This document shows, piece by piece, positions 1-64,000 of a stretch of 64,000 bases of DNA (the stretch's first letter is position 1; every line of letters starts with the position of its first letter). The position numbers and the translations under genes are program-made. The notes below the pieces were generated by a model. It had not been told where the DNA came from, ran no database searches, and saw only the letters and a program-made list of their open reading frames with translations. This DNA comes from Anaspis maculata (lineage: Eukaryota; Arthropoda; Insecta; Coleoptera; Scraptiidae), in contig OX421965.1 in assembly GCA_949128115.1 (NCBI GenBank), positions 59,886,012 through 59,950,011 on the forward strand. Direction: 5' to 3'.

Positions 1-90
1 TAAAGGAGTCATCGGGGAGTCAGAAAATGAGATCATCACCATTCATTACCTATTATGTGTTCCGTGCTTCAATATTGAGATAAACAACAA

Positions 91-1543
91 TAGTCCAGGA
101 ATTATAGAAAAAATAGCGAACAAAAATGAAAACCAGCCGGATTTTTGTATATAAGCTCAGTTAAGCATGTAGTTCAACATAGTAAAAGTCCTCAAGAATC
201 CTGTGTGAGCTTCGGCCGTTGTGGCCTCGAGAAGAACTTGAGGATCAGTTTTTCGTGTTTATCTCGTAAACGATGGCAATTGGAGGAAAAGCACTGGGAG
301 CAAAATTGTTGGAAATTGTGTTGTCTGCAAGAAAGGTCCTCACATATTCCATCATCAGTCCACTCCTTCTTTGTCAAAACACAAGAAAAGCTAAATAGTC
401 CAGATGCTCGATGCCGAAGACTGGACGGACCTTGAGTTTTATGATGGCAGGGTGCCATTTGGTAGGGGTGTTGTTCGATCCATTCTCTTTTGATTGAAAC
501 TTAATGCCATAAATACTAACTATGCCGGCGGCATATACAGGGTGACTTAAGAATAAAAAGTTGAGCAAATGTACCTCGAGAACCAAAATAGGTTAAGACA
601 TGTAAATCGCCAAAAATATTTCTAATTTCATGACCATGAAGTCGTCGTAAACTTGAATCAAATATGTTGAGCCGTTTCTGAAATATCTTCAAAAGACTGA
701 AGTCGTTACGAAAAAAAATAGATTTCCGTATATCAGTAATTCTTCAGATATTGAATCGAAACTTGGTGTTTTGAATCGAAACAATGATAAATTACATTTA
801 AAATGAAATAACAGTGGAAAGCTCTCTCTAGGCCACTAATTTTATGAAAAACACAGTCAACCTCGCAGTCGACTTTTTCTGATAAGTAGACGAAAATAAT
901 TTTTTGTTTGGTAGGTAACAACTTCAGTCTTTTGAAGATATTTCAAGAACGGCTCAAGATATTTAATTCAAGTTCACGACGACTTCATGACCATGAAATC
1001 AGAATTATTTATGGCGATTTACATGTCTTCACCCATTTTGGTTCTCGAGGTACAAATGTTTAACTTTTTATTTTTATTTCACCCTGTATATGCCGCCGGC
1101 ATAGTTCGTCTTGATGGCTTCAAGTTTCAACAAAAAGAGAGTGGATCAAACAACCCCTCTACGAAATGACACTCCGCCATCATAAAACTCAAGGTCCATA
1201 CCAATCTTCAGCATCGAGCATCTGGACTATTTTTATTTTTTTGTCTTTTCACGAAGAAGGAGATGACTGACAATGAAATGTGTGGGGACCTTTCTTGTAG
1301 ACAATAAAATTTTCAACAATTTCTTCCCGAGAACTTTTTCTCCAAGTGCTATTGTTCACGAGATATACGCAAAAAACTGACCCTCAAGTTCTTCTCGAGG
1401 CCACAACGGCCGAAGCTCACACCGGATTCTTGAGGACTTTTAGTATGTTGAACTACATGCTCAACTGAGCTTATATACAAAAATCCGGCTAGTTTTCATT
1501 ACTGTTCGCTATTTGCGATTTAAACAGATAAAATTCCTGGACT
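91..1543. repeat. Long inverted repeat (foldback-like element)
   Basis: The left arm (about 91-706) is repeated in reverse complement at about 924-1543, around a spacer of roughly 220 bp. Matching landmarks are the TAGTCCAGGAATT end, the ATATACAAAAATCCGGCT block, CGGCCGTTGTGGCCTCGAG, the GCCGGCGGCATATACAGGGTGA block and TTCATGACCATGAA. The arms are diverged by substitutions and small indels, so the element is not new. The small ORFs inside are not conserved between arms and look non-coding. No transposase is visible, and I could not define a target-site duplication. It could be a foldback transposon or a non-autonomous element with very long terminal inverted repeats. Confidence 0.75.
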
Positions 1544-1690
1544 ACAAGTATGACTAAATTAAATTTAGGGGCAAATTTGAGATTTTACTAGTTTCTTGTA
1601 ACTCCCTGGTGACCCCTTCACAACGTACTGGAGTCCGTATGCGCGAATTATGAATCACTCTCGAAATCACCCCACATGCAGAGGGTTTCG

Positions 1691-2402
1691 GTGACCTTGC
1701 ATAAAAAACTCCGGCTGGTGATTCCTTCCAGAAAAATAAGGCGAAAAGTAAGAGTAAGACTTCTTCCTACAGTTCTCCCTAAGGGAGTTACGTACCCATA
1801 AAAGTAAAAAGTGAGACAGTTTTCAATTATTTGCTCAAGAACTATCAAAGGTAGGAACTTCACATTTCTTGATAAGTGTTTTCATAGTGCAAACGTACGG
1901 ACAAGATTTTAGACAAATCTGACCAGTACTGGCGGAGTTAAAGGAAGTTGAGGGGAGTTCAGATAAAATCATCGGTGGTCGGGTCGTATTTTTAAAAGTA
2001 CATTGCCATTATACATTTCAAGCTTGAACTTTTATGCCTCTTGCATTTTTTTCCTAGCATGCACCGTTCGCGAGTGAGAGTGAAAAACCATGGACGTGTC
2101 ATAAGTAATTTTCTCTTAGCAGTTCAGCCTCACCAAACTCCTTTCAACTACGCCTAGACTGGTCAGATTTGTTGGAATATTATGCACTTGAATTTGTAGT
2201 GAAAAAAGTTCCCTGCACCAAATTTAAAAATCTACCTTTAATAATATACCTAGTTCTTGGGCGAAAAATCAAATACGTACTTTGCTTAATTTTGTACCTT
2301 TAAGGATCTGTAACTCCCTTTGGAAGCACTCTAAAAAAATGTTGCTCTTTTCGACATTTTTTTTTGACAGGAATCACTTTCCGGAGTTTTATGCGAGGTC
2401 AC
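1691..2402. repeat. Inverted-repeat element, about 0.7 kb
   Basis: GTGACCTTGCATAAAAAACT at 1691 is mirrored by a reverse complement ending at 2402. A second inner pair is present: ACAAATCTGACCAGTACTGG near 1912-1931 against its inverse near 2159-2175. The arms are imperfect. No coding capacity is visible. It is probably a non-autonomous DNA element; the superfamily is unknown because no clear target-site duplication was found. Confidence 0.6.
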
Positions 2403-3865
2403 TGATGATCCAGCGTTGACCAAAATTTACAACATAATGTAAGAGTTAGAGTTACCTAGGTAAATCCCCTAGCACAGACCCCCTAGTAAATCCAGAAATG
2501 CAGCTCAGAGACAAAAGTACTGGCTTAGTAGGCTCATGGACAGCATTCCTCCTGCTGCTTGCCTGCTGCCTGCTGCTTGCAAACCAGCTGCTTGGTTTGC
2601 TCTGTTCTTCTTTCCAACTCGAACTAATCCTTTTAGCTTATGATGTCACTTGCCGATGTCTGCATCGTCCATCTCTTCTTTCCTCCATCTGGATAAGCAC
2701 AAAGATGCTGCCAGACGTTTCTCTGAAAAGTAGGAACCAATGTATTACATGGGTATAATAGGTAGAGTACTCGGAATACCAGATGGACCTGTGGGCGGAG
2801 CCTATAACTGCGCGAACTGAGTTTATCCAGTGGCGCACCTAGATTTGCAGTGGGCTCGCCTGTAGCCTGGTATTGGTCCAGCACTCCAGACTCCAGCTGA
2901 CGGTGTTGCTTTTTCCAATACATTGGACTCGTCCGAAACAATTTTGGTTTTTCTGTTCAGCCCCGTCCACAGGTACCACTGGTGTGCCGTCAACTCTATA
3001 TCATAATGATAAGTGAATATTTTATAAATACATAAATTTTAGTGGATATTGAATGGGTATTTTTCCTGAAAGCCCAGTAAAAGATGTGTTGGAGGAACCT
3101 GACCCAATCAAATACTACTTCATCTCTCAAGTTCGCACGATCAGTTGAAAAAGAGACTTCACTGGTGAAAAAATAGACTCACTTGGGAATTCTCACTTGA
3201 TTCCATCGATTTATAAACTGTCCCATAAGAGGCTTCACATAAATTCATTGAAAAAATCATTATGCAAATTTTCACAGGATAGGTACCATACAACTTCCAA
3301 GCCCTCTCTCATGCATTTCCATGAGCATTCATTGGAATAATTACAAATTACATTAGGTATGGAAATTTCCACTTGATTCCATTAATTTTGAAAATGTTGT
3401 TTTACGAAAAATACCGAGGGGCAAACCGCTGGTCAAATTCTGTACACCAGACTTCCCCCTCGTAAGGATTTCCCCCGGACTTCCTCCGGCATGTACACCA
3501 GACTTCCTCAGCGGTTTCCGACTTTCTTGTATTCATTTTCAACAGGAACCACCAATTTGGGACACTGTATTGTACAACATACGCGAGGGCATAATATTGG
3601 TTTAAAGGCATAATGTGAATCTAATATGTGAAAGTAATAATTTTGGAATCTAAAATAAATACAAGCCACATCAGGCTACAATAACTCATCACTTTTCTGC
3701 ATTTTTTTCAAAGGTCAAATAGAAATGCTGTGATGCTTTAAACTTATCAGCACTTGCAGTACTTGCCTTTTATCAAAATTAAGTTTTCAAGATAGAATTA
3801 ACATCGCTATTCATGGTTAAATTTTTTTGTGCAACCAGGAGAAAGAAGATTATGACGTACCCGAG
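2403..3865. other. Intergenic, no gene recognised
   Basis: No ORF here has recognisable protein features. A short stretch starting CAGTGGCGCACCTAG near 2830 resembles a hAT terminal repeat, but I found no matching opposite end, so it is at most a remnant. Confidence 0.4.
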
Positions 3866-3873
3866 GAGGTACC

Positions 3874-4503
3874 CAGAGGCGTATCTACGGGGGGGCAAGT
3901 GGGGCACGTGCCATGGGCGGACTTTAATCCTCAGGGCGCAAATGAGAGGAAAAGATAGAAATGTGAAAAAATGAAGAAAAAAATTGGAAAAACGAATCAA
4001 AGACCAAGTTCTTTGAACTTCATATAATTATATACAGGATGTCTCAGAACTCACGCCCCAGAGAAAATGAAGCAAAACTAGATAGCAGTCAGTTTGAGAC
4101 ACCCTGGATAATGTAGATATTTGAACTATTGGGCGCAATTCGTGTGAGCAATATTTCACAAGCGAAATGAGAACAGAGAAAGAGGGAAAACCAAAACCAA
4201 TACATTCAAACAGACGATCAACTTTCGACTTTTTCATCTGATCTAGGTATAACCTACAACAGGGACCCTATTTTCGGAACCAGGGAACAGTTCATCAGGT
4301 GATGTTGCCTAGGTGAGAGCCTAGTGACAGCCCTGGTTGTCTAGCAACTTTGCATGTGAACGGATCACACGTGGGGGCCCTATTTGTCGTTGGCCCACCT
4401 GAATTCTGAAAAACTGCCTGAGGCGCATTTCCCAGGGTTTTTAATTCAGGGGCGCAATTTTCATGTTTTGCCCTAGGCGCAATTTACCCTAGATACGCCA
4501 CTG
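3874..4503. mobile_element. Non-autonomous hAT-type element with 8-bp target duplication
   Basis: The element begins CAGAGGCGTATCTACGG and ends with CTAGATACGCCACTG, an imperfect terminal inverted repeat of about 15 bp. It is flanked on both sides by the identical 8-bp sequence GAGGTACC (3866-3873 and 4504-4511). An 8-bp duplication together with a CAG-type terminus is the classical signature of the hAT superfamily. No transposase is encoded in the 630 bp. A smaller palindrome (about 4034-4112, CAGGATGTCTCAGAACTCA mirrored by GTTTGAGACACCCTG) sits inside and may be a nested insertion. Confidence 0.85.
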
Positions 4504-4511
4504 GAGGTACC

Positions 4512-5746
4512 TACCTATTTAAATACAATGTATACAGTTCCATGTGCCTCTATGTCATACTTAAGTAGGTACTTACCTAATATTATTGAATCCAAAGCAC
4601 TACAAACTCGGGAGACAAATATTGGCCTAACTCCCATGGTAGAGGCCCTCTGCACAGAATCTTTCGGTCATTGGTTTACTGTTCTTTACTTCTTTTCATC
4701 TCGCAAATCTTTCCTGCTTCCAGCTGTAGATATCACTTTTGCTCTGCATTACCATTGTTGCATCACGTATCGCTTTCCTCTCCCCATCTTTGTGTTCAGT
4801 CCGCATGGAGTGTTCAGTCGTTCGATCTCTTTTCTTCCTCCCGGGTAGGCGGCGGCTGCCAGTTGGGACTCCTGATAGGTGATAGACCAAGAGAGATATC
4901 CTGGATATCCATTTTAGTCACCAGCCAGTACGGCAGAATGCTGAAATAAGTGATTTCCCTTTTAAAATATGAAAAAATGCGGCCGTCGCGTCGCTAGCAC
5001 GCGACCAGAATCTATGAATCACACAAATTTGAATCACTTACCTGAACTCATTTCTTAGAATATGGTGAATATTATGTCCTTACGATGAGGTCCACATACA
5101 AAACATTAGGTAAAGAGCATTCTCTTTTGAAAATAAATCCCCGTTTGACGAAATTCGTTACGAAAACTCGAAGTAAACAACACATTTGCGTTTGACGTTT
5201 GCATTCCGCGTTACCTGGAAAGGCCTACTCTGTCCGTCACGGAATTTTCGAGCACGATTTTTGAATTATGCCGGTAAGCAGGAACCTGTTTCCTTCCTGT
5301 TCCGAATTGAACATGAAGCGCCCTCTGAATTTGGCAACCCTAGTTAAAAAGCACCGCCCACTCTGATTGGATTCGTTTTTCGGGTGAGCTGCCTCCCCGT
5401 GATCCAACCTATCCCAAACCCAAAACCCCATTCCCCATTCCCCTATGATTGCATGAATTATGCAGTAAGACCAAAGTGGAAATCTCTGTAAAATCCAGTT
5501 GGGCTGTGTGTTGGGTGAGTGTGTACTAAATTTCCATCTACCTACTGTAATCTAGAATCTAGGAGACTATAATAAATGGGGTGATCGAGTGATAAGACTG
5601 ATAAGTTCCCCCCTCGGTTCCCCCCAAAAAAGTTCTTTATTGGTCCTGTTTATTGGAACAAAACCACCGGTCAAGAAGAGACCAACTGGATCGTTTGCAA
5701 GCATTTTGAAAAACCTAATTTTCGAGGTTTTAGAACTCACCTGTAA
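4512..5746. other. Intergenic, no gene recognised
   Basis: I see no recognisable coding region, RNA gene or clear repeat boundary. Several short ORFs lack protein-like features. Confidence 0.35.
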
Positions 5747-5760
5747 GGGAGAGTGGGGTA

Positions 5761-6482
5761 GGTATATCCCATATAGGGATGGGCCAAACTATTGATATAT
5801 TAATAAATTTATCGATGTATCGATATATCAACTAATGATATATCGTTTTTACAACATATCGATGATTATCAAAATATCAAGATCGATAAATGTCAACATA
5901 TTATCGAAATATAGACAATATGGTTATCACATCTTTGAAATATTAATAAATAACAAGTTGAGAAGACCAAAGGCCCCCAAAGAAGTAAAGTTTCATTCAT
6001 CATGCAAGTCTAAATTGACCACCAAAGATATATATTCCGTATTATTACTTTATATCCTTATTTTAATATTTGATATTTTAATGATAATTATAAATTTTTT
6101 ATATTTTAATAAATATCAATTTTTGAAACTTTGATCATTATTGATTTTTGATAATTTGATAGTTATAAAATTTTGATACTTTGATAATGATCGATATTTG
6201 ATATATCAATAATTATCGATATTTTTTTCTTATCAAACTTATACCCAGATCACGATATCGCCCATCCCTAATCCCATACACTTTCTATTTTCAGTAGAAT
6301 GACTTTTTGGAGCAAAAATAAAGTGACAAGCTCGGGCGCTGGGAGAATACGGCCGATGGCCGCTGATATTCTGGCTCCAAAACTTTGCAGAGGAGCCATC
6401 AGCCGTAGCTGTAGCCCCCCAGCTTGTCACTTTATTTTTGCCCCAAAAATTATTCTACTGACAATAGAAAGTGTATGGGATA
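5761..6482. mobile_element. MITE with long TIRs inserted at a TA dinucleotide
   Basis: The arms GGTATATCCCATACACTTTC (left, now split by the hAT insertion at 5774) and the matching inverse ending near 6482 pair over roughly 70 bp. They include AAAATAAAGTGACAAGCT at the inner end, with a short centre at about 6343-6420. TA is present on both sides (5759-5760 and 6483-6484), and removing the element rejoins the outer element's inverted repeat. A TA duplication is typical of the Tc1/mariner superfamily (known), so this is a candidate mariner-type MITE (inference). Confidence 0.65.
5774..6270. mobile_element. AT-rich hAT-type MITE with 8-bp target duplication
   Basis: The element starts TAGGGATGGGC and ends GCCCATCCCTA, a perfect 11-bp inverted repeat. 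It is flanked by identical 8-bp duplications, ATCCCATA (5766-5773 and 6271-6278). The interior is very AT-rich with repeated ATCGATAT-type motifs. The 8-bp duplication supports hAT. It lies inside the left arm of the TA-flanked MITE at 5761-6482 and is therefore the youngest of three nested insertions. Confidence 0.88.
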
Positions 6483-6938
6483 TACAATGGGACGCTTTTT
6501 CTCAATATCTTTTTTTTTAATTTCTCTCTGCAATATTAGGCAAACTATTGTTTTCTATGTCATTATAAGTGGATATTAGCCCCTAATATAACGTTATTAT
6601 AGAGAGTAGATTGTATATCAAAAAATATTTTTTTTAAAAGGGTTTGATTCTTAAAAGTCAAAACGCAAATGTCTTATATTATATTGTACCTCGACCAACA
6701 TTGACCAATGTACAATGAGACATGACCCTGGATACGATGGGACAAATAGAATTTAGCGAATTTCAAAGTAGGTATCTGAAATCTATTTTGAATGAAAAAG
6801 AAAAATGTTGCCTCTTTGTAGTTTCGTGAACTGTCGGTGGGGGCAAAATCATCACGATATCGGTTTTCGAGACGAAACTTGTGTCATCTACCGGAGGAAA
6901 AATGAACCTTAAGGCGACTTTCATACTTTTTCAGAGAT

Positions 6939-7122
6939 ACCGGATGTTCGTTAAAATGATGAATTAGGGCAAGCTGTGAACTTCGAAACGTATGTCCAAA
7001 ATGTATTCCATGACGACGGCTCATCATGTTGACATCAAATTTGAGTGGTTATTGTTAAATTCACGACATACGTTTCTACCTCCATAGCCTGCCCTAATTC
7101 ATGATTTGAACGAACATACGGT
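6939..7122. repeat. Short inverted-repeat element (MITE-like)
   Basis: ACCGGATGTTCGTT at 6939 is mirrored by AACGAACATACGGT ending at 7122, and the AATTAGGGCA/TGCCCTAATT blocks just inside also pair. ACGTATGTC and its inverse lie further in. There is no coding potential. Confidence 0.55.
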
Positions 7123-7690
7123 ACTTCAAGAAATAACCGTCGCTGCATCTTTCTTCAAGACCTGTGCAATAACAATAATACATCTTTCTCTTCTCTTGAT
7201 CGAACTTCTGTCTTCGTCTCATTGTCCCCCAACCCCCACAATAAGCAAAAAAAACACAATGTGCTATACAAAAAAGTCACAACCACTACAACGCAAGGGA
7301 TTGAATCATAGGGTAAAAAAAAAACACCTTTTTAGGTGGGCACCAAGTCGACACAAACAAAATAATATAAACTCCCGACCTCACAGAGGGTTCGTTCAGC
7401 AAGATGAAATTCACACACCCAAATGATCTAGCAGGGATCACCCCGAAATTTTGTTTCGGCTAAAATGACAATTTCTCGAGAAAACATTGGCCAATTTCAG
7501 AAATTTTTATGGTGCCCAATAGAGTAATCTTTTGACTACAAGGTACCACCTTAGGTCACCCTATTGTTGACCTTATGTAGGTATGTTATACAGGATGACG
7601 ATGGAAGGGGCGCAAAAATGACCAAACTTCCGCAAGGTCCCGTTTTGAGAAAACAAGTTGCAGAATTTTTTAGGCAACATTTTTTTAAAG

Positions 7691-8180
7691 CGTACATCAA
7701 TATCCCGAAATGTTTTTTTTTGGTTTTTACTTTTGATCGTATTTTATTTTTTCAAAGTGTTATTGATTTTTCTTTCATGATTTATAGACCGAAAATTAGG
7801 CTGTAAAGGAGCATTTATGATGAGAAAAAAATAGTTGCCATAGCAGTCGTAATGCAATGGAAACTTGCCACTGCTCTGGTTCATTTTGAATCACCCCGGG
7901 CTATTTAGCATGTAATGCAATGTCGCAGCGTGATTGATTTGTCATAATCTCAAAAGAGGTGCAGGTCCTTACCACTTCTGAGGGTCGATGGGATCAAATT
8001 CGTTCATGATAAATTTGACAAGAGCTATTGTGTACGTTCCTGTCCAATTTCAAGGGTCAGCAAGACCGTTGACAGTCTGCACCAAAAAATCCAAAAATCA
8101 CAAAAAAATCAATAACTCTTTGGAAAAACAAAATACGATCAAAAGTCCAAAACCATTTCGGAATATGGGCGTACGCGATT
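7691..8180. repeat. Diverged inverted repeat
   Basis: The block containing CTTTTGATCGTATTTT (about 7730) and GTTATTGATTTTT has its reverse complement at about 8078-8180 (AAAATACGATCAAAAG). About 290 bp separate the arms. The 80-aa and 64-aa ORFs here overlap the arms and are not genes. Confidence 0.5.
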
Positions 8181-8461
8181 GAGAATTAAACGCGAAATTC
8201 AAAATGTCTCACTGTTCCCCGCGTCTCATTGTACCCCACTCTCCCCTACCTACCTACCTACAAAAAACGATATTTTTTGCCCTACAATAATTCTGCCATG
8301 ATAATAGGTCTAACCATTTTTCTAAAATCTTTCATAACCTATCAAGAGAAGAAGGGGATGATGAAGACTGATCCTTTACAACTTGAAAAAGGCGAAGAAT
8401 TTCTGTTATTATTTCTTGTGAGCTGCTTTGTATACATTCTGTGCATATAAGCACCATAGAA

Positions 8462-8576
8462 TATGTTCAACCCTAGTGTGATTCAAATGAGCTAAGGTTT
8501 CCTGAATTTCTCCTTCCCAAGGGCGTCGAGTGGCGAGACTCCTAGCCAGCTTTAGAATCACCATAGCGTTGAACAT
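8462..8576. repeat. Small imperfect palindrome (MITE-like)
   Basis: TATGTTCAACCCTAGTGTGA near the left end pairs with the inverse of CACCATAGCGTTGAACATA at the right end, spanning about 115 bp. There is no coding potential. Confidence 0.4.
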
Positions 8577-9659
8577 ACCCACTTTTTTAGAGCTTTTTTT
8601 AGAAGATTACATTATTTGGTGGAATGCAGTGGAGCCAAAAAATTAGAGGGTCAATTTCGCAGTCGAGTTTTTATCAGCAGATAATAAAGAAAACATTTCA
8701 GATTGGTGAATTTTTTGAAAACAAAGCTTTTGAGAGAGTTCAAAAATTACATCAACATTTTTGTCATCGGAAAAAAAGCGACAAGGTCTTGCTTCGAGTC
8801 TTGCTTCATTTAAATTATGGCCTAAATAGAATAAAAGGCTTGGTTTCTGGTTTCATGGTGAATGTACAGTTGGGAGCGAACTGTACTACATAAGGACTCA
8901 TTCATGGCCTCGTTCATGGCTGTCACGTTTTTTATATTTTTTTTGGAGTTACAAAACAATTGATGTATGTAACACAGTGCTCCTGACAGTACCTATCGAG
9001 GTACGTATGGTAGGTATATCTATTACCAATATTACCATTAAGTGAAAAATTAAGAGCCACCACCAGTGACTGGGCCTGACACTGATGATGGCTTTGACAA
9101 GGCATTGGCTTGCTGTGAGTCACATGGTGAGGTGAGAACTGCGGCTTTATCTTGGAGAAGTATGTACTCAGAAATAAAGGGAAAATTAACACCAGAACAA
9201 AGTTCTTCCAGCAGGTAGGACTTTGCACTTATTCATATTAAACAAGTTGGTGTCAGAAGTTGCTTGTAGCTTGATGTCATCTATCGGCCTATAACAAAAG
9301 ATTACTATGACACCTCTTTGTATATTTTCATTCAACGCTATTACCCACGAAAAAAAATCTACCTGACGGACCTTTGGAAAAAGAATTTTTATCGTGATTT
9401 TCTAGAAAAACTGAAATTGCATGAGTGGTTGCCTGCTGATGATAAGATCTCTTAAGTTGACTGATATGAGGGGGGCTATTTTTAAACAGCACTGGTGGCT
9501 TAAGAAGTCTCAGCGGTGGCTGCAAAATCTTAATCTCAATCAAAGAGATCCGGTTTTATTTGCCACCATCCTCAGAAACCAACACTTATCCACCCACACA
9601 ACGACGGATCACCTTTTCAAGTTCTATATTAGGGCATCTTAGTCTCGATGTTTTTTCGA
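8577..9659. other. Intergenic, no gene recognised
   Basis: A minus-strand 98-aa ORF (8932-9228) has a hydrophobic stretch near its start, but I recognise no domain and no splice or promoter support, so I do not call it. I see nothing else defined. Confidence 0.3.
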
Positions 9660-10189
9660 GAAACTCCACCTATTTTGCTATTAGTGCAGTAAATATAGTC
9701 AAAAAAGACCCCAAACCTTGAAAAAATCAATTAATGAAATTGTATAGCAGATATCGATTCAGAATTTCATTCTCTACCACATACTCAAAATCCCCGAAAA
9801 TCCCAGTTGAGCATTCTTCTTGCGGCGCTGTCAAAGTATATCATGTTTGCTGCAACTAGTCCGAAAATGGGATTCTTGTTTTTGTCACACTGGAGCTACA
9901 TTGTTGGCTTAGAACTGTTGGTATATACTGCAGGGCATGATCAGATCTTCGTTTGAACCTCTAACTCGTATTTCCCGAAAAAAAACAAGTGAGTATGCCT
10001 TCACGTGCGTGAGTCTCAGTAGCGCATTTTCTCAAAGAGGCATATTATGAACGTAAAGAAATTTGGTTGAAGGAGAAACACCATTCCTTGCCCACTTTCT
10101 TCATTGGAAACTCATTGTGATATTTTGTTATCAGAATGGGGTACTTGCCAATGAAATAGATTTGAATGAAAATTTTTTCACTCATCAAT

Positions 10190-11640
10190 ATTTTTTTGTT
10201 TGAGGGCGGGATCTGGGAGCGGCGACTAATCAACAGTAGTCTATTCTTTCCCATTTTTAGTCGGCTATCCATATAGCGGAAGAATTTGATCGCTATGTCT
10301 TCGGGTTTATGTTTTCCATTTATCTACTTTGAGAGCAGCGTGTGGGGGTGGCAGCATTCGGCAAAGTAACTGTTGCACAGGTTGAGTTAAGAGTTTCTAA
10401 ATGTTTAAGGAAATATGACAATCGGTGAAAATTGTGAAAGTTGCATTTTTCTTTGTTTGGGGGCGGGAGCTGGAGGCGGCGACTAATCAAAAGTGGCTTA
10501 TCTCTTCCCATTTTCAGTCAGCTATCTATATAGCGGAACAATTTAATCGCTATGTCTTCAGGGTTATGTTATACATTTATCTCTTACTTTGGGGGCGTGT
10601 TGGAGCGGCAGAGCTTGGCAAAGAAATTCTTCCACAGTTTGAGTTTGGAGTTTCTGAATGTTTGAGGTAGCATTAAAATGTAAATCAGTGGAAATTATTG
10701 AAATTTGCACTTTTTTCTTTTGGGGGTGGAAGTTGGAGGCGGCGCCATATCAAAAGTAGCCTATCCTTTACCATTCTCAGTCAGCTATCCATATAGCGAA
10801 AAACTTAGATCGCTATGTCTTCGGGTTTATGTTTTTCATTCATCTCTCACTTTGAGGGCAGCGTGTGGGGGCGGCAGCATTCGGCAAAGTAACTGTTGCA
10901 CAGTTTGAGTTGAGAGTTTCTAAATGTAAGGGAAATATGACAATCAGTGAAAATTGTGAAAGTTGCATTTTTTTTGGTTTGGGGGCGGCAGCTGGAGGCG
11001 GCGGCTGATTAAAAGTGGCCTATCTTTTTCCAATTTTAGTCAGCTTTCAATATAGTGGAAGAATTAGATCGCTATGTCTTCAGGTTCATGTTTTACAATC
11101 ATCTCTCACTTTGGGGGCGGCGTGTGGGAGCGGCAGAGTTTGGCAAAGAAATTCTTGCACAGTTTGAGTCAAGAGTTTTTGAATGTTCGAGGTAACATTA
11201 TCAGCTAAATCAGTGAAAATTGTTGAAAGTCGCACTTTTTTTCTTTTGGGGGCGGAAGCTGGAGGCGGCGCCATATCAAAAGTAGCCTATCCTTTACCAT
11301 TCTCAGTCAGCTATCCATATAGCGAAAAACTTGGATCGCTATGTCTTCGGGTTCATGTTTTTCATTTATCTCTTACTTTGGGGGCGGCGCGGCGTGTGGG
11401 AGCGGCAGCGTTCGGCTGAGCAAATGTTGCACAATTTGAGTTGGCAGTTTCTAAATGTTTAAGGGAACATCTCAATCAGTAACATTTATGAAAGTTGCAC
11501 TTTTTATCGTTTGGGGGCGGAATCTGGGGGCGGCGACTAACCAAAAGTAGCCTATCCTTTCCCATTTTCAGTCAGCTATTTATATACCGAAAGAATCAGA
11601 TCGCTATGTCTTCGGGTTTATGTTTTTCATTTTAAAGTGA
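10190..11640. repeat. Tandem array of about 262-bp units, 5-6 copies
   Basis: The anchor GCTAT(C/T)(C/T)ATATA(G/C)CG recurs near 10263, 10521, 10783, 11043, 11310 and 11575, giving spacings of 258-267 bp. Each unit carries GC-rich blocks such as GGGGGCGGAAGCTGGAGGCG and GATCGCTATGTCTTC in an otherwise AT-rich context. Copies differ by substitutions and small indels. The ORFs within are periodic artefacts of the unit. Confidence 0.85.
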
Positions 11641-11937
11641 TTGGGGGCGGTTTTTAGCAGTTTTTTCAAGTCGGCGGCGCATAATGAAGACGGAATGTTT
11701 CTTGGCTTACGTTTATAAGTGGCAACTATGTATTATTAAAAAAATGAGAACACCAGAGCATCAGGTCTGGTAGAAAGTGCAATATTATGTTATTTCAAGT
11801 TTATCGGGGGCGGTTTTCTCTATGTTGGCGGCGCAATATGGACATCCAATATAGCCTAGCCCTCCTTTGGGAGTGGCAGCTATGTAACAGCGAAAAAATT
11901 AGAAAGCTAGGTCGTCTAGTTTGGGAGGAGTTCGAGG

Positions 11938-11972
11938 AACGGACGGACGGACGGACGGACGGACGGACGGAC
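11938..11972. repeat. GGAC microsatellite
   Basis: ACGGACGG-type tetranucleotide repeats, about eight to nine units, lie just inside the element body. Related CAGA/GGAC-rich tracts occur at 17320-17342, 48135-48188 and 52690-52715, each inside another repeat family. Confidence 0.9.
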
Positions 11973-12085
11973 AAAGCGGTTGCAATGGCGATTTTCATCA
12001 AGATGGAAAATGCGCTAAACACGGAAGTCGCTTTAATTTCCAATTAACAGTGTTGATTAAGTATAATCCGAGGGTTAGTAACCAA

Positions 12086-13545
12086 GTTTATTACAATCTG
12101 TTTGATTTGTAATAGAGACATGAAATTTGGTATGAGTGGTCTTCATTTCTTCATGGTCTTCTTCCCAAATGTAAACATGACGCCTCGCCATATTTTGGTT
12201 AGGGGGGGCTAAGGACCCCCTTAAAAATTTGAAGTCTCAGAAACTCTCACAAACCACCGGTAAATATCGTCACACATTTCAAAAAGTAATCATGGGACTC
12301 TACACCAAACCTTGACAAGAGACACAACAGTTGTCGCCATGTACGCATTGTTCTTCGTGTTAAAAAAAAATTCTTTGGAGTGTCAAAAAAAAACACAGTT
12401 TTTAATGATTTTTTAATCTAAGAAACGGTGAGTTGATCTGCTGTGTATCATTATTCACTAATTTGTATTCGCCGAAGCTATTCATAAAGTCTGTTTTTTG
12501 ATATTGTCATTCTAGGGATGACAGCTCCCGAAGAAATGAGCCAATTCAAGTGTGAAGTTCAATAGCGTTTTTTAATTGTTACCAATCAATATGATCGACA
12601 ATTTATGAATGGATGGATAGCTGGATCTGTTCTGTAACCTAATTTTATATGACTACACGCGGAACCAAACGCAAAAGCGTAGGAAATTTTTTTTTGCGTC
12701 GCTCACCGTCATAAAATTTGTGCCCCTAGGGTGTGTTGAAAATATTTCTATACCGTGTATTCACTCGAACTGAGTGTTTTGAAGTATTTCACGCCTCAAT
12801 CCTCATTCTTCGTGCCTTCTACTTGATAACTGCAGATCGGATTGACGTTTGTCTATACTCTTTAGTCTGTATTTGCTGTTGTTTCGCCAAAATAGCATGA
12901 AATTTGATGCAATTCTAACAGTGATAGGTGGCGGTTGAAAAAAAAAAAAAATTCGGGGCTTTCGCGCATCACTCCTCATCTAGTTATACTCAATGAAATT
13001 ACATATAAAACAGTTAAAGCTATCCACCCAATGATAAATTGTCATTCATATCAATTACATTGAAAAAAACGCTGCTGAACTGAGCACTAGAATTGGCTGG
13101 TTTCATCTGGAATTGTTGCTTCTAGATGTCAATATGAAGAAATGGACTTCATCAATGACTTCGGCAGATACGAATTAGTGAATAATGATATGCGGAAGAT
13201 AAATTTATTCCTCTATTACATGAAAAAAATATGAAAACACGTTTTTTTTTGACATTCCGAAGAATTTTTTTTTTCATTATGAAGAACAGTGCGTACATGG
13301 TAACAACTGGTGTGTCCCTTGTTGAGATTTAACGTAGAGTCGAATGATTACTTTTTGAGACTGCAACTTCAATTTTCAAGGGGGTCCCCGAGGGGGTACC
13401 CAAGCCCCCCCAACCAAAATATGGCGAGACGCCATGTCTACATTTGAAAAGGGGACCATGAAGATCACTAACACCAAATTTCATGCCTTTATCACAAAAA
13501 GAACAGATTTTATTAAATTTGGTCACTAATCCCCGAACTATACTT
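12086..13545. repeat. Inner inverted repeat of a dispersed family
   Basis: The left arm (about 12086-12500) and right arm (about 13140-13545) are inverted copies. Shared landmarks are GACATGAAATTTGGT, CGCCATATTTTGGTT followed by a run of G, and GAATAATGATA with its inverse. A third, single-armed copy of the same family lies at 17095-17480. No coding function was recognised. Confidence 0.7.
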
Positions 13546-13583
13546 GATTACCACTGGTAATTGCAGATTAAAGCGAGTTACGT

Positions 13584-13588
<5 letters not shown>

Positions 13589-13616
<28 letters not shown>

Positions 13617-13949
13617 AATGTTTTACGACGCATTAACTACGAGGTTATTAGCGTCGACGGGACATTCAGTGGGTTTTTGGTACACGTTTTTAATTATACT
13701 TGAATTGCCTACTGTTAACTATGTGAGGCCTCAGTACTCTGATAGCACTCAACTCTGTAGTCAGAAATCCATTTTTTCTGTAACCGCTGTAGTCAGACAG
13801 GTGCAGATATGGCATAGTAAGGTCGGAACAATTTTTGGAACAATCGGACAACACAAAATATCCATGGACGAGGCGGGATTCGAACCCGCGCGGTAGATCA
13901 CGACTGGCTTGGCGCGGCAACACCAAAACCACTCGGCCACCGCCGCTCC
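13589..13949 (-). mobile_element. tRNA-derived SINE with poly(A) tail and target duplication
   Basis: Read on the minus strand, the element has a tRNA-like head. A box A match (TGGCCGAGTGG, 13929-13939) and a perfect box B (GGTTCGAATCC, 13876-13886) are the internal RNA polymerase III promoter. A body of about 270 bp follows and ends in a long A run (the T run at about 13585-13614 on the plus strand). The sequence GTTACGTGTTTT flanks both ends (13577-13588 and 13950-13961), a target duplication of about 12 bp. The acceptor stem does not pair, so it is not a functional tRNA gene. It resembles a class II (Leu/Ser-type) tRNA head, but the source tRNA is uncertain. Confidence 0.85.
13876..13939 (-). 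promoter_or_regulatory. Pol III internal promoter (boxes A and B) of the SINE
   Basis: Box A at 13929-13939 and box B at 13876-13886, about 43 bp apart, are in the order and orientation expected for minus-strand transcription toward the A tail. Confidence 0.75.
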
Positions 13950-14483
13950 GTTACGTGTTTTCTTTTGCGGGAAATAGGATTTCAACGGTTCAGATGACGT
14001 TCTGGTCATGCCCTGGAGCATATACCAACAGCTCTGAACTAACAATATAGCTCTAATGTGACAAAAGCGAGGATGCAATTTTCGACTTGTTGCAGCAAAC
14101 ATGATATGCTTTGACAGCGCCGCAAGAAAAATGCTCAAATAGGATTTTCGGGGATTTTAAGTACATGGTAGAGGATGAAATTCTGAATCGATAACAGCTT
14201 TAAAATTTCATGAAATAATTTTTTCAACCCCAAAACCTATCTTTACTGCACTATATACCTACTGTACCATCTCCTAAAATATTGACAAAAAAGTGTAACA
14301 CTCTGTATACACACAGAGAGCCATCACCCTCGAAATCATTTCAATCGTCTAGGGGGACCACAATTCTCAAAACAGATATATTATTCGTCGTCTTATTTTT
14401 TCCTGCGCGTTCACAATACAATTTCTCTTTCATGTTGGTGGGGACCGGGAAAGTAAAATTTGTGTATTTATACTGTATAGATA

Positions 14484-15084
14484 TTATTTTATTACGAGTG
14501 AACCGAAACTTGCTCTTTTACTCTCCAAACACTCAAGGACAGCATTCCGCGTGCATTTCTTCTTGGCCGCATCGAAAGCATATCCTCTCGGACATGCCAC
14601 CGGCAACGGTTTTGCATGCTTCTTTGAACAAACGTAAAACTTCTCGCAGTTGTTTGGGTTGACGAAACTGCCGCGGCTCCTGCACAGGAAAATCTTTCCC
14701 GATTTCGTTCCGCTATTCCCGAATTTCTTTACTCTGCTGCAACCGGAACATTTGACACAGTCACATTTGGGACAGCATCTCTTGTCGACGTAAGCGGGAA
14801 CTATCTTTCGGGATTCCCTGTTGAATTTCATGTTGCGCTTCAGCAGTTTGATCATGAAGTCCTTGCCGCGATAGTTTCGTATCTTCTGCACGAATGGATG
14901 GAACATGGTTCTGACGGAATTGTCGTGGCTCGACAGCGCATTGAATTTTCCGAGCGCGACATTGGAATTTGGAAAGAAAACTTGCAATGTTAGGATTAAA
15001 AACAGCAACGCCTGCAAATATAGGAGATTTCAGGCTACAATGGGTCTGAGCGTCTTACCGTAATCCCACTTGAAATATCCACAT
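14484..15084 (-). CDS. Secreted single-CBM14 chitin-binding protein, 180 aa
   Basis: The main exon is 14484-15011. It begins after a good acceptor (TATATTTGCAG) in phase 0 with a hydrophobic stretch. The best first exon is 15070-15084, giving MWIFQALLFLILTLQVFF as the signal peptide start; its donor (GTGGGA) is weak and the implied 58-bp intron matches the others in the cluster. After a basic region, a short cysteine-rich stretch (CCPKCDCVKCSGC) precedes one C-terminal CBM14 (Peritrophin-A) domain with six cysteines and the typical aromatic pair (FYVC). CBM14 domains bind chitin outside cells (known). The position near two mucins suggests a matrix or cuticle role (inference). AATAAA overlaps the last codons and stop (14488-14493). 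Exon 1 is the uncertain part. Confidence 0.8.
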
Positions 15085-15425
15085 ATATTGCTCATCAGTT
15101 AAAGTCTACATTGTCATTGCGACAGATTTTTGAGTGAAAGGGTACACGACACACGCTCAACGTTTCAAAAGACATTTCATATTACATTAGGGGTGCGTTC
15201 GTTTGTATGGCTGCAGCAGTTACTGTGCAAACGAATTCACCCTAGATGAATAGGCACTTTGGTAGAATAAATATAGGTATATATTCATTTACAGTACCTG
15301 ATTACTAATTATACCCATTTTTCAAACATTTCTGGACAAACCGACTCCCCAATGTTTTGTTGACGATTGGCATTTCTTGATATTTTGCACTTCCAACATA
15401 TAACAATAATAATGGTAATAATAAT
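15085..15425. other. Upstream region of the 180-aa gene, no feature recognised
   Basis: I see no convincing TATA-Inr pair. The AT-rich trinucleotide stretch at 15405-15425 is the flank of the LTR element. Confidence 0.3.
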
Positions 15426-15714
15426 TGTTGTGTCGTGATTCACGGTCAAGGTCAACCACAGCCAAGGGACTGCGTATGCGTCGGGAAATGGAGTGGGAGA
15501 GCCCGGTGACATCCAGCCGCAACAGCCGAGCCGCAGAGAGACGCGCACCTACCACCAACCGATTAACACCTGTAACAACACACGCGTACATATGACCATA
15601 TATTGTAGTTACATCCAGTAATAAACCGCATCTCATGCACCACTGCGTTTGCACTCCACACACCTCGAACAATCACCAGAAAACACCCACAACAGAACAG
15701 TAGGCAATACAACA
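15426..15714 (+). repeat. 5' LTR
   Basis: 289 bp, bounded by the short inverted repeat TGTTG/CAACA. It contains a TATATT stretch at about 15598 and an AATAAA polyadenylation signal at 15619, as expected for promoter and R region of an LTR. Confidence 0.8.
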
Positions 15715-15740
15715 TTGGCGACGAAGATTAAAGCGAAAAT

Positions 15741-16481
15741 TTGAACGAAGCATCTCAAGACAGAACAGTGATCGACAAGATGGCGGCTCTAGCGGCAACA
15801 CCCGTGGAACCGTTTAACTTCGAACAGGAACCAACAAGCATGGGTGTGAGATGGGAAAGATGGTTGAACAGATTTGAAAATTACACAGCGGCCCTGGATA
15901 TAAAAGATGAAAACAGAAAGAAAGCTATTCTTCTACATTATGGTGGTGAGCAGATTTATGACCTTTATGATTCGCTTCCAGAAATACCAGCAGCAGACCC
16001 GCCAATTTCCGTTTACGAAACTGCCAAATTGAAGCTCCAGCAATATTTCAAAGCTCGCACGAACAAAAATTTCGAAGTATACAACTTCAGGCAAGCGAGG
16101 CAGGAAGAAGGCGAGGCTACCGAGGCGTTTTATTATAGACTGCTAAAGCTGAGCAAAAATTGCGAATTTGTGGACCGAAATGAGGAGGTAAAATCGCAAA
16201 TAATTGAATTTACAGCAAATTCAGCATTGAGAAGATACGGCTTATCCGAGGGCTTATCACAAAATCCATCATTAGAAGACCTATTGCAAAAAGCAAAAAC
16301 GCTCGAAGAAACGGATTATCATCAAAAGAAACTGGAAGAAAAAGAGCAAACGTACAAAATGTCCAGAGCCCAAAAAACATCTAGGTATGACCCGCATAAA
16401 ACATCCCGTTATCAAGTTGGAAAACAGAGGCCTGAAAGAACAATGGAAAATTCAACACGCAACTCCAAGATTTTTTGCTAA
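15741..16481 (+). CDS. Gag-like protein of the Ty3/Gypsy element, 246 aa
   Basis: An intact ORF starts just downstream of the LTR. It has the features of insect Gypsy Gag: a WERWLNRFENY core typical of the capsid N-terminal part, a predicted helical middle with YFKARTNKNFEVYNFRQARQ, then a basic tail rich in K/R. No zinc knuckle (CCHC) is seen; the reading frame ends where the internal deletion joins integrase sequence, so the nucleocapsid part is lost. The preferred start could also be the internal Met at 15780 (MAAL). It would form retroelement particles in the cytoplasm in an intact element; here it is a truncated remnant. Confidence 0.75.
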   Translation: MNEASQDRTVIDKMAALAATPVEPFNFEQEPTSMGVRWERWLNRFENYTAALDIKDENRKKAILLHYGGEQIYDLYDSLPEIPAADPPISVYETAKLKLQQYFKARTNKNFEVYNFRQARQEEGEATEAFYYRLLKLSKNCEFVDRNEEVKSQIIEFTANSALRRYGLSEGLSQNPSLEDLLQKAKTLEETDYHQKKLEEKEQTYKMSRAQKTSRYDPHKTSRYQVGKQRPERTMENSTRNSKIFC

Positions 16482-16831
16482 GCTACAGAAGCTCCCCTCA
16501 TGCAACAACATTCCAAACACCATTCGAACGTATGTTCAATAGGTATATTCGAACATTATTCCCAGAATTGGATCAAGACATACATCAAAAAGAAGACAGA
16601 GATGAGGAGGAACGGAAAAGGAAAAACCTAAAGGAAGATGAAAAGAGGAAATGTAAAAGACACGACTTCATGATAGACGACAAGGTCCTGTGTAAACAAG
16701 AGAAATTCCGCACTCTCGTGCCGTATTATGACCCGCAGCCGTATACGATTGTTGATATAATTGGAACAAAAGCATTGCCAGAAGAGGAGAGAAGACCATA
16801 TCCCGAAATTCATCGTTCTTCAAAAGCATGA
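16463..16831 (+). pseudogene. Integrase C-terminal remnant of the Ty3/Gypsy element
   Basis: The frame reads FLLSYRSSPHATTFQTPFE, the conserved segment at the end of the Gypsy integrase catalytic region, followed by an acidic/basic linker and a KVLCKQEKFRTLVPYYDPQPY block resembling the C-terminal integrase module. It is joined out of frame to gag at about 16463-16480 by a deletion, so it has no start of its own. The catalytic D,D,E residues are absent. Confidence 0.75.
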
Positions 16832-16833
16832 AG

Positions 16834-16932
16834 CAGTAAGAAACCGCATCTCATACATAACTGCTTTTGCACTCGACACACCTCGAACAATCACCAGAAA
16901 ACACCCACAACAGAACAGTAGGCAATACAACA
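16834..16932 (+). repeat. Truncated 3' LTR
   Basis: 99 bp matching the 3' third of the left LTR (CAGTAA start, CAACA end) with a handful of differences. The missing 5' part (about 190 bp) was lost with the internal deletion. Confidence 0.8.
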
Positions 16933-17094
16933 ATAATATACAAAGCAGTTTTCATGTCAATAGGTTGCTTGACAAGACCTTCCGATCTGTAGCTGCCTTA
17001 ATCGCGTTGAATATGAAAATTACTGTTACACCTCGAAATCTAGATCCTAAAGTCCCCAGGGCCCCAATTATCATAATTTTTTATTGTACTTAAA

Positions 17095-17480
17095 CTTTAC
17101 ATTAGTCTGGGGGTTAATGACCAAATTTGATATGATCTCTTCGTTTTGTGATAAAGACATGAAATTTGGTTCAAGTGGTCTTCACCGAGGTATTCATGGT
17201 CCTATTTTCAAATGTAGACGTGGTACCACGTCGAATTTTCAAACTGAAACTATGACTACACGCCAAGTTTCAACTCAGTCGAATCAACGGCTCGACAGTT
17301 ATCGTGAGAGATTATAGACATACGTACATACAGACAGACGTCACTGTCAAAATGGTCTGATCGTCTTGGGGGACCTCAAAACGGATATATCCGTCGTTAT
17401 CTAATTTTTTTGCACGATCACAATGCTTTCTCTCAGATCAGTGGAGGGGGAGGGGGAGGGGTCGGAAAAGTAAAAAAAAC
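17095..17480. repeat. Dispersed repeat copy related to the 12.1/13.5 kb arms
   Basis: It shares TGATAAAGACATGAAATTTGG and the surrounding 150 bp with the inverted arms at 12.1 and 13.5 kb, and ends in a CATACAGACAGACG tract. No coding function was recognised. Confidence 0.6.
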
Positions 17481-17883
17481 CTGAAAATCATAGTGAATTT
17501 TTGTCGTGTATGGGTTTCTCGATTGTTTTTCAACCGAATTCAAGTAAGTATGTAACTCTGATCAGAGTAGTTCACTGCAAACTCACCAGGCAAGAGAAAA
17601 AATGGTTACAAATCACAGGTTGGTTCCAAACTGAATTTTTAGCTCTCTGGTTTTTTGTTTTTAGAAGTGTTTTTCGAACATTCAAACTAAAGTATCTCAG
17701 AAACGAAATATCTAACCAAAACTTTGTTAACTTGAGTTTTTGCTCTAAACTGAACGAAGAAAATAAAAGAAAATAAGAAAAAGAAGAACGAAGAAAATAA
17801 GATGTAGAAAATAGTGGCGGATAAACCCCCCTCCCCCCTCCCCCTTCACTACGCCACTGCATCGGAGCTGGGAAAAATTATTA

Positions 17884-18049
17884 AGGTGCGTTCAGTCAGC
17901 TTATTTAGCCGCAAGTTTTAATTTCAGTCGCAAGCGCAGAAACGCCCATTGGCTCTTATGAACCAGCCTCCTCAGAACAGCCAATGAGCGATGCAGCGCT
18001 TACGACTAAAATTAAAACTTGCGGCTAAATAAGCTGACTGAACGCACCT
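17884..18049. mobile_element. PIF/Harbinger-type MITE with TTA duplication
   Basis: A 166-bp hairpin with near-perfect inverted arms of about 60 bp starting AGGTGCGTTCAGTCAGCTTA. It is flanked on both sides by TTA (17881-17883 and 18050-18052). A 3-bp TTA/TWA duplication is the hallmark of PIF/Harbinger elements (known). Related copies lie at 58387-58622 and, split by another insertion, near 52932 and 55970. Confidence 0.85.
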
Positions 18050-18052
18050 TTA

Positions 18053-18703
18053 TTAGTGGATAGTGGATTATAGGCCTGTACCAAGAAAACATGTGAGCCA
18101 AACTTTGAGAGAATCCCTTCCAGCGGTTCAAGAATTATTGCGAAAAACCGATTTTTAAAGTCCAACTTTGAAGGCCTGTATCTTTGTTATTATGCATTTT
18201 AGACAGAAAAGTCTATTTGGTTCTTGAACTTTTTCCGACAATCTCTCAAAATTTTCGTAGTGTTTTCCACTTGAAAATTCAAAACTGGCCTGGCTTATCG
18301 AAACTGGTCTTAAATGATGGAGCTGAAAATGAAGCCTCAATTGACGATTTTTACTACAAGATTATTTAGAAATATTCAGCTTGGAGGTTCTTTCGGAAAA
18401 TTTCATTTTCCCGGAAAATTTTTCAATTTTATGTTTTTTATTAGTTTATTAGTTTTTATTATGGAAAATGCTTCAAATTTGTTTCCATCCATATCTCAAA
18501 TTTCAACTTCTCACCCGAAGGGACGTCTCATACAAAAATTTCCATCCGTTCCTTATTGCTACTCGTCGGTCAAGTTTTGGGATGATACCACCGATTTTTT
18601 TGATTCTCTATCATCTCCTGAAGTTTGAAAGTTTACCCCGGGAACACCCGAGATCGTTGGGAACACCTGTATGAGTGATAATAACAATAATAACAATAAA
18701 GTC
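18053..18703. other. Intergenic between MITE and mucin A 3' end
   Basis: I recognise no gene or defined repeat. Short ORFs overlap on both strands without protein features. Confidence 0.3.
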
Positions 18704-18709
18704 TTTATT
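18704..18709 (-). terminator. Poly(A) signal of mucin A
   Basis: AATAAA on the minus strand, about 115 bp downstream of the TGA stop at 18824. Confidence 0.6.
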
Positions 18710-18823
18710 TGGCGGAGTTGAGTGATGCTACTCTAACACTCAATCCTGAATAAATATACAAGTATCTAAATAATGAAGAAAATCAAAAAGTAGGTGATCA
18801 ATTTCCTTTCATTTCTATTTGGC

Positions 18824-21800
18824 TCAAGTTCGACAGGCACATTTGTAATCTACGCTGCAAAGGCTGATACTTGGATCAAAATATGAAGTCTCAGGGCAAT
18901 AATACTTGGATTGGATGAAGGTTCCATTTCTAAGTGCTGAACACAGGTAGTAACTTTCACACGTAACATCCATCGCATTCGGAAATCTTCCTCTAGTTAA
19001 GCAAGAAAAGTCATCAACAGTTGGAGCAGTGCAAGGATCAAAAGTGGTGGTGCCCATGGTGGTCGTGATGACTGCAGAAGTTGTAGTCGGCAGACAGTAA
19101 GGGCATCTGTAGGACAAGCTACAGATTTTAGCAACTGGATCGAAAACGGAATTTTGAGGGCAGGTGTATGGAGTTTTTATGAAGGTTCCGTTGCGTAACA
19201 TGGAACATACGAAGTATTGCTTGCATGCACTATCAGCGGAATTAACAAATCTGCCTTTCGCAGTACAAATGAACTCGTCATTTCCATTGTTCACGATGCA
19301 TGATTCGGTGGTAGTTTTTGGAGTGGTTGGCGAATTTGTTGTGGACTCAGCGTCAGAAGAACCACTGGATAATGATGTTGTAGTTGTGCTTGATTCCAAA
19401 GTAGTCGACGCGGTAGACGACGGCGAAACGGTAGTTTCTGTCGTAGCTTCCGTGAAGCTTGTGGATTCGCTTGCACCTGGAGTTGACCAATCTACAAAGA
19501 TCATAATAAGTGGCCATGATGATTATACCTGACTGGTTTTATTTAACGTACCTGTAGTTGAAGATAATTCAACGGTAGATGCAGATGATTGTGAGGTCGT
19601 CTCACTTGGTGTAATAGTGTTCAAGTCAGATGTGGAAGCCTCAGTTGTCGTGCTTCTTATGATAGAGCTACCTGTAGCTTCAGAAGATTCTGTAGAAACA
19701 GAGGAGTCTGCAGTACTTGCAGACGTCGGCTCCAAAGTCGAGGCATCGGTAGCAGTCGAAGTTTCGGCCGAGGTTGAAACTGTTGAGGATTGAACATTTG
19801 TTGTAGATGCTTCTGGTGTTCCAGCCGTAGTATCTGAACTCGAGCGGTCAGTGGTTGTGGATGAATCAGCTGCTGTTGTAGACGGTGCCTGTGTTGATTC
19901 AGTTGTAAACTCTGATGTGTTGCCAGCAGAAGCCGTGGAGGATTCAGCCGGGGTTGTAGACGATACTGGTGTTTTTTCAGTTGTCGATTTCGATGTTGAA
20001 CTATTTGCATCTGTAGAAGATTCCATAGTGGTTGTGGACGGTTCCGAGGTGGTTTCAGTAGCTGTAGAGGATTCGGCGGTTGTTGAAGATGGCTCTGTAG
20101 TGAACTCGGTAGTCGGAACAGACGTCACACCGTCTATAGCTGTGGAAGATTCGACAGTTGTTGTCGCTGGTTCTGCTGTAGTTTCAGTCGTTGGCTCAAA
20201 TGACGAAAAATCGGTACTTGCAGTTGTTTTGGCAGTTGTCGTCGATGATTCTGGTGAGGTTTCGGTAGAAGATTGGATCGTTGTTGTAGTTGGTTCTGGT
20301 GTTGTTATAGTTGTCGACTCCGAAGTTGAAGTTGAGCTTTCAGTACCTGCAGTGGTTTCGGCAGATGTGGATGGTTCTGTTGAGGATTCAGTAGTCGATT
20401 GCAATGTTGAGCTTTCGGTTTCGGTAGAGGATTCGATCGTTGTTGTAGTTTGTTCTTGTGTTGTAACAGTTGTCGATTGCAGTGTTGAGCTTCCGGTTTC
20501 GGTAGAGGATTTTATCGTTGATGTGGTTGGTTCTGGTGTTGTTTCACTTGTTGACTCCGATGTTGAACTATCGGTACTTGTAGCAGCTGTTTTGGCCGTT
20601 GTCGTCGATGGTTCTGAGGAGGTTTCAGTAGTCGATTGCAATGTTGAGCTGCCAGTTTCGGTAGAGGATTCGATCGTTGTTGTAGTTGGTTCCGGTGTTG
20701 TTTCACTTGTCGACTCCGGAGTTGAACTACCCGTACTTGTAGCAGATGTTTTGGCCGTTGTCATCGATGGTTCTGGGGTTGTTTCAGTAGTCGATTGCAA
20801 AGTTGAGCTGCCGGTTTCGGTAGAGGATCCGATCGTTGTTGTAGTTGGTTCTGGTGTTGTTATAGTTGTCGACTCCGAAGTTGAACTATCGGTACTTGCA
20901 GCAGCTGTTTTGGCCGTTGTCGTCGATGGTTCTGGGGAGGTTTCAGTAGTCGATTGCAATGTTGAGCTGCCGGTTTCGGTAGATGATTCGATTGTTGTTG
21001 TAGTTGGTTCTGGTGTTGTTTCACTTGTTGACTCCGAAGTTGAACTATCGGTACTTGTAGCAGCTGTTTTGGCCGTTGTCGTCGATGGTTCTGGGGTTGT
21101 TTCAGTAGTCGATTGCAATGTTGAACTTCCGGTTTCGGTAGAAGATTCGATCGTTGTTGTAGTTGGTTCTGGTGTTGTAACAGTTGTCGATTGCAATGTT
21201 GAGCTTCCGGTTTCGGTAGAGGATTTGATCGTTGTGGTTGGTTCCGGTGTTGTTTCACTTGTCGACTCCGAAGTTGAACTATCGATACTTGTGGCAGCTG
21301 TTTTCGCCGTTGTCGTAGATGGTTCTGGGGAGGTTTCAGTAGTCGATTGCAATGTTGAGCTGCCGGTTTCGGTGGAGGATTCGATCGTTGTTGTAGTTGG
21401 TTCTGGTGTTGTTTCACTTGTTGACTCCGAAGTTGAACTATCGGTACTTGTAGCAGCTGTTTTGACCGTTGTCGTAGATGGTTCTGGGGTTGTTTCAGTA
21501 GTCGATTGCAGTGTTGAACTTCCGGTTTCGGTAGAGAATTCGATCGTTGTTGTAGTTGGTTCTGGTGTTGTTTCACTTGTCGACTCCGAAGTTGAGCTGT
21601 CAGTACCTGCAGTGGTTTCGGCAGTTGTAGATGGTCCTGTTGAGGAGTCAGTAGTCGATTGCAATGTTGAGCTTCCGGTTTCGGTAGAGGATTCGATCGT
21701 TGTTGTAGTTGGTTCCGGTGTTGTTTCACTTGTCGACTCCGGAGTTGAACTACCCGTACTTGTAGCAGATGTTTTGGCCGTTGTCGTCGATGGTTCTGGG

Positions 21801-24800
21801 GTTGTTTCAGTAGTCGATTGCAAAGTTGAGCTGCCGGTTTCGGTAGAGGATTCGATCGTTTGTGTAGTTGGTTCTGGTGTTGTAACAGTTGTCGATTGCA
21901 ATGTTGAGCTTCCGGTTGCGGTAGAGGATTTAATCGTTGTGGTTGGTTCCGGTGTTGTTTCACTTGTCGACTCCGAAGTTGAACTGTCTATACTTGTGGC
22001 AGCTGTTTTCGCCGTTGTCGTCGATGGTTCTGGGGAGGTTTCAGTAGTCGATTGCAATATTGAGCTGCCGGTTTCGGTAGATGGTTCTGGGGTTGTTTCA
22101 GTAGTCGATTGCAATGTTGAGCTGCCGGTTTCGGTGGAGGATTCGATCTTTATTGTAGTTGGTTCTGGTGTTGTTACAGTTGTCGACTTTGAAGTTGAGC
22201 TGTCAGTACCTGCAGTGGTTTCGGCAGTTGTAGATGGTCCTGTTGAGGAGTCAGTAGTCGATTGCAATGTTGAGCTTCCGGTTTTGGTAGAGGATTCGAT
22301 CGTTGTTGTAGTTGGTTCTGGTGTTGTTACAGTTGTCGACTTTGAAGTTGAGCTGTCAGTACCTGCAGTGGTTTCGGCAGTTGTAGATGGTCCTGTTGAG
22401 GAGTCAGTAGTCGATTGCAATGTTGAGCTTCCGGTTTCGGTAGAGGATTCGATCGTTGTTGTAGCTGGTTTCGATGTTGTTTCACTTGTCGACTCCGAAG
22501 TTGAACTATCGGTACTTGTAGCAGCTGTTTTGGTCGTTGTCGTCGATGGTTCTGGGGTTGTTTCAGTAGTCGATTGCAATGTTGAACTGCCGGTTTCGGT
22601 AGATGGTTCTGGGGTTGCTTCAGTAGTCGATTGCAATGTTGACCTTCCGGTTTCGGTAGAGGATTCGATCGTTGTTGTAGTTGGTTCCGGTGTTGTTTCA
22701 CTTGTCGACTCCGGAGTTGAACTACCCGTACTTGTAGCAGATGTTTTGGCCGTTGTCGTCGATGGTTCTGGGGTTGTTTCAGTAGTCGATTGCAATGTTG
22801 AACTTCCGGTTTCGGTAGAGGATTCGATCGTTGTTGTAGTTGGTTCTGGTGTTGTAACAGTTGTCGATTGCAATGTTGAGCTTCCGGTTGCGGTAGAGGA
22901 TTTGATCGTTGTGGTTGGTTCCGGTGTTGTTTCACTTGTCGACTCCGAAGTTGAACTGTCTATACTTGTGGCAGCTGTTTTCGCCGTTGTCGTCGATGGT
23001 TCTGGGGAGGTTTCAGTAGTCGATTGCAATATTGAGCTGCCGGTTTCGGTAGATGGTTCTGGGGTTGTTTCAGTAGTCGATTGCAATGTTGAGCTGCCGG
23101 TTTCGGTGGAGGATTCGATCGTTATTGTAGTTGGTTCTGGTGTTGTTACAGTTGTCGACTTTGAAGTTGAGCTGTCAGTACCTGCAGTGGTTTCGGCAGT
23201 TGTAGATGGTCCTGTTGAGGAGTCAGTAGTCGATTGCAATGTTGAGCTTCCGGTTTTGGTAGAGGATTCGATCGTTGTTGTAGTTGGTTCTGGTGTTGTT
23301 ACAGTTGTCGACTTTGAAGTTGAGCTGTCAGTACCTGCAGTGGTTTCGGCAGTTGTAGATGGTCCTGTTGAGGAGTCAGTAGTCGATTGCAATGTTGAGC
23401 TTCCGGTTTCGGTAGAGGATTCGATCGTTGTTGTAGCTGGTTTCGATGTTGTTTCACTTGTCGACTCCGAAGTTGAACTATCGGTACTTGTAGCAGCTGT
23501 TTTGGTCGTTGTCGTCGATGGTTCTGGGGTTGTTTCAGTAGTCGATTGCAATGTTGAACTGCCGGTTTCGGTAGATGGTTCTGGGGTTGCTTCAGTAGTC
23601 GATTGCAATGTTGAGCTTCCGGTTTCGGTAGAGGATTCGATCGTTGTTGTAGTTGGTTCCGGTGCTGTTTCACTTGTCGACTCCGGAGTTGAACTACCCG
23701 TACTTGTAGCAGATGTTTTGGCCGTTGTCGTCGATGGTTCTGGGGTTGTTTCAGTAGTCGATTGCAATGTTGAACTTCCGGTTTCGGTAGAGGATTCGAT
23801 CGTTGTTGTAGTTGGTTCTGGTGTTGTTTCACTTGTCGACTCCGAGGTTGAACTATCGGTACTTGTAGCAGCTGTTTTGGCTGTTGTCGTCGATGCTTCT
23901 GGGGAGGTTTCAGTAGTCGATTGCAATGTTGAGCTGCCGATTTCGGTAGAGGATTTGATCGTTGTTGTAGTTCTCGACTCCGAAGTTGAACTATCGGTAC
24001 TTGTAGCTGTTTTGGCCGTTGTCGTCGATGGTTCAGGTGAAGTTTCAGTTGTTGATTGCAACGTTGAGCTTTCGGTGACGGTAGAAGATTGTATCGTTGT
24101 TGTAGATGGTTCGAGTGTTGTTTCACTTGTCGACTCCGAAGTTGAAATATCGGTTCCTGCAGTGGTTTCGGCAGTTGTGGATGGTCCTGTTGAGGATTCA
24201 GTAGTCGATTGCAATGTTGAACTTCCGGTTTCGGTAGAGGATTTGATCGTTGTGGTTGGTTCCGGTGTTGTTTCACTTGTCGACTCCGAAGTTGAACTAT
24301 CGATACTTGTGGCAGCTGTTTTTGCCGTTGTCGTAGATGGTTCTGGGGAGGTTTCAGTAGTCGATTGCAATGTTGAGCTGCCGGTTTCGGTGGAGGATCC
24401 GATCGTTGTTGTAGTTGGTTGTGGTGTTGTTACAGTTGTCGACTTTGAAGTTGAGCTGTCAGTACTTGCAGTGCTTTCGGCAGTTGTGGATGGCCCTGTT
24501 GAGGATTCAGTAGTCGATTGCAATGTTGAGCTTCCGGTTTCGGTGGAGGATTCGATCGTTGTTGTAGTTGGTTCCGGTGTTGTTTCACTTGTCGACTCCG
24601 AAGTTGAACTATCGGTACTAGTAGCAGCTGTTTTGGCCGTTGCCGTCGATGGTTCTGACGTTGTTTCAGTAGTCGATTGCAATGTTGAGCTTTCGGTGAC
24701 GGTAGATGATTGTATGGTTGTTGTGGTTGGTTCTGGTGTTGTTTCACTTGTCGAATCCGAAGTTGAACTATCGGTACTTGTAGCTGTTATGGCCGTTGTC

Positions 24801-27085
24801 GTCGATGGTTCAGGTGAAGTTTCAGTTGTTGATTGCAATGTTGAGCTTTCGGTAACGGTAGATGATTCTATTGTCGAAGTCGACATTATTTTAGTGCTGG
24901 TATATTGAGTAGTCGTTTGGCAATTACACGAAATGTCTTCACTGCATAGATTTATGGACGAATCGAATATTGACTTTCCGGGACATCCATATTCAGTCTG
25001 AATAAACGAACCATTCCTCAGTGCTGAACACAAATAGTACCTGGTGCAGGTCAAATCATTGGGTTTTCTGTATCGTCCTTTTTTGGTGCAAGAAAAATCA
25101 GGCTCGTCCGTCCTACAGTTTGGTGTTTCTGTCGTGGTTGCAACCGAAGTTGTTGTCGTTTTGCAAGGACAGCTGTATGTGGAATCACAGTCTCGCAGTT
25201 GAGGGTTGAAGAATTCACCGACATCACATGAGTACGAAGTTTTGATGTAGGTTTCATCAGGCATTTTCGAACAAAGATAGTAATCGATGCAGAAAGGATC
25301 TGATGGGTCATCAAACCGTCCTGATTGTACGCAAGTAAATTCTATGTTATTTCCGGTGCAGTCTGGTGTGAAAGTCGTTGTCAAAGCTGTTGTAGTGGTC
25401 AGCTGACATGGGCATTCATAGTGAATGCTGCAGTCTTGAATTTTTGTGTCGAAGAATGAACCACCGTCACATGAGTATTTGGTTTGGATAAAAGTACCAT
25501 CAGGCATTTGCGAACAAAGAAAGTAGTCAATACAGAAAGGATCGTTTGGATCATCGAATCTTCCAGATGTTTTGCAATGGAAATCGTTCCCCGTGCCGAC
25601 AGTACAAGTTGAAACTGTAGTCGTTGATTGAGTTGTGGCAGACTCGCAAGGGCAGTTATAAATTGTACTACAAATGTGGATTAAGGGGTCAAAGAAGGAG
25701 CCTTGTGGACATGTGTATTCAGTTTGTATGAATGATCCGTTTCTTAGTAAAGAGCAAAGGTAATACATGGTACAGTTGACTATGTTTGGGTTTTGGAAGC
25801 GTCCCTTTTCGGTACACTTGAACTCAGTTGAGGTGGTTACCACACAAGGATCTGGTGTGGTTGGTAGTATTGTAGTCGTTTGGCAAGGACATGTGTAGTA
25901 TCTACTGCACCTTTGTTGGTCTGGATCGTAATGAGAGTTTGGAGGGCAAACGTTGATTGATTTTAGAAATGTACCATCGTCTAATAATGTACAGAGATAG
26001 TATGAGTTGCAAGACAAATCGCTTGGGTTAGCGAATCTTCCTTCTGTGGTACATTCGAAATGGGCATCACTGGAACATTGAGGAGTTGAGGTTGTAGTTT
26101 GAGTACAAGGACATTCGTAGTATTTGCTGCAACGTTGTTCTGCCGGGTCATATAGAGAATTACTTGGACAAGAGTAAGTTGTTTGGTAAAAAGTGCCATC
26201 ATCCAAAAGCGCACAAAGAATGTACGAAGAGCATGTTAAATCTGCAGGATTTTTGAACCTTCCATCTGCAGTGCAAGTGAATTGCGTGCTGTCTGTAGAA
26301 CATTCATTTGATGGGGTTGTCGTAGTAGTACAAGGACATTGATAGTACTTGCTGCATCTATCTTCGTCTGGATCATAGAGCGAGCCGATTGGACACGTGT
26401 AGTTCGTTTGATATATTCCACCATCACCCAGTACAGAGCACAAAATATACGAAGCGCAAGTTGAATCACTCGGATTTCTAAACCGCCCATCTTCACTGCA
26501 CTTGAAATAGCTTGTAGTCGTACAAGGAGATGAAGTGGTTAGTTTATTGTTGCAAGGGCACTGGTAGTACCAACTACATCTTTCAACGTTCGGATCGTAG
26601 AAAGAACCCTTCGGGCACGAATTTCTAGTCCCATGAAACGTACCGTCTTCCAATTTGGTGCACAAGAAATACTTTGTGCAACTCAAATCCTGGGGATCTC
26701 TGAATCTTCCATCACTGTCACAAGCAAATTCTTCGTCGCTTACTGTGCACTCGTCAGCAGTCTGGTACGTTGCAATGCTTCCCAGTTTATTTCTGGCGCA
26801 TTGGTAGTTGTCGTTGCATGAAGAATTGGCCGGATCGAAATTCTCTTTGTTGCACGTGTACAGGGTTGGTTCGTAGTTGCCATCCGATAGTTCTTGACAC
26901 CAAACGTACTTGTCGCAAGAATAATCCGTGTAATATGGGAATTTTTCATCGTCTCTGCATTCTAGGACGCTTTGTGCTGCCGCAAAAGGTAACACCTAAT
27001 TCAATAAAACAAAATCAAATGGGAGGTTGAACAAAAACAAAAGACTCACAAGTAAGATGCCGAGGAAAGCTAGTGCAGTGCCCAT
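18824..27085 (-). CDS. Mucin A: multi-CBM14 peritrophin-like mucin, 2,715 aa
   Basis: There are three exons: 27050-27085, 19552-26995 and 18824-19491, with GT/AG introns of 54 bp (phase 0) and 60 bp (phase 1). The two joins restore one frame. The signal peptide is MGTALAFLGILLVLPFAAAQ. Residues about 25-702 hold nine six-cysteine CBM14 domains; most are preceded by a GRF/GRY-x-(N/D/K)P motif and end in a CPC. Residues about 703-2,555 are a Ser/Thr/Pro/Glu core built from imperfect 50-53-residue units. Two more CBM14 domains close the protein. CBM14 domains bind chitin and could cross-link fibrils; the core is expected to be heavily O-glycosylated. This is the architecture of insect intestinal mucins of the peritrophic matrix (known); the tissue is inferred. 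Tracheal or cuticular mucin is the alternative. Confidence 0.9.
19552..24925 (-). repeat. Coding repeat array of mucin A, about 50-53-aa units
   Basis: Imperfect units carry recurring blocks (SSTETGSSTLQSTTE, PEPSTTTAKTAATS, SSTSESTSETTPEPTTTTI). Unit length varies between 42 and 53 residues. Higher-order structure is visible: a 972-bp block is duplicated in tandem (see the next feature). The minus-strand frame is open throughout. Confidence 0.9.
21650..23593 (-). repeat. Tandem 972-bp higher-order duplication inside mucin A
   Basis: Landmarks recur 972 bp apart: GGGGTTGCTTCAGTAGTC at 22611 and 23583, and the TTGTTACAGTTGTCGACTTT stretch at 22171 and 23143. 972 is 324 codons, so the frame is kept. 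The two copies differ by few bases, implying a recent duplication. A shorter pair 153 bp (51 codons) apart lies inside each copy (22171/22324). Confidence 0.85.
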
Positions 27086-27096
27086 ACTGCTTGAGC

Positions 27097-27132
27097 AACT
27101 GAAGAGAAAAAACGAGAAAACATGCATATTTA
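27097..27132 (-). promoter_or_regulatory. Candidate core promoter of mucin A
   Basis: On the minus strand, TAAATA (27127-27132) lies 32 bp upstream of TCAGTT (27097-27102), an arthropod-type initiator, and the ATG follows within 20 bp. The same TCAG is preceded by a pyrimidine tract, so it could instead be the acceptor of a 5'-UTR intron. Confidence 0.35.
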
Positions 27133-29830
27133 CCGCATCAAGTGCTTGGAAGTCATCGACATAAAAGGATTAGAGATTATTATTACGACTCAGCACCATA
27201 ATTTCATTTTCGACAGATTAGGCAATGGTTTTGAGCCACACAATTCAAGTTAATTGCTGAATTGTGTGGACAGAATAAATATAATAACGATTATAATAAT
27301 TTCGGAATTGTGATGTGTGTATTAATTTTTGTCTTTCAGTAGAAAAGTGCGAAAGACATGGCGAGATTAAGTGTACTTAGCGGTCGTTTGAAAGGCGTTA
27401 TTCTTCAGCTAACTGTGGTGAGCTACCTAATTTTCTGTTAATTAAAATTATAGAAGTGCCTCTCCACGAAAGTTATTCACTTAAAATCCTAAAACAGAAG
27501 GTCAAAAAATCTGTTATTATTTTTTATTTCTTGCAAGGGAAGGATCATATGTTCTATTGAGTTACCGGCCAAATCACATTTCTCGAAAAAAAAAAGCTGT
27601 TGACAAATGTTGTACTTTTGTACTTTTGCACCGAACGTATTTCAACCATTTGCACCGAACGTATTTCAACCAAAGTTTATTTGCTGAAAGAGTACTTCAC
27701 AAAGATTTGACGGAACGTAGACTCCACAGATTCGATTATATTCTGGGATGTAACTTGAAAAACTAATAGTAATCGAATTTCCCGCCAAAAAATACGAAAA
27801 AAATTGCTATGAAATTTGGACAGTGATACTGCCGTCAGGTGAAAGAATAACGTTGTTACAGTGAAACCGATTTTACAGGAGAGCCATTTGAAATTTGGAG
27901 TCGTTTTGAACCGTCCGATTTTTGTCAAATAATATGAATATTTTGCGGCACTTTTTTCTCAATGGTATTGTTTTTTGGTGAGCTAACATCTTGAGATGCC
28001 ACAATCAAGAGAAAAAATTGCTCACCTGAAATAACGAGTGATAAAATAAATTTATCTTCAAGTCGCCTATGATTTCTGAAAATCTGGCGGAAAAACGTGT
28101 CTACCAAACCAAGGAGACCGGAGGCATACTTTAAGGAGAAATTTATTCGATCACTCCTTGTTTGACTCGTACGACAATTTTTTGTTTGTCTTTGGCTACG
28201 AGCAGAGCTCATTCAGCCACGACTTTGCTTGTATTTTTGAATATTGGCTTTCCAAAAACATCTTGAAGTGAAAAAAATCAAAAGTCAAATGAAGAAGTAA
28301 AAAGACGAAAAAACAAACCAGACAAGAAAACTAAACATTCTCTATGGTACTAAACTTTTGAAACTCCCACAACCCACAACCAAACCTATTCCATGACAAA
28401 AATCAATTATTTCCTTGGCGACGTCTCCGTTCTCCAGGGCGATAAGAAATAATGTTGTTGCATATAGGGGAAGAGCTCTTCCCTCTCATACGACAATCCT
28501 CACTAGTAATTTCAAATTAATACCTATAATAATAATAATAATAATAATGTGTGCCGTACACACGTTACACATCAAACCGCATGTAGTGGTATACGTTATG
28601 GCGATTATTTCGGAGGGAGATTGTTGAGGATGATTAGACAAATAAGCCGTAAGTAACAACACGTGGTCCGTGGTGTTTTTTCTGAGTAGTCCAAATTCAA
28701 GTATATTGTTCACATACGTCAAAATCTTGAAGCGAAATACACACATGTCTTCAATTTTTTAGTAAGTTCATACAAAAAAATGAAAAACAAAAATATCAGC
28801 GAACTTCGAAAGTCTGAAAATGCAAAAAAACTCATTTTTGAGAAATTTTCACATATGTACCTTGTTCTTCCGCCGACAAATACTTGCACTCAGTTTATAA
28901 CAAACGCTACTGTTGAATTATTTATTTGAAATAATAAAGAAAAAACATGAAATTTTCACCCGGCGTCACCTTGTCAGCACAGGGTTTAGACACCTACCCT
29001 GTGCGTCCAGGATCAGGAGTTACCTGTTATTGTCTAAGTTTAAACATTTCCAAGTATCGTTTTGATGCTAGTGCGCATGCGTTTCATTGTTGACCAGAAG
29101 TGTTTGAATTTGCGCGTGTTTGTTTTGTCTTCGAAAATATTCAACCAAATACCTACGATGGAATCAAAGTGACAATGTTAACGAAGCAGACTTGATCATA
29201 TTTTAACTGCTGACTTGACCAAATTTTTTCGAAGTTCGTCTTTTCTTAATTCTTATGATCCCTCAACTACTCCTGACCTGGAACTGATTGGATTTGAGTG
29301 AAATTTCACTTATGAGTAGATAATCATCCGAAACAAAGCTCTGACAAGTTACAGCCAAATACCTTTACCCGTTTAAGAATTATCAATGAAAAAACAATAA
29401 GTAAGTCGAACTTTGAGCCCCCTCCCATATCTCAAAAAATTGGGATTTTATTAATAATTATTGTCATGTTTACATGTGGATAATGCAGCGTTAACATTCT
29501 TCCTTTGCGCGATGCACTCAAATATCTTGTCGTTTCTGAAAATTCAGCGTCATCACTTATAACCGGTACCAAGTTTTTGTATAGATTATAGATGCTCTTG
29601 TTCGCCAATACAAGAAATTACTGGAGTCATACATACGAAATGGAAATAATCTTTCAAAGCTTTTCAAAGTAGGGATTTGGAATATTGAGAAAAAAAATTT
29701 AAACCATTTTAATTCTGGAAACCTTAATTCAATCAATTGACAATTTCTTTACTTAAATTAGAAACATGGGCTTATAATGATAAAGTTATCATTTGAGGTT
29801 TTCCTTCTAAAAATAGACCCAAGTGCTGAT
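27133..29830. other. Intergenic, no gene recognised
   Basis: This 2.7-kb stretch between mucin A and the 145-aa gene shows no recognisable coding region. A 23-bp direct duplication (TTTGCACCGAACGTATTTCA) occurs at about 27625-27670, and a TAA microsatellite at 28526-28548. Confidence 0.35.
28526..28548. repeat. ATA/TAA microsatellite
   Basis: About seven to eight AATAATAAT trinucleotide units. Confidence 0.9.
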
Positions 29831-29831
29831 T

Positions 29832-30341
29832 TTACCCTGACTTCCAGCAGCTAGGTATAAGCCAACACCCTGGCTCCGGCAAGTCCTTATTGAAATAGCC
29901 AACTTTGCATTTTTTCACTTGAGGGTGCCGCTCTTTTCCACTTCCAACACATTCAATGTAATTTTTGCAATTTTTCGAGTTGGGATCTGAGATTCTAGTG
30001 ATGGAATTCGGCACGTCATTGCAGATTGCATCTATGCATGTTGAGTGAAGAGAACATCTGTTGCTCGTAGGATTGAAAAGGGCAGATTTTGGGCACGCAT
30101 AGTCGGTCATGATCAAAGTACCCAGTAGATTAACACACAAGTAATACTTTTTGCATAGTGGGTCTTGGTGGCGAAATCTGCCTACTCCTGAGCATAAATT
30201 GGTATCATCAAGCGCAGTGGAATTTAATACTAATAACACGGTGATCTGGAATAATTAAGAAAATGTTTCAGTAGGTATGGATAACTATAAATATATATTT
30301 GAATTTTGTACCCTTACCAAAAGAACTGCTTTATTCATCAT
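29832..30341 (-). CDS. Secreted two-domain CBM14 protein, 145 aa
   Basis: Exon 1 is 30318-30341 and exon 2 is 29832-30245, with a 72-bp intron (GTAAGG donor, TTATTCCAG acceptor) in phase 0 inside the signal peptide. The protein begins MMNKAVLLITVLLVLNSTAL. Two CBM14 domains follow: one at about residues 26-79 (GRFRHQDPLCKKYYLC motif) and a more diverged one at about 80-142 with a CKNYIEC core. It has no mucin region. Two chitin-binding domains and nothing else match the small peritrophins/obstructor-like proteins of insects (known families); which of these it belongs to cannot be decided here. It sits between the two mucins and is transcribed in the same direction. Confidence 0.88.
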
Positions 30342-30353
30342 TATGCTGTTGAA

Positions 30354-30382
30354 AATGAAGGAACTAAACCTAAAGAGTTATA
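30354..30382 (-). promoter_or_regulatory. Candidate core promoter of the 145-aa gene
   Basis: TATAA (30378-30382) lies 26 bp upstream of a TCATT initiator-like motif (30354-30358). The ATG follows after about 15 bp. This is similar in layout to the candidate promoter of mucin A. Confidence 0.4.
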
Positions 30383-30489
30383 TCTACTCATCAGATAATA
30401 TTTTATTATCTTATTTGCTGAATTTTGTCACGTTGTTCCATTGTTACTTTTTTACGTAATTAATTTTTTTCTCGATTTTTTTGTTATAA

Positions 30490-30680
30490 CAAAAACGCAT
30501 GGCCCATTGAGTATGGCTTGTCAAGAGATATCTCTCAAATTTAGCTACGCCACACGGAGCGGGTTACTGGATGGGCGACCCGTGTCAAGTGGGCTCCAGA
30601 AAAAAAAAGAGAGGTGTTTTTATCCTCTTGGAATAATCGAATCAGGGGTCACATAATCCCTCAACTGGCAACGGACAAAC
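30490..30680 (+). repeat. Possible SINE fragment with 5S rRNA-like motif
   Basis: GGGTTACTGGATGGGCGACC resembles the internal control region at the 3' side of 5S rRNA (which reads roughly AGTACTTGGATGGGTGACC). The similarity covers about 20 bp only, followed by an A-rich run. It may be a piece of a 5S-derived SINE or a chance match. Confidence 0.3.
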
Positions 30681-31742
30681 CAGTCGATGTATTCTGACCA
30701 GAATCAGAAAGCCAAATAAGCATTACGTTTTGTGCTGGGGTTCAGTTTTTAATATGTTATGAAGTAGGTCTGTTACTCGGTCTGTTATTTCTGAAAAGAA
30801 CAACATTGATACAGAATCCTTTAAACGCTGCGCGTCGCTGAACAGTTGAGCTCCTTGATTCAGTTGGAATGTTGGCTCCAGTTAGGTTAACTCCATCTTT
30901 TTCTAGACTTTTGTTGATAACGAAACACATCACATTCACTTCTACAGACATTTCTAAGTCCATAAGGGTGAAGACGAATGCTAAAATCCGTCCCGATTCC
31001 AAGATAATAATTTTATTGCGTCGCACTATTTCTTCCAGCGTACGCCACACAACAGCATTAAGTGATGCGTGGTCTCTTCCCCTTTCTCCCTTTCTATAGT
31101 TGCTCCCTTCCCCACAGAGGGCCTATTACTATAACTATCACAATAAATACGGGAGAACAAGAAACTATAGAATATGGTCTGCAACTTTTATTTCTTCATA
31201 GATGGAGTTAACGTAGCCGGACCCGGAATGTTTGCTGAAAGCCAAGGCGCGCCACCGTGTATCACATAGCACGTAAAACGTTAACGATTGTGCCGACTCA
31301 TGCGATGTTGGTGGTGGTTGAAGATCCCTTACCTGCGTTGGTTAGAGCACACAGTGTAGTGGAGGAAAGCATTCACCTAGGGCAATTGCGTGACGTTGGT
31401 TCAGCTTGTCGCCACTTGGTGGCTTTGGTTCGGTGGCACAGTGCGCTTGCGCCAGATCCAGATTATCGACTAGTTTCGTTTCTTTATGTTTTGCAAATTG
31501 CAAATAAAAGTCGAACAACGGCCCATCGCTTCTTCAGGGCTTCATTGGTGGGGAAATTGTGAAATTTTATGCCATTTCTGTTTTTGTTGAATTTTGAGAG
31601 CGGTGTGACACAGAAAATTTATAGGGCATTTTTCAGCGTCGACAATATAGAAAGATGAGAAGAGAACTAATGACAGCGGGCAATTGGTGTGACCAAAATC
31701 ACGCGATTGACAGCTATGACACACGATTTGGCGATTTGCAAT

Positions 31743-31931
31743 GGGTGCTTTCCACCTAGCTCCAAATTTGGTACACCTACCATTTACGCATGTGCGGGTG
31801 CCAAACGGTGCTTTCCATCTACGTGTTCTTACCCGGTTCTGTGCCTTCCATTGAATCACATAAAATTTTGTGCCACGCTATGGAACATGTGCCGTCTGGT
31901 GGTATTTGTACCGTCTAGGTGGAAAGCACCC
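31743..31931. mobile_element. MITE, GGGTGCTTTCC family, copy 1
   Basis: 189 bp with inverted ends GGGTGCTTTCCACCTAG and CTAGGTGGAAAGCACCC. An internal inverted copy of the same motif (GGTGCTTTCCATCTACG near 31806) is present. Other copies are at 56127-56338 and 57280-57727. No coding potential and no certain target duplication. Confidence 0.75.
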
Positions 31932-31934
31932 TAT

Positions 31935-32275
31935 ACCAATAGGTCGCGGGAACAAAAATGGCTGCCTAAAGATGGGCATATGGTTTGATGTTATCTTTAC
32001 TAGTACTTGGTAATATAATTTTCTTTGGTTGTAATAAATACAAGGATAAATTATCGAAGAATTGTCACTGTATTAGAAAAATTAATGCGCTGAACTCAAG
32101 ATTTGGCTGAGTAATGAGTAAGAACGAGCGAATCTCTACTGCGCTACCTTGGCACCCCCCAATGCGCAAACGCGGGCAGGAGGCGCTTCGTTCTCGGCTT
32201 CGTTGTGCCGGCGTGCCTGCAACGTTGCCATAGCGGGTGCCAGGGTGACGGTTACGTTCCCGCGACCTATTGGTG
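31935..32275. repeat. Inverted pair CAATAGGTCGCGGGAAC
   Basis: CCAATAGGTCGCGGGAAC near 31937 is mirrored by GTTCCCGCGACCTATTGG near 32254, bounding about 335 bp that is GC-rich on its right half. Nature unknown; probably a non-autonomous DNA element abutting the MITE at 31743. Confidence 0.5.
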
Positions 32276-32520
32276 AACCTAAAGTCTCCAGGTGGCAAAC
32301 GGCGCCGCAAGAGCCCCCTACATGCAATCGCCCCATAAGGCCAACGTTGAATGAATGCATACCTAAAGATAACATTTAAAAAATATTGTCGATTCGTGTC
32401 GATAATTATTTATTCCTCGAAATATTTTATTAACTAGACTCGATTGTAAATCAATAACAATAATAGTAAACACTAAACAATAAGTAAACAATAAATAACT
32501 TCTTTTTTTGGCAAATTCAA

Positions 32521-32526
32521 TTTATT
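32521..32526 (-). terminator. Poly(A) signal of mucin B
   Basis: AATAAA on the minus strand, 36 bp downstream of the TAA stop of mucin B. Confidence 0.75.
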
Positions 32527-32561
32527 CTACAACATTTCCAACACTAGGGAGACAAATTATT

Positions 32562-35500
32562 TTAATAGTCTACGTAGTCGTTGTCGTCATCAAATGGACA
32601 CGTAACAAGACATTCGTTTCTGCATCGCCTTAATTCTCTGTCAAATAGTTTGAATAAATCACAAGTCTTTAGTTCCTTGGTTAAAACTCCGTCGACCTCC
32701 TTACACTCGTAGTATTCTTTACAATTATCGTCTACAGGGAAACGTCCGATCTCGGTGCAGTCAAAGGGATCACTCCTTGATTGGCAGGTATCCGATGGAA
32801 CGCACTTTTCAGAATTTACATCGAAAGCGAAATTCGACGGGCACTGATACTGGATAAGTTCGTATCTGTTCAGAACGGATTTCCAAGTACATTTATAGTA
32901 TCTGTTGCAATCAGTGGGATGCGCAAAAACGCCCGACTTGTTACAGGAAAGCTGAACTTCACCGGGACATTGCACTGGGTCAGTGGTACATCTTTCATTG
33001 TACGAATCGTAGTTGCTACCTTCCAGGCAAGTAATTGGCACGTCGATCAATTCATAAACTGCATTGACACACAAATGGAAAATATGGCAGTCGACTGGAT
33101 CGGGATATTTTCCTGGACCAGGACATTGAAAGCCAGGAGTTTCTGTACTCATCGAAGTCCATGAGTTCGTAGTTGAAATTGAGCTAGATTCGGTAAACTC
33201 AGTTGTTTCGCCGCTTGTTGTTGTTGTTTCGCCGGTCGTTGTTGGACCGTCGGTCACTTCAGTGGTTGTCGATTCTGACGTCGTAGTCGGCTCTGAGCTG
33301 GCTTCTTCTGTCGTTGTTGTGCCAGACGAAACTGTTGTTGTTTCGCCGGTCGTTGTTGGACCGTCGGTCACTTCAGTGGTTGTCGATTCTGACGTCGTAG
33401 TCGGCTCTGAGCTGGCTTCTTCTGTCGTTGTTGTGCCAGACGAAACTGTTGTTGTTTCGCCGGTCGTTGTTGGACCGTCGGTCACTTCAGTGGTTGTCGA
33501 TTCTGACGTCGTAGTCGGCTCTGAGCTGGCTTCTTCTGTCGTTGTTGTGCCAGACGAAACTGTTGTTGTTTCGCCGGTCGTTGTTGGACCGTCGGTCACT
33601 TCAGTGGTTGTCGATTCTGACGTCGTAGTCGGCTCTGGGCTGGCTTCTTCTGTCGTTGTTGTGCCAGACGAAACTGTTGTTGTTTCGCCGGTCGTTGTTG
33701 GACCGTCGGTCACTTCAGTGGTTGTCGATTCTGACGTCGTAGTCGGCTCTGAGCTGGCTTCTTCTGTCGTTGTTGTGCCAGACGAAACTGTTGTTGTTTT
33801 GCCGGTCGTTGTTGGACCGTCGGTCACTTCCGTGGTTGTCGATTCTGACGTCGTAGTCGGCTCTGAGCTGGCTTCTTCTGTCGTTGTTGTGCCAGACGAA
33901 ACTGTTGTTGTTTCGCCGGTCGTTGTTGGACCGTCGGTCACTTCAGTGGTTGTCGATTCTGACGTCGTAGTCGGCTCTGAGCTGGCTTCTTCTGTCGTTG
34001 TTGTGCCAGACGAAACTGTTGTTGTTTCGCCGGTCGTTGTTGGACCGTCGGTCACTTCAGTGGTTGTCGATTCTGACGTCGTAGTCGGCTCTGAGCTGGC
34101 TTCTTCTGTCGTTGTTGTGCCAGACGAAACTGTTGTTGTTTCGCCGGTCGTTGTTGGACCGTCGGTCACTTCAGTGGTTGTCGATTCTGACGTCGTAGTC
34201 GGCTCTGAGCTGGCTTCTTCTGTCGTTGTTGTGCCAGACGAAACTGTTGTTGTTTCGCCGGTCGTTGTTGGACCGTCGGTCACTTCAGTGGTTGTCGATT
34301 CTGACGTCGTAGTCGGCTCTGAGCTGGCTTCTTCTGTCGTTGTTGTGCCAGACGAAACTGTTGTTGTTTCGCCGGTCGTTGTTGGACCGTCGGTCACTTC
34401 AGTGGTTGTCGATTCTGACGTCGTAGTCGGCTCTGAGCTGGCTTCTTCTGTCGTTGTTGTGCCAGACGAAACTGTTGTTGTTTCGCCGGTCGTTGTTGGA
34501 CCGTCGGTCACTTCAGTGGTTGTCGATTCTGACGTCGTAGTCGGCTCTGAGCTGGCTTCTTCTGTCGTTGCTGTGCCAGACGAAACTGTTGTTGTTTCGC
34601 CGGTCGTTGTTGGACCGTCGGTCACTTCAGTGGTTGTCGATTCTGACGTCGTAGTCGGCTCTGGGCTGGCTTCTTCTGTCGTTGTTGTGCCAGACGAAAC
34701 TGTTGTTGTTTCGCCGGTCGTTGTTGGACCGTCGGTCACTTCAGTGGTTGTCGATTCTGACGTCGTAGTCGGCTCTGAGCTGGCTTCTTCTGTCGTTGTT
34801 GTGCCAGACGAAACTGTTGTTGTTCCGCCGGTCGTTGTTGGACCGTCGGTCACTTCAGTGGTTGTCGATTCTGACGTCGTAGTCGGCTCTGAGCTGGCTT
34901 CTTCTGTCGTTGTTGTGCCAGACGAAACTGTTGTTGTTTCGCCGGTCGTTGTTGGACCGTCGGTCACTTCAGTGGTTGTCGATTCTGACGTCGTAGTCGG
35001 CTCTGAGCTGGCTTCTTCGGTCGTTGTTGTGCCAGACGAAACTGTTGTTGTTTCGCCGGTCGTTGTTGGACCGTCGGTCACTTCAGTGGTTGTCGATTCT
35101 GACGTCGTAGTCGGCTCTGAGCTGGCTTCTTCTGTCGTTGTTGTGCCAGACGAAACTGTTGTTGTTTCGCCGGTCGTTGTTGGACCGTCGGTCACTTCAG
35201 TGGTTGTCGATTCTGACGTCGTAGTCGGCTCTGAGCTGGCTTCTTCTGTCGTTGTTGTGCCAGACGAAACTGTTGTTGTTTCGCCGGTCGTTGTTGGACC
35301 GTCGGTCACTTCAGTGGTTGTCGATTCTGACGTCGTAGTCGGCTCTGGGCTGGCTTCTTCTGTCGTTGTTGTGCCAGACGAAACTGTTGTTGTTTCGCCG
35401 GTCGTTGTTGGACCGTCGGTCACTTCAGTGGTTGTCGATTCTGACGTCGTAGTCGGCTCTGAGCTGGCTTCTTCTGTCGTTGTTGTGCCAGACGAAACTG

Positions 35501-38500
35501 TTGTTGTTTCGCCGGTCGTTGTTGGACCGTCGGTCACTTCAGTGGTTGTCGATTCTGACGTCGTAGTCGGCTCTGAACTGGCTTCTTCTGTCGTTGTTGT
35601 GCCAGACGAAACTGTTGTTGTTTCGCCGGTCGTTGTTGGACCGTCGGTCACTTCAGTGGTTGTCGATTCTGACGTCGTAGTCGGCTCTGAGCTGGCTTCT
35701 TCTGTCGTTGTTGTGCCAGACGAAACTGTTGTTGTTTCGCCGGTCGTTGTTGGACCGTCGGTCACTTCAGTGGTTGTCGATTCTGACGTCGTAGTCGGCT
35801 CTGAGCTGGTTTCTTCTGTCGTTGTTGTGCCAGACGAAACTGTTGTTGTTTCGCCGGTCGTTGTTGGACCGTCGGTCACTTCAGTGGTTGTCGATTCTGA
35901 CGTCGTAGTCGGCTCTGAGCTGGCTTCTTCTGTCGTTGTTGTGCCAGACGAAACTGTTGTTGTTTCGCCGGTCGTTGTTGGACCGTCGGTCACTTCAGTG
36001 GTTGTCGATTCTGACGTCGTAGTCGGCTCTGAGCTGGCTTCTTCTGTCGTTGTTGTGCCAGACGAAACTGTTGTTGTTTCGCCGGTCGTTGTTGGACCGT
36101 CGGTCACTTCAGTGGTTGTCGATTCTGACGTCGTAGTCGGCTCTGAGCTGGCTTCTTCTGTCGTTGTTGTGCCAGACGAAACTGTTGTTGTTTCGCCGGT
36201 CGTTGTTGGACCGTCGGTCACTTCAGTGGTTGTCGATTCTGACGTCGTAGTCGGCTCTGGGCTGGCTTCTTCTGTCGTTGTTGTGCCAGACGAAACTGTT
36301 GTTGTTTCGCCGGTCGTTGTTGGACCGTCGGTCACTTCAGTGGTTGTCGATTCTGACGTCGTAGTCGGCTCTGAACTGGCTTCTTCTGTCGTTGTTGTGC
36401 CAGACGAAACTGTTATTGTTTCGCCGGTCGTTGTTGGACCGTCGGTCACTTCAGTGGTTGTCGATTCTGACGTCGTAGTCGGCTCTGAGCTGGCTTCTTC
36501 TGTCGTTGTTGTGCCAGACGAAACTGTTGTTGTTTCGCCGGTCGTTGTTGGACCGTCGGTCACTTCAGTGGTTGTCGATTCTGACGTCGTAGTCGGCTCT
36601 GAGCTGGCTTCTTCTGTCGTTGTTGTGCCAGACGAAACTGTTGTTGTTTCGCCGGTCGTTGTTGGACCGTCGGTCACTTCAGTGGTTGTCGATTCTGACG
36701 TCGTAGTCGGCTCTGAGCTGGCTTCTTCTGTCGTTGTTGTGCCAGACGAAACTGTTGTTGTTTCGCCGGTCGTTGTTGGACCGTCGGTCACTTCAGTGGT
36801 TGTCGATTCTGACGTCGTAGTCGGCTCTGAGCTGGCTTCTTCTGTCGTTGTTGTGCCAGACGAAACTGTTGTTGTTTCGCCGGTCGTTGTTGGACCGTCG
36901 GTCACTTCAGTGGTTGTCGATTCTGACGTCGTAGTCGGCTCTGAGCTGGCTTCTTCTGTCGTTGTTGTGCCAGACGAAACTGTTGTTGTTTCGCCGGTCG
37001 TTGTTGGACCGTCGGTCACTTCAGTGGTTGTCGATTCTGACGTCGTAGTCGGCTCTGAGCTGGCTTCTTCTGTCGTTGTTGTGCCAGACGAAACTGTTGT
37101 TGTTTCGCCGGTCGTTGTTGGACCGTCGGTCACTTCAGTGGTTGTCGATTCTGACGTCGTAGTCGGCTCTGAGCTGGCTTCTTCTGTCGTTGTTGTGCCA
37201 GACGAAACTGTTGTTGTTTCGCCGGTCGTTGTTGGACCGTCGGTCACTTCAGTGGTTGTCGATTCTGACGTCGTAGTCGGCTCTGAGCTGGCTTCTTCTG
37301 TCGTTGTTGTGCCAGACGAAACTGTTGTTGTTTCGCCGGTCGTTGTTGGACCGTCGGTCACTTCAGTGGTTGTCGATTCTGACGTCGTAGTCGGCTCTGA
37401 GCTGGCTTCTTCTGTCGTTGTTGTGCCAGACGAAACTGTTGTTGTTTCGCCGGTCGTTGTTGGACCGTCGGTCACTTCAGTGGTTGTCGATTCTGACGTC
37501 GTAGTCGGCTCTGAGCTGGCTTCTTCTGTCGTTGTTGTGCCAGACGAAACTGTTGTTGTTTCGCCGGTCGTTGTTGGACCGTCGGTCACTTCAGTGGTTG
37601 TCGATTCTGACGTCGTAGTCGGCTCTGAGCTGGCTTCTTCTGTCGTTGTTGTGCCAGACGAAACTGTTGTTGTTTCGCCGGTCGTTGTTGGACCGTCGGT
37701 CACTTCAGTGGTTGTCGATTCTGACGTCGTAGTCGGCTCTGAGCTGGCTTCTTCTGTCGTTGTTGTGCCAGACGAAACTGTTGTTGTTTCGCCGGTCGTT
37801 GTTGGACCGTCGGTCACTTCAGTGGTTGTCGATTCTGACGTCGTAGTCGGCTCTGAGCTGGCTTCTTCTGTCGTTGTTGTGCCAGACGAAACTGTTGTTG
37901 TTTCGCCGGTCGTTGTTGGACCGTCGGTCACTTCAGTGGTTGTCGATTCTGACGTCGTAGTCGGCTCTGAGCTGGCTTCTTCTGTCGTTGTTGTGCCAGA
38001 CGAAACTGTTGTTGTTTCGCCGGTCGTTGTTGGACCGTCGGTCACTTCAGTGGTTGTCGATTCTGACGTCGTAGTCGGCTCTGAGCTGGCTTCTTCTGTC
38101 GTTGTTGTGCCAGACGAAACTGTTGTTGTTTCGCCGGTCGTTGTTGGACCGTCGGTCACTTCAGTGGTTGTCGATTCTGACGTCGTAGTCGGCTCTGAGC
38201 TGGCTTCTTCTGTCGTTGTTGTGCCAGACGAAACTGTTGTTGTTTCGCCGGTCGTTGTTGGACCGTCGGTCACTTCAGTGGTTGTCGATTCTGACGTCGT
38301 AGTCGGCTCTGAGCTGGCTTCTTCTGTCGTTGTTGTGCCAGACGAAACTGTTGTTGTTTCGCCGGTCGTTGTTGGACCGTCGGTCACTTCAGTGGTTGTC
38401 GATTCTGACGTCGTAGTCGGCTCTGAGCTGGCTTCTTCTGTCGTTGTTGTGCCAGACGAAACTGTTGTTGTTTCGCCGGTCGTTGTTGGACCGTCGGTCA

Positions 38501-41500
38501 CTTCAGTGGTTGTCGATTCTGACGTCGTAGTCGGCTCTGAGCTGGCTTCTTCTGTCGTTGTTGTGCCAGACGAAACTGTTGTTGTTTCGCCGGTCGTTGT
38601 TGGGACCGTCGGTCACTTCAGTGGTTGTCGATTCTGACGTCGTAGTCGGCTCTGAGCTGGCTTCTTCTGTCGTTGTTGTGCCAGACGAAACTGTTGTTGT
38701 TTCGCCGGTCGTTGTTGGACCGTCGGTCACTTCGGTGGTTGTCGATTCTGACGTCGTAGTCGGCTCTGAGCTGGCTTCTTCTGTCGTTGTTGTGCCAGAC
38801 GAAACTGTTGTTGTTTCGCCGGTCGTTGTTGGACCGTCGGTCACTTCAGTGGTTGTCGATTCTGACGTCGTAGTCGGCTCTGAGCTGGCTTCTTCTGTCG
38901 TTGTTGTGCCAGACGAAACTGTTGTTGTTTCGCCGGTCGTTGTTGGACCGTCGGTCACTTCAGTGGTTGTCGATTCTGACGTCGTAGTCGGCTCTGAGCT
39001 GGCTTCTTCTGTCGTTGTTGTGCCAGACGAAACTGTTGTTGTTTCGCCGGTCGTTGTTGGACCGTCGGTCACTTCAGTGGTTGTCGATTCTGACGTCGTA
39101 GTCGGCTCTGAGCTGGCTTCTTCTGTCGTTGTTGTGCCAGACGAAACTGTTGTTGTTTCGCCGGTCGTTGTTGGACCGTCGGTCACTTCAGTGGTTGTCG
39201 ATTCTGACGTCGTAGTCGGCTCTGAGCTGGCTTCTTCTGTCGTTGTTGTGCCAGACGAAACTGTTGTTGTTTCGCCGGTCGTTGTTGGACCGTCGGTCAC
39301 TTCAGTGGTTGTCGATTCTGACGTCGTAGTCGGCTCTGAGCTGGCTTCTTCTGTCGTTGTTGTGCCAGACGAAACTGTTGTTGTTTCGCCGGTCGTTGTT
39401 GGACCGTCGGTCACTTCAGTGGTTGTCGATTCTGACGTCGTAGTCGGCTCTGAGCTGGCTTCTTCTGTCGTTGTTGTGCCAGACGAAACTGTTGTTGTTT
39501 CGCCGGTCGTTGTTGGACCGTCGGTCACTTCAGTGGTTGTCGATTCTGACGTCGTAGTCGGCTCTGAGCTGGCTTCTTCTGTCGTTGTTGTGCCAGACGA
39601 AACTGTTGTTGTTTCGCCGGTCGTTGTTGGACCGTCGGTCACTTCAGTGGTTGTCGATTCTGACGTCGTAGTCGGCTCTGAGCTGGCTTCTTCTGTCGTT
39701 GTTGTGCCAGACGAAACTGTTGTTGTTTCGCCGGTCGTTGTTGGACCGTCGGTCACTTCAGTGGTTGTCGATTCTGACGTCGTAGTCGGCTCTGAGCTGG
39801 CTTCTTCTGTCGTTGTTGTGCCAGACGAAACTGTTGTTGTTTCGCCGGTCGTTGTTGGACCGTCGGTCACTTCAGTGGTTGTCGATTCTGACGTCGTAGT
39901 CGGCTCTGAGCTGGCTTCTTCTGTCGTTGTTGTGCCAGACGAAACTGTTGTTGTTTCGCCGGTCGTTGTTGGACCGTCGGTCACTTCAGTGGTTGTCGAT
40001 TCTGACGTCGTAGTCGGCTCTGAGCTGGCTTCTTCTGTCGTTGTTGTGCCAGACGAAACTGTTGTTGTTTCGCCGGTCGTTGTTGGACCGTCGGTCACTT
40101 CAGTGGTTGTCGATTCTGACGTCGTAGTCGGCTCTGAGCTGGCTTCTTCTGTCGTTGTTGTGCCAGACGAAACTGTTGTTGTTTCGCCGGTCGTTGTTGG
40201 ACCGTCGGTCACTTCAGTGGTTGTCGATTCTGACGTCGTAGTCGGCTCTGAGCTGGCTTCTTCTGTCGTTGTTGTGCCAGACGAAACTGTTGTTGTTTCG
40301 CCGGTCGTTGTTGGACCGTCGGTCACTTCAGTGGTTGTCGATTCTGACGTCGTAGTCGGCTCTGAGCTGGCTTCTTCTGTCGTTGTTGTGCCAGACGAAA
40401 CTGTTGTTGTTTCGCCGGTCGTTGTTGGACCGTCGGTCACTTCAGTGGTTGTCGATTCTGACGTCGTAGTCGGCTCTGAGCTGGCTTCTTCTGTCGTTGT
40501 TGTGCCAGACGAAACTGTTGTTGTTTCGCCGGTCGTTGTTGGACCGTCGGTCACTTCAGTGGTTGTCGATTCTGACGTCGTAGTCGGCTCTGAGCTGGCT
40601 TCTTCTGTCGTTGTTGTGCCAGACGAAACTGTTGTTGTTTCGCCGGTCGTTGTTGGACCGTCGGTCACTTCAGTGGTTGTCGATTCTGACGTCGTAGTCG
40701 GCTCTGAGCTGGCTTCTTCTGTCGTTGTTGTGCCAGACGAAACTGTTGTTGTTTCGCCGGTCGTTGTTGGACCGTCGGTCACTTCAGTGGTTGTCGATTC
40801 TGACGTCGTAGTCGGCTCTGAGCTGGCTTCTTCTGTCGTTGTTGTGCCAGACGAAACTGTTGTTGTTTCGCCGGTCGTTGTTGGACCGTCGGTCACTTCA
40901 GTGGTTGTCGATTCTGACGTCGTAGTCGGCTCTGAGCTGGCTTCTTCTGTCGTTGTTGTGCCAGACGAAACTGTTGTTGTTTCGCCGGTCGTTGTTGGAC
41001 CGTCGGTCACTTCAGTGGTTGTCGATTCTGACGTCGTAGTCGGCTCTGAGCTGGCTTCTTCTGTCGTTGTTGTGCCAGACGAAACTGTTGTTGTTTCGCC
41101 GGTCGTTGTTGGACCGTCGGTCACTTCAGTGGTTGTCGATTCTGACGTCGTAGTCGGCTCTGAGCTGGCTTCTTCTGTCGTTGTTGTGCCAGACGAAACT
41201 GTTGTTGTTTCGCCGGTCGTTGTTGGACCGTCGGTCACTTCAGTGGTTGTCGATTCTGACGTCGTAGTCGGCTCTGAGCTGGCTTCTTCTGTCGTTGTTG
41301 TGCCAGACGAAACTGTTGTTGTTTCGCCGGTCGTTGTTGGACCGTCGGTCACTTCAGTGGTTGTCGATTCTGACGTCGTAGTCGGCTCTGAGCTGGCTTC
41401 TTCTGTCGTTGTTGTGCCAGACGAAACTGTTGTTGTTTCGCCGGTCGTTGTTGGACCGTCGGTCACTTCAGTGGTTGTCGATTCTGACGTCGTAGTCGGC

Positions 41501-44500
41501 TCTGAGCTGGCTTCTTCTGTCGTTGTTGTGCCAGACGAAACTGTTGTTGTTTCGCCGGTCGTTGTTGGACCGTCGGTCACTTCAGTGGTTGTCGATTCTG
41601 ACGTCGTAGTCGGCTCTGAGCTGGCTTCTTCTGTCGTTGTTGTGCCAGACGAAACTGTTGTTGTTTCGCCGGTCGTTGTTGGACCGTCGGTCACTTCAGT
41701 GGTTGTCGATTCTGACGTCGTAGTCGGCTCTGAGCTGGCTTCTTCTGTCGTTGTTGTGCCAGACGAAACTGTTGTTGTTTCGCCGGTCGTTGTTGGACCG
41801 TCGGTCACTTCAGTGGTTGTCGATTCTGACGTCGTAGTCGGCTCTGAGCTGGCTTCTTCTGTCGTTGTTGTGCCAGACGAAACTGTTGTTGTTTCGCCGG
41901 TCGTTGTTGGACCGTCGGTCACTTCAGTGGTTGTCGATTCTGACGTCGTAGTCGGCTCTGAGCTGGCTTCTTCTGTCGTTGTTGTGCCAGACGAAACTGT
42001 TGTTGTTTCGCCGGTCGTTGTTGGACCGTCGGTCACTTCAGTGGTTGTCGATTCTGACGTCGTAGTCGGCTCTGAGCTGGCTTCTTCTGTCGTTGTTGTG
42101 CCAGACGAAACTGTTGTTGTTTCGCCGGTCGTTGTTGGACCGTCGGTCACTTCAGTGGTTGTCGATTCTGACGTCGTAGTCGGCTCTGAGCTGGCTTCTT
42201 CTGTCGTTGTTGTGCCAGACGAAACTGTTGTTGTTTCGCCGGTCGTTGTTGGACCGTCGGTCACTTCAGTGGTTGTCGATTCTGACGTCGTAGTCGGCTC
42301 TGAGCTGGCTTCTTCTGTCGTTGTTGTGCCAGACGAAACTGTTGTTGTTTCGCCGGTCGTTGTTGGACCGTCGGTCACTTCAGTGGTTGTCGATTCTGAC
42401 GTCGTAGTCGGCTCTGAGCTGGCTTCTTCTGTCGTTGTTGTGCCAGACGAAACTGTTGTTGTTTCGCCGGTCGTTGTTGGACCGTCGGTCACTTCAGTGG
42501 TTGTCGATTCTGACGTCGTAGTCGGCTCTGAGCTGGCTTCTTCTGTCGTTGTTGTGCCAGACGAAACTGTTGTTGTTTCGCCGGTCGTTGTTGGACCGTC
42601 GGTCACTTCAGTGGTTGTCGATTCTGACGTCGTAGTCGGCTCTGAGCTGGCTTCTTCTGTCGTTGTTGTGCCAGACGAAACTGTTGTTGTTTCGCCGGTC
42701 GTTGTTGGACCGTCGGTCACTTCAGTGGTTGTCGATTCTGACGTCGTAGTCGGCTCTGAGCTGGCTTCTTCTGTCGTTGTTGTGCCAGACGAAACTGTTG
42801 TTGTTTCGCCGGTCGTTGTTGGACCGTCGGTCACTTCAGTGGTTGTCGATTCTGACGTCGTAGTCGGCTCTGAGCTGGCTTCTTCTGTCGTTGTTGTGCC
42901 AGACGAAACTGTTGTTGTTTCGCCGGTCGTTGTTGGACCGTCGGTCACTTCAGTGGTTGTCGATTCTGACGTCGTAGTCGGCTCTGAGCTGGCTTCTTCT
43001 GTCGTTGTTGTGCCAGACGAAACTGTTGTTGTTTCGCCGGTCGTTGTTGGACCGTCGGTCACTTCAGTGGTTGTCGATTCTGACGTCGTAGTCGGCTCTG
43101 AGCTGGCTTCTTCTGTCGTTGTTGTGCCAGACGAAACTGTTGTTGTTTCGCCGGTCGTTGTTGGACCGTCGGTCACTTCAGTGGTTGTCGATTCTGACGT
43201 CGTAGTCGGCTCTGAGCTGGCTTCTTCTGTCGTTGTTGTGCCAGACGAAACTGTTGTTGTTTCGCCGGTCGTTGTTGGACCGTCGGTCACTTCAGTGGTT
43301 GTCGATTCTGACGTCGTAGTCGGCTCTGAGCTGGCTTCTTCTGTCGTTGTTGTGCCAGACGAAACTGTTGTTGTTTCGCCGGTCGTTGTTGGACCGTCGG
43401 TCACTTCAGTGGTTGTCGATTCTGACGTCGTAGTCGGCTCTGAGCTGGCTTCTTCTGTCGTTGTTGTGCCAGACGAAACTGTTGTTGTTTCGCCGGTCGT
43501 TGTTGGACCGTCGGTCACTTCAGTGGTTGTCGATTCTGACGTCGTAGTCGGCTCTGAGCTGGCTTCTTCTGTCGTTGTTGTGCCAGACGAAACTGTTGTT
43601 GTTTCGCCGGTCGTTGTTGGACCGTCGGTCACTTCAGTGGTTGTCGATTCTGACGTCGTAGTCGGCTCTGAGCTGGCTTCTTCTGTCGTTGTTGTGCCAG
43701 ACGAAACTGTTGTTGTTTCGCCGGTCGTTGTTGGACCGTCGGTCACTTCAGTGGTTGTCGATTCTGACGTCGTAGTCGGCTCTGAGCTGGCTTCTTCTGT
43801 CGTTGTTGTGCCAGACGAAACTGTTGTTGTTTCGCCGGTCGTTGTTGGACCGTCGGTCACTTCAGTGGTTGTCGATTCTGACGTCGTAGTCGGCTCTGAG
43901 CTGGCTTCTTCTGTCGTTGTTGTGCCAGACGAAACTGTTGTTGTTTCGCCGGTCGTTGTTGGACCGTCGGTCACTTCAGTGGTTGTCGATTCTGACGTCG
44001 TAGTCGGCTCTGAGCTGGCTTCTTCTGTCGTTGTTGTGCCAGACGAAACTGTTGTTGTTTCGCCGGTCGTTGTTGGACCGTCGGTCACTTCAGTGGTTGT
44101 CGATTCTGACGTCGTAGTCGGCTCTGAGCTGGCTTCTTCTGTCGTTGTTGTGCCAGACGAAACTGTTGTTGTTTCGCCGGTCGTTGTTGGACCGTCGGTC
44201 ACTTCAGTGGTTGTCGATTCTGACGTCGTAGTCGGCTCTGAGCTGGCTTCTTCTGTCGTTGTTGTGCCAGACGAAACTGTTGTTGTTTCGCCGGTCGTTG
44301 TTGGACCGTCGGTCACTTCAGTGGTTGTCGATTCTGACGTCGTAGTCGGCTCTGAGCTGGCTTCTTCTGTCGTTGTTGTGCCAGACGAAACTGTTGTTGT
44401 TTCGCCGGTCGTTGTTGGACCGTCGGTCACTTCAGTGGTTGTCGATTCTGACGTCGTAGTCGGCTCTGAGCTGGCTTCTTCTGTCGTTGTTGTGCCAGAC

Positions 44501-47369
44501 GAAACTGTTGTTGTTTCGCCGGTCGTTGTTGGACCGTCGGTCACTTCAGTGGTTGTCGATTCTGACGTCGTAGTCGGCTCTGAGCTGGCTTCTTCTGTCG
44601 TTGTTGTGCCAGACGAAACTGTTGTTGTTCGCCGGTCGTTGTTGGACCGTCGGTCACTTCAGTGGTTGTCGATTCTGACGTCGTAGTCGGCTCTGAGCTG
44701 GCTTCTTCTGTCGTTGTTGTGCCAGACGAAACTGTTGTTGTTTCGCCGGTCGTTGTTGGACCGTCGGTCACTTCAGTGGTTGTCGATTCTGACGTCGTAG
44801 TCGGCTCTGAGCTGGCTTCTTCTGTCGTTGTTGTGCCAGACGAAACTGTTGTTGTTTCGCCGGTCGTTGTTGGACCGTCGGTCACTTCAGTGGTTGTCGA
44901 TTCTGACGTCGTAGTCGGCTCTGAGCTGGCTTCTTCTGTCGTTGTTGTGCCAGACGAAACTGTTGTTGTTTCGCCGGTCGTTGTTGGACCGTCGGTCACT
45001 TCAGTGGTTGTCGATTCTGACGTCGTAGTCGGCTCTGAGCTGGCTTCTTCTGTCGTTGTTGTGCCAGACGAAACTGTTGTTGTTTCGCCGGTCGTTGTTG
45101 GACCGTCGGTCACTTCAGTGGTTGTCGATTCTGACGTCGTAGTCGGCTCTGAGCTGGCTTCTTCTGTCGTTGTTGTGCCAGACGAAACTGTTGTTGTTTC
45201 GCCGGTCGTTGTTGGACCGTCGGTCACTTCAGTGGTTGTCGATTCTGACGTCGTAGTCGGCTCTGAGCTGGCTTCTTCTGTCGTTGTTGTGCCAGACGAA
45301 ACTGTTGTTGTTTCGCCGGTCGTTGTTGGACCGTCGGTCACTTCAGTGGTTGTCGATTCTGACGTCGTAGTCGGCTCTGAGCTGGCTTCTTCTGTCGTTG
45401 TTGTGCCAGACGAAACTGTTGTTGTTTCGCCGGTCGTTGTTGGACCGTCGGTCACTTCAGTGGTTGTCGATTCTGACGTCGTAGTCGGCTCTGAGCTGGC
45501 TTCTTCTGTCGTTGTTGTGCCAGACGAAACTGTTGTTGTTTCGCCGGTCGTTGTTGGACCGTCGGTCACTTCAGTGGTTGTCGATTCTGACGTCGTAGTC
45601 GGCTCTGAGCTGGCTTCTTCTGTCGTTGTTGTGCCAGACGAAACTGTTGTTGTTTCGCCGGTCGTTGTTGGACCGTCGGTCACTTCAGTGGTTGTCGATT
45701 CTGACGTCGTAGTCGGCTCTGAGCTGGCTTCTTCTGTCGTTGTTGTGCCAGACGAAACTGTTGTTGTTTCGCCGGTCGTTGTTGACCGTCGGTCACTTCA
45801 GTGGTTGTCGATTCTGACGTCGTAGTCGGCTCTGAGCTGGCTTCTTCTGTCGTTGTTGTGCCAGACGAAACTGTTGTTGTTTCGCCGGTCGTTGTTGGAC
45901 CGTCGGTCACTTCAGTGGTTGTCGATTCTGACGTCGTAGTCGGCTCTGAGCTGGCTTCTTCTGTCGTTGTTGTGCCAGACGAAACTGTTGTTGTTTCGCC
46001 GGTCGTTGTTGGACCGTCGGTCACTTCAGTGGTTGTCGATTCTGACGTCGTAGTCGGCTCTGAGCTGGCTTCTTCTGTCGTTGTTGTGCCAGACGAAACT
46101 GTTGTTGTTTCGCCGGTCGTTGTTGGACCGTCGGTCACTTCAGTGGTTGTCGATTCTGACGTCGTAGTCGGCTCTGAGCTGGCTTCTTCTGTCGTTGTTG
46201 TGCCAGACGAAACTGTTGTTGTTTCGCCGGTCGTTGTTGGACCGTCGGTCACTTCAGTGGTTGTCGATTCTGACGTCGTAGTCGGCTCTGAGCTGGCTTC
46301 TTCTGTCGTTGTTGTGCCAGACGAAACTGTTGTTGTTTCGCCGGTCGTTGTTGGACCGTCGGTCACTTCAGTGGTTGTCGATTCTGACGTCGTAGTCGGC
46401 TCTGAGCTGGCTTCTTCTGTCGTTGTTGTGCCAGACGAAACTGTTGTTGTTTCGCCGGTCGTTGTTGGACCGTCGGTCACTTCAGTGGTTGTCGATTCTG
46501 ACGTCGTAGTCGGCTCTGAGCTGGCTTCTTCTGTCGTTGTTGTGCCAGACGAAACTGTTGTTGTTTCGCCGGTCGTTGTTGGACCGTCGGTCACTTCAGT
46601 GGTTGTCGATTCTGACGTCGTAGTCGGCTCTGAGCTGGCTTCTTCTGTCGTTGTTGTGCCAGACGAAACTGTTGTTGTTTCGCCGGTCGTTGTTGGACCG
46701 TCGGTCACTTCAGTGGTTGTCGATTCTGACGTCGTAGTCGGCTCTGAGCTGGCTTCTTCTGTCGTTGTTGTGCCAGACGAAACTGTTGTTGTTTCGCCGG
46801 TCGTTGTTGGACCGTCGGTCACTTCAGTGGTTGTCGATTCTGACGTCGTAGTCGGCTCTGAGCTGGCTTCTTCTGTCGTTGTTGTGCCAGACGAAACTGT
46901 TGTTGTTTCGCCGGTCGTTGTTGGACCGTCGGTCACTTCAGTGGTTGTCGATTCTGACGTCGTGGTCGGCTCTGAGCTGGCTTCTTCTGTCGTTGTTGTG
47001 CCAGACGAAACTGTTGTTGTTTTGCCGGCGTTATCAGTCGTAGATGTCGGAGTTGGGGTAGTGGTTACCATAGAACTGGCAGTTTCTGTCGTTGTGTAAA
47101 CCCATGGTTCATCGCATTCCAAATCTGAATTGTCATTGCAAACCAATCCAGGCGGACACTGTTGTGGTTGCCCAATCACCCATGTTGCGTTTCCAACTTC
47201 TACGCATTGGTAGAAGTGAGTTTCATCATAACAGACGAAACCTTTATTATGGCAATCTATTATTTCAATTGCTATCACTTGGTATACCTGCGAAACAATA
47301 ATGTTCATTTTCAGTGGTATACTTTTGCTTTCAAATGAACACAATTAAATTGATGATGATAGTTCTCAT
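32562..47369 (-). CDS. Mucin B: giant repeat mucin with CBM14 domains, about 4,917 aa
   Basis: The main exon is 32562-47287 after the acceptor TTTCGCAG. The best first exon is 47343-47369 (MRTIIINLI, phase 0, 55-bp intron, weak GTGTTC donor); an unspliced start at 47308 (MNIIVSQ) is the alternative. Residues about 21-67 form a six-cysteine module (spacing C6C8C15C5C7C). A short linker, 120 tandem 38-residue units (about 128-4,687) and three CBM14 domains (about 4,729-4,910) follow, ending in an acidic tail. Each unit has 17 Thr, 6 Ser, 7 acidic residues and no Lys, Arg, Cys or aromatic. Three 1-bp changes break the frame at 38602-38604, 44628-44629 and 45784; correcting them gives 4,909 codons exactly, so they look like assembly errors, though a pseudogene is not excluded. 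Expected role: heavily O-glycosylated, chitin-anchored gel-forming mucin. Confidence 0.85.
38602..38604 (-). other. Frame-breaking insertion, GG to GGG
   Basis: All other units read GTTGGACC here; this one reads GTTGGGACC. It splits the mucin B frame near its last third. Confidence 0.9.
44628..44629 (-). other. Frame-breaking deletion, TTT to TT
   Basis: All other units read GTTTCGCC or a substituted variant of the same length; this one reads GTTCGCC, shifting the mucin B frame by -1. Confidence 0.9.
45784..45784 (-). other. Frame-breaking deletion, GG to G
   Basis: This unit reads GTTGACC where all others have GTTGGACC, shifting the mucin B frame by -1. Confidence 0.9.
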
Positions 47370-48050
47370 TTGTCAAATGCATAGAGGTTGAATGTTCCCG
47401 ATTTCAATGGCACAGATTGAAATTGGTTGGCACCTAAAGTGTTACTCCAGTAGATCCAGTGCCTCCTCAGCATATAGGTGTGATATACTAGTTTCTTGAT
47501 TAGTATAACAATTTCACGGCATTCTTCATTTGAGCAAGCTATGAAAAAATACGTTACGTTGACATGCATGATGAAAAGCCGCCAACCATGGTAGAGACGA
47601 TGATCTCCATTGTCGACCACATCAACTTCCACTGTAGGCGGGCTCACGTGTATCGCGCACATACTTATCGCGTCGAGATGACGGTGACAGTTGTCAAATC
47701 ATATATAGCACATCCTTCACAGTGCACATCTATCAAGACATCTATGTAGATATATTTAGTTAGTGGTTACCATTCGTTCCAACACAATACATTTTTTCCA
47801 TAGCTTGCTCTAATGGAGAAATCCGTGAAATGGATTATATGAGACTAATCATCATACTGAAATAAATCGAATGGATGTAACACTGAATGAAAGACTTCTG
47901 GCCCAAAAAAAATCAAATTTTACCACCGAGAAAATCAATTTTCCAGCAGAACAATTATTCGAATCGGAAGTCATTATTTAAATGAGCTTGATAAATTTGT
48001 GTCAAGAAAAACGTTTTAGGTCTTCGCATAAAAGGCCGTATCAATCAAAG
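47370..48050. other. Upstream region of mucin B, no gene recognised
   Basis: It contains an alternative first-exon candidate (ATG at 47662, followed after five codons by the good donor GTGAGC) preceded by a TATATATG at about 47704-47711. The 98-aa minus-strand ORF here has no recognised domain. The true promoter and exon 1 cannot be settled from sequence alone. Confidence 0.3.
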
Positions 48051-48059
48051 AGTATTTGC

Positions 48060-48640
48060 TAAGAAGTATCTATTAAGGGAAATTTCCTTAGAAACTGAAA
48101 GGGGGAGTAAAAGAAAATGCTTTTGAGCGCATTTTGTCTGTCCGTCTGTGGTCTGTTGTCTGTGGATGTCTGTCCGTCTGTCCGTCTTGTGGTTAAACTC
48201 CTACCAAACGAAAAGTCGTAAAGGTATCGGGTTTTTTGCAAATTAATGCTGACTGTCCGCGGATGGGAATAGGCACAAAAAATATTTCATTAGTCCACAC
48301 GATTGCAAGAAAAAAATTGAAATGTTTCAAAAGTCGGTATTCAACGCCATACGGTGTGAACTTCTACATCGAGGAATCTTGCGAACCGTTCTAGATACAT
48401 GCTTGCATGCAGCGAACGAAATATGCACAAATTATTGGAGACATTTTTAATGAAAGAACCATTTTGATTCCTTTATTGCAATAGAAGATACAATTTTTTT
48501 AAGAAAAGGTTTCGCGTCGCGATTCTACATTTTTCGGTATTTAACGCTACAGTGTGAACTTCTACATCGAGGAATCTTGCAAACCGTTCTAGATACATGC
48601 ATAGATCCAGCGAACGGAAGATGCAGAAAGAAATGAAGAA
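48060..48640. repeat. Dispersed repeat with GTCTGTCCGTCTG tract and two direct copies
   Basis: A CTGTCCGTCTG-rich tract at 48135-48188 is followed by two direct copies (about 48328-48425 and 48537-48620) of a block containing GGTGTGAACTTCTACATCGA and ACCGTTCTAGATACATGC. The same family occurs inverted at 51780-51958 continuing at 52636-52790, split there by a hAT element. Confidence 0.65.
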
Positions 48641-49972
48641 ATTTTTAGTAAAAAAATCAACCTGATTGATTCATTTTCAAGAAAGATATCTCTATTTTTA
48701 TGCGGAATCTATACTTGCACTTATATGCGGATGCGATTTTCAAGTCGCGGTGATGCGGTTCAGCAAGCTGCTTCTGGCTCCGTGCTTGTGATCGATATAG
48801 GTATTATTTTTACTTATATGACATTTTCTAGTTTTGGTTGATATTATTCTGTGGTTTTCATTTATTATTGACTACTCGTGTTTTCATAAAGATTGGTGAT
48901 TTCTTGTGGTACTTTTGGGACAATCTGTCTACAGGTAACAGTGAACAGTGTACTCATCTGTACTCCGAAAATGCGCTCATGAGACTCACCCCCGTGAGGA
49001 CTTTGCTACTTGTTTTAATTATACGACCCAATAAAACTGCTGGACATTCAAAATGGTTTGAATTTGAAGGTAATAACTTTTGATTGCCGATTGCGATTTT
49101 CATTTTGTTTACTGCGTTTATTAGCTTCATCTTTCGCTAACCGATCCTGTGATAATGAATGTTGACAAACTTCATGTAAAACTTTCAAAACGGTTTTGGA
49201 ATCACCAAGACTGGAAGTCTAATACTGATATGTTGAATGCTACTTTGAGAAACCCAGGCATGGCACAACCACAAGAAGTAAAACCTCCAGAAGACCTCAA
49301 CTCATTGGGAAACTGAAGTTCTACATCGTTAGCATGTTCATTAGCTTGAACTTGCAAATAGAACATGTTCCACATCTGAAATTCTGATGAAATTTTGACG
49401 TTATTCAACGTAAGAAAAACAGGCTGCGACAATCACTTGAAAAAGTGCTCCCTGCTTGACTTTACACCAAATATTCGGGTTGTGTTGAGAGTAAAATTGT
49501 TCTGAACTGTTGTTAGAACAATCTTGCTCAATGTCATCATCAATCCATTTATCAGAAGTAACTTAATCTCGCATGCCAACAAGGCAAATCTGTAACATTC
49601 AACATAAAAATCTATATTTCCAGTGTTAAAACTTCCAATCTCGGTGATTCCAAAATCGTTACGACACAAAACATCACACTTCATGATTTTTGTGTTAGAA
49701 TATGAAAAACTATTTTTTTTTTTTTGGCAAATGGGGGTACGATGAAGTCGGTGCAATTTTGCAGCATTTTACGTACCCATCACCCTGTAGAAGTTTTACA
49801 TGAAGTTTTTTGACATTCGCTATTACAGGATAGGTTACAAAAGCATTGGGCTAATTAACGCAATAGACAAAATGGAGATCGCATTCGGCAAACGAAACTT
49901 ATTGGCCTTCAAAGTCCAACCATTTTTCGATACCGACAACTTCGTTGTCCAGCAGTGTATGTGTGTTAGGAT
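48641..49972. other. Intergenic, no gene recognised
   Basis: Short ORFs only. GGAATCACCAAGACTGGAAG at 49199 and the region to 49800 share inverted stretches (TTCATGTAAAACTT near 49173 and TTTTACATGAAG near 49795), suggesting another inverted-repeat element of about 650 bp. Confidence 0.35.
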
Positions 49973-51086
49973 CTCATAAATGGAAACATTTGAAATGGAG
50001 AAGGAGCTGGTGCCTCAAAATTTACGTCATAAGGTACATGATTTTAACCCTGTAGGTCTAATGTGCGTTGATAAGGTTGTTAAAAATTGCTTTGTCTTAC
50101 ATGTCAGACCGGGGGCTTTGGGCCGATATAGGCTTGTCAATTTTCAAAAAATGTCAAAAATCCACGTCATAAGGTACATGGATGGGCGCTTTCCATTTAA
50201 AACATTTGTGTCGGTTTGTGTCAGCTTGTGTTAGCTTGTGTCGATGAGACAAAGGAGATCAAATGGAACGCATTTGTGTCGATTTGTGTCGACACAAGTC
50301 GACTTGTGTCGGTAAATGGAAAACGCCCAATGAAACCAACGGGTTTTTGTGTGGGAACATCCCCTTGATCAAAAATCGAGTCATAAGACAAAATGTTTGG
50401 GGGCTCTTGGTCCATAAGACAAGTTTGAAATCGTCAATAAGGGCCACAATTTACCTCCTCCTGAAGACTTCTCCATTGACATAATTTCAGGAATGAAAAA
50501 CGATTCTTTCATGATTTTTTACGCAGGTTTCGAATCTGTCCACGAAAATTTTTGATGGTACATCGCTTACAGGGTGCAACATCGAAAAATTTTTCTCAAA
50601 TCGTACACCCTGTATTTTAATACGGAAATCGATTCCATCTTTCATCCTGATTACAAATATATATCACACTTAGTGGGTTAGTCAACAAAACGCCTGTGAA
50701 AAAAATGATAAATTTTGGTCCTCTTTTGAAAATTTCAAACTTGTCTTATGGACCGAAAGCCCCCAAAAATTTTGTCTAACGACCAGATTTTCGATCAAGG
50801 GGATGTTCCCACACAAAATCCAGTTAGTTTCATTCATGTACCTTATGACGTAAATTTTTGGCCATTTTTTCGAAAATTGACAAGCTCATACCAGCCTAAA
50901 GCCCCCGGTCTGACATGTGAGACAAAGCAATTTTTAATAGGCTTATCAACGCACATTAGACCTACAGGGTTAAAATCATGTACCTTATGACGTAAGTTTT
51001 GAGGCACCAGCTCCCTGTCCAAAAGAGAACGTCAGCTTAAATTTAAATAAGAACACTGTCAGTGTCAAAGTGTTTCCATTTATGAG
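49973..51086. mobile_element. Foldback-like element with about 400-bp arms
   Basis: The left arm begins CTCATAAATGGAAACA and the right arm ends with its inverse. Shared inner landmarks are ACGTCATAAGGTACATG (present twice per arm), GACATGT, GATCAAGGGGATGTTCCC-type sequence and CTTGTCTTATGGACC. The left arm carries an extra MITE (50184-50328) that the right arm lacks, which defines the insertion exactly. No transposase. Confidence 0.75.
50184..50328. mobile_element. MITE, GGGCGCTTTCC family, copy 1
   Basis: 145 bp with inverted ends GGGCGCTTTCCATTT and AAATGGAAAACGCCC. The interior is rich in GTGTCG/CGACAC palindromes. The opposite arm of the host foldback element shows the empty site, supporting insertion. 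A second copy, inverted, is at 57747-57894. Confidence 0.8.
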
Positions 51087-51958
51087 CTCGTAACTGTACC
51101 TATACTTAGTAGGTATAAATTTTCTCACCAAATTAAATAATAATATCCATAATAGTAGTTTCATCTTTTAATGTCACATATCACCTAGTTACTAGTTGAA
51201 AATTTGCAGTATGTAACTTTTTATGTATTAAAAATAATTCAACTCCCCCACTTTGCTAAAGAATTGATCTCGCTATTGTGTTCTCTAATCGTTTGATAAA
51301 TATAGCTTTTGAAAGAGTCCTTCTTATCTTGTATTTGCGATCTTTTTATTTTAGAGAAAATTCGTAATTCTTGGATAACATATGTATAGGTACCCACTTC
51401 AATGTTTAGGTAAATTTGAAAGAAGTTTTAGTTACTGTTTTATAAATATTTACTTCAGTTTTTGTACAAAGCTCAACTCATTGCATAAAAATAAACAGTC
51501 AGTTTCTTGGCCATCTAAAGCCATTAGGGTGCGTACAGACCTGAGCGTTTGCTCGCTCACGAACGTTTGTTCGGACCGAATTGTGCGTCGTGAACATGAG
51601 TTTTTGCCTCTAAACGCGCTGTTGGTCGGCTCGATACTAAGTTGGAGCTGAGACCGTCGTAAGTGCGGTTACCATAGCAACGGCGGATACCAACCAATCA
51701 GACCGCTGTATTTGACGAGTTACGCCGTCCTAAACTTTGCGCCTGCAAAGGAATCTAAATGATTCTCCCACTAAAAATGTATTCATCAATTTTCGCATAT
51801 TTCGTTCGCTGCATATATGCATGTATCTAGAACGGTTCGCAAGATTCCTCGATACAGAAGTTCACACCGTAGCGTTGAATACCGACTTTTTAAACATTTT
51901 AATTTTGTTTCTTGCAATCGTGCGGTCTTAACAAATATTTTTTGTGCCGATTCCCATC

Positions 51959-52635
51959 TAGGGTTGCCAGACGTCCTGGATTTCGCAAGACGTCCTGGAT
52001 TCAGCCTTAAAATTTTGCGTTCTTCCTAAGACCTCCGCAGGGCGCTAAATGTCCTGTATTTTTTAAACAAAGCTCTTCTGTATTTTTAATATACAGTTCC
52101 GAATTATTTGTGAGTATTCTCAACATTTTTTTCCCGGAGCTGCTACATCGTCTGTCTTTTTAAACATTATAAAATTTGTTCTTTCGATTTATGCCTCGAA
52201 TGCCGATTCCAAAAGACTGTTCCCGTCTCGGTTCTCGGTGTGTACTGCTCTTGGACAGATGCTCGGAATAGACTTCTACTTGACCATGTGAAATCGGAGC
52301 TACAAATAAAAACTAATTTCAATATGTCGTACAAAGAATTTGATCACTTCGCATTGAAGAATAAAAATGTTCTTGAGGCGGTAAAGTCTGAACAAAAATA
52401 CATTTCTAAAAATAGAGATGTTTGAGCTTTTTTTTTTGTTTCTAAATTTTTGCGAATTTCTTAATCCTTTTATACATTTGAGTTTATTTTGATTTTGAAT
52501 AAAGATTCATTATATTGAAGCTTAGGTATATTGTAATTGATCATTAGTTTCAAAAGTCCTGTTTTTTCGACGTATCAGTTCTGATTTTTTGAAGCTTATG
52601 TCCTGGAAATCCAATTTTTGCATCTGGCAACCCTA
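51959..52635 (+). mobile_element. Internally deleted hAT element with transposase tail
   Basis: It starts TAGGGTTGCCAGA, ends TCTGGCAACCCTA (perfect 13-bp inverted repeat) and is flanked by 8-bp duplications TTCCCATC (51951-51958 and 52636-52643). Removing it rejoins the host repeat copy seen at 48.2 kb (TGGGAATAGGCAC, inverted). The plus-strand stretch 52290-52425 reads like the end of a hAT transposase dimerisation region. This makes it a deletion derivative of an autonomous hAT element. Confidence 0.9.
52240..52425 (+). pseudogene. hAT transposase C-terminal remnant
   Basis: The segment ELQIKTNFNMSYKEFDHFAL followed by KNKNVL and SEQKY resembles the C-terminal end of hAT transposases, where a conserved (L/V)N-sC-eF-LL-SSEKY pattern is usual (known). 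There is no BED finger and no DDE core. It agrees with the terminal repeats and 8-bp duplication of the host element. Confidence 0.6.
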
Positions 52636-54059
52636 TTCCCATCGGCAGACAATCAGCATTAATTTGCAAAAAATCTGATATCAACTGCAAGACGGACAGA
52701 CAGACAGACAGACGGACATCAAAGCGCGGCCTCGAGCGCGGCTAATAGCGTATTTCCTACGAAAATGCGCTAAAAAGATACGTTTGTGCGCGAGCAAATG
52801 TTCAGATCTGTATGCAATTTTAAGGCTCATTCACATAGAACCTAACTGTGCCCGTAACTATAGGTGGCGCTAACGGTAGTGTAGAAGTTTGGACCTGTAC
52901 CAATACGTGGGGCCGAAAGCACGACGAAAGAAAAAGTGCGTTCAGTCCAAGGAGGTTAGAATATAAGGAGGGAACGTAACCCAGCTTGTAGGCGAGGAAA
53001 TTTGATGCGGAACGGGGTGAGGGGAAATCATGTATTTGAGTATGCAACCCGTAAGTTATGAACCACCCGAAGGCACACGAATCACAGAGGTCTATCCCAC
53101 AGAATTATACAGCAAAGTGACAGCATATCATTCGTTTTTGTGGTTAAAATTTTTCATTTGTCAGTTTCGCTCTTCAATGTGGCATTTTCAATCGCTATTG
53201 AGATTTTTGAATGTGAAAACCACAGCGATCGCCGTTTAGAGATAGTTTTTCCAAGCAGAAGAAATTAGAATCCAATCCAAATTAGAAAATACTGTTGCAC
53301 AAGTAAGTGAACCTGGAACAATAAATTTTGAAGTTACGAATATGCCCAATTCAAGATTTGCAGCTCCAAATGATTTGATTGTATCCTCTACGACGTGTGC
53401 CCCTGTCCAGTGCCGAATTAAAAAGGACATAACCGCCTTGCAAACTCATGGAAGACCAAACAAATGAAAAGCTCGAGCAAGCCAAAGTATGCCTCCTGCA
53501 CTGCCCAGTGCACAGCTGCTGTGTACCTACCTATTTAAGTACAGTTACCAATATTGTGCGTACGGACCTACGTGTGTGTTGTACTAGTGTGCACCTACAC
53601 TGGATAATTCATACTTATAAAATGGAACCAAGTCAATTAGGTAATTGAGAGTCAAAAATGCCACAAAATTTTGATAATATTGGTTTTATCTTTTCAAATT
53701 CAAGGATGCCTATTTTTGGATTTCACATGCACGATCGAAGAGCCTACTGCCTTTTACTCAAGAAGAAAGTGAACAAAGAAAAAAGTCACTTGAAGTATGA
53801 GCGCCTCGACCCAGTCAACCTTCAAGTTCTTTTGTGCATGGGTGATGATTTGATGAAATGGATATGATGTGAGGCTTAGCTTTAGGAGGCCTAGATCTTA
53901 GTTTAGAGCACCACGATGAAAGGCATTAAAAAACCACAGAATAATGATGAATCAGAAGAACGATACTGCTTGGCCCAAAAATTATTATTGAAACTTGAGT
54001 AAATCTCTTTGAAAATTTACAATTGAAAATAACTTTTCCATATTCAGGATCTCTGAACC

Positions 54060-55165
54060 TCACCAGAACATTCCATAATCAATAAGGAAGGATCAAGCAC
54101 TACTGGTGGTCTCTGAAGAAGTAATGGAAAGATGGAGTGAATATTTCCAAGAGTTACTGAGTGCACAACCAAGGTAGACTGATGAAGACGACATTAACAA
54201 AGAAAATACGATCGAAGACAGAAATGAAGGGACGCTAACAGAAGACCTGAAAGAACAAAAGCATTGCTGAAACTGAAAAACGGCAAAGCTCCTGGACATG
54301 ATAAATTTACATCAGAGATAATAAATAGCTTTGAGAGAAGAGGGAAAAAGATTGCTGCTGGAAATCTACAATATAAAGCAAAGAAAAGAAAAGGGGGTTC
54401 TTAACGAGTGTGCAAACCATAAATGCATCACCTTGCTGAACATGCCAATGAAAATATACAACTACTGGGAAAGAAACTGAAAAAGACAATAGAGCCAACG
54501 TTGCTGAACACTCAAAGTGGACTCCGATAAAAAGGTAGCGTGCAAAGCCTCATCTTCACAATACATAAAAAAATTCAGAGAGCAACAAGGAGTGAAAAAG
54601 AAACTAACTAGTGCTATAAAAAGTCTGTAAAAGAATACCACCAGTAATATGTACTACCAAGACACAAATAAAAAAGGAGTAACAAAGAAGACCAAGCTGA
54701 AAGAACCTATAATACGATTTTCAGATCAGTACTGACTGATGACTCACAGGTGAGACATGGAGGTCTTATTTAAGAGAATGCAGAAGGAGCGTGAAGCAAC
54801 GGGGATGAAGTATGCGTCTGCGGAGTAAAAAAAATACTGAAGAGACACAATTCGTAACCCCGAGTAAGAAAAGAGCTAAGATGAGGCCTGCAACAAAATT
54901 TGTAGATAAGAGACAACTAAGTTGCTGAGGACGCCTAGAGAGCATGAACGAGGATAGACCAGTAGAACGATAAGCGAGAATGACAGGAATAAGAAATCAG
55001 GAAAGACAAAAAGAAGCATAGGATGCAACAGTAAGATAAATAACAGAAAATTGACTGAGCTGGAATAAAGGAAGAACACTCGCGGAAGACAAGAGACGAT
55101 GAGAAGTTCATACATCAAGAAAAATTTGATACTTAATGTCGAAAAAGAACTGAGTTTCATTGTTG
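54060..55165 (+). pseudogene. Decayed non-LTR retrotransposon reverse transcriptase
   Basis: Fragments in shifting frames match conserved spots of LINE-type RT: VSEEVMERWSEYFQELL (about 54105-54155), LKNGKAPGHDKF (about 54270-54305) and, far downstream, a GHLERM-like end (about 54920). Many stops and frameshifts separate them and the YxDD motif could not be found. Family not assigned. Confidence 0.7.
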
Positions 55166-55244
55166 ATATTTTATGAGAATGTTACATTTTTATTTGTATT
55201 ATTCACACTACGCCGCAAAATAAAAGGATGTTGATAAATATGAA

Positions 55245-55620
55245 AGTTGCATCAGTGTTGCACCTCTTCTGTTTTTTTTTCAATCTTTGTCATCCATTTC
55301 AGCCCCTTTTCGTCATCTCCCAACAATTGCCTCAGAGTTCTGCCCTCCTTCAACGATTCCTGACATGACCTCAAGTGCTCCATCGTCTCACTCCTTTCCA
55401 CAACATGATATACCCTGGTAGCTTCCAGTAGCTACTCGTCTGTACCCCATCACCACACCACAACCTTGCAAATCGCTGCTTCCAGCCTTCACGTTTGGAT
55501 TAAGCGTGCATCTAGGCACTTTGCCTTGTAGCTCTTCTATTCTTGGTTTGGCATATCTAGAGTCTTGTAGCTTGTTTATCTGCACCTGCTTCTGTTCGTC
55601 TCTGTTCCTTCTGTTCTGCT
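55245..55620 (-). pseudogene. Second LINE-type remnant, opposite strand
   Basis: The minus strand reads ETMEHLRSCQESLKEGRTLR, then QLLGDDEKGLKWM, typical of the extreme C-terminus of insect non-LTR reverse transcriptases (the T-x-E-H-x(4)-C segment). Upstream on the same strand the reading is broken. Confidence 0.55.
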
Positions 55621-56126
55621 TCCCATTTCTGCTACGCTATGCCCTTTTGCTTTTTCTGCTCGAAAAATTTCTTTCTGGGCGGTGACCACTAGTGGTCTCG
55701 GCATCCAAAAGCCATGAAAGCTACTGATTCCGCCATTATGAAAATGAGAAATTGGCAAAGGAAAAACACAAACACAAAAACTGACTGATTCTGTCACTAC
55801 GCTATTCGCAGTGACAGATTCATGATTCTGTGGGATGGACCTCTGTGACTCGTGGTCGTGTGCCTTCGTGTGGTTCATAACTTACGGGTTGCATACCCAG
55901 AACGTGACGTCACACGGCTTCACTTTTTTGAGCTCATGTTCCCTCCTGCTATAATTATAACCTCCTTGGTTCAGTCAGCTTAATATTGAAGTGCGATTTA
56001 CAACTCAATTTTAGTCGCGATTTTAACGAAGTTCAAAGATACGATTTCCTCTATACCTTTTATAACCCGATTTTAATCGAAAGACGCAATCGCAACGATT
56101 TTAAGGATTTTAAGAAGCTGGCCAAT

Positions 56127-56338
56127 GGGTGCTTTCCACCTAGACGGTAACTACAAATACCACCAGACGGCACATGTTACATAGTATATGGCACACAATT
56201 TTAGGTGGTCCAATGAACGGCACAGAACCGGGTAAGTATACACGGAGAGTATACACGCAGATGGAAAGCACCGTTTGGCACCCCCACATGCATAAATGGC
56301 AGGTGTACCAAACTTGAACCTAGGTGGAAAGCACTATG
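56127..56338. mobile_element. MITE, GGGTGCTTTCC family, copy 2 (inverted, diverged)
   Basis: Begins GGGTGCTTTCCACCTAGACG and ends CCTAGGTGGAAAGCAC. It contains the AATACCACCAGACGGCACATG block in the opposite orientation to copy 1 at 31743, and a short duplication (GTATACACGGAGAGTATACA). Confidence 0.7.
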
Positions 56339-57279
56339 CGATCCGATTCTTACGATCGACCAATGAAAATAAAGATGATATCAAGATTCGCGAAAATGAA
56401 CACAGTAGTCTTCTTCATTAGCAATAGTCTTTTTCGAGCGAGTAACTTTTTGTAACCGGTTGGTTATTAGCGGTTGACATTAGATTGACAGATACTGTCA
56501 TTTTTTTGACATCTGACATTTTTCGCTAAAACGTTGCGATTATAACTTCGGTTATCAGCATTTGGCGGGAAAAGAGGGACTGCATGATATCTTAAAGGAA
56601 GATGTAATTTGTTGTTAATAAATTTCTTTATATATAGTTACGTCCTTGTACTTTTCTCTGTTACATACCGTGTACTTGAACCATTCGAATTCAAGGATAG
56701 CTTTGAAGGTGAAAAATTCAGTCATTCCGCCAATCCAGTCACTTGAATCGATGAACATCTCGTTTCCGAAGTCAGCCGGGTGGGCCCCAAGCCCCAATCA
56801 GGGCCCTGATTACGAATTTTGTGGATCACACGTGTACACGTGTATCGTGATCACATCACACCGAGCATCACACATACAATTTCTATGAAATCCTGTTTGT
56901 TTTCTTGTTCATGGTGTAATCCTACCGAAAGAACAATAAATAGTTATATTGAATTAAATTAAAAATCAACTATTCATATTTCTACTATATAAATATAGGA
57001 GGTATGACAAGTACTTTCAGGATTAAACCACCATCAGGCGGCCATCGGACATCTGGATTACCCGATGTTCTTGTGGGTCCATCGCAGATGAGTCCATCGT
57101 CTTCGATTCTTTTCGTCGCCAAGTCAAGTTGTCAAGATTTTGAGGTCAGGTTAGGTGTACGTTTCACGTTTGGAAATTCTAGACCGCTGCTTGTTTCAAA
57201 TTCAAATCTGTTGCCGCCACAATTTGTTCCCCCACCAGAACAATAACCGCAGCCTCATGACCAGGTTATGAAATGTATA
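56339..57279. other. Intergenic, no gene recognised
   Basis: I see no supported coding or structural feature. The short ORFs at 56615-56888 overlap on opposite strands. Confidence 0.3.
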
Positions 57280-57727
57280 GGGTGCTTTCCACCTAGCTCC
57301 AAGTTTGGTACACCTTCCATTTGCGCACGTGCGGGTTCCAAACGGTGCTTTCCATCTACGTGTTCTTACCTGGTTTTGTGCCGTCCGGTGGATCACCTAA
57401 AATTTTGTGCCGTCGGAAGGCACACCGGAAACGGATGCGACAAATGACGTACCGTCAGCTGTAATCCAGCACTCCGTTGTCATATGTCTCTTTCTGAGTC
57501 GTTTCATCCATGCATCCGTGATTAATTTTATTTCTCTGCAGGGATAACGTACGATCGATTAGGATTTACGCTGCCATTGATTTATTTCTGAATGCCATAG
57601 TCATCTTTCGCCTCCAGACCAGAGATGTCGCGTCGGTCAACGATGCCGGTGCTTTCCATCTAGGTGTACCCAATCGTGGAACATGTTCCGTCTGGTGGTA
57701 TTTGTACCGTCTAGATGGAAAGCACCC
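57280..57727. mobile_element. MITE, GGGTGCTTTCC family, copy 3 with insertion
   Basis: The left half (57280 to about 57410) and right half (about 57684-57727, TGGAACATGTTCCGTCTGG then a GATGGAAAGCACCC end) align with copy 1 at 31743. About 270 bp of unrelated sequence separates them. The insert has no recognised ends. Confidence 0.65.
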
Positions 57728-57746
57728 ATCACCGGTGATTATATCG

Positions 57747-57894
57747 TGTGCTTTCCATTTACCGACACAAGTCGACTTGTGTTGACACAAATCGACACAA
57801 ATGCGTTCCATTTGATCTGTTTTCCTTTGTCTCATCGACACAAGCTAACACAAGCTGACACAAACCGACACAAATGTTTTAAATGGAAAGCGCC
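57747..57894. mobile_element. MITE, GGGCGCTTTCC family, copy 2
   Basis: Inverted relative to the copy at 50184-50328: it starts GTGCTTTCCATTTACCGACA and ends AAATGGAAAGCGCCC, with the same CGACACAA palindromic interior. Confidence 0.75.
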
Positions 57895-58386
57895 CATCAA
57901 AATGGCGGCACTTCCTTTACCGCTTATAACCAATCCTCGCTCAAACGTCAAATTCTGTAACCGGTCATGAACGGTTATTCGCTCGAAAAAGACTAATGTT
58001 ATGTTAGGGGATTTTCTGGGGAATTTTAGCGACAAGCGAGTGGTGCGCAGTGGCGCAACTAGAGGGAGGTCAGCCGGGTACCCGCACCCATCTGTACAAA
58101 TATTTTACCCCAACGGCGCTCTTTCACCTGTACAAAATTCACACGAACATACATCGATTATGCTCAATTTCCCGAAAAATGTTCATTTGCGGCGCCTTCT
58201 TGGTCTGTAGGTACCTGCGTGTTCAAATGGTCTAGTTACTGCACTGCATCCTAGGTTGTTTCCCTTCATCATGCCTTGCTTCCGACAGATGCGATCGTTG
58301 CGATCAAGTTACAAATTGACGAGATGCTTTCGATCGATCCGACTAAAATTGCGACTAAAATTAAAATATAGTTATAAGTTATAAAT

Positions 58387-58622
58387 CGCACTTCAGTCGC
58401 AAGTTTTAATTTCAGTCACAAGCGCAGCGACGTCCATTGGCTCTTACGAACCAGCCTCCTCAGAACAGCCAATAAGCGATGCAGCGCTTATACGGCTAAA
58501 ATTAAAACTTGTGGCTAAAGGTGCGTTCAGTCAGCTTATTTAGTCGCAAGTTTTAATTTTAGCCGTAAGCGCTGCATCGCTTATTGGGTGCCTTCACCTA
58601 AATAATCTGACTGGACGCACCT
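58387..58622. mobile_element. Harbinger-type MITE copies (two partial, adjacent)
   Basis: 58387-58520 matches the body and one arm of the MITE at 17884 (CCATTGGCTCTTACGAACCA). From 58520 a second partial copy starts AGGTGCGTTCAGTCAGCTTA and ends near 58622 with GACTGGACGCACCTT. Both are rearranged. Confidence 0.7.
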
Positions 58623-59099
58623 TGAGTTGCCGGTTTCCCGTTTCGATTCCGACAACCTGGTTTCGTTGTGTTCTTGGCCTCACGCATGAAATGTATAGGT
58701 CCAAACTTCCACGTAAATGACCATTTACCACGGGTTCCACCAAAAAATTTAAGAGCGGTTTAAGGTGAACTGAGGTTGAAGAGATTTTTTTCTGGTCAAT
58801 GCTGGTAGAGTCATCATGGAAAATACGTTAAATCCTCGGTTAAATCGCAAGTATACCACCCTTTCCTTAATTACCTACTCAGCGTGAAACCTGAATTAAC
58901 ATTAATCATTAGACCAAAATTCATCAAAAGAAATCTCCGAGTTAGCTATCAACTGGTTAAATACACTGACCCTCAAAATTGACGCACCACCAAAATTTTG
59001 ACCTGAATTCGAAGTCAAGTTTTTCCCGAACTACCCATCCGATTGCGATTTTCATTTCGCCAGGTTGTAGCTTCATTCTTCAAGAATGTCAGAGTGTAG
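58623..59099. other. Intergenic, no gene recognised
   Basis: No supported feature. Confidence 0.3.
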
Positions 59100-59169
59100 C
59101 TCATCTTTGGTCTTGAAGTCTTGAAGTGGAATGGACAGACAGAATGTGTTATCTTGGTGGTGTGATGGA

Positions 59170-59453
59170 CAGCAGCGGCCTTAGGGTAGGGCGAGACTGG
59201 CGATCGCTCTGGGCGCCAGCTCATAGGGGCGGAAAAATTGTTGAAATCCAGAAAATTGATAATAATTTACGAAAGCAACAAAATGATTTGCTAGCAGCGA
59301 TCACCGAATTTGCTTTTGTGAAAGCACAGAAAACTCCATAATTGCAAGAAAAATACATCATTTTTGCTCGCTTTACTTGCGCACCCTAAACTTAATAAGG
59401 GCGGCGGTTTTTAATTTTTGCCCGAGGCGTCAAAATTGCTAAGGCCGGCACTG
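59170..59453. mobile_element. hAT-type MITE inserted in the LINE, 8-bp duplication
   Basis: Starts CAGCAGCGGCCTTAG, ends CTAAGGCCGGCACTG (imperfect 15-bp TIR) and is flanked by GTGATGGA on both sides (59162-59169 and 59454-59461). Taking it out restores the LINE reading frame. Confidence 0.9.
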
Positions 59454-59911
59454 GTGATGGATGCAGACTGGACAGACAGGGGAATGGAAGAGGACATTGA
59501 AAATAGAATAGGCAAAGCCCAACATGCATTCCACATGCTTCGAGCGATATGGCAGTCATCGGAGATATCTTCGAAAACTAAGCTGAGGATTTTCAATTCA
59601 AACGTAAAAAGTGTTCTTCTGTATGGCTGCGAATCATGAAAACTAACAAAAGCAATTGTCCGGAAACTCCAGAGGTGTTATCATTAACAAGTGCATAAGA
59701 AAAATTCTGAGAATTTACTGGCTGAATGTCATATCAAACGCCGAACTAGACAGAGTCACAAATCAGGAACGAATCGACACACAAATTGAAAGAAGACGTT
59801 GGAGATGGATTGAGCATACTCTCAGGAAATCTAAAAATGACATTGCACACGTCACGCGCTGGAGTGGAGCCCTTCGGGTAAGAGAGGAAAGGGTAGACCT
59901 GTTGAGACCTG

Positions 59912-60036
59912 GGGCCCTATTCTTGAAACGGGGAACAGAGTCCACATGTGTAGTTGCTAGGCAAGGGCCAATCACAGCTCTCCTTGCATAGCAACACCGC
60001 ATGAGAACTTTGTTCCCCGTTTCAAGAATAAGGCCC
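59912..60036. mobile_element. 125-bp MITE inserted in the LINE, 3-bp duplication
   Basis: Ends GGGCCCTATTCTTGAAACGG and the near-perfect inverse TTCAAGAATAAGGCCC; CTG on both sides (59909-59911 and 60037-60039). Removing it restores the TWRR motif of the LINE. A 3-bp duplication with GGGCC ends is compatible with PIF/Harbinger (inference). A diverged relative (GGGACCCTATTTTCGGAACC) is near 4262. Confidence 0.8.
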
Positions 60037-60185
60037 CTGGAGAAGATGCGTGATGAAGGACGTGGAGAACATTGGAGTGTCGTGGGGTGGGGAGAACTTG
60101 AAGCCCAGGCCAAAGACCGCGTGAAATGGAGGCAATAAGCTGTGGAAGCCCTATGCTCCCCAAGGAGCGAAAAGGATCAATAATA

Positions 60186-61171
60186 ATGTCTTTTTATTGC
60201 CTTTTTGGTCGGTAGGACCGGGAGTATCTTTCCGATTTTGATGGCCTTTTTTCTGGTTGTAAATCATATCTTCTGAAATGTTATTGACTTGCTTGTGTTA
60301 AAAAAATATACAGTTTTGCCTGTATACTGAGTGTTCCAATGAAAGTGTGTTTCTTCGAAAATTCGGAACACCTTGTAGAGACCATCAGCAGGAACAACAA
60401 GTTTTGCTGGGTGCAAAGCTGCATGGGTGCCCAATTGAAGCTCCAGCTTTTCTCAACAAAACTGGGTCTGTTCCACTTCATCACCTTAATTTTTATGGGA
60501 GATACGCAGTTTTATTGCACACCATATGGCACGAAATGAAAAATTATAGTTGACGTGTTCAGGAACTACGGAAAAAATTGTTTCACAAAACTTTTTTTTC
60601 AATTATCATGTAGGGAAAGTTTTTTATGGTGGAGTGCGAGGGGTGGGCATCCGTTTCGCGTGAACACTGTACCTACATCCTACATATACTTATAATAGGC
60701 AATCCATGCAGCATGCAGCAAGCAAAAAGATCTAAAAATGCAACTGAATGTGGCTTGGACACAGAAGCTTTAGGTATCTACCTACTGATATTTTGACTGC
60801 ACAATAATTACTGAGATAATTACCCATTGGAATAGGTACCTACATCATAAATGCACACTTACATACGAATAAATCTCTTATCTATATTCTGTTTAATTTG
60901 TGACGTAGATCGAATCAACAGCTGAATGCGTGTTAAATAACAATAAGAATAATAATAATAATCTGCTTCAGTCGCAATATTCAAAGTAAATTATGATACA
61001 TGATTAAAAGATCATCCTTTTCTTGAGAATGCAACGAAGGCCTTCCAAAAACAAATACAGTGATCCTTACTATGAATATGAATTTATTACAGTTGTCAAA
61101 GTGAAACAACGCACATTTCACTATTCTGTCTGAATTATATGGTAGCTAATAATTATTATAAAGACACCTAT
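60186..61171. other. Intergenic, no gene recognised
   Basis: No supported feature beyond short AT-rich tracts, such as an AATAAT repeat near 60948-60962. Confidence 0.3.
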
Positions 61172-61730
61172 CGTCAGTTCCACAAAAAAGATGATCAGCG
61201 ATCAAGGCTGATTGCAGATTAACTGAACTTTTTTCTGCTGAATACTAAGCGATTACCCACAAAAAATGCCTGAAATCTGTACTAGACGCATCATCTTTTC
61301 ATTATTGAGGGATAAACCAGCATTTCCATTGATCAGTCAGCTACAAATTGACAAACAAAGATCGCGAATCAGCTAATCTCGTATTATCTGTTTTGTGGAA
61401 CCCACGGCTAGACCATAGACTCACCATAGAACCATAGAATCAGCTAATCTCGTATTATCTGTTTTGTGGAACCCACGGCTAGACCATAGACTCACCGTGG
61501 GTTCCACAAAATAGATAATACGAGATTAGTTGATTCGCGATTTTTATTTGTCAATTTGTAGCTGACTGATCGATGGAAATGCTGGTTTATCCCTCAATAA
61601 TGAATAGAATATGGGTCTAGTACAGATTGCAGGCATTTTTTGTAGGTAATCGCCTAGCATTCAGCAGAAAAAAGTTCAGTTAATCTGCAATCAGCCTTGA
61701 TCGCTGATCATCTTTTTTGTGGAACTGACG
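61172..61730. mobile_element. Near-perfect large palindrome with internal duplication
   Basis: CGTCAGTTCCACAAAAAAGA at 61172 is mirrored by TCTTTTTTGTGGAACTGACG ending at 61730. The arms (about 61172-61398 and 61495-61730) pair almost throughout. Near the centre a block (AGCTAATCTCGTATTATCTG and on) is directly repeated with a 71-bp period (61371 and 61442). The inner motif TTTTGTGGAACCCACGG resembles the outer end, suggesting one element inside another. No coding potential. Confidence 0.8.
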
Positions 61731-62064
61731 GCTAGACCCAAGTTTATTACAAGTTAATGTGTATGTAGACGGCCAAGAAATTTGACATTTTGAGTTGGAA
61801 ATATTGCTTTTAGTTAGACGAATCAAGTTCAACATGAAAGATTATAATCAAATGGCTTATTTATCGTCGTAGAGTTGGGACCCTTTGACGAAGTGTTTCG
61901 AACCCCCTCCAGGATGCTGAGTGGCGTTCCCTCGACGATGAGCTCTAGCCCACCTCGAGGAGGTCGCGTTGAAACCCCTAAATGAACCATTAGGTTAAAA
62001 CAGTATCTTTACTTTAATATCAAATGTCGCGGTCATCTAGATGTACAATTTGAAACAAGGTATG

Positions 62065-62070
62065 TTTATT
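62065..62070 (-). terminator. Poly(A) signal of the 87-aa gene
   Basis: AATAAA on the minus strand, 39 bp downstream of the TAA stop. Confidence 0.65.
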
Positions 62071-62109
62071 AATTTTGTTCCTCTAATTCACAAGTCCACT
62101 TGATGATTT

Positions 62110-62434
62110 TTAGGGTTGGTTTGGTTCTTCACATTCGAATGCGGCCTCAGATTTGCACACCAATCCCACAGGGCAAGGTTGAGGTCGTCCCAAAATCACC
62201 CTGGTTTTTCCACGTCGAACACATTGATAAAATGTGTTGTTATCGTGACAGATGAAATCCTTCCCGTTGGGACATTGTACTTGGTCGTGAACTCTTTTTA
62301 GGTTGGTGTTGTCAGGCTAAAAAGTCAAACACATAGAGTCCTGCACTTTTTCTTATCGCTATTTACAAAGCTTATACCATAATTATTATTATGAATAAAA
62401 ATAGCAAAAGTAATCCGGTGATTTTTAATTTCAT
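62110..62434 (-). CDS. Small secreted six-cysteine protein, 87 aa (paralogue of mucin B N-terminus)
   Basis: Exon 1 is 62378-62434 and exon 2 is 62110-62316, with a 61-bp intron (GTATAAG donor; GACTTTTTAG acceptor) in phase 0. Exon 1 encodes a textbook signal peptide, MKLKITGLLLLFLFIIIIM. The mature part has six cysteines spaced C7C8C15C5C7C with FYQC, G-R-PQ-CP-GLVC and FECEEP motifs. These align with the mucin B N-terminal module (spacing C6C8C15C5C7C; FYQC, G-Q-PQQCP-GLVC, LECDEP). The intron position relative to the signal peptide is also shared with other cluster genes. The module resembles a short, diverged CBM14 with compressed first loop; chitin binding is inferred, not shown. No mucin or further domain is attached. 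The gene is easily missed because exon 2 has no ATG. Confidence 0.85.
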
Positions 62435-62543
62435 GGTGTGAACAGCTAAAGTTCAATAAAAGTACTGTTTTCTAACAAGCATAGTTTGGCATAAAGATTA
62501 GGTTGGTAGTCTCGACCTTGTACCCATGAACTTGAGAATATAT

Positions 62544-62551
62544 TATTTATA
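62544..62551 (-). promoter_or_regulatory. Candidate TATA box of the 87-aa gene
   Basis: TATAAATA on the minus strand about 110 bp upstream of the ATG. An upstream ATG (TTCATGGG) would then fall in the leader or at the transcription start, so the assignment is weak. Confidence 0.3.
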
Positions 62552-62589
62552 GTTCTTGGGTATTTTGTACAAAGTATAGGCACCTATCG

Positions 62590-64000
62590 TTTTGTACATA
62601 GATAGCCCTTTACTATGTGAGCATTACCAATTCTATGACTATACGCCATGGATGTCTATACGCACAATAAAAGATCTTATAGGTCGCAGTGCAGAAAGGA
62701 TCCTCCAAGTCCAAACGACCACCTCTAATCTACAACCACATGTTGCATGTTGGCCTTCACTTAACATCCACTCAACAATAATTGTTATATTTTGTGTTCT
62801 CTTATCTTTTTGCACTGCAACTATGGAAGGAAAGCAAGGTTGCAACCGCTATCCAATAAACAAAATTTGTGAAGAAGACAGAACTTATCATCATATTGTT
62901 ACGAGCGGCGATCCCGTACATATTGGTAAACACTCGATCTTTCTGGATCCTTCCATCCATTAGATCGCAGTGTAGAAGTCTGGAGCGATCTGCTGCATTC
63001 CAGAGCGTTCGTGTATGTGAAACTAAAGGGAGACTTCAATGCTCGATCGAGAAAGATCTGTCCATTTTGGCGGAGGCGCCGCTCCAGAACCCGGTAGAAT
63101 TATACGGGTAACGTGTGTGATTATTCAGGAATGTTCTAGAAATCGCATATGCCGGGCCTCTCTGGAATTTGCTGGAAGTAGACAGAAAGTTTGGGAACAC
63201 TATTCGGGGGCCTTATACAGGGTGCTGCATGAGGAAACCGACATAGCTTAAGGGTAGGTCCAGTTTTTCTAGGGAAACTAGGATCTCGCTTTGAAATTTT
63301 TCTATCCCTCTTCGTTTTGATGTTACAGGGTGAATCATGTATTATGTCGAAGTTTTTGATGAGCTATATCTTCCGAATGGCTTATTGGATTGGACTGAAA
63401 TTTGATAGGTATGATCTCCTAATGATAGCTAATACATTGCACCATAAAGTTTTCAAAAGTTTCAGGGCCGGACTGATTTTTTTAATTTTCAAAGTTTTTG
63501 TTAAAAAAGTCATATCTTCCTATGTTTTTTTGAAAAACCAGTATCAGATTCAGAAACACCAGAAAAAATGCTACAAGGAACATCCTTCAATTTCTTCGGC
63601 ACACCCAAAATCTTCCCAGAAAAAAAATATCTTTTAAGATTTGGGTCGGCTGCGATCTAGTGAAAATCAGTCAAGCACGCATTCTTTCACGGATCTTAGA
63701 GATGTTCATCCTCTAATTCAATGCTGTCATGGTTTTTTCCACTTTCCCACATTAGTATCACTTGGTACGACAAAAAAGACAAAAGTCCAGGACCGGAATC
63801 AAGTCTAGAGAACATTATTTCTAAAAATCCGATTTTTCAGTATTTAGTAGGGAAATTACAGCACAAAGTTATGGTGAAGTGGCTGAAAAATGCTCTTTTG
63901 TCTGCATTTGGAACTTTAGGTCACTTTAGAAAACAGCTAAACAAAGGACCTCGCACATTCCTTGTGGGATTTGGCTCAAACTTTAATATGTTAAAGCCCT
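62590..64000. other. No gene recognised at the right end
   Basis: Short plus-strand ORFs (for example 62592-62963, 123 aa) show no domain. The stretch 63225-63700 has phrases such as TACAGGGTG and ATCTTCCGAATGGC that look like a dispersed repeat, but I found no second copy in this window. Confidence 0.3.

Follow-up and report, generated by a model that had tools for sequence, protein, structure and literature searches.

A near-perfect array of 121 38-residue units in a probable chitin-binding mucin gene of the beetle Anaspis maculata

The window, the whole stretch of 64,000 nucleotides of contig OX421965.1 of the beetle Anaspis maculata that was analysed, contains a predicted gene of two exons, the second of which encloses a long 114-bp tandem array together with the domains on either side of it (Table 1). 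The encoded N-terminus, MRTIIINLIVYQVIAIEI, is hydrophobic and spans the predicted intron, and a signal peptide is plausible here. It is followed by a six-cysteine domain that has no match in Pfam at E<=10, by the array itself, and by a C-terminal part carrying three CBM_14 domains. An insect peritrophin-A mucin is expected to contain at least one CBM_14 domain and Ser/Thr/Pro-rich repeats over at least one third of the protein, the latter cut-off following PMC2515642; in this gene three stretches match CBM_14, and the array accounts for 93.5% of 4,917 residues when the indels described below are allowed for. The initial annotation, which had read the gene as a mucin, is supported by the composition of the repeat unit (60% Ser and Thr), by the three CBM_14 domains, and by the resemblance of both ends to a single protein of the ladybird Coccinella. 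Among solved structures there was one match at E<=0.1, the chitinase 6g9c (E=2.6e-4); the fold of CBM_14 is known, while the 38-residue repeat is presumably disordered. Rfam, at gathering scores, and ARAGORN returned no RNA genes.

Table 1. Positions of the gene, its repeat array and indels, and the neighbouring CBM_14 reading frames within the window
Feature	Position	Strand	Basis
Exon 1 (predicted), MRTIIINLI, start of possible signal peptide	47343..47369 (27 bp)	(-)	read directly; joins exon 2 in phase
GT-AG intron (predicted), 55 bp, GTGTTC...TTTCGCAG	47288..47342	(-)	sequence
Exon 2 (predicted), containing the entire array with the domains on either side; three indels interrupt the assembled frame	32562..47287	(-)	sequence
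Possible signal peptide end and six-cysteine N-terminal domain, Cys spacing 6, 8, 15, 5, 7	47075..47287	(-)	match to the Coccinella protein P0002
Probable decayed unit at the 5' edge, 15-bp loss	47012..47125	(-)	57/114 identities at a 15-bp offset; weak
114-bp array, 121 complete units, VSSGTTTTEEASSEPTTTSESTTTEVTDGPTTTGETTT	33219..47011	(-)	unit-by-unit cutting and Tandem Repeats Finder
One gained base, unit 48, GG run	38604	(+)	sequence
One lost base, unit 101, TTT run	44630	(+)	sequence
One lost base, unit 111, GG run	45785	(+)	sequence
C-terminal part, three CBM_14 (peritrophin-A) domains, ends ...DYVDY stop	32562..33218	(-)	Pfam PF01607, E=3.6e-17, three stretches
CBM_14 reading frame	29832-30254	(-)	CBM_14 scan
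Neighbouring reading frame, 2,490 codons, several CBM_14 then Thr/Ser repeat centre	19523-26995	(-)	CBM_14 scan of 24900-26995
CBM_14 reading frame	18824-19504	(-)	CBM_14 scan
CBM_14 reading frame	14484-15017	(-)	CBM_14 scan

CBM_14 matches were obtained in five of the ten stretches scanned, the C-terminal part of this gene included, and the reading frames concerned lie on one strand as a cluster of peritrophin-type genes. The largest neighbour resembles the gene in combining CBM_14 domains with a Thr/Ser repeat centre, whereas its CBM_14 domains stand on the N-terminal side and its repeats, units of about 159 bp with 79% matches along 20258-22081, are more diverged than the 114-bp array; the frame at 18824-19504 could represent one of its later exons. 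A shared origin of the two repeats was rejected: in a blastn search that recovered its positive control, the 114-bp unit had no match within 20258-24908 at E<=10. Elsewhere in the window, Tandem Repeats Finder located a 259-bp tandem repeat at 10191-11631 (5.5 copies, 78% matches).

For the array, Tandem Repeats Finder reported a period of 114 bp over 33219-47032 on the minus strand, with 121.2 copies, 99% matches and 0% indels, and chance is excluded as its source. Complete units number 121, of which 104 are identical in DNA, with 14 distinct DNA units in all. The encoded 38-residue peptide, VSSGTTTTEEASSEPTTTSESTTTEVTDGPTTTGETTT, holds 17 Thr, 6 Ser, 6 Glu and 2 Pro, so that proline is low, and it recurs unchanged in 109 of the 118 units that measure exactly 114 bp, where seven distinct peptides are found; over the whole array this amounts to about 2,057 Thr and 726 Ser. 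The 38-residue unit had been recognised correctly in the initial annotation, while its count of exactly 120 falls one short: the unit starts from 33219 to 46898 define 120 intervals, the commonest 14-mers of the unit each occur 121 times, and it was evidently the intervals that had been counted. The same slip appears in the flanks, which had been given as 127 and 230 residues (357 in total), compared with 319 residues outside 121 units, an excess of exactly one unit. Among the matches listed from the open-access literature on insect and ladybird mucins and their repeats, the array is not described.

The plus strand of the array carries open frames as well, at 33130-38637 (1,835 codons) and 38531-44686 (2,051 codons), with Val-rich translations. 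An antisense gene was considered and rejected, these frames following simply from reading a stop-free unit in reverse. The neighbouring mucin gene is likewise open on its opposite strand, at 19794-24908 (+).

The three one-base changes that had been reported inside the array were recovered and are one gain and two losses; the total of 4,917 residues was likewise recovered once the net loss of one base is allowed for (4,918 codons including the stop). The further statements that the repeat is uninterrupted and that no unit has another length hold for the repeat and for the interior of the array with indels allowed for; in the sequence as assembled, units 48, 101 and 111 measure 115, 113 and 113 bp, and a literal translation ends after 544 residues. 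If these frameshifts were real, the allele would make only the 544-residue product that the literal translation gives, and everything beyond it would be a decaying pseudogene. We consider this highly unlikely, as the three CBM_14 domains downstream are open and conserved, the indels are located in short runs of equal bases, and none of the substitutions in the array creates a stop, though 12 possible single changes per unit would do so. Since the indels fall in such runs, the downstream domains are intact and the substitutions are free of stops, errors in the assembly consensus are the most likely source of all three, even if runs of two to three bases are much shorter than the homopolymers in which such errors usually arise. 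Broken reading frames of MUC1 in assemblies have been attributed to sequencing errors in homopolymers (PMC13345508, a preprint). With three frameshifts as assembled, the present gene illustrates how loci of this kind can break gene models.

A related question is whether the length of the array is itself a product of assembly, a real array of another length having been collapsed or expanded in its interior and polished to a consensus. Two features of the sequence point in this direction, namely a run of 71 consecutive units without any substitution and the three frame-breaking indels. In the opposite direction, an array of 13.8 kb is within the span of ordinary long reads, and the variants seen in units 4-29 and 49 lie deep inside the array, a pattern unlike a simple tiling of consensus units between two edges. 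A precedent for such an assembly product exists in GRCh38, which reportedly carries a wrongly short MUC6 array (PMC6269512). An array length made by assembly is rather unlikely in our judgement; the unit count and the 71-unit clean stretch could nonetheless be partly assembly-made.

The uniformity of the array had been ascribed either to strong constraint on the unit or to very recent expansion, and the substitutions help to separate the two. From the unit consensus there are 15 substitutions (11 different changes), six synonymous and nine non-synonymous; the expected synonymous fraction is 0.29-0.31, and the binomial P of 0.39-0.42 places the observation near the neutral expectation. The mean pairwise difference between 114-bp units is 0.0022 per site, and units 50-120 form the 71 consecutive units that lack substitutions, a run with a probability of 6e-5 under random placement of the 14 variant units, by a test chosen post hoc. 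The change S13P recurs in units 4, 13, 19 and 27, and one silent change is common to units 21 and 28; such recurrence of the same variants in separate units is what the spread of variants by copying would produce.

Strong purifying selection on the 38-residue peptide, fixing both the length and the sequence of the unit, would account for the identical peptide in 109 of 118 units. It would sit poorly with the nine of 15 substitutions that alter a residue, a proportion close to that expected without selection, and with synonymous sites that are almost as uniform as the others, and it appears very improbable. Strong constraint is accordingly not borne out by this small sample, with which weak constraint on the unit is compatible. 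Very recent expansion, or homogenisation, is supported by the 104 of 121 units that are identical in DNA, synonymous sites included, and by a Coccinella protein that has no 38-residue repeat. Because the substitutions are near neutral and 71 units are free of them, homogenisation or recent expansion is favoured over constraint as the explanation of the regularity.

The edges of the array give weak signs of decayed units. At the 5' edge, the 57 identities in 114 positions at a 15-bp shift are the best among 114 offsets, in a stretch that includes about 21 bp still following the array, and the local score was reached by six of 300 codon shuffles. At the 3' edge, the in-register comparison gives 47 of 114, third among 114 offsets, and 28 of 59, which ranks first; local alignment gave no signal at this edge, its score being reached by 167 of 300 shuffles. 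Edges and interior together fit growth and homogenisation driven by recombination, with the ends less homogenised. In about half of human mucins, edge motifs are reported to be more degenerate (PMC13345508, a preprint).

Further evidence on the origin of the array comes from LOC123321144 of Coccinella septempunctata (P0002), an uncharacterized protein of 344 residues known as a computed prediction, which matches both ends of the gene. The six-cysteine domain is 64% identical over 66 residues to positions 21-86 of this protein, and the C-terminal part reaches 54% identity over 56% of the query in BLASTP and 48% in a MAFFT alignment. Both proteins therefore share the six-cysteine N-terminal domain and three C-terminal CBM_14 domains, similar at both termini and in the same order, and LOC123321144 is the best candidate orthologue. 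The presence of both ends in one protein lends independent support to the gene model across the array. The two differ in what lies between: in Coccinella a linker of 69 residues that includes 36 Ser or Thr, and in Anaspis about 4,600 array residues. No 38-residue repeat is present in the Coccinella protein, and its linker shows no likeness to the unit beyond that of its own shuffles, 108 of 500 of which reach its score. Descent of the unit from a linker of this type is not supported by this shuffle comparison, and a linker no closer to the unit than its shuffles is a further point against strong purifying selection on the peptide. The comparison suggests that the array is lineage-specific; the predicted Coccinella protein could have skipped an array present in its genome.

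The first protein search, with the C-terminal part and about three units as query, scored 7,985 candidates and returned three matches. Besides the Coccinella protein, these were a 194-residue metagenome protein (P0001), encoded on a 21,707-bp contig and showing 65% identity with the C-terminal domains across 57% of the query, and a weak match in the springtail Orchesella dallaii, which covered 20% of the query at E=2.7e-4 and was set aside. All protein searches admitted only proteins of 0.55-1.75 times the length of the query, long relatives being barred from the first search, and the candidates scored in this search and in that with the array were those sharing most words with the query. A second protein search returned the query itself as the sole match among 1,326 candidates, and when the array itself served as query, none of the 7,945 candidates scored reached E<=1e-5. 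From the 65% identity of the metagenome protein, DNA of a related animal appears to be present in a public metagenome; when this protein was used as query against viral contigs, three stretches fitted a pattern, with no confirmed relative among them.

Chitin binding by the CBM_14 domains is predicted from their family. Several CBM_14 domains with a Thr-rich mucin centre make up the layout of peritrophic-matrix mucins, and by analogy the peritrophic matrix of the gut is the most likely site of the protein. The CBM_14 proteins of ladybirds are also discussed as peritrophic in PMC11871716. Both points weigh against placing the same protein outside the gut, as a mucin of the cuticle, tracheae, eggshell or a secretory gland, which we hold to be the less likely location by some distance; in its favour, the symbiotic organ of a stinkbug is reported to express a mucin that has one chitin-binding domain (PMC9095716), and some salivary-gland mucins of Drosophila are described as bearing such domains (PMC2515642). 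In the peritrophic matrix, the folded ends would anchor the protein to chitin or to neighbouring molecules, and the centre, which from its composition may be O-glycosylated, would serve as a long, hydrated and protease-resistant spacer or filler.

Taken together, the locus probably holds a gene for a secreted chitin-binding mucin, with a hydrophobic N-terminus, a six-cysteine domain, a Thr/Ser centre of about 121 units of 38 residues and three CBM_14 domains, whose array has grown recently and been homogenised by recombination. The array would have grown in place of a short Ser/Thr linker through unequal crossing over or a related form of recombination among DNA repeats, and the same recombination would have made the interior homogeneous, leaving decayed units at the edges. 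The unit length of 114 bp would have been kept by the copying of whole units and by the need to hold the reading frame, and not by tight selection on the 38-residue peptide. More tentatively, and with somewhat more doubt than belief, we propose that since the split from Coccinella a Ser/Thr linker of about 70 residues gave way to, or expanded into, some 4,600 residues of near-perfect repeat, for the most part recently enough to leave 71 consecutive units free of substitutions. If a giant domain did arise in one lineage in this way, the length of the locus would be expected to be hypervariable between individuals, and the two beetles would form a pair, with and without the array, for testing the role of a mucin spacer in the chitin matrix.

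Mucin repeat arrays are already known in mammals and flies, and the view that the length and regularity of this array are exceptional does not survive comparison with MUC4, MUC12, MUC2, Muc68E and Muc14A. Alleles of the MUC4 VNTR exon are reported to reach 27,843 bp and MUC12 to reach 23,080 residues (PMC13345508, a preprint); MUC2 is described with 98 units of 23 residues, 32 of them unique, and exon 31 of MUC6 with 24 units in 12,294 bp (PMC6269512). These four human mucins resemble the present gene in having Thr/Ser-rich tandem units in one large exon, and differ in that no chitin-binding domains are named in these accounts; the units of MUC2 are also more varied, set against seven distinct peptides in 118 units here. 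Among insects, Muc14A of Drosophila is said to approach human MUC16 in length (PMC2515642). Muc68E, also of Drosophila, shares the layout and the mode of evolution: it is secreted, bears three chitin-binding domains and has a homogeneous array at its centre, for which PMC4938639 reports 5 to >82 blocks of 16-48 residues, homogenised through expansion, contraction and gene conversion. The unit of Muc68E is a different one, and its copies number 5 to >82 compared with 121 here. The motif P[ED][ED][ST][ST][ST] given for Muc68E in the same paper is absent from the Anaspis unit in a regular-expression search, and the cysteine pattern CX2GX9CX5CX9CX5WX6CX6C has no match in the 218-residue C-terminal part; with both absent, membership in the Muc68E family proper was ruled out. 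What sets the present gene apart is a near-perfect array of 121 units between two conserved domains, beside an apparent orthologue practically without an array, which offers a clean case for dating the birth and growth of an array and for learning if the length of the spacer in a chitin-binding mucin affects phenotype at all. Compared with these systems, the gene is a large and very uniform mucin of a familiar repeat kind and not a new kind of gene.
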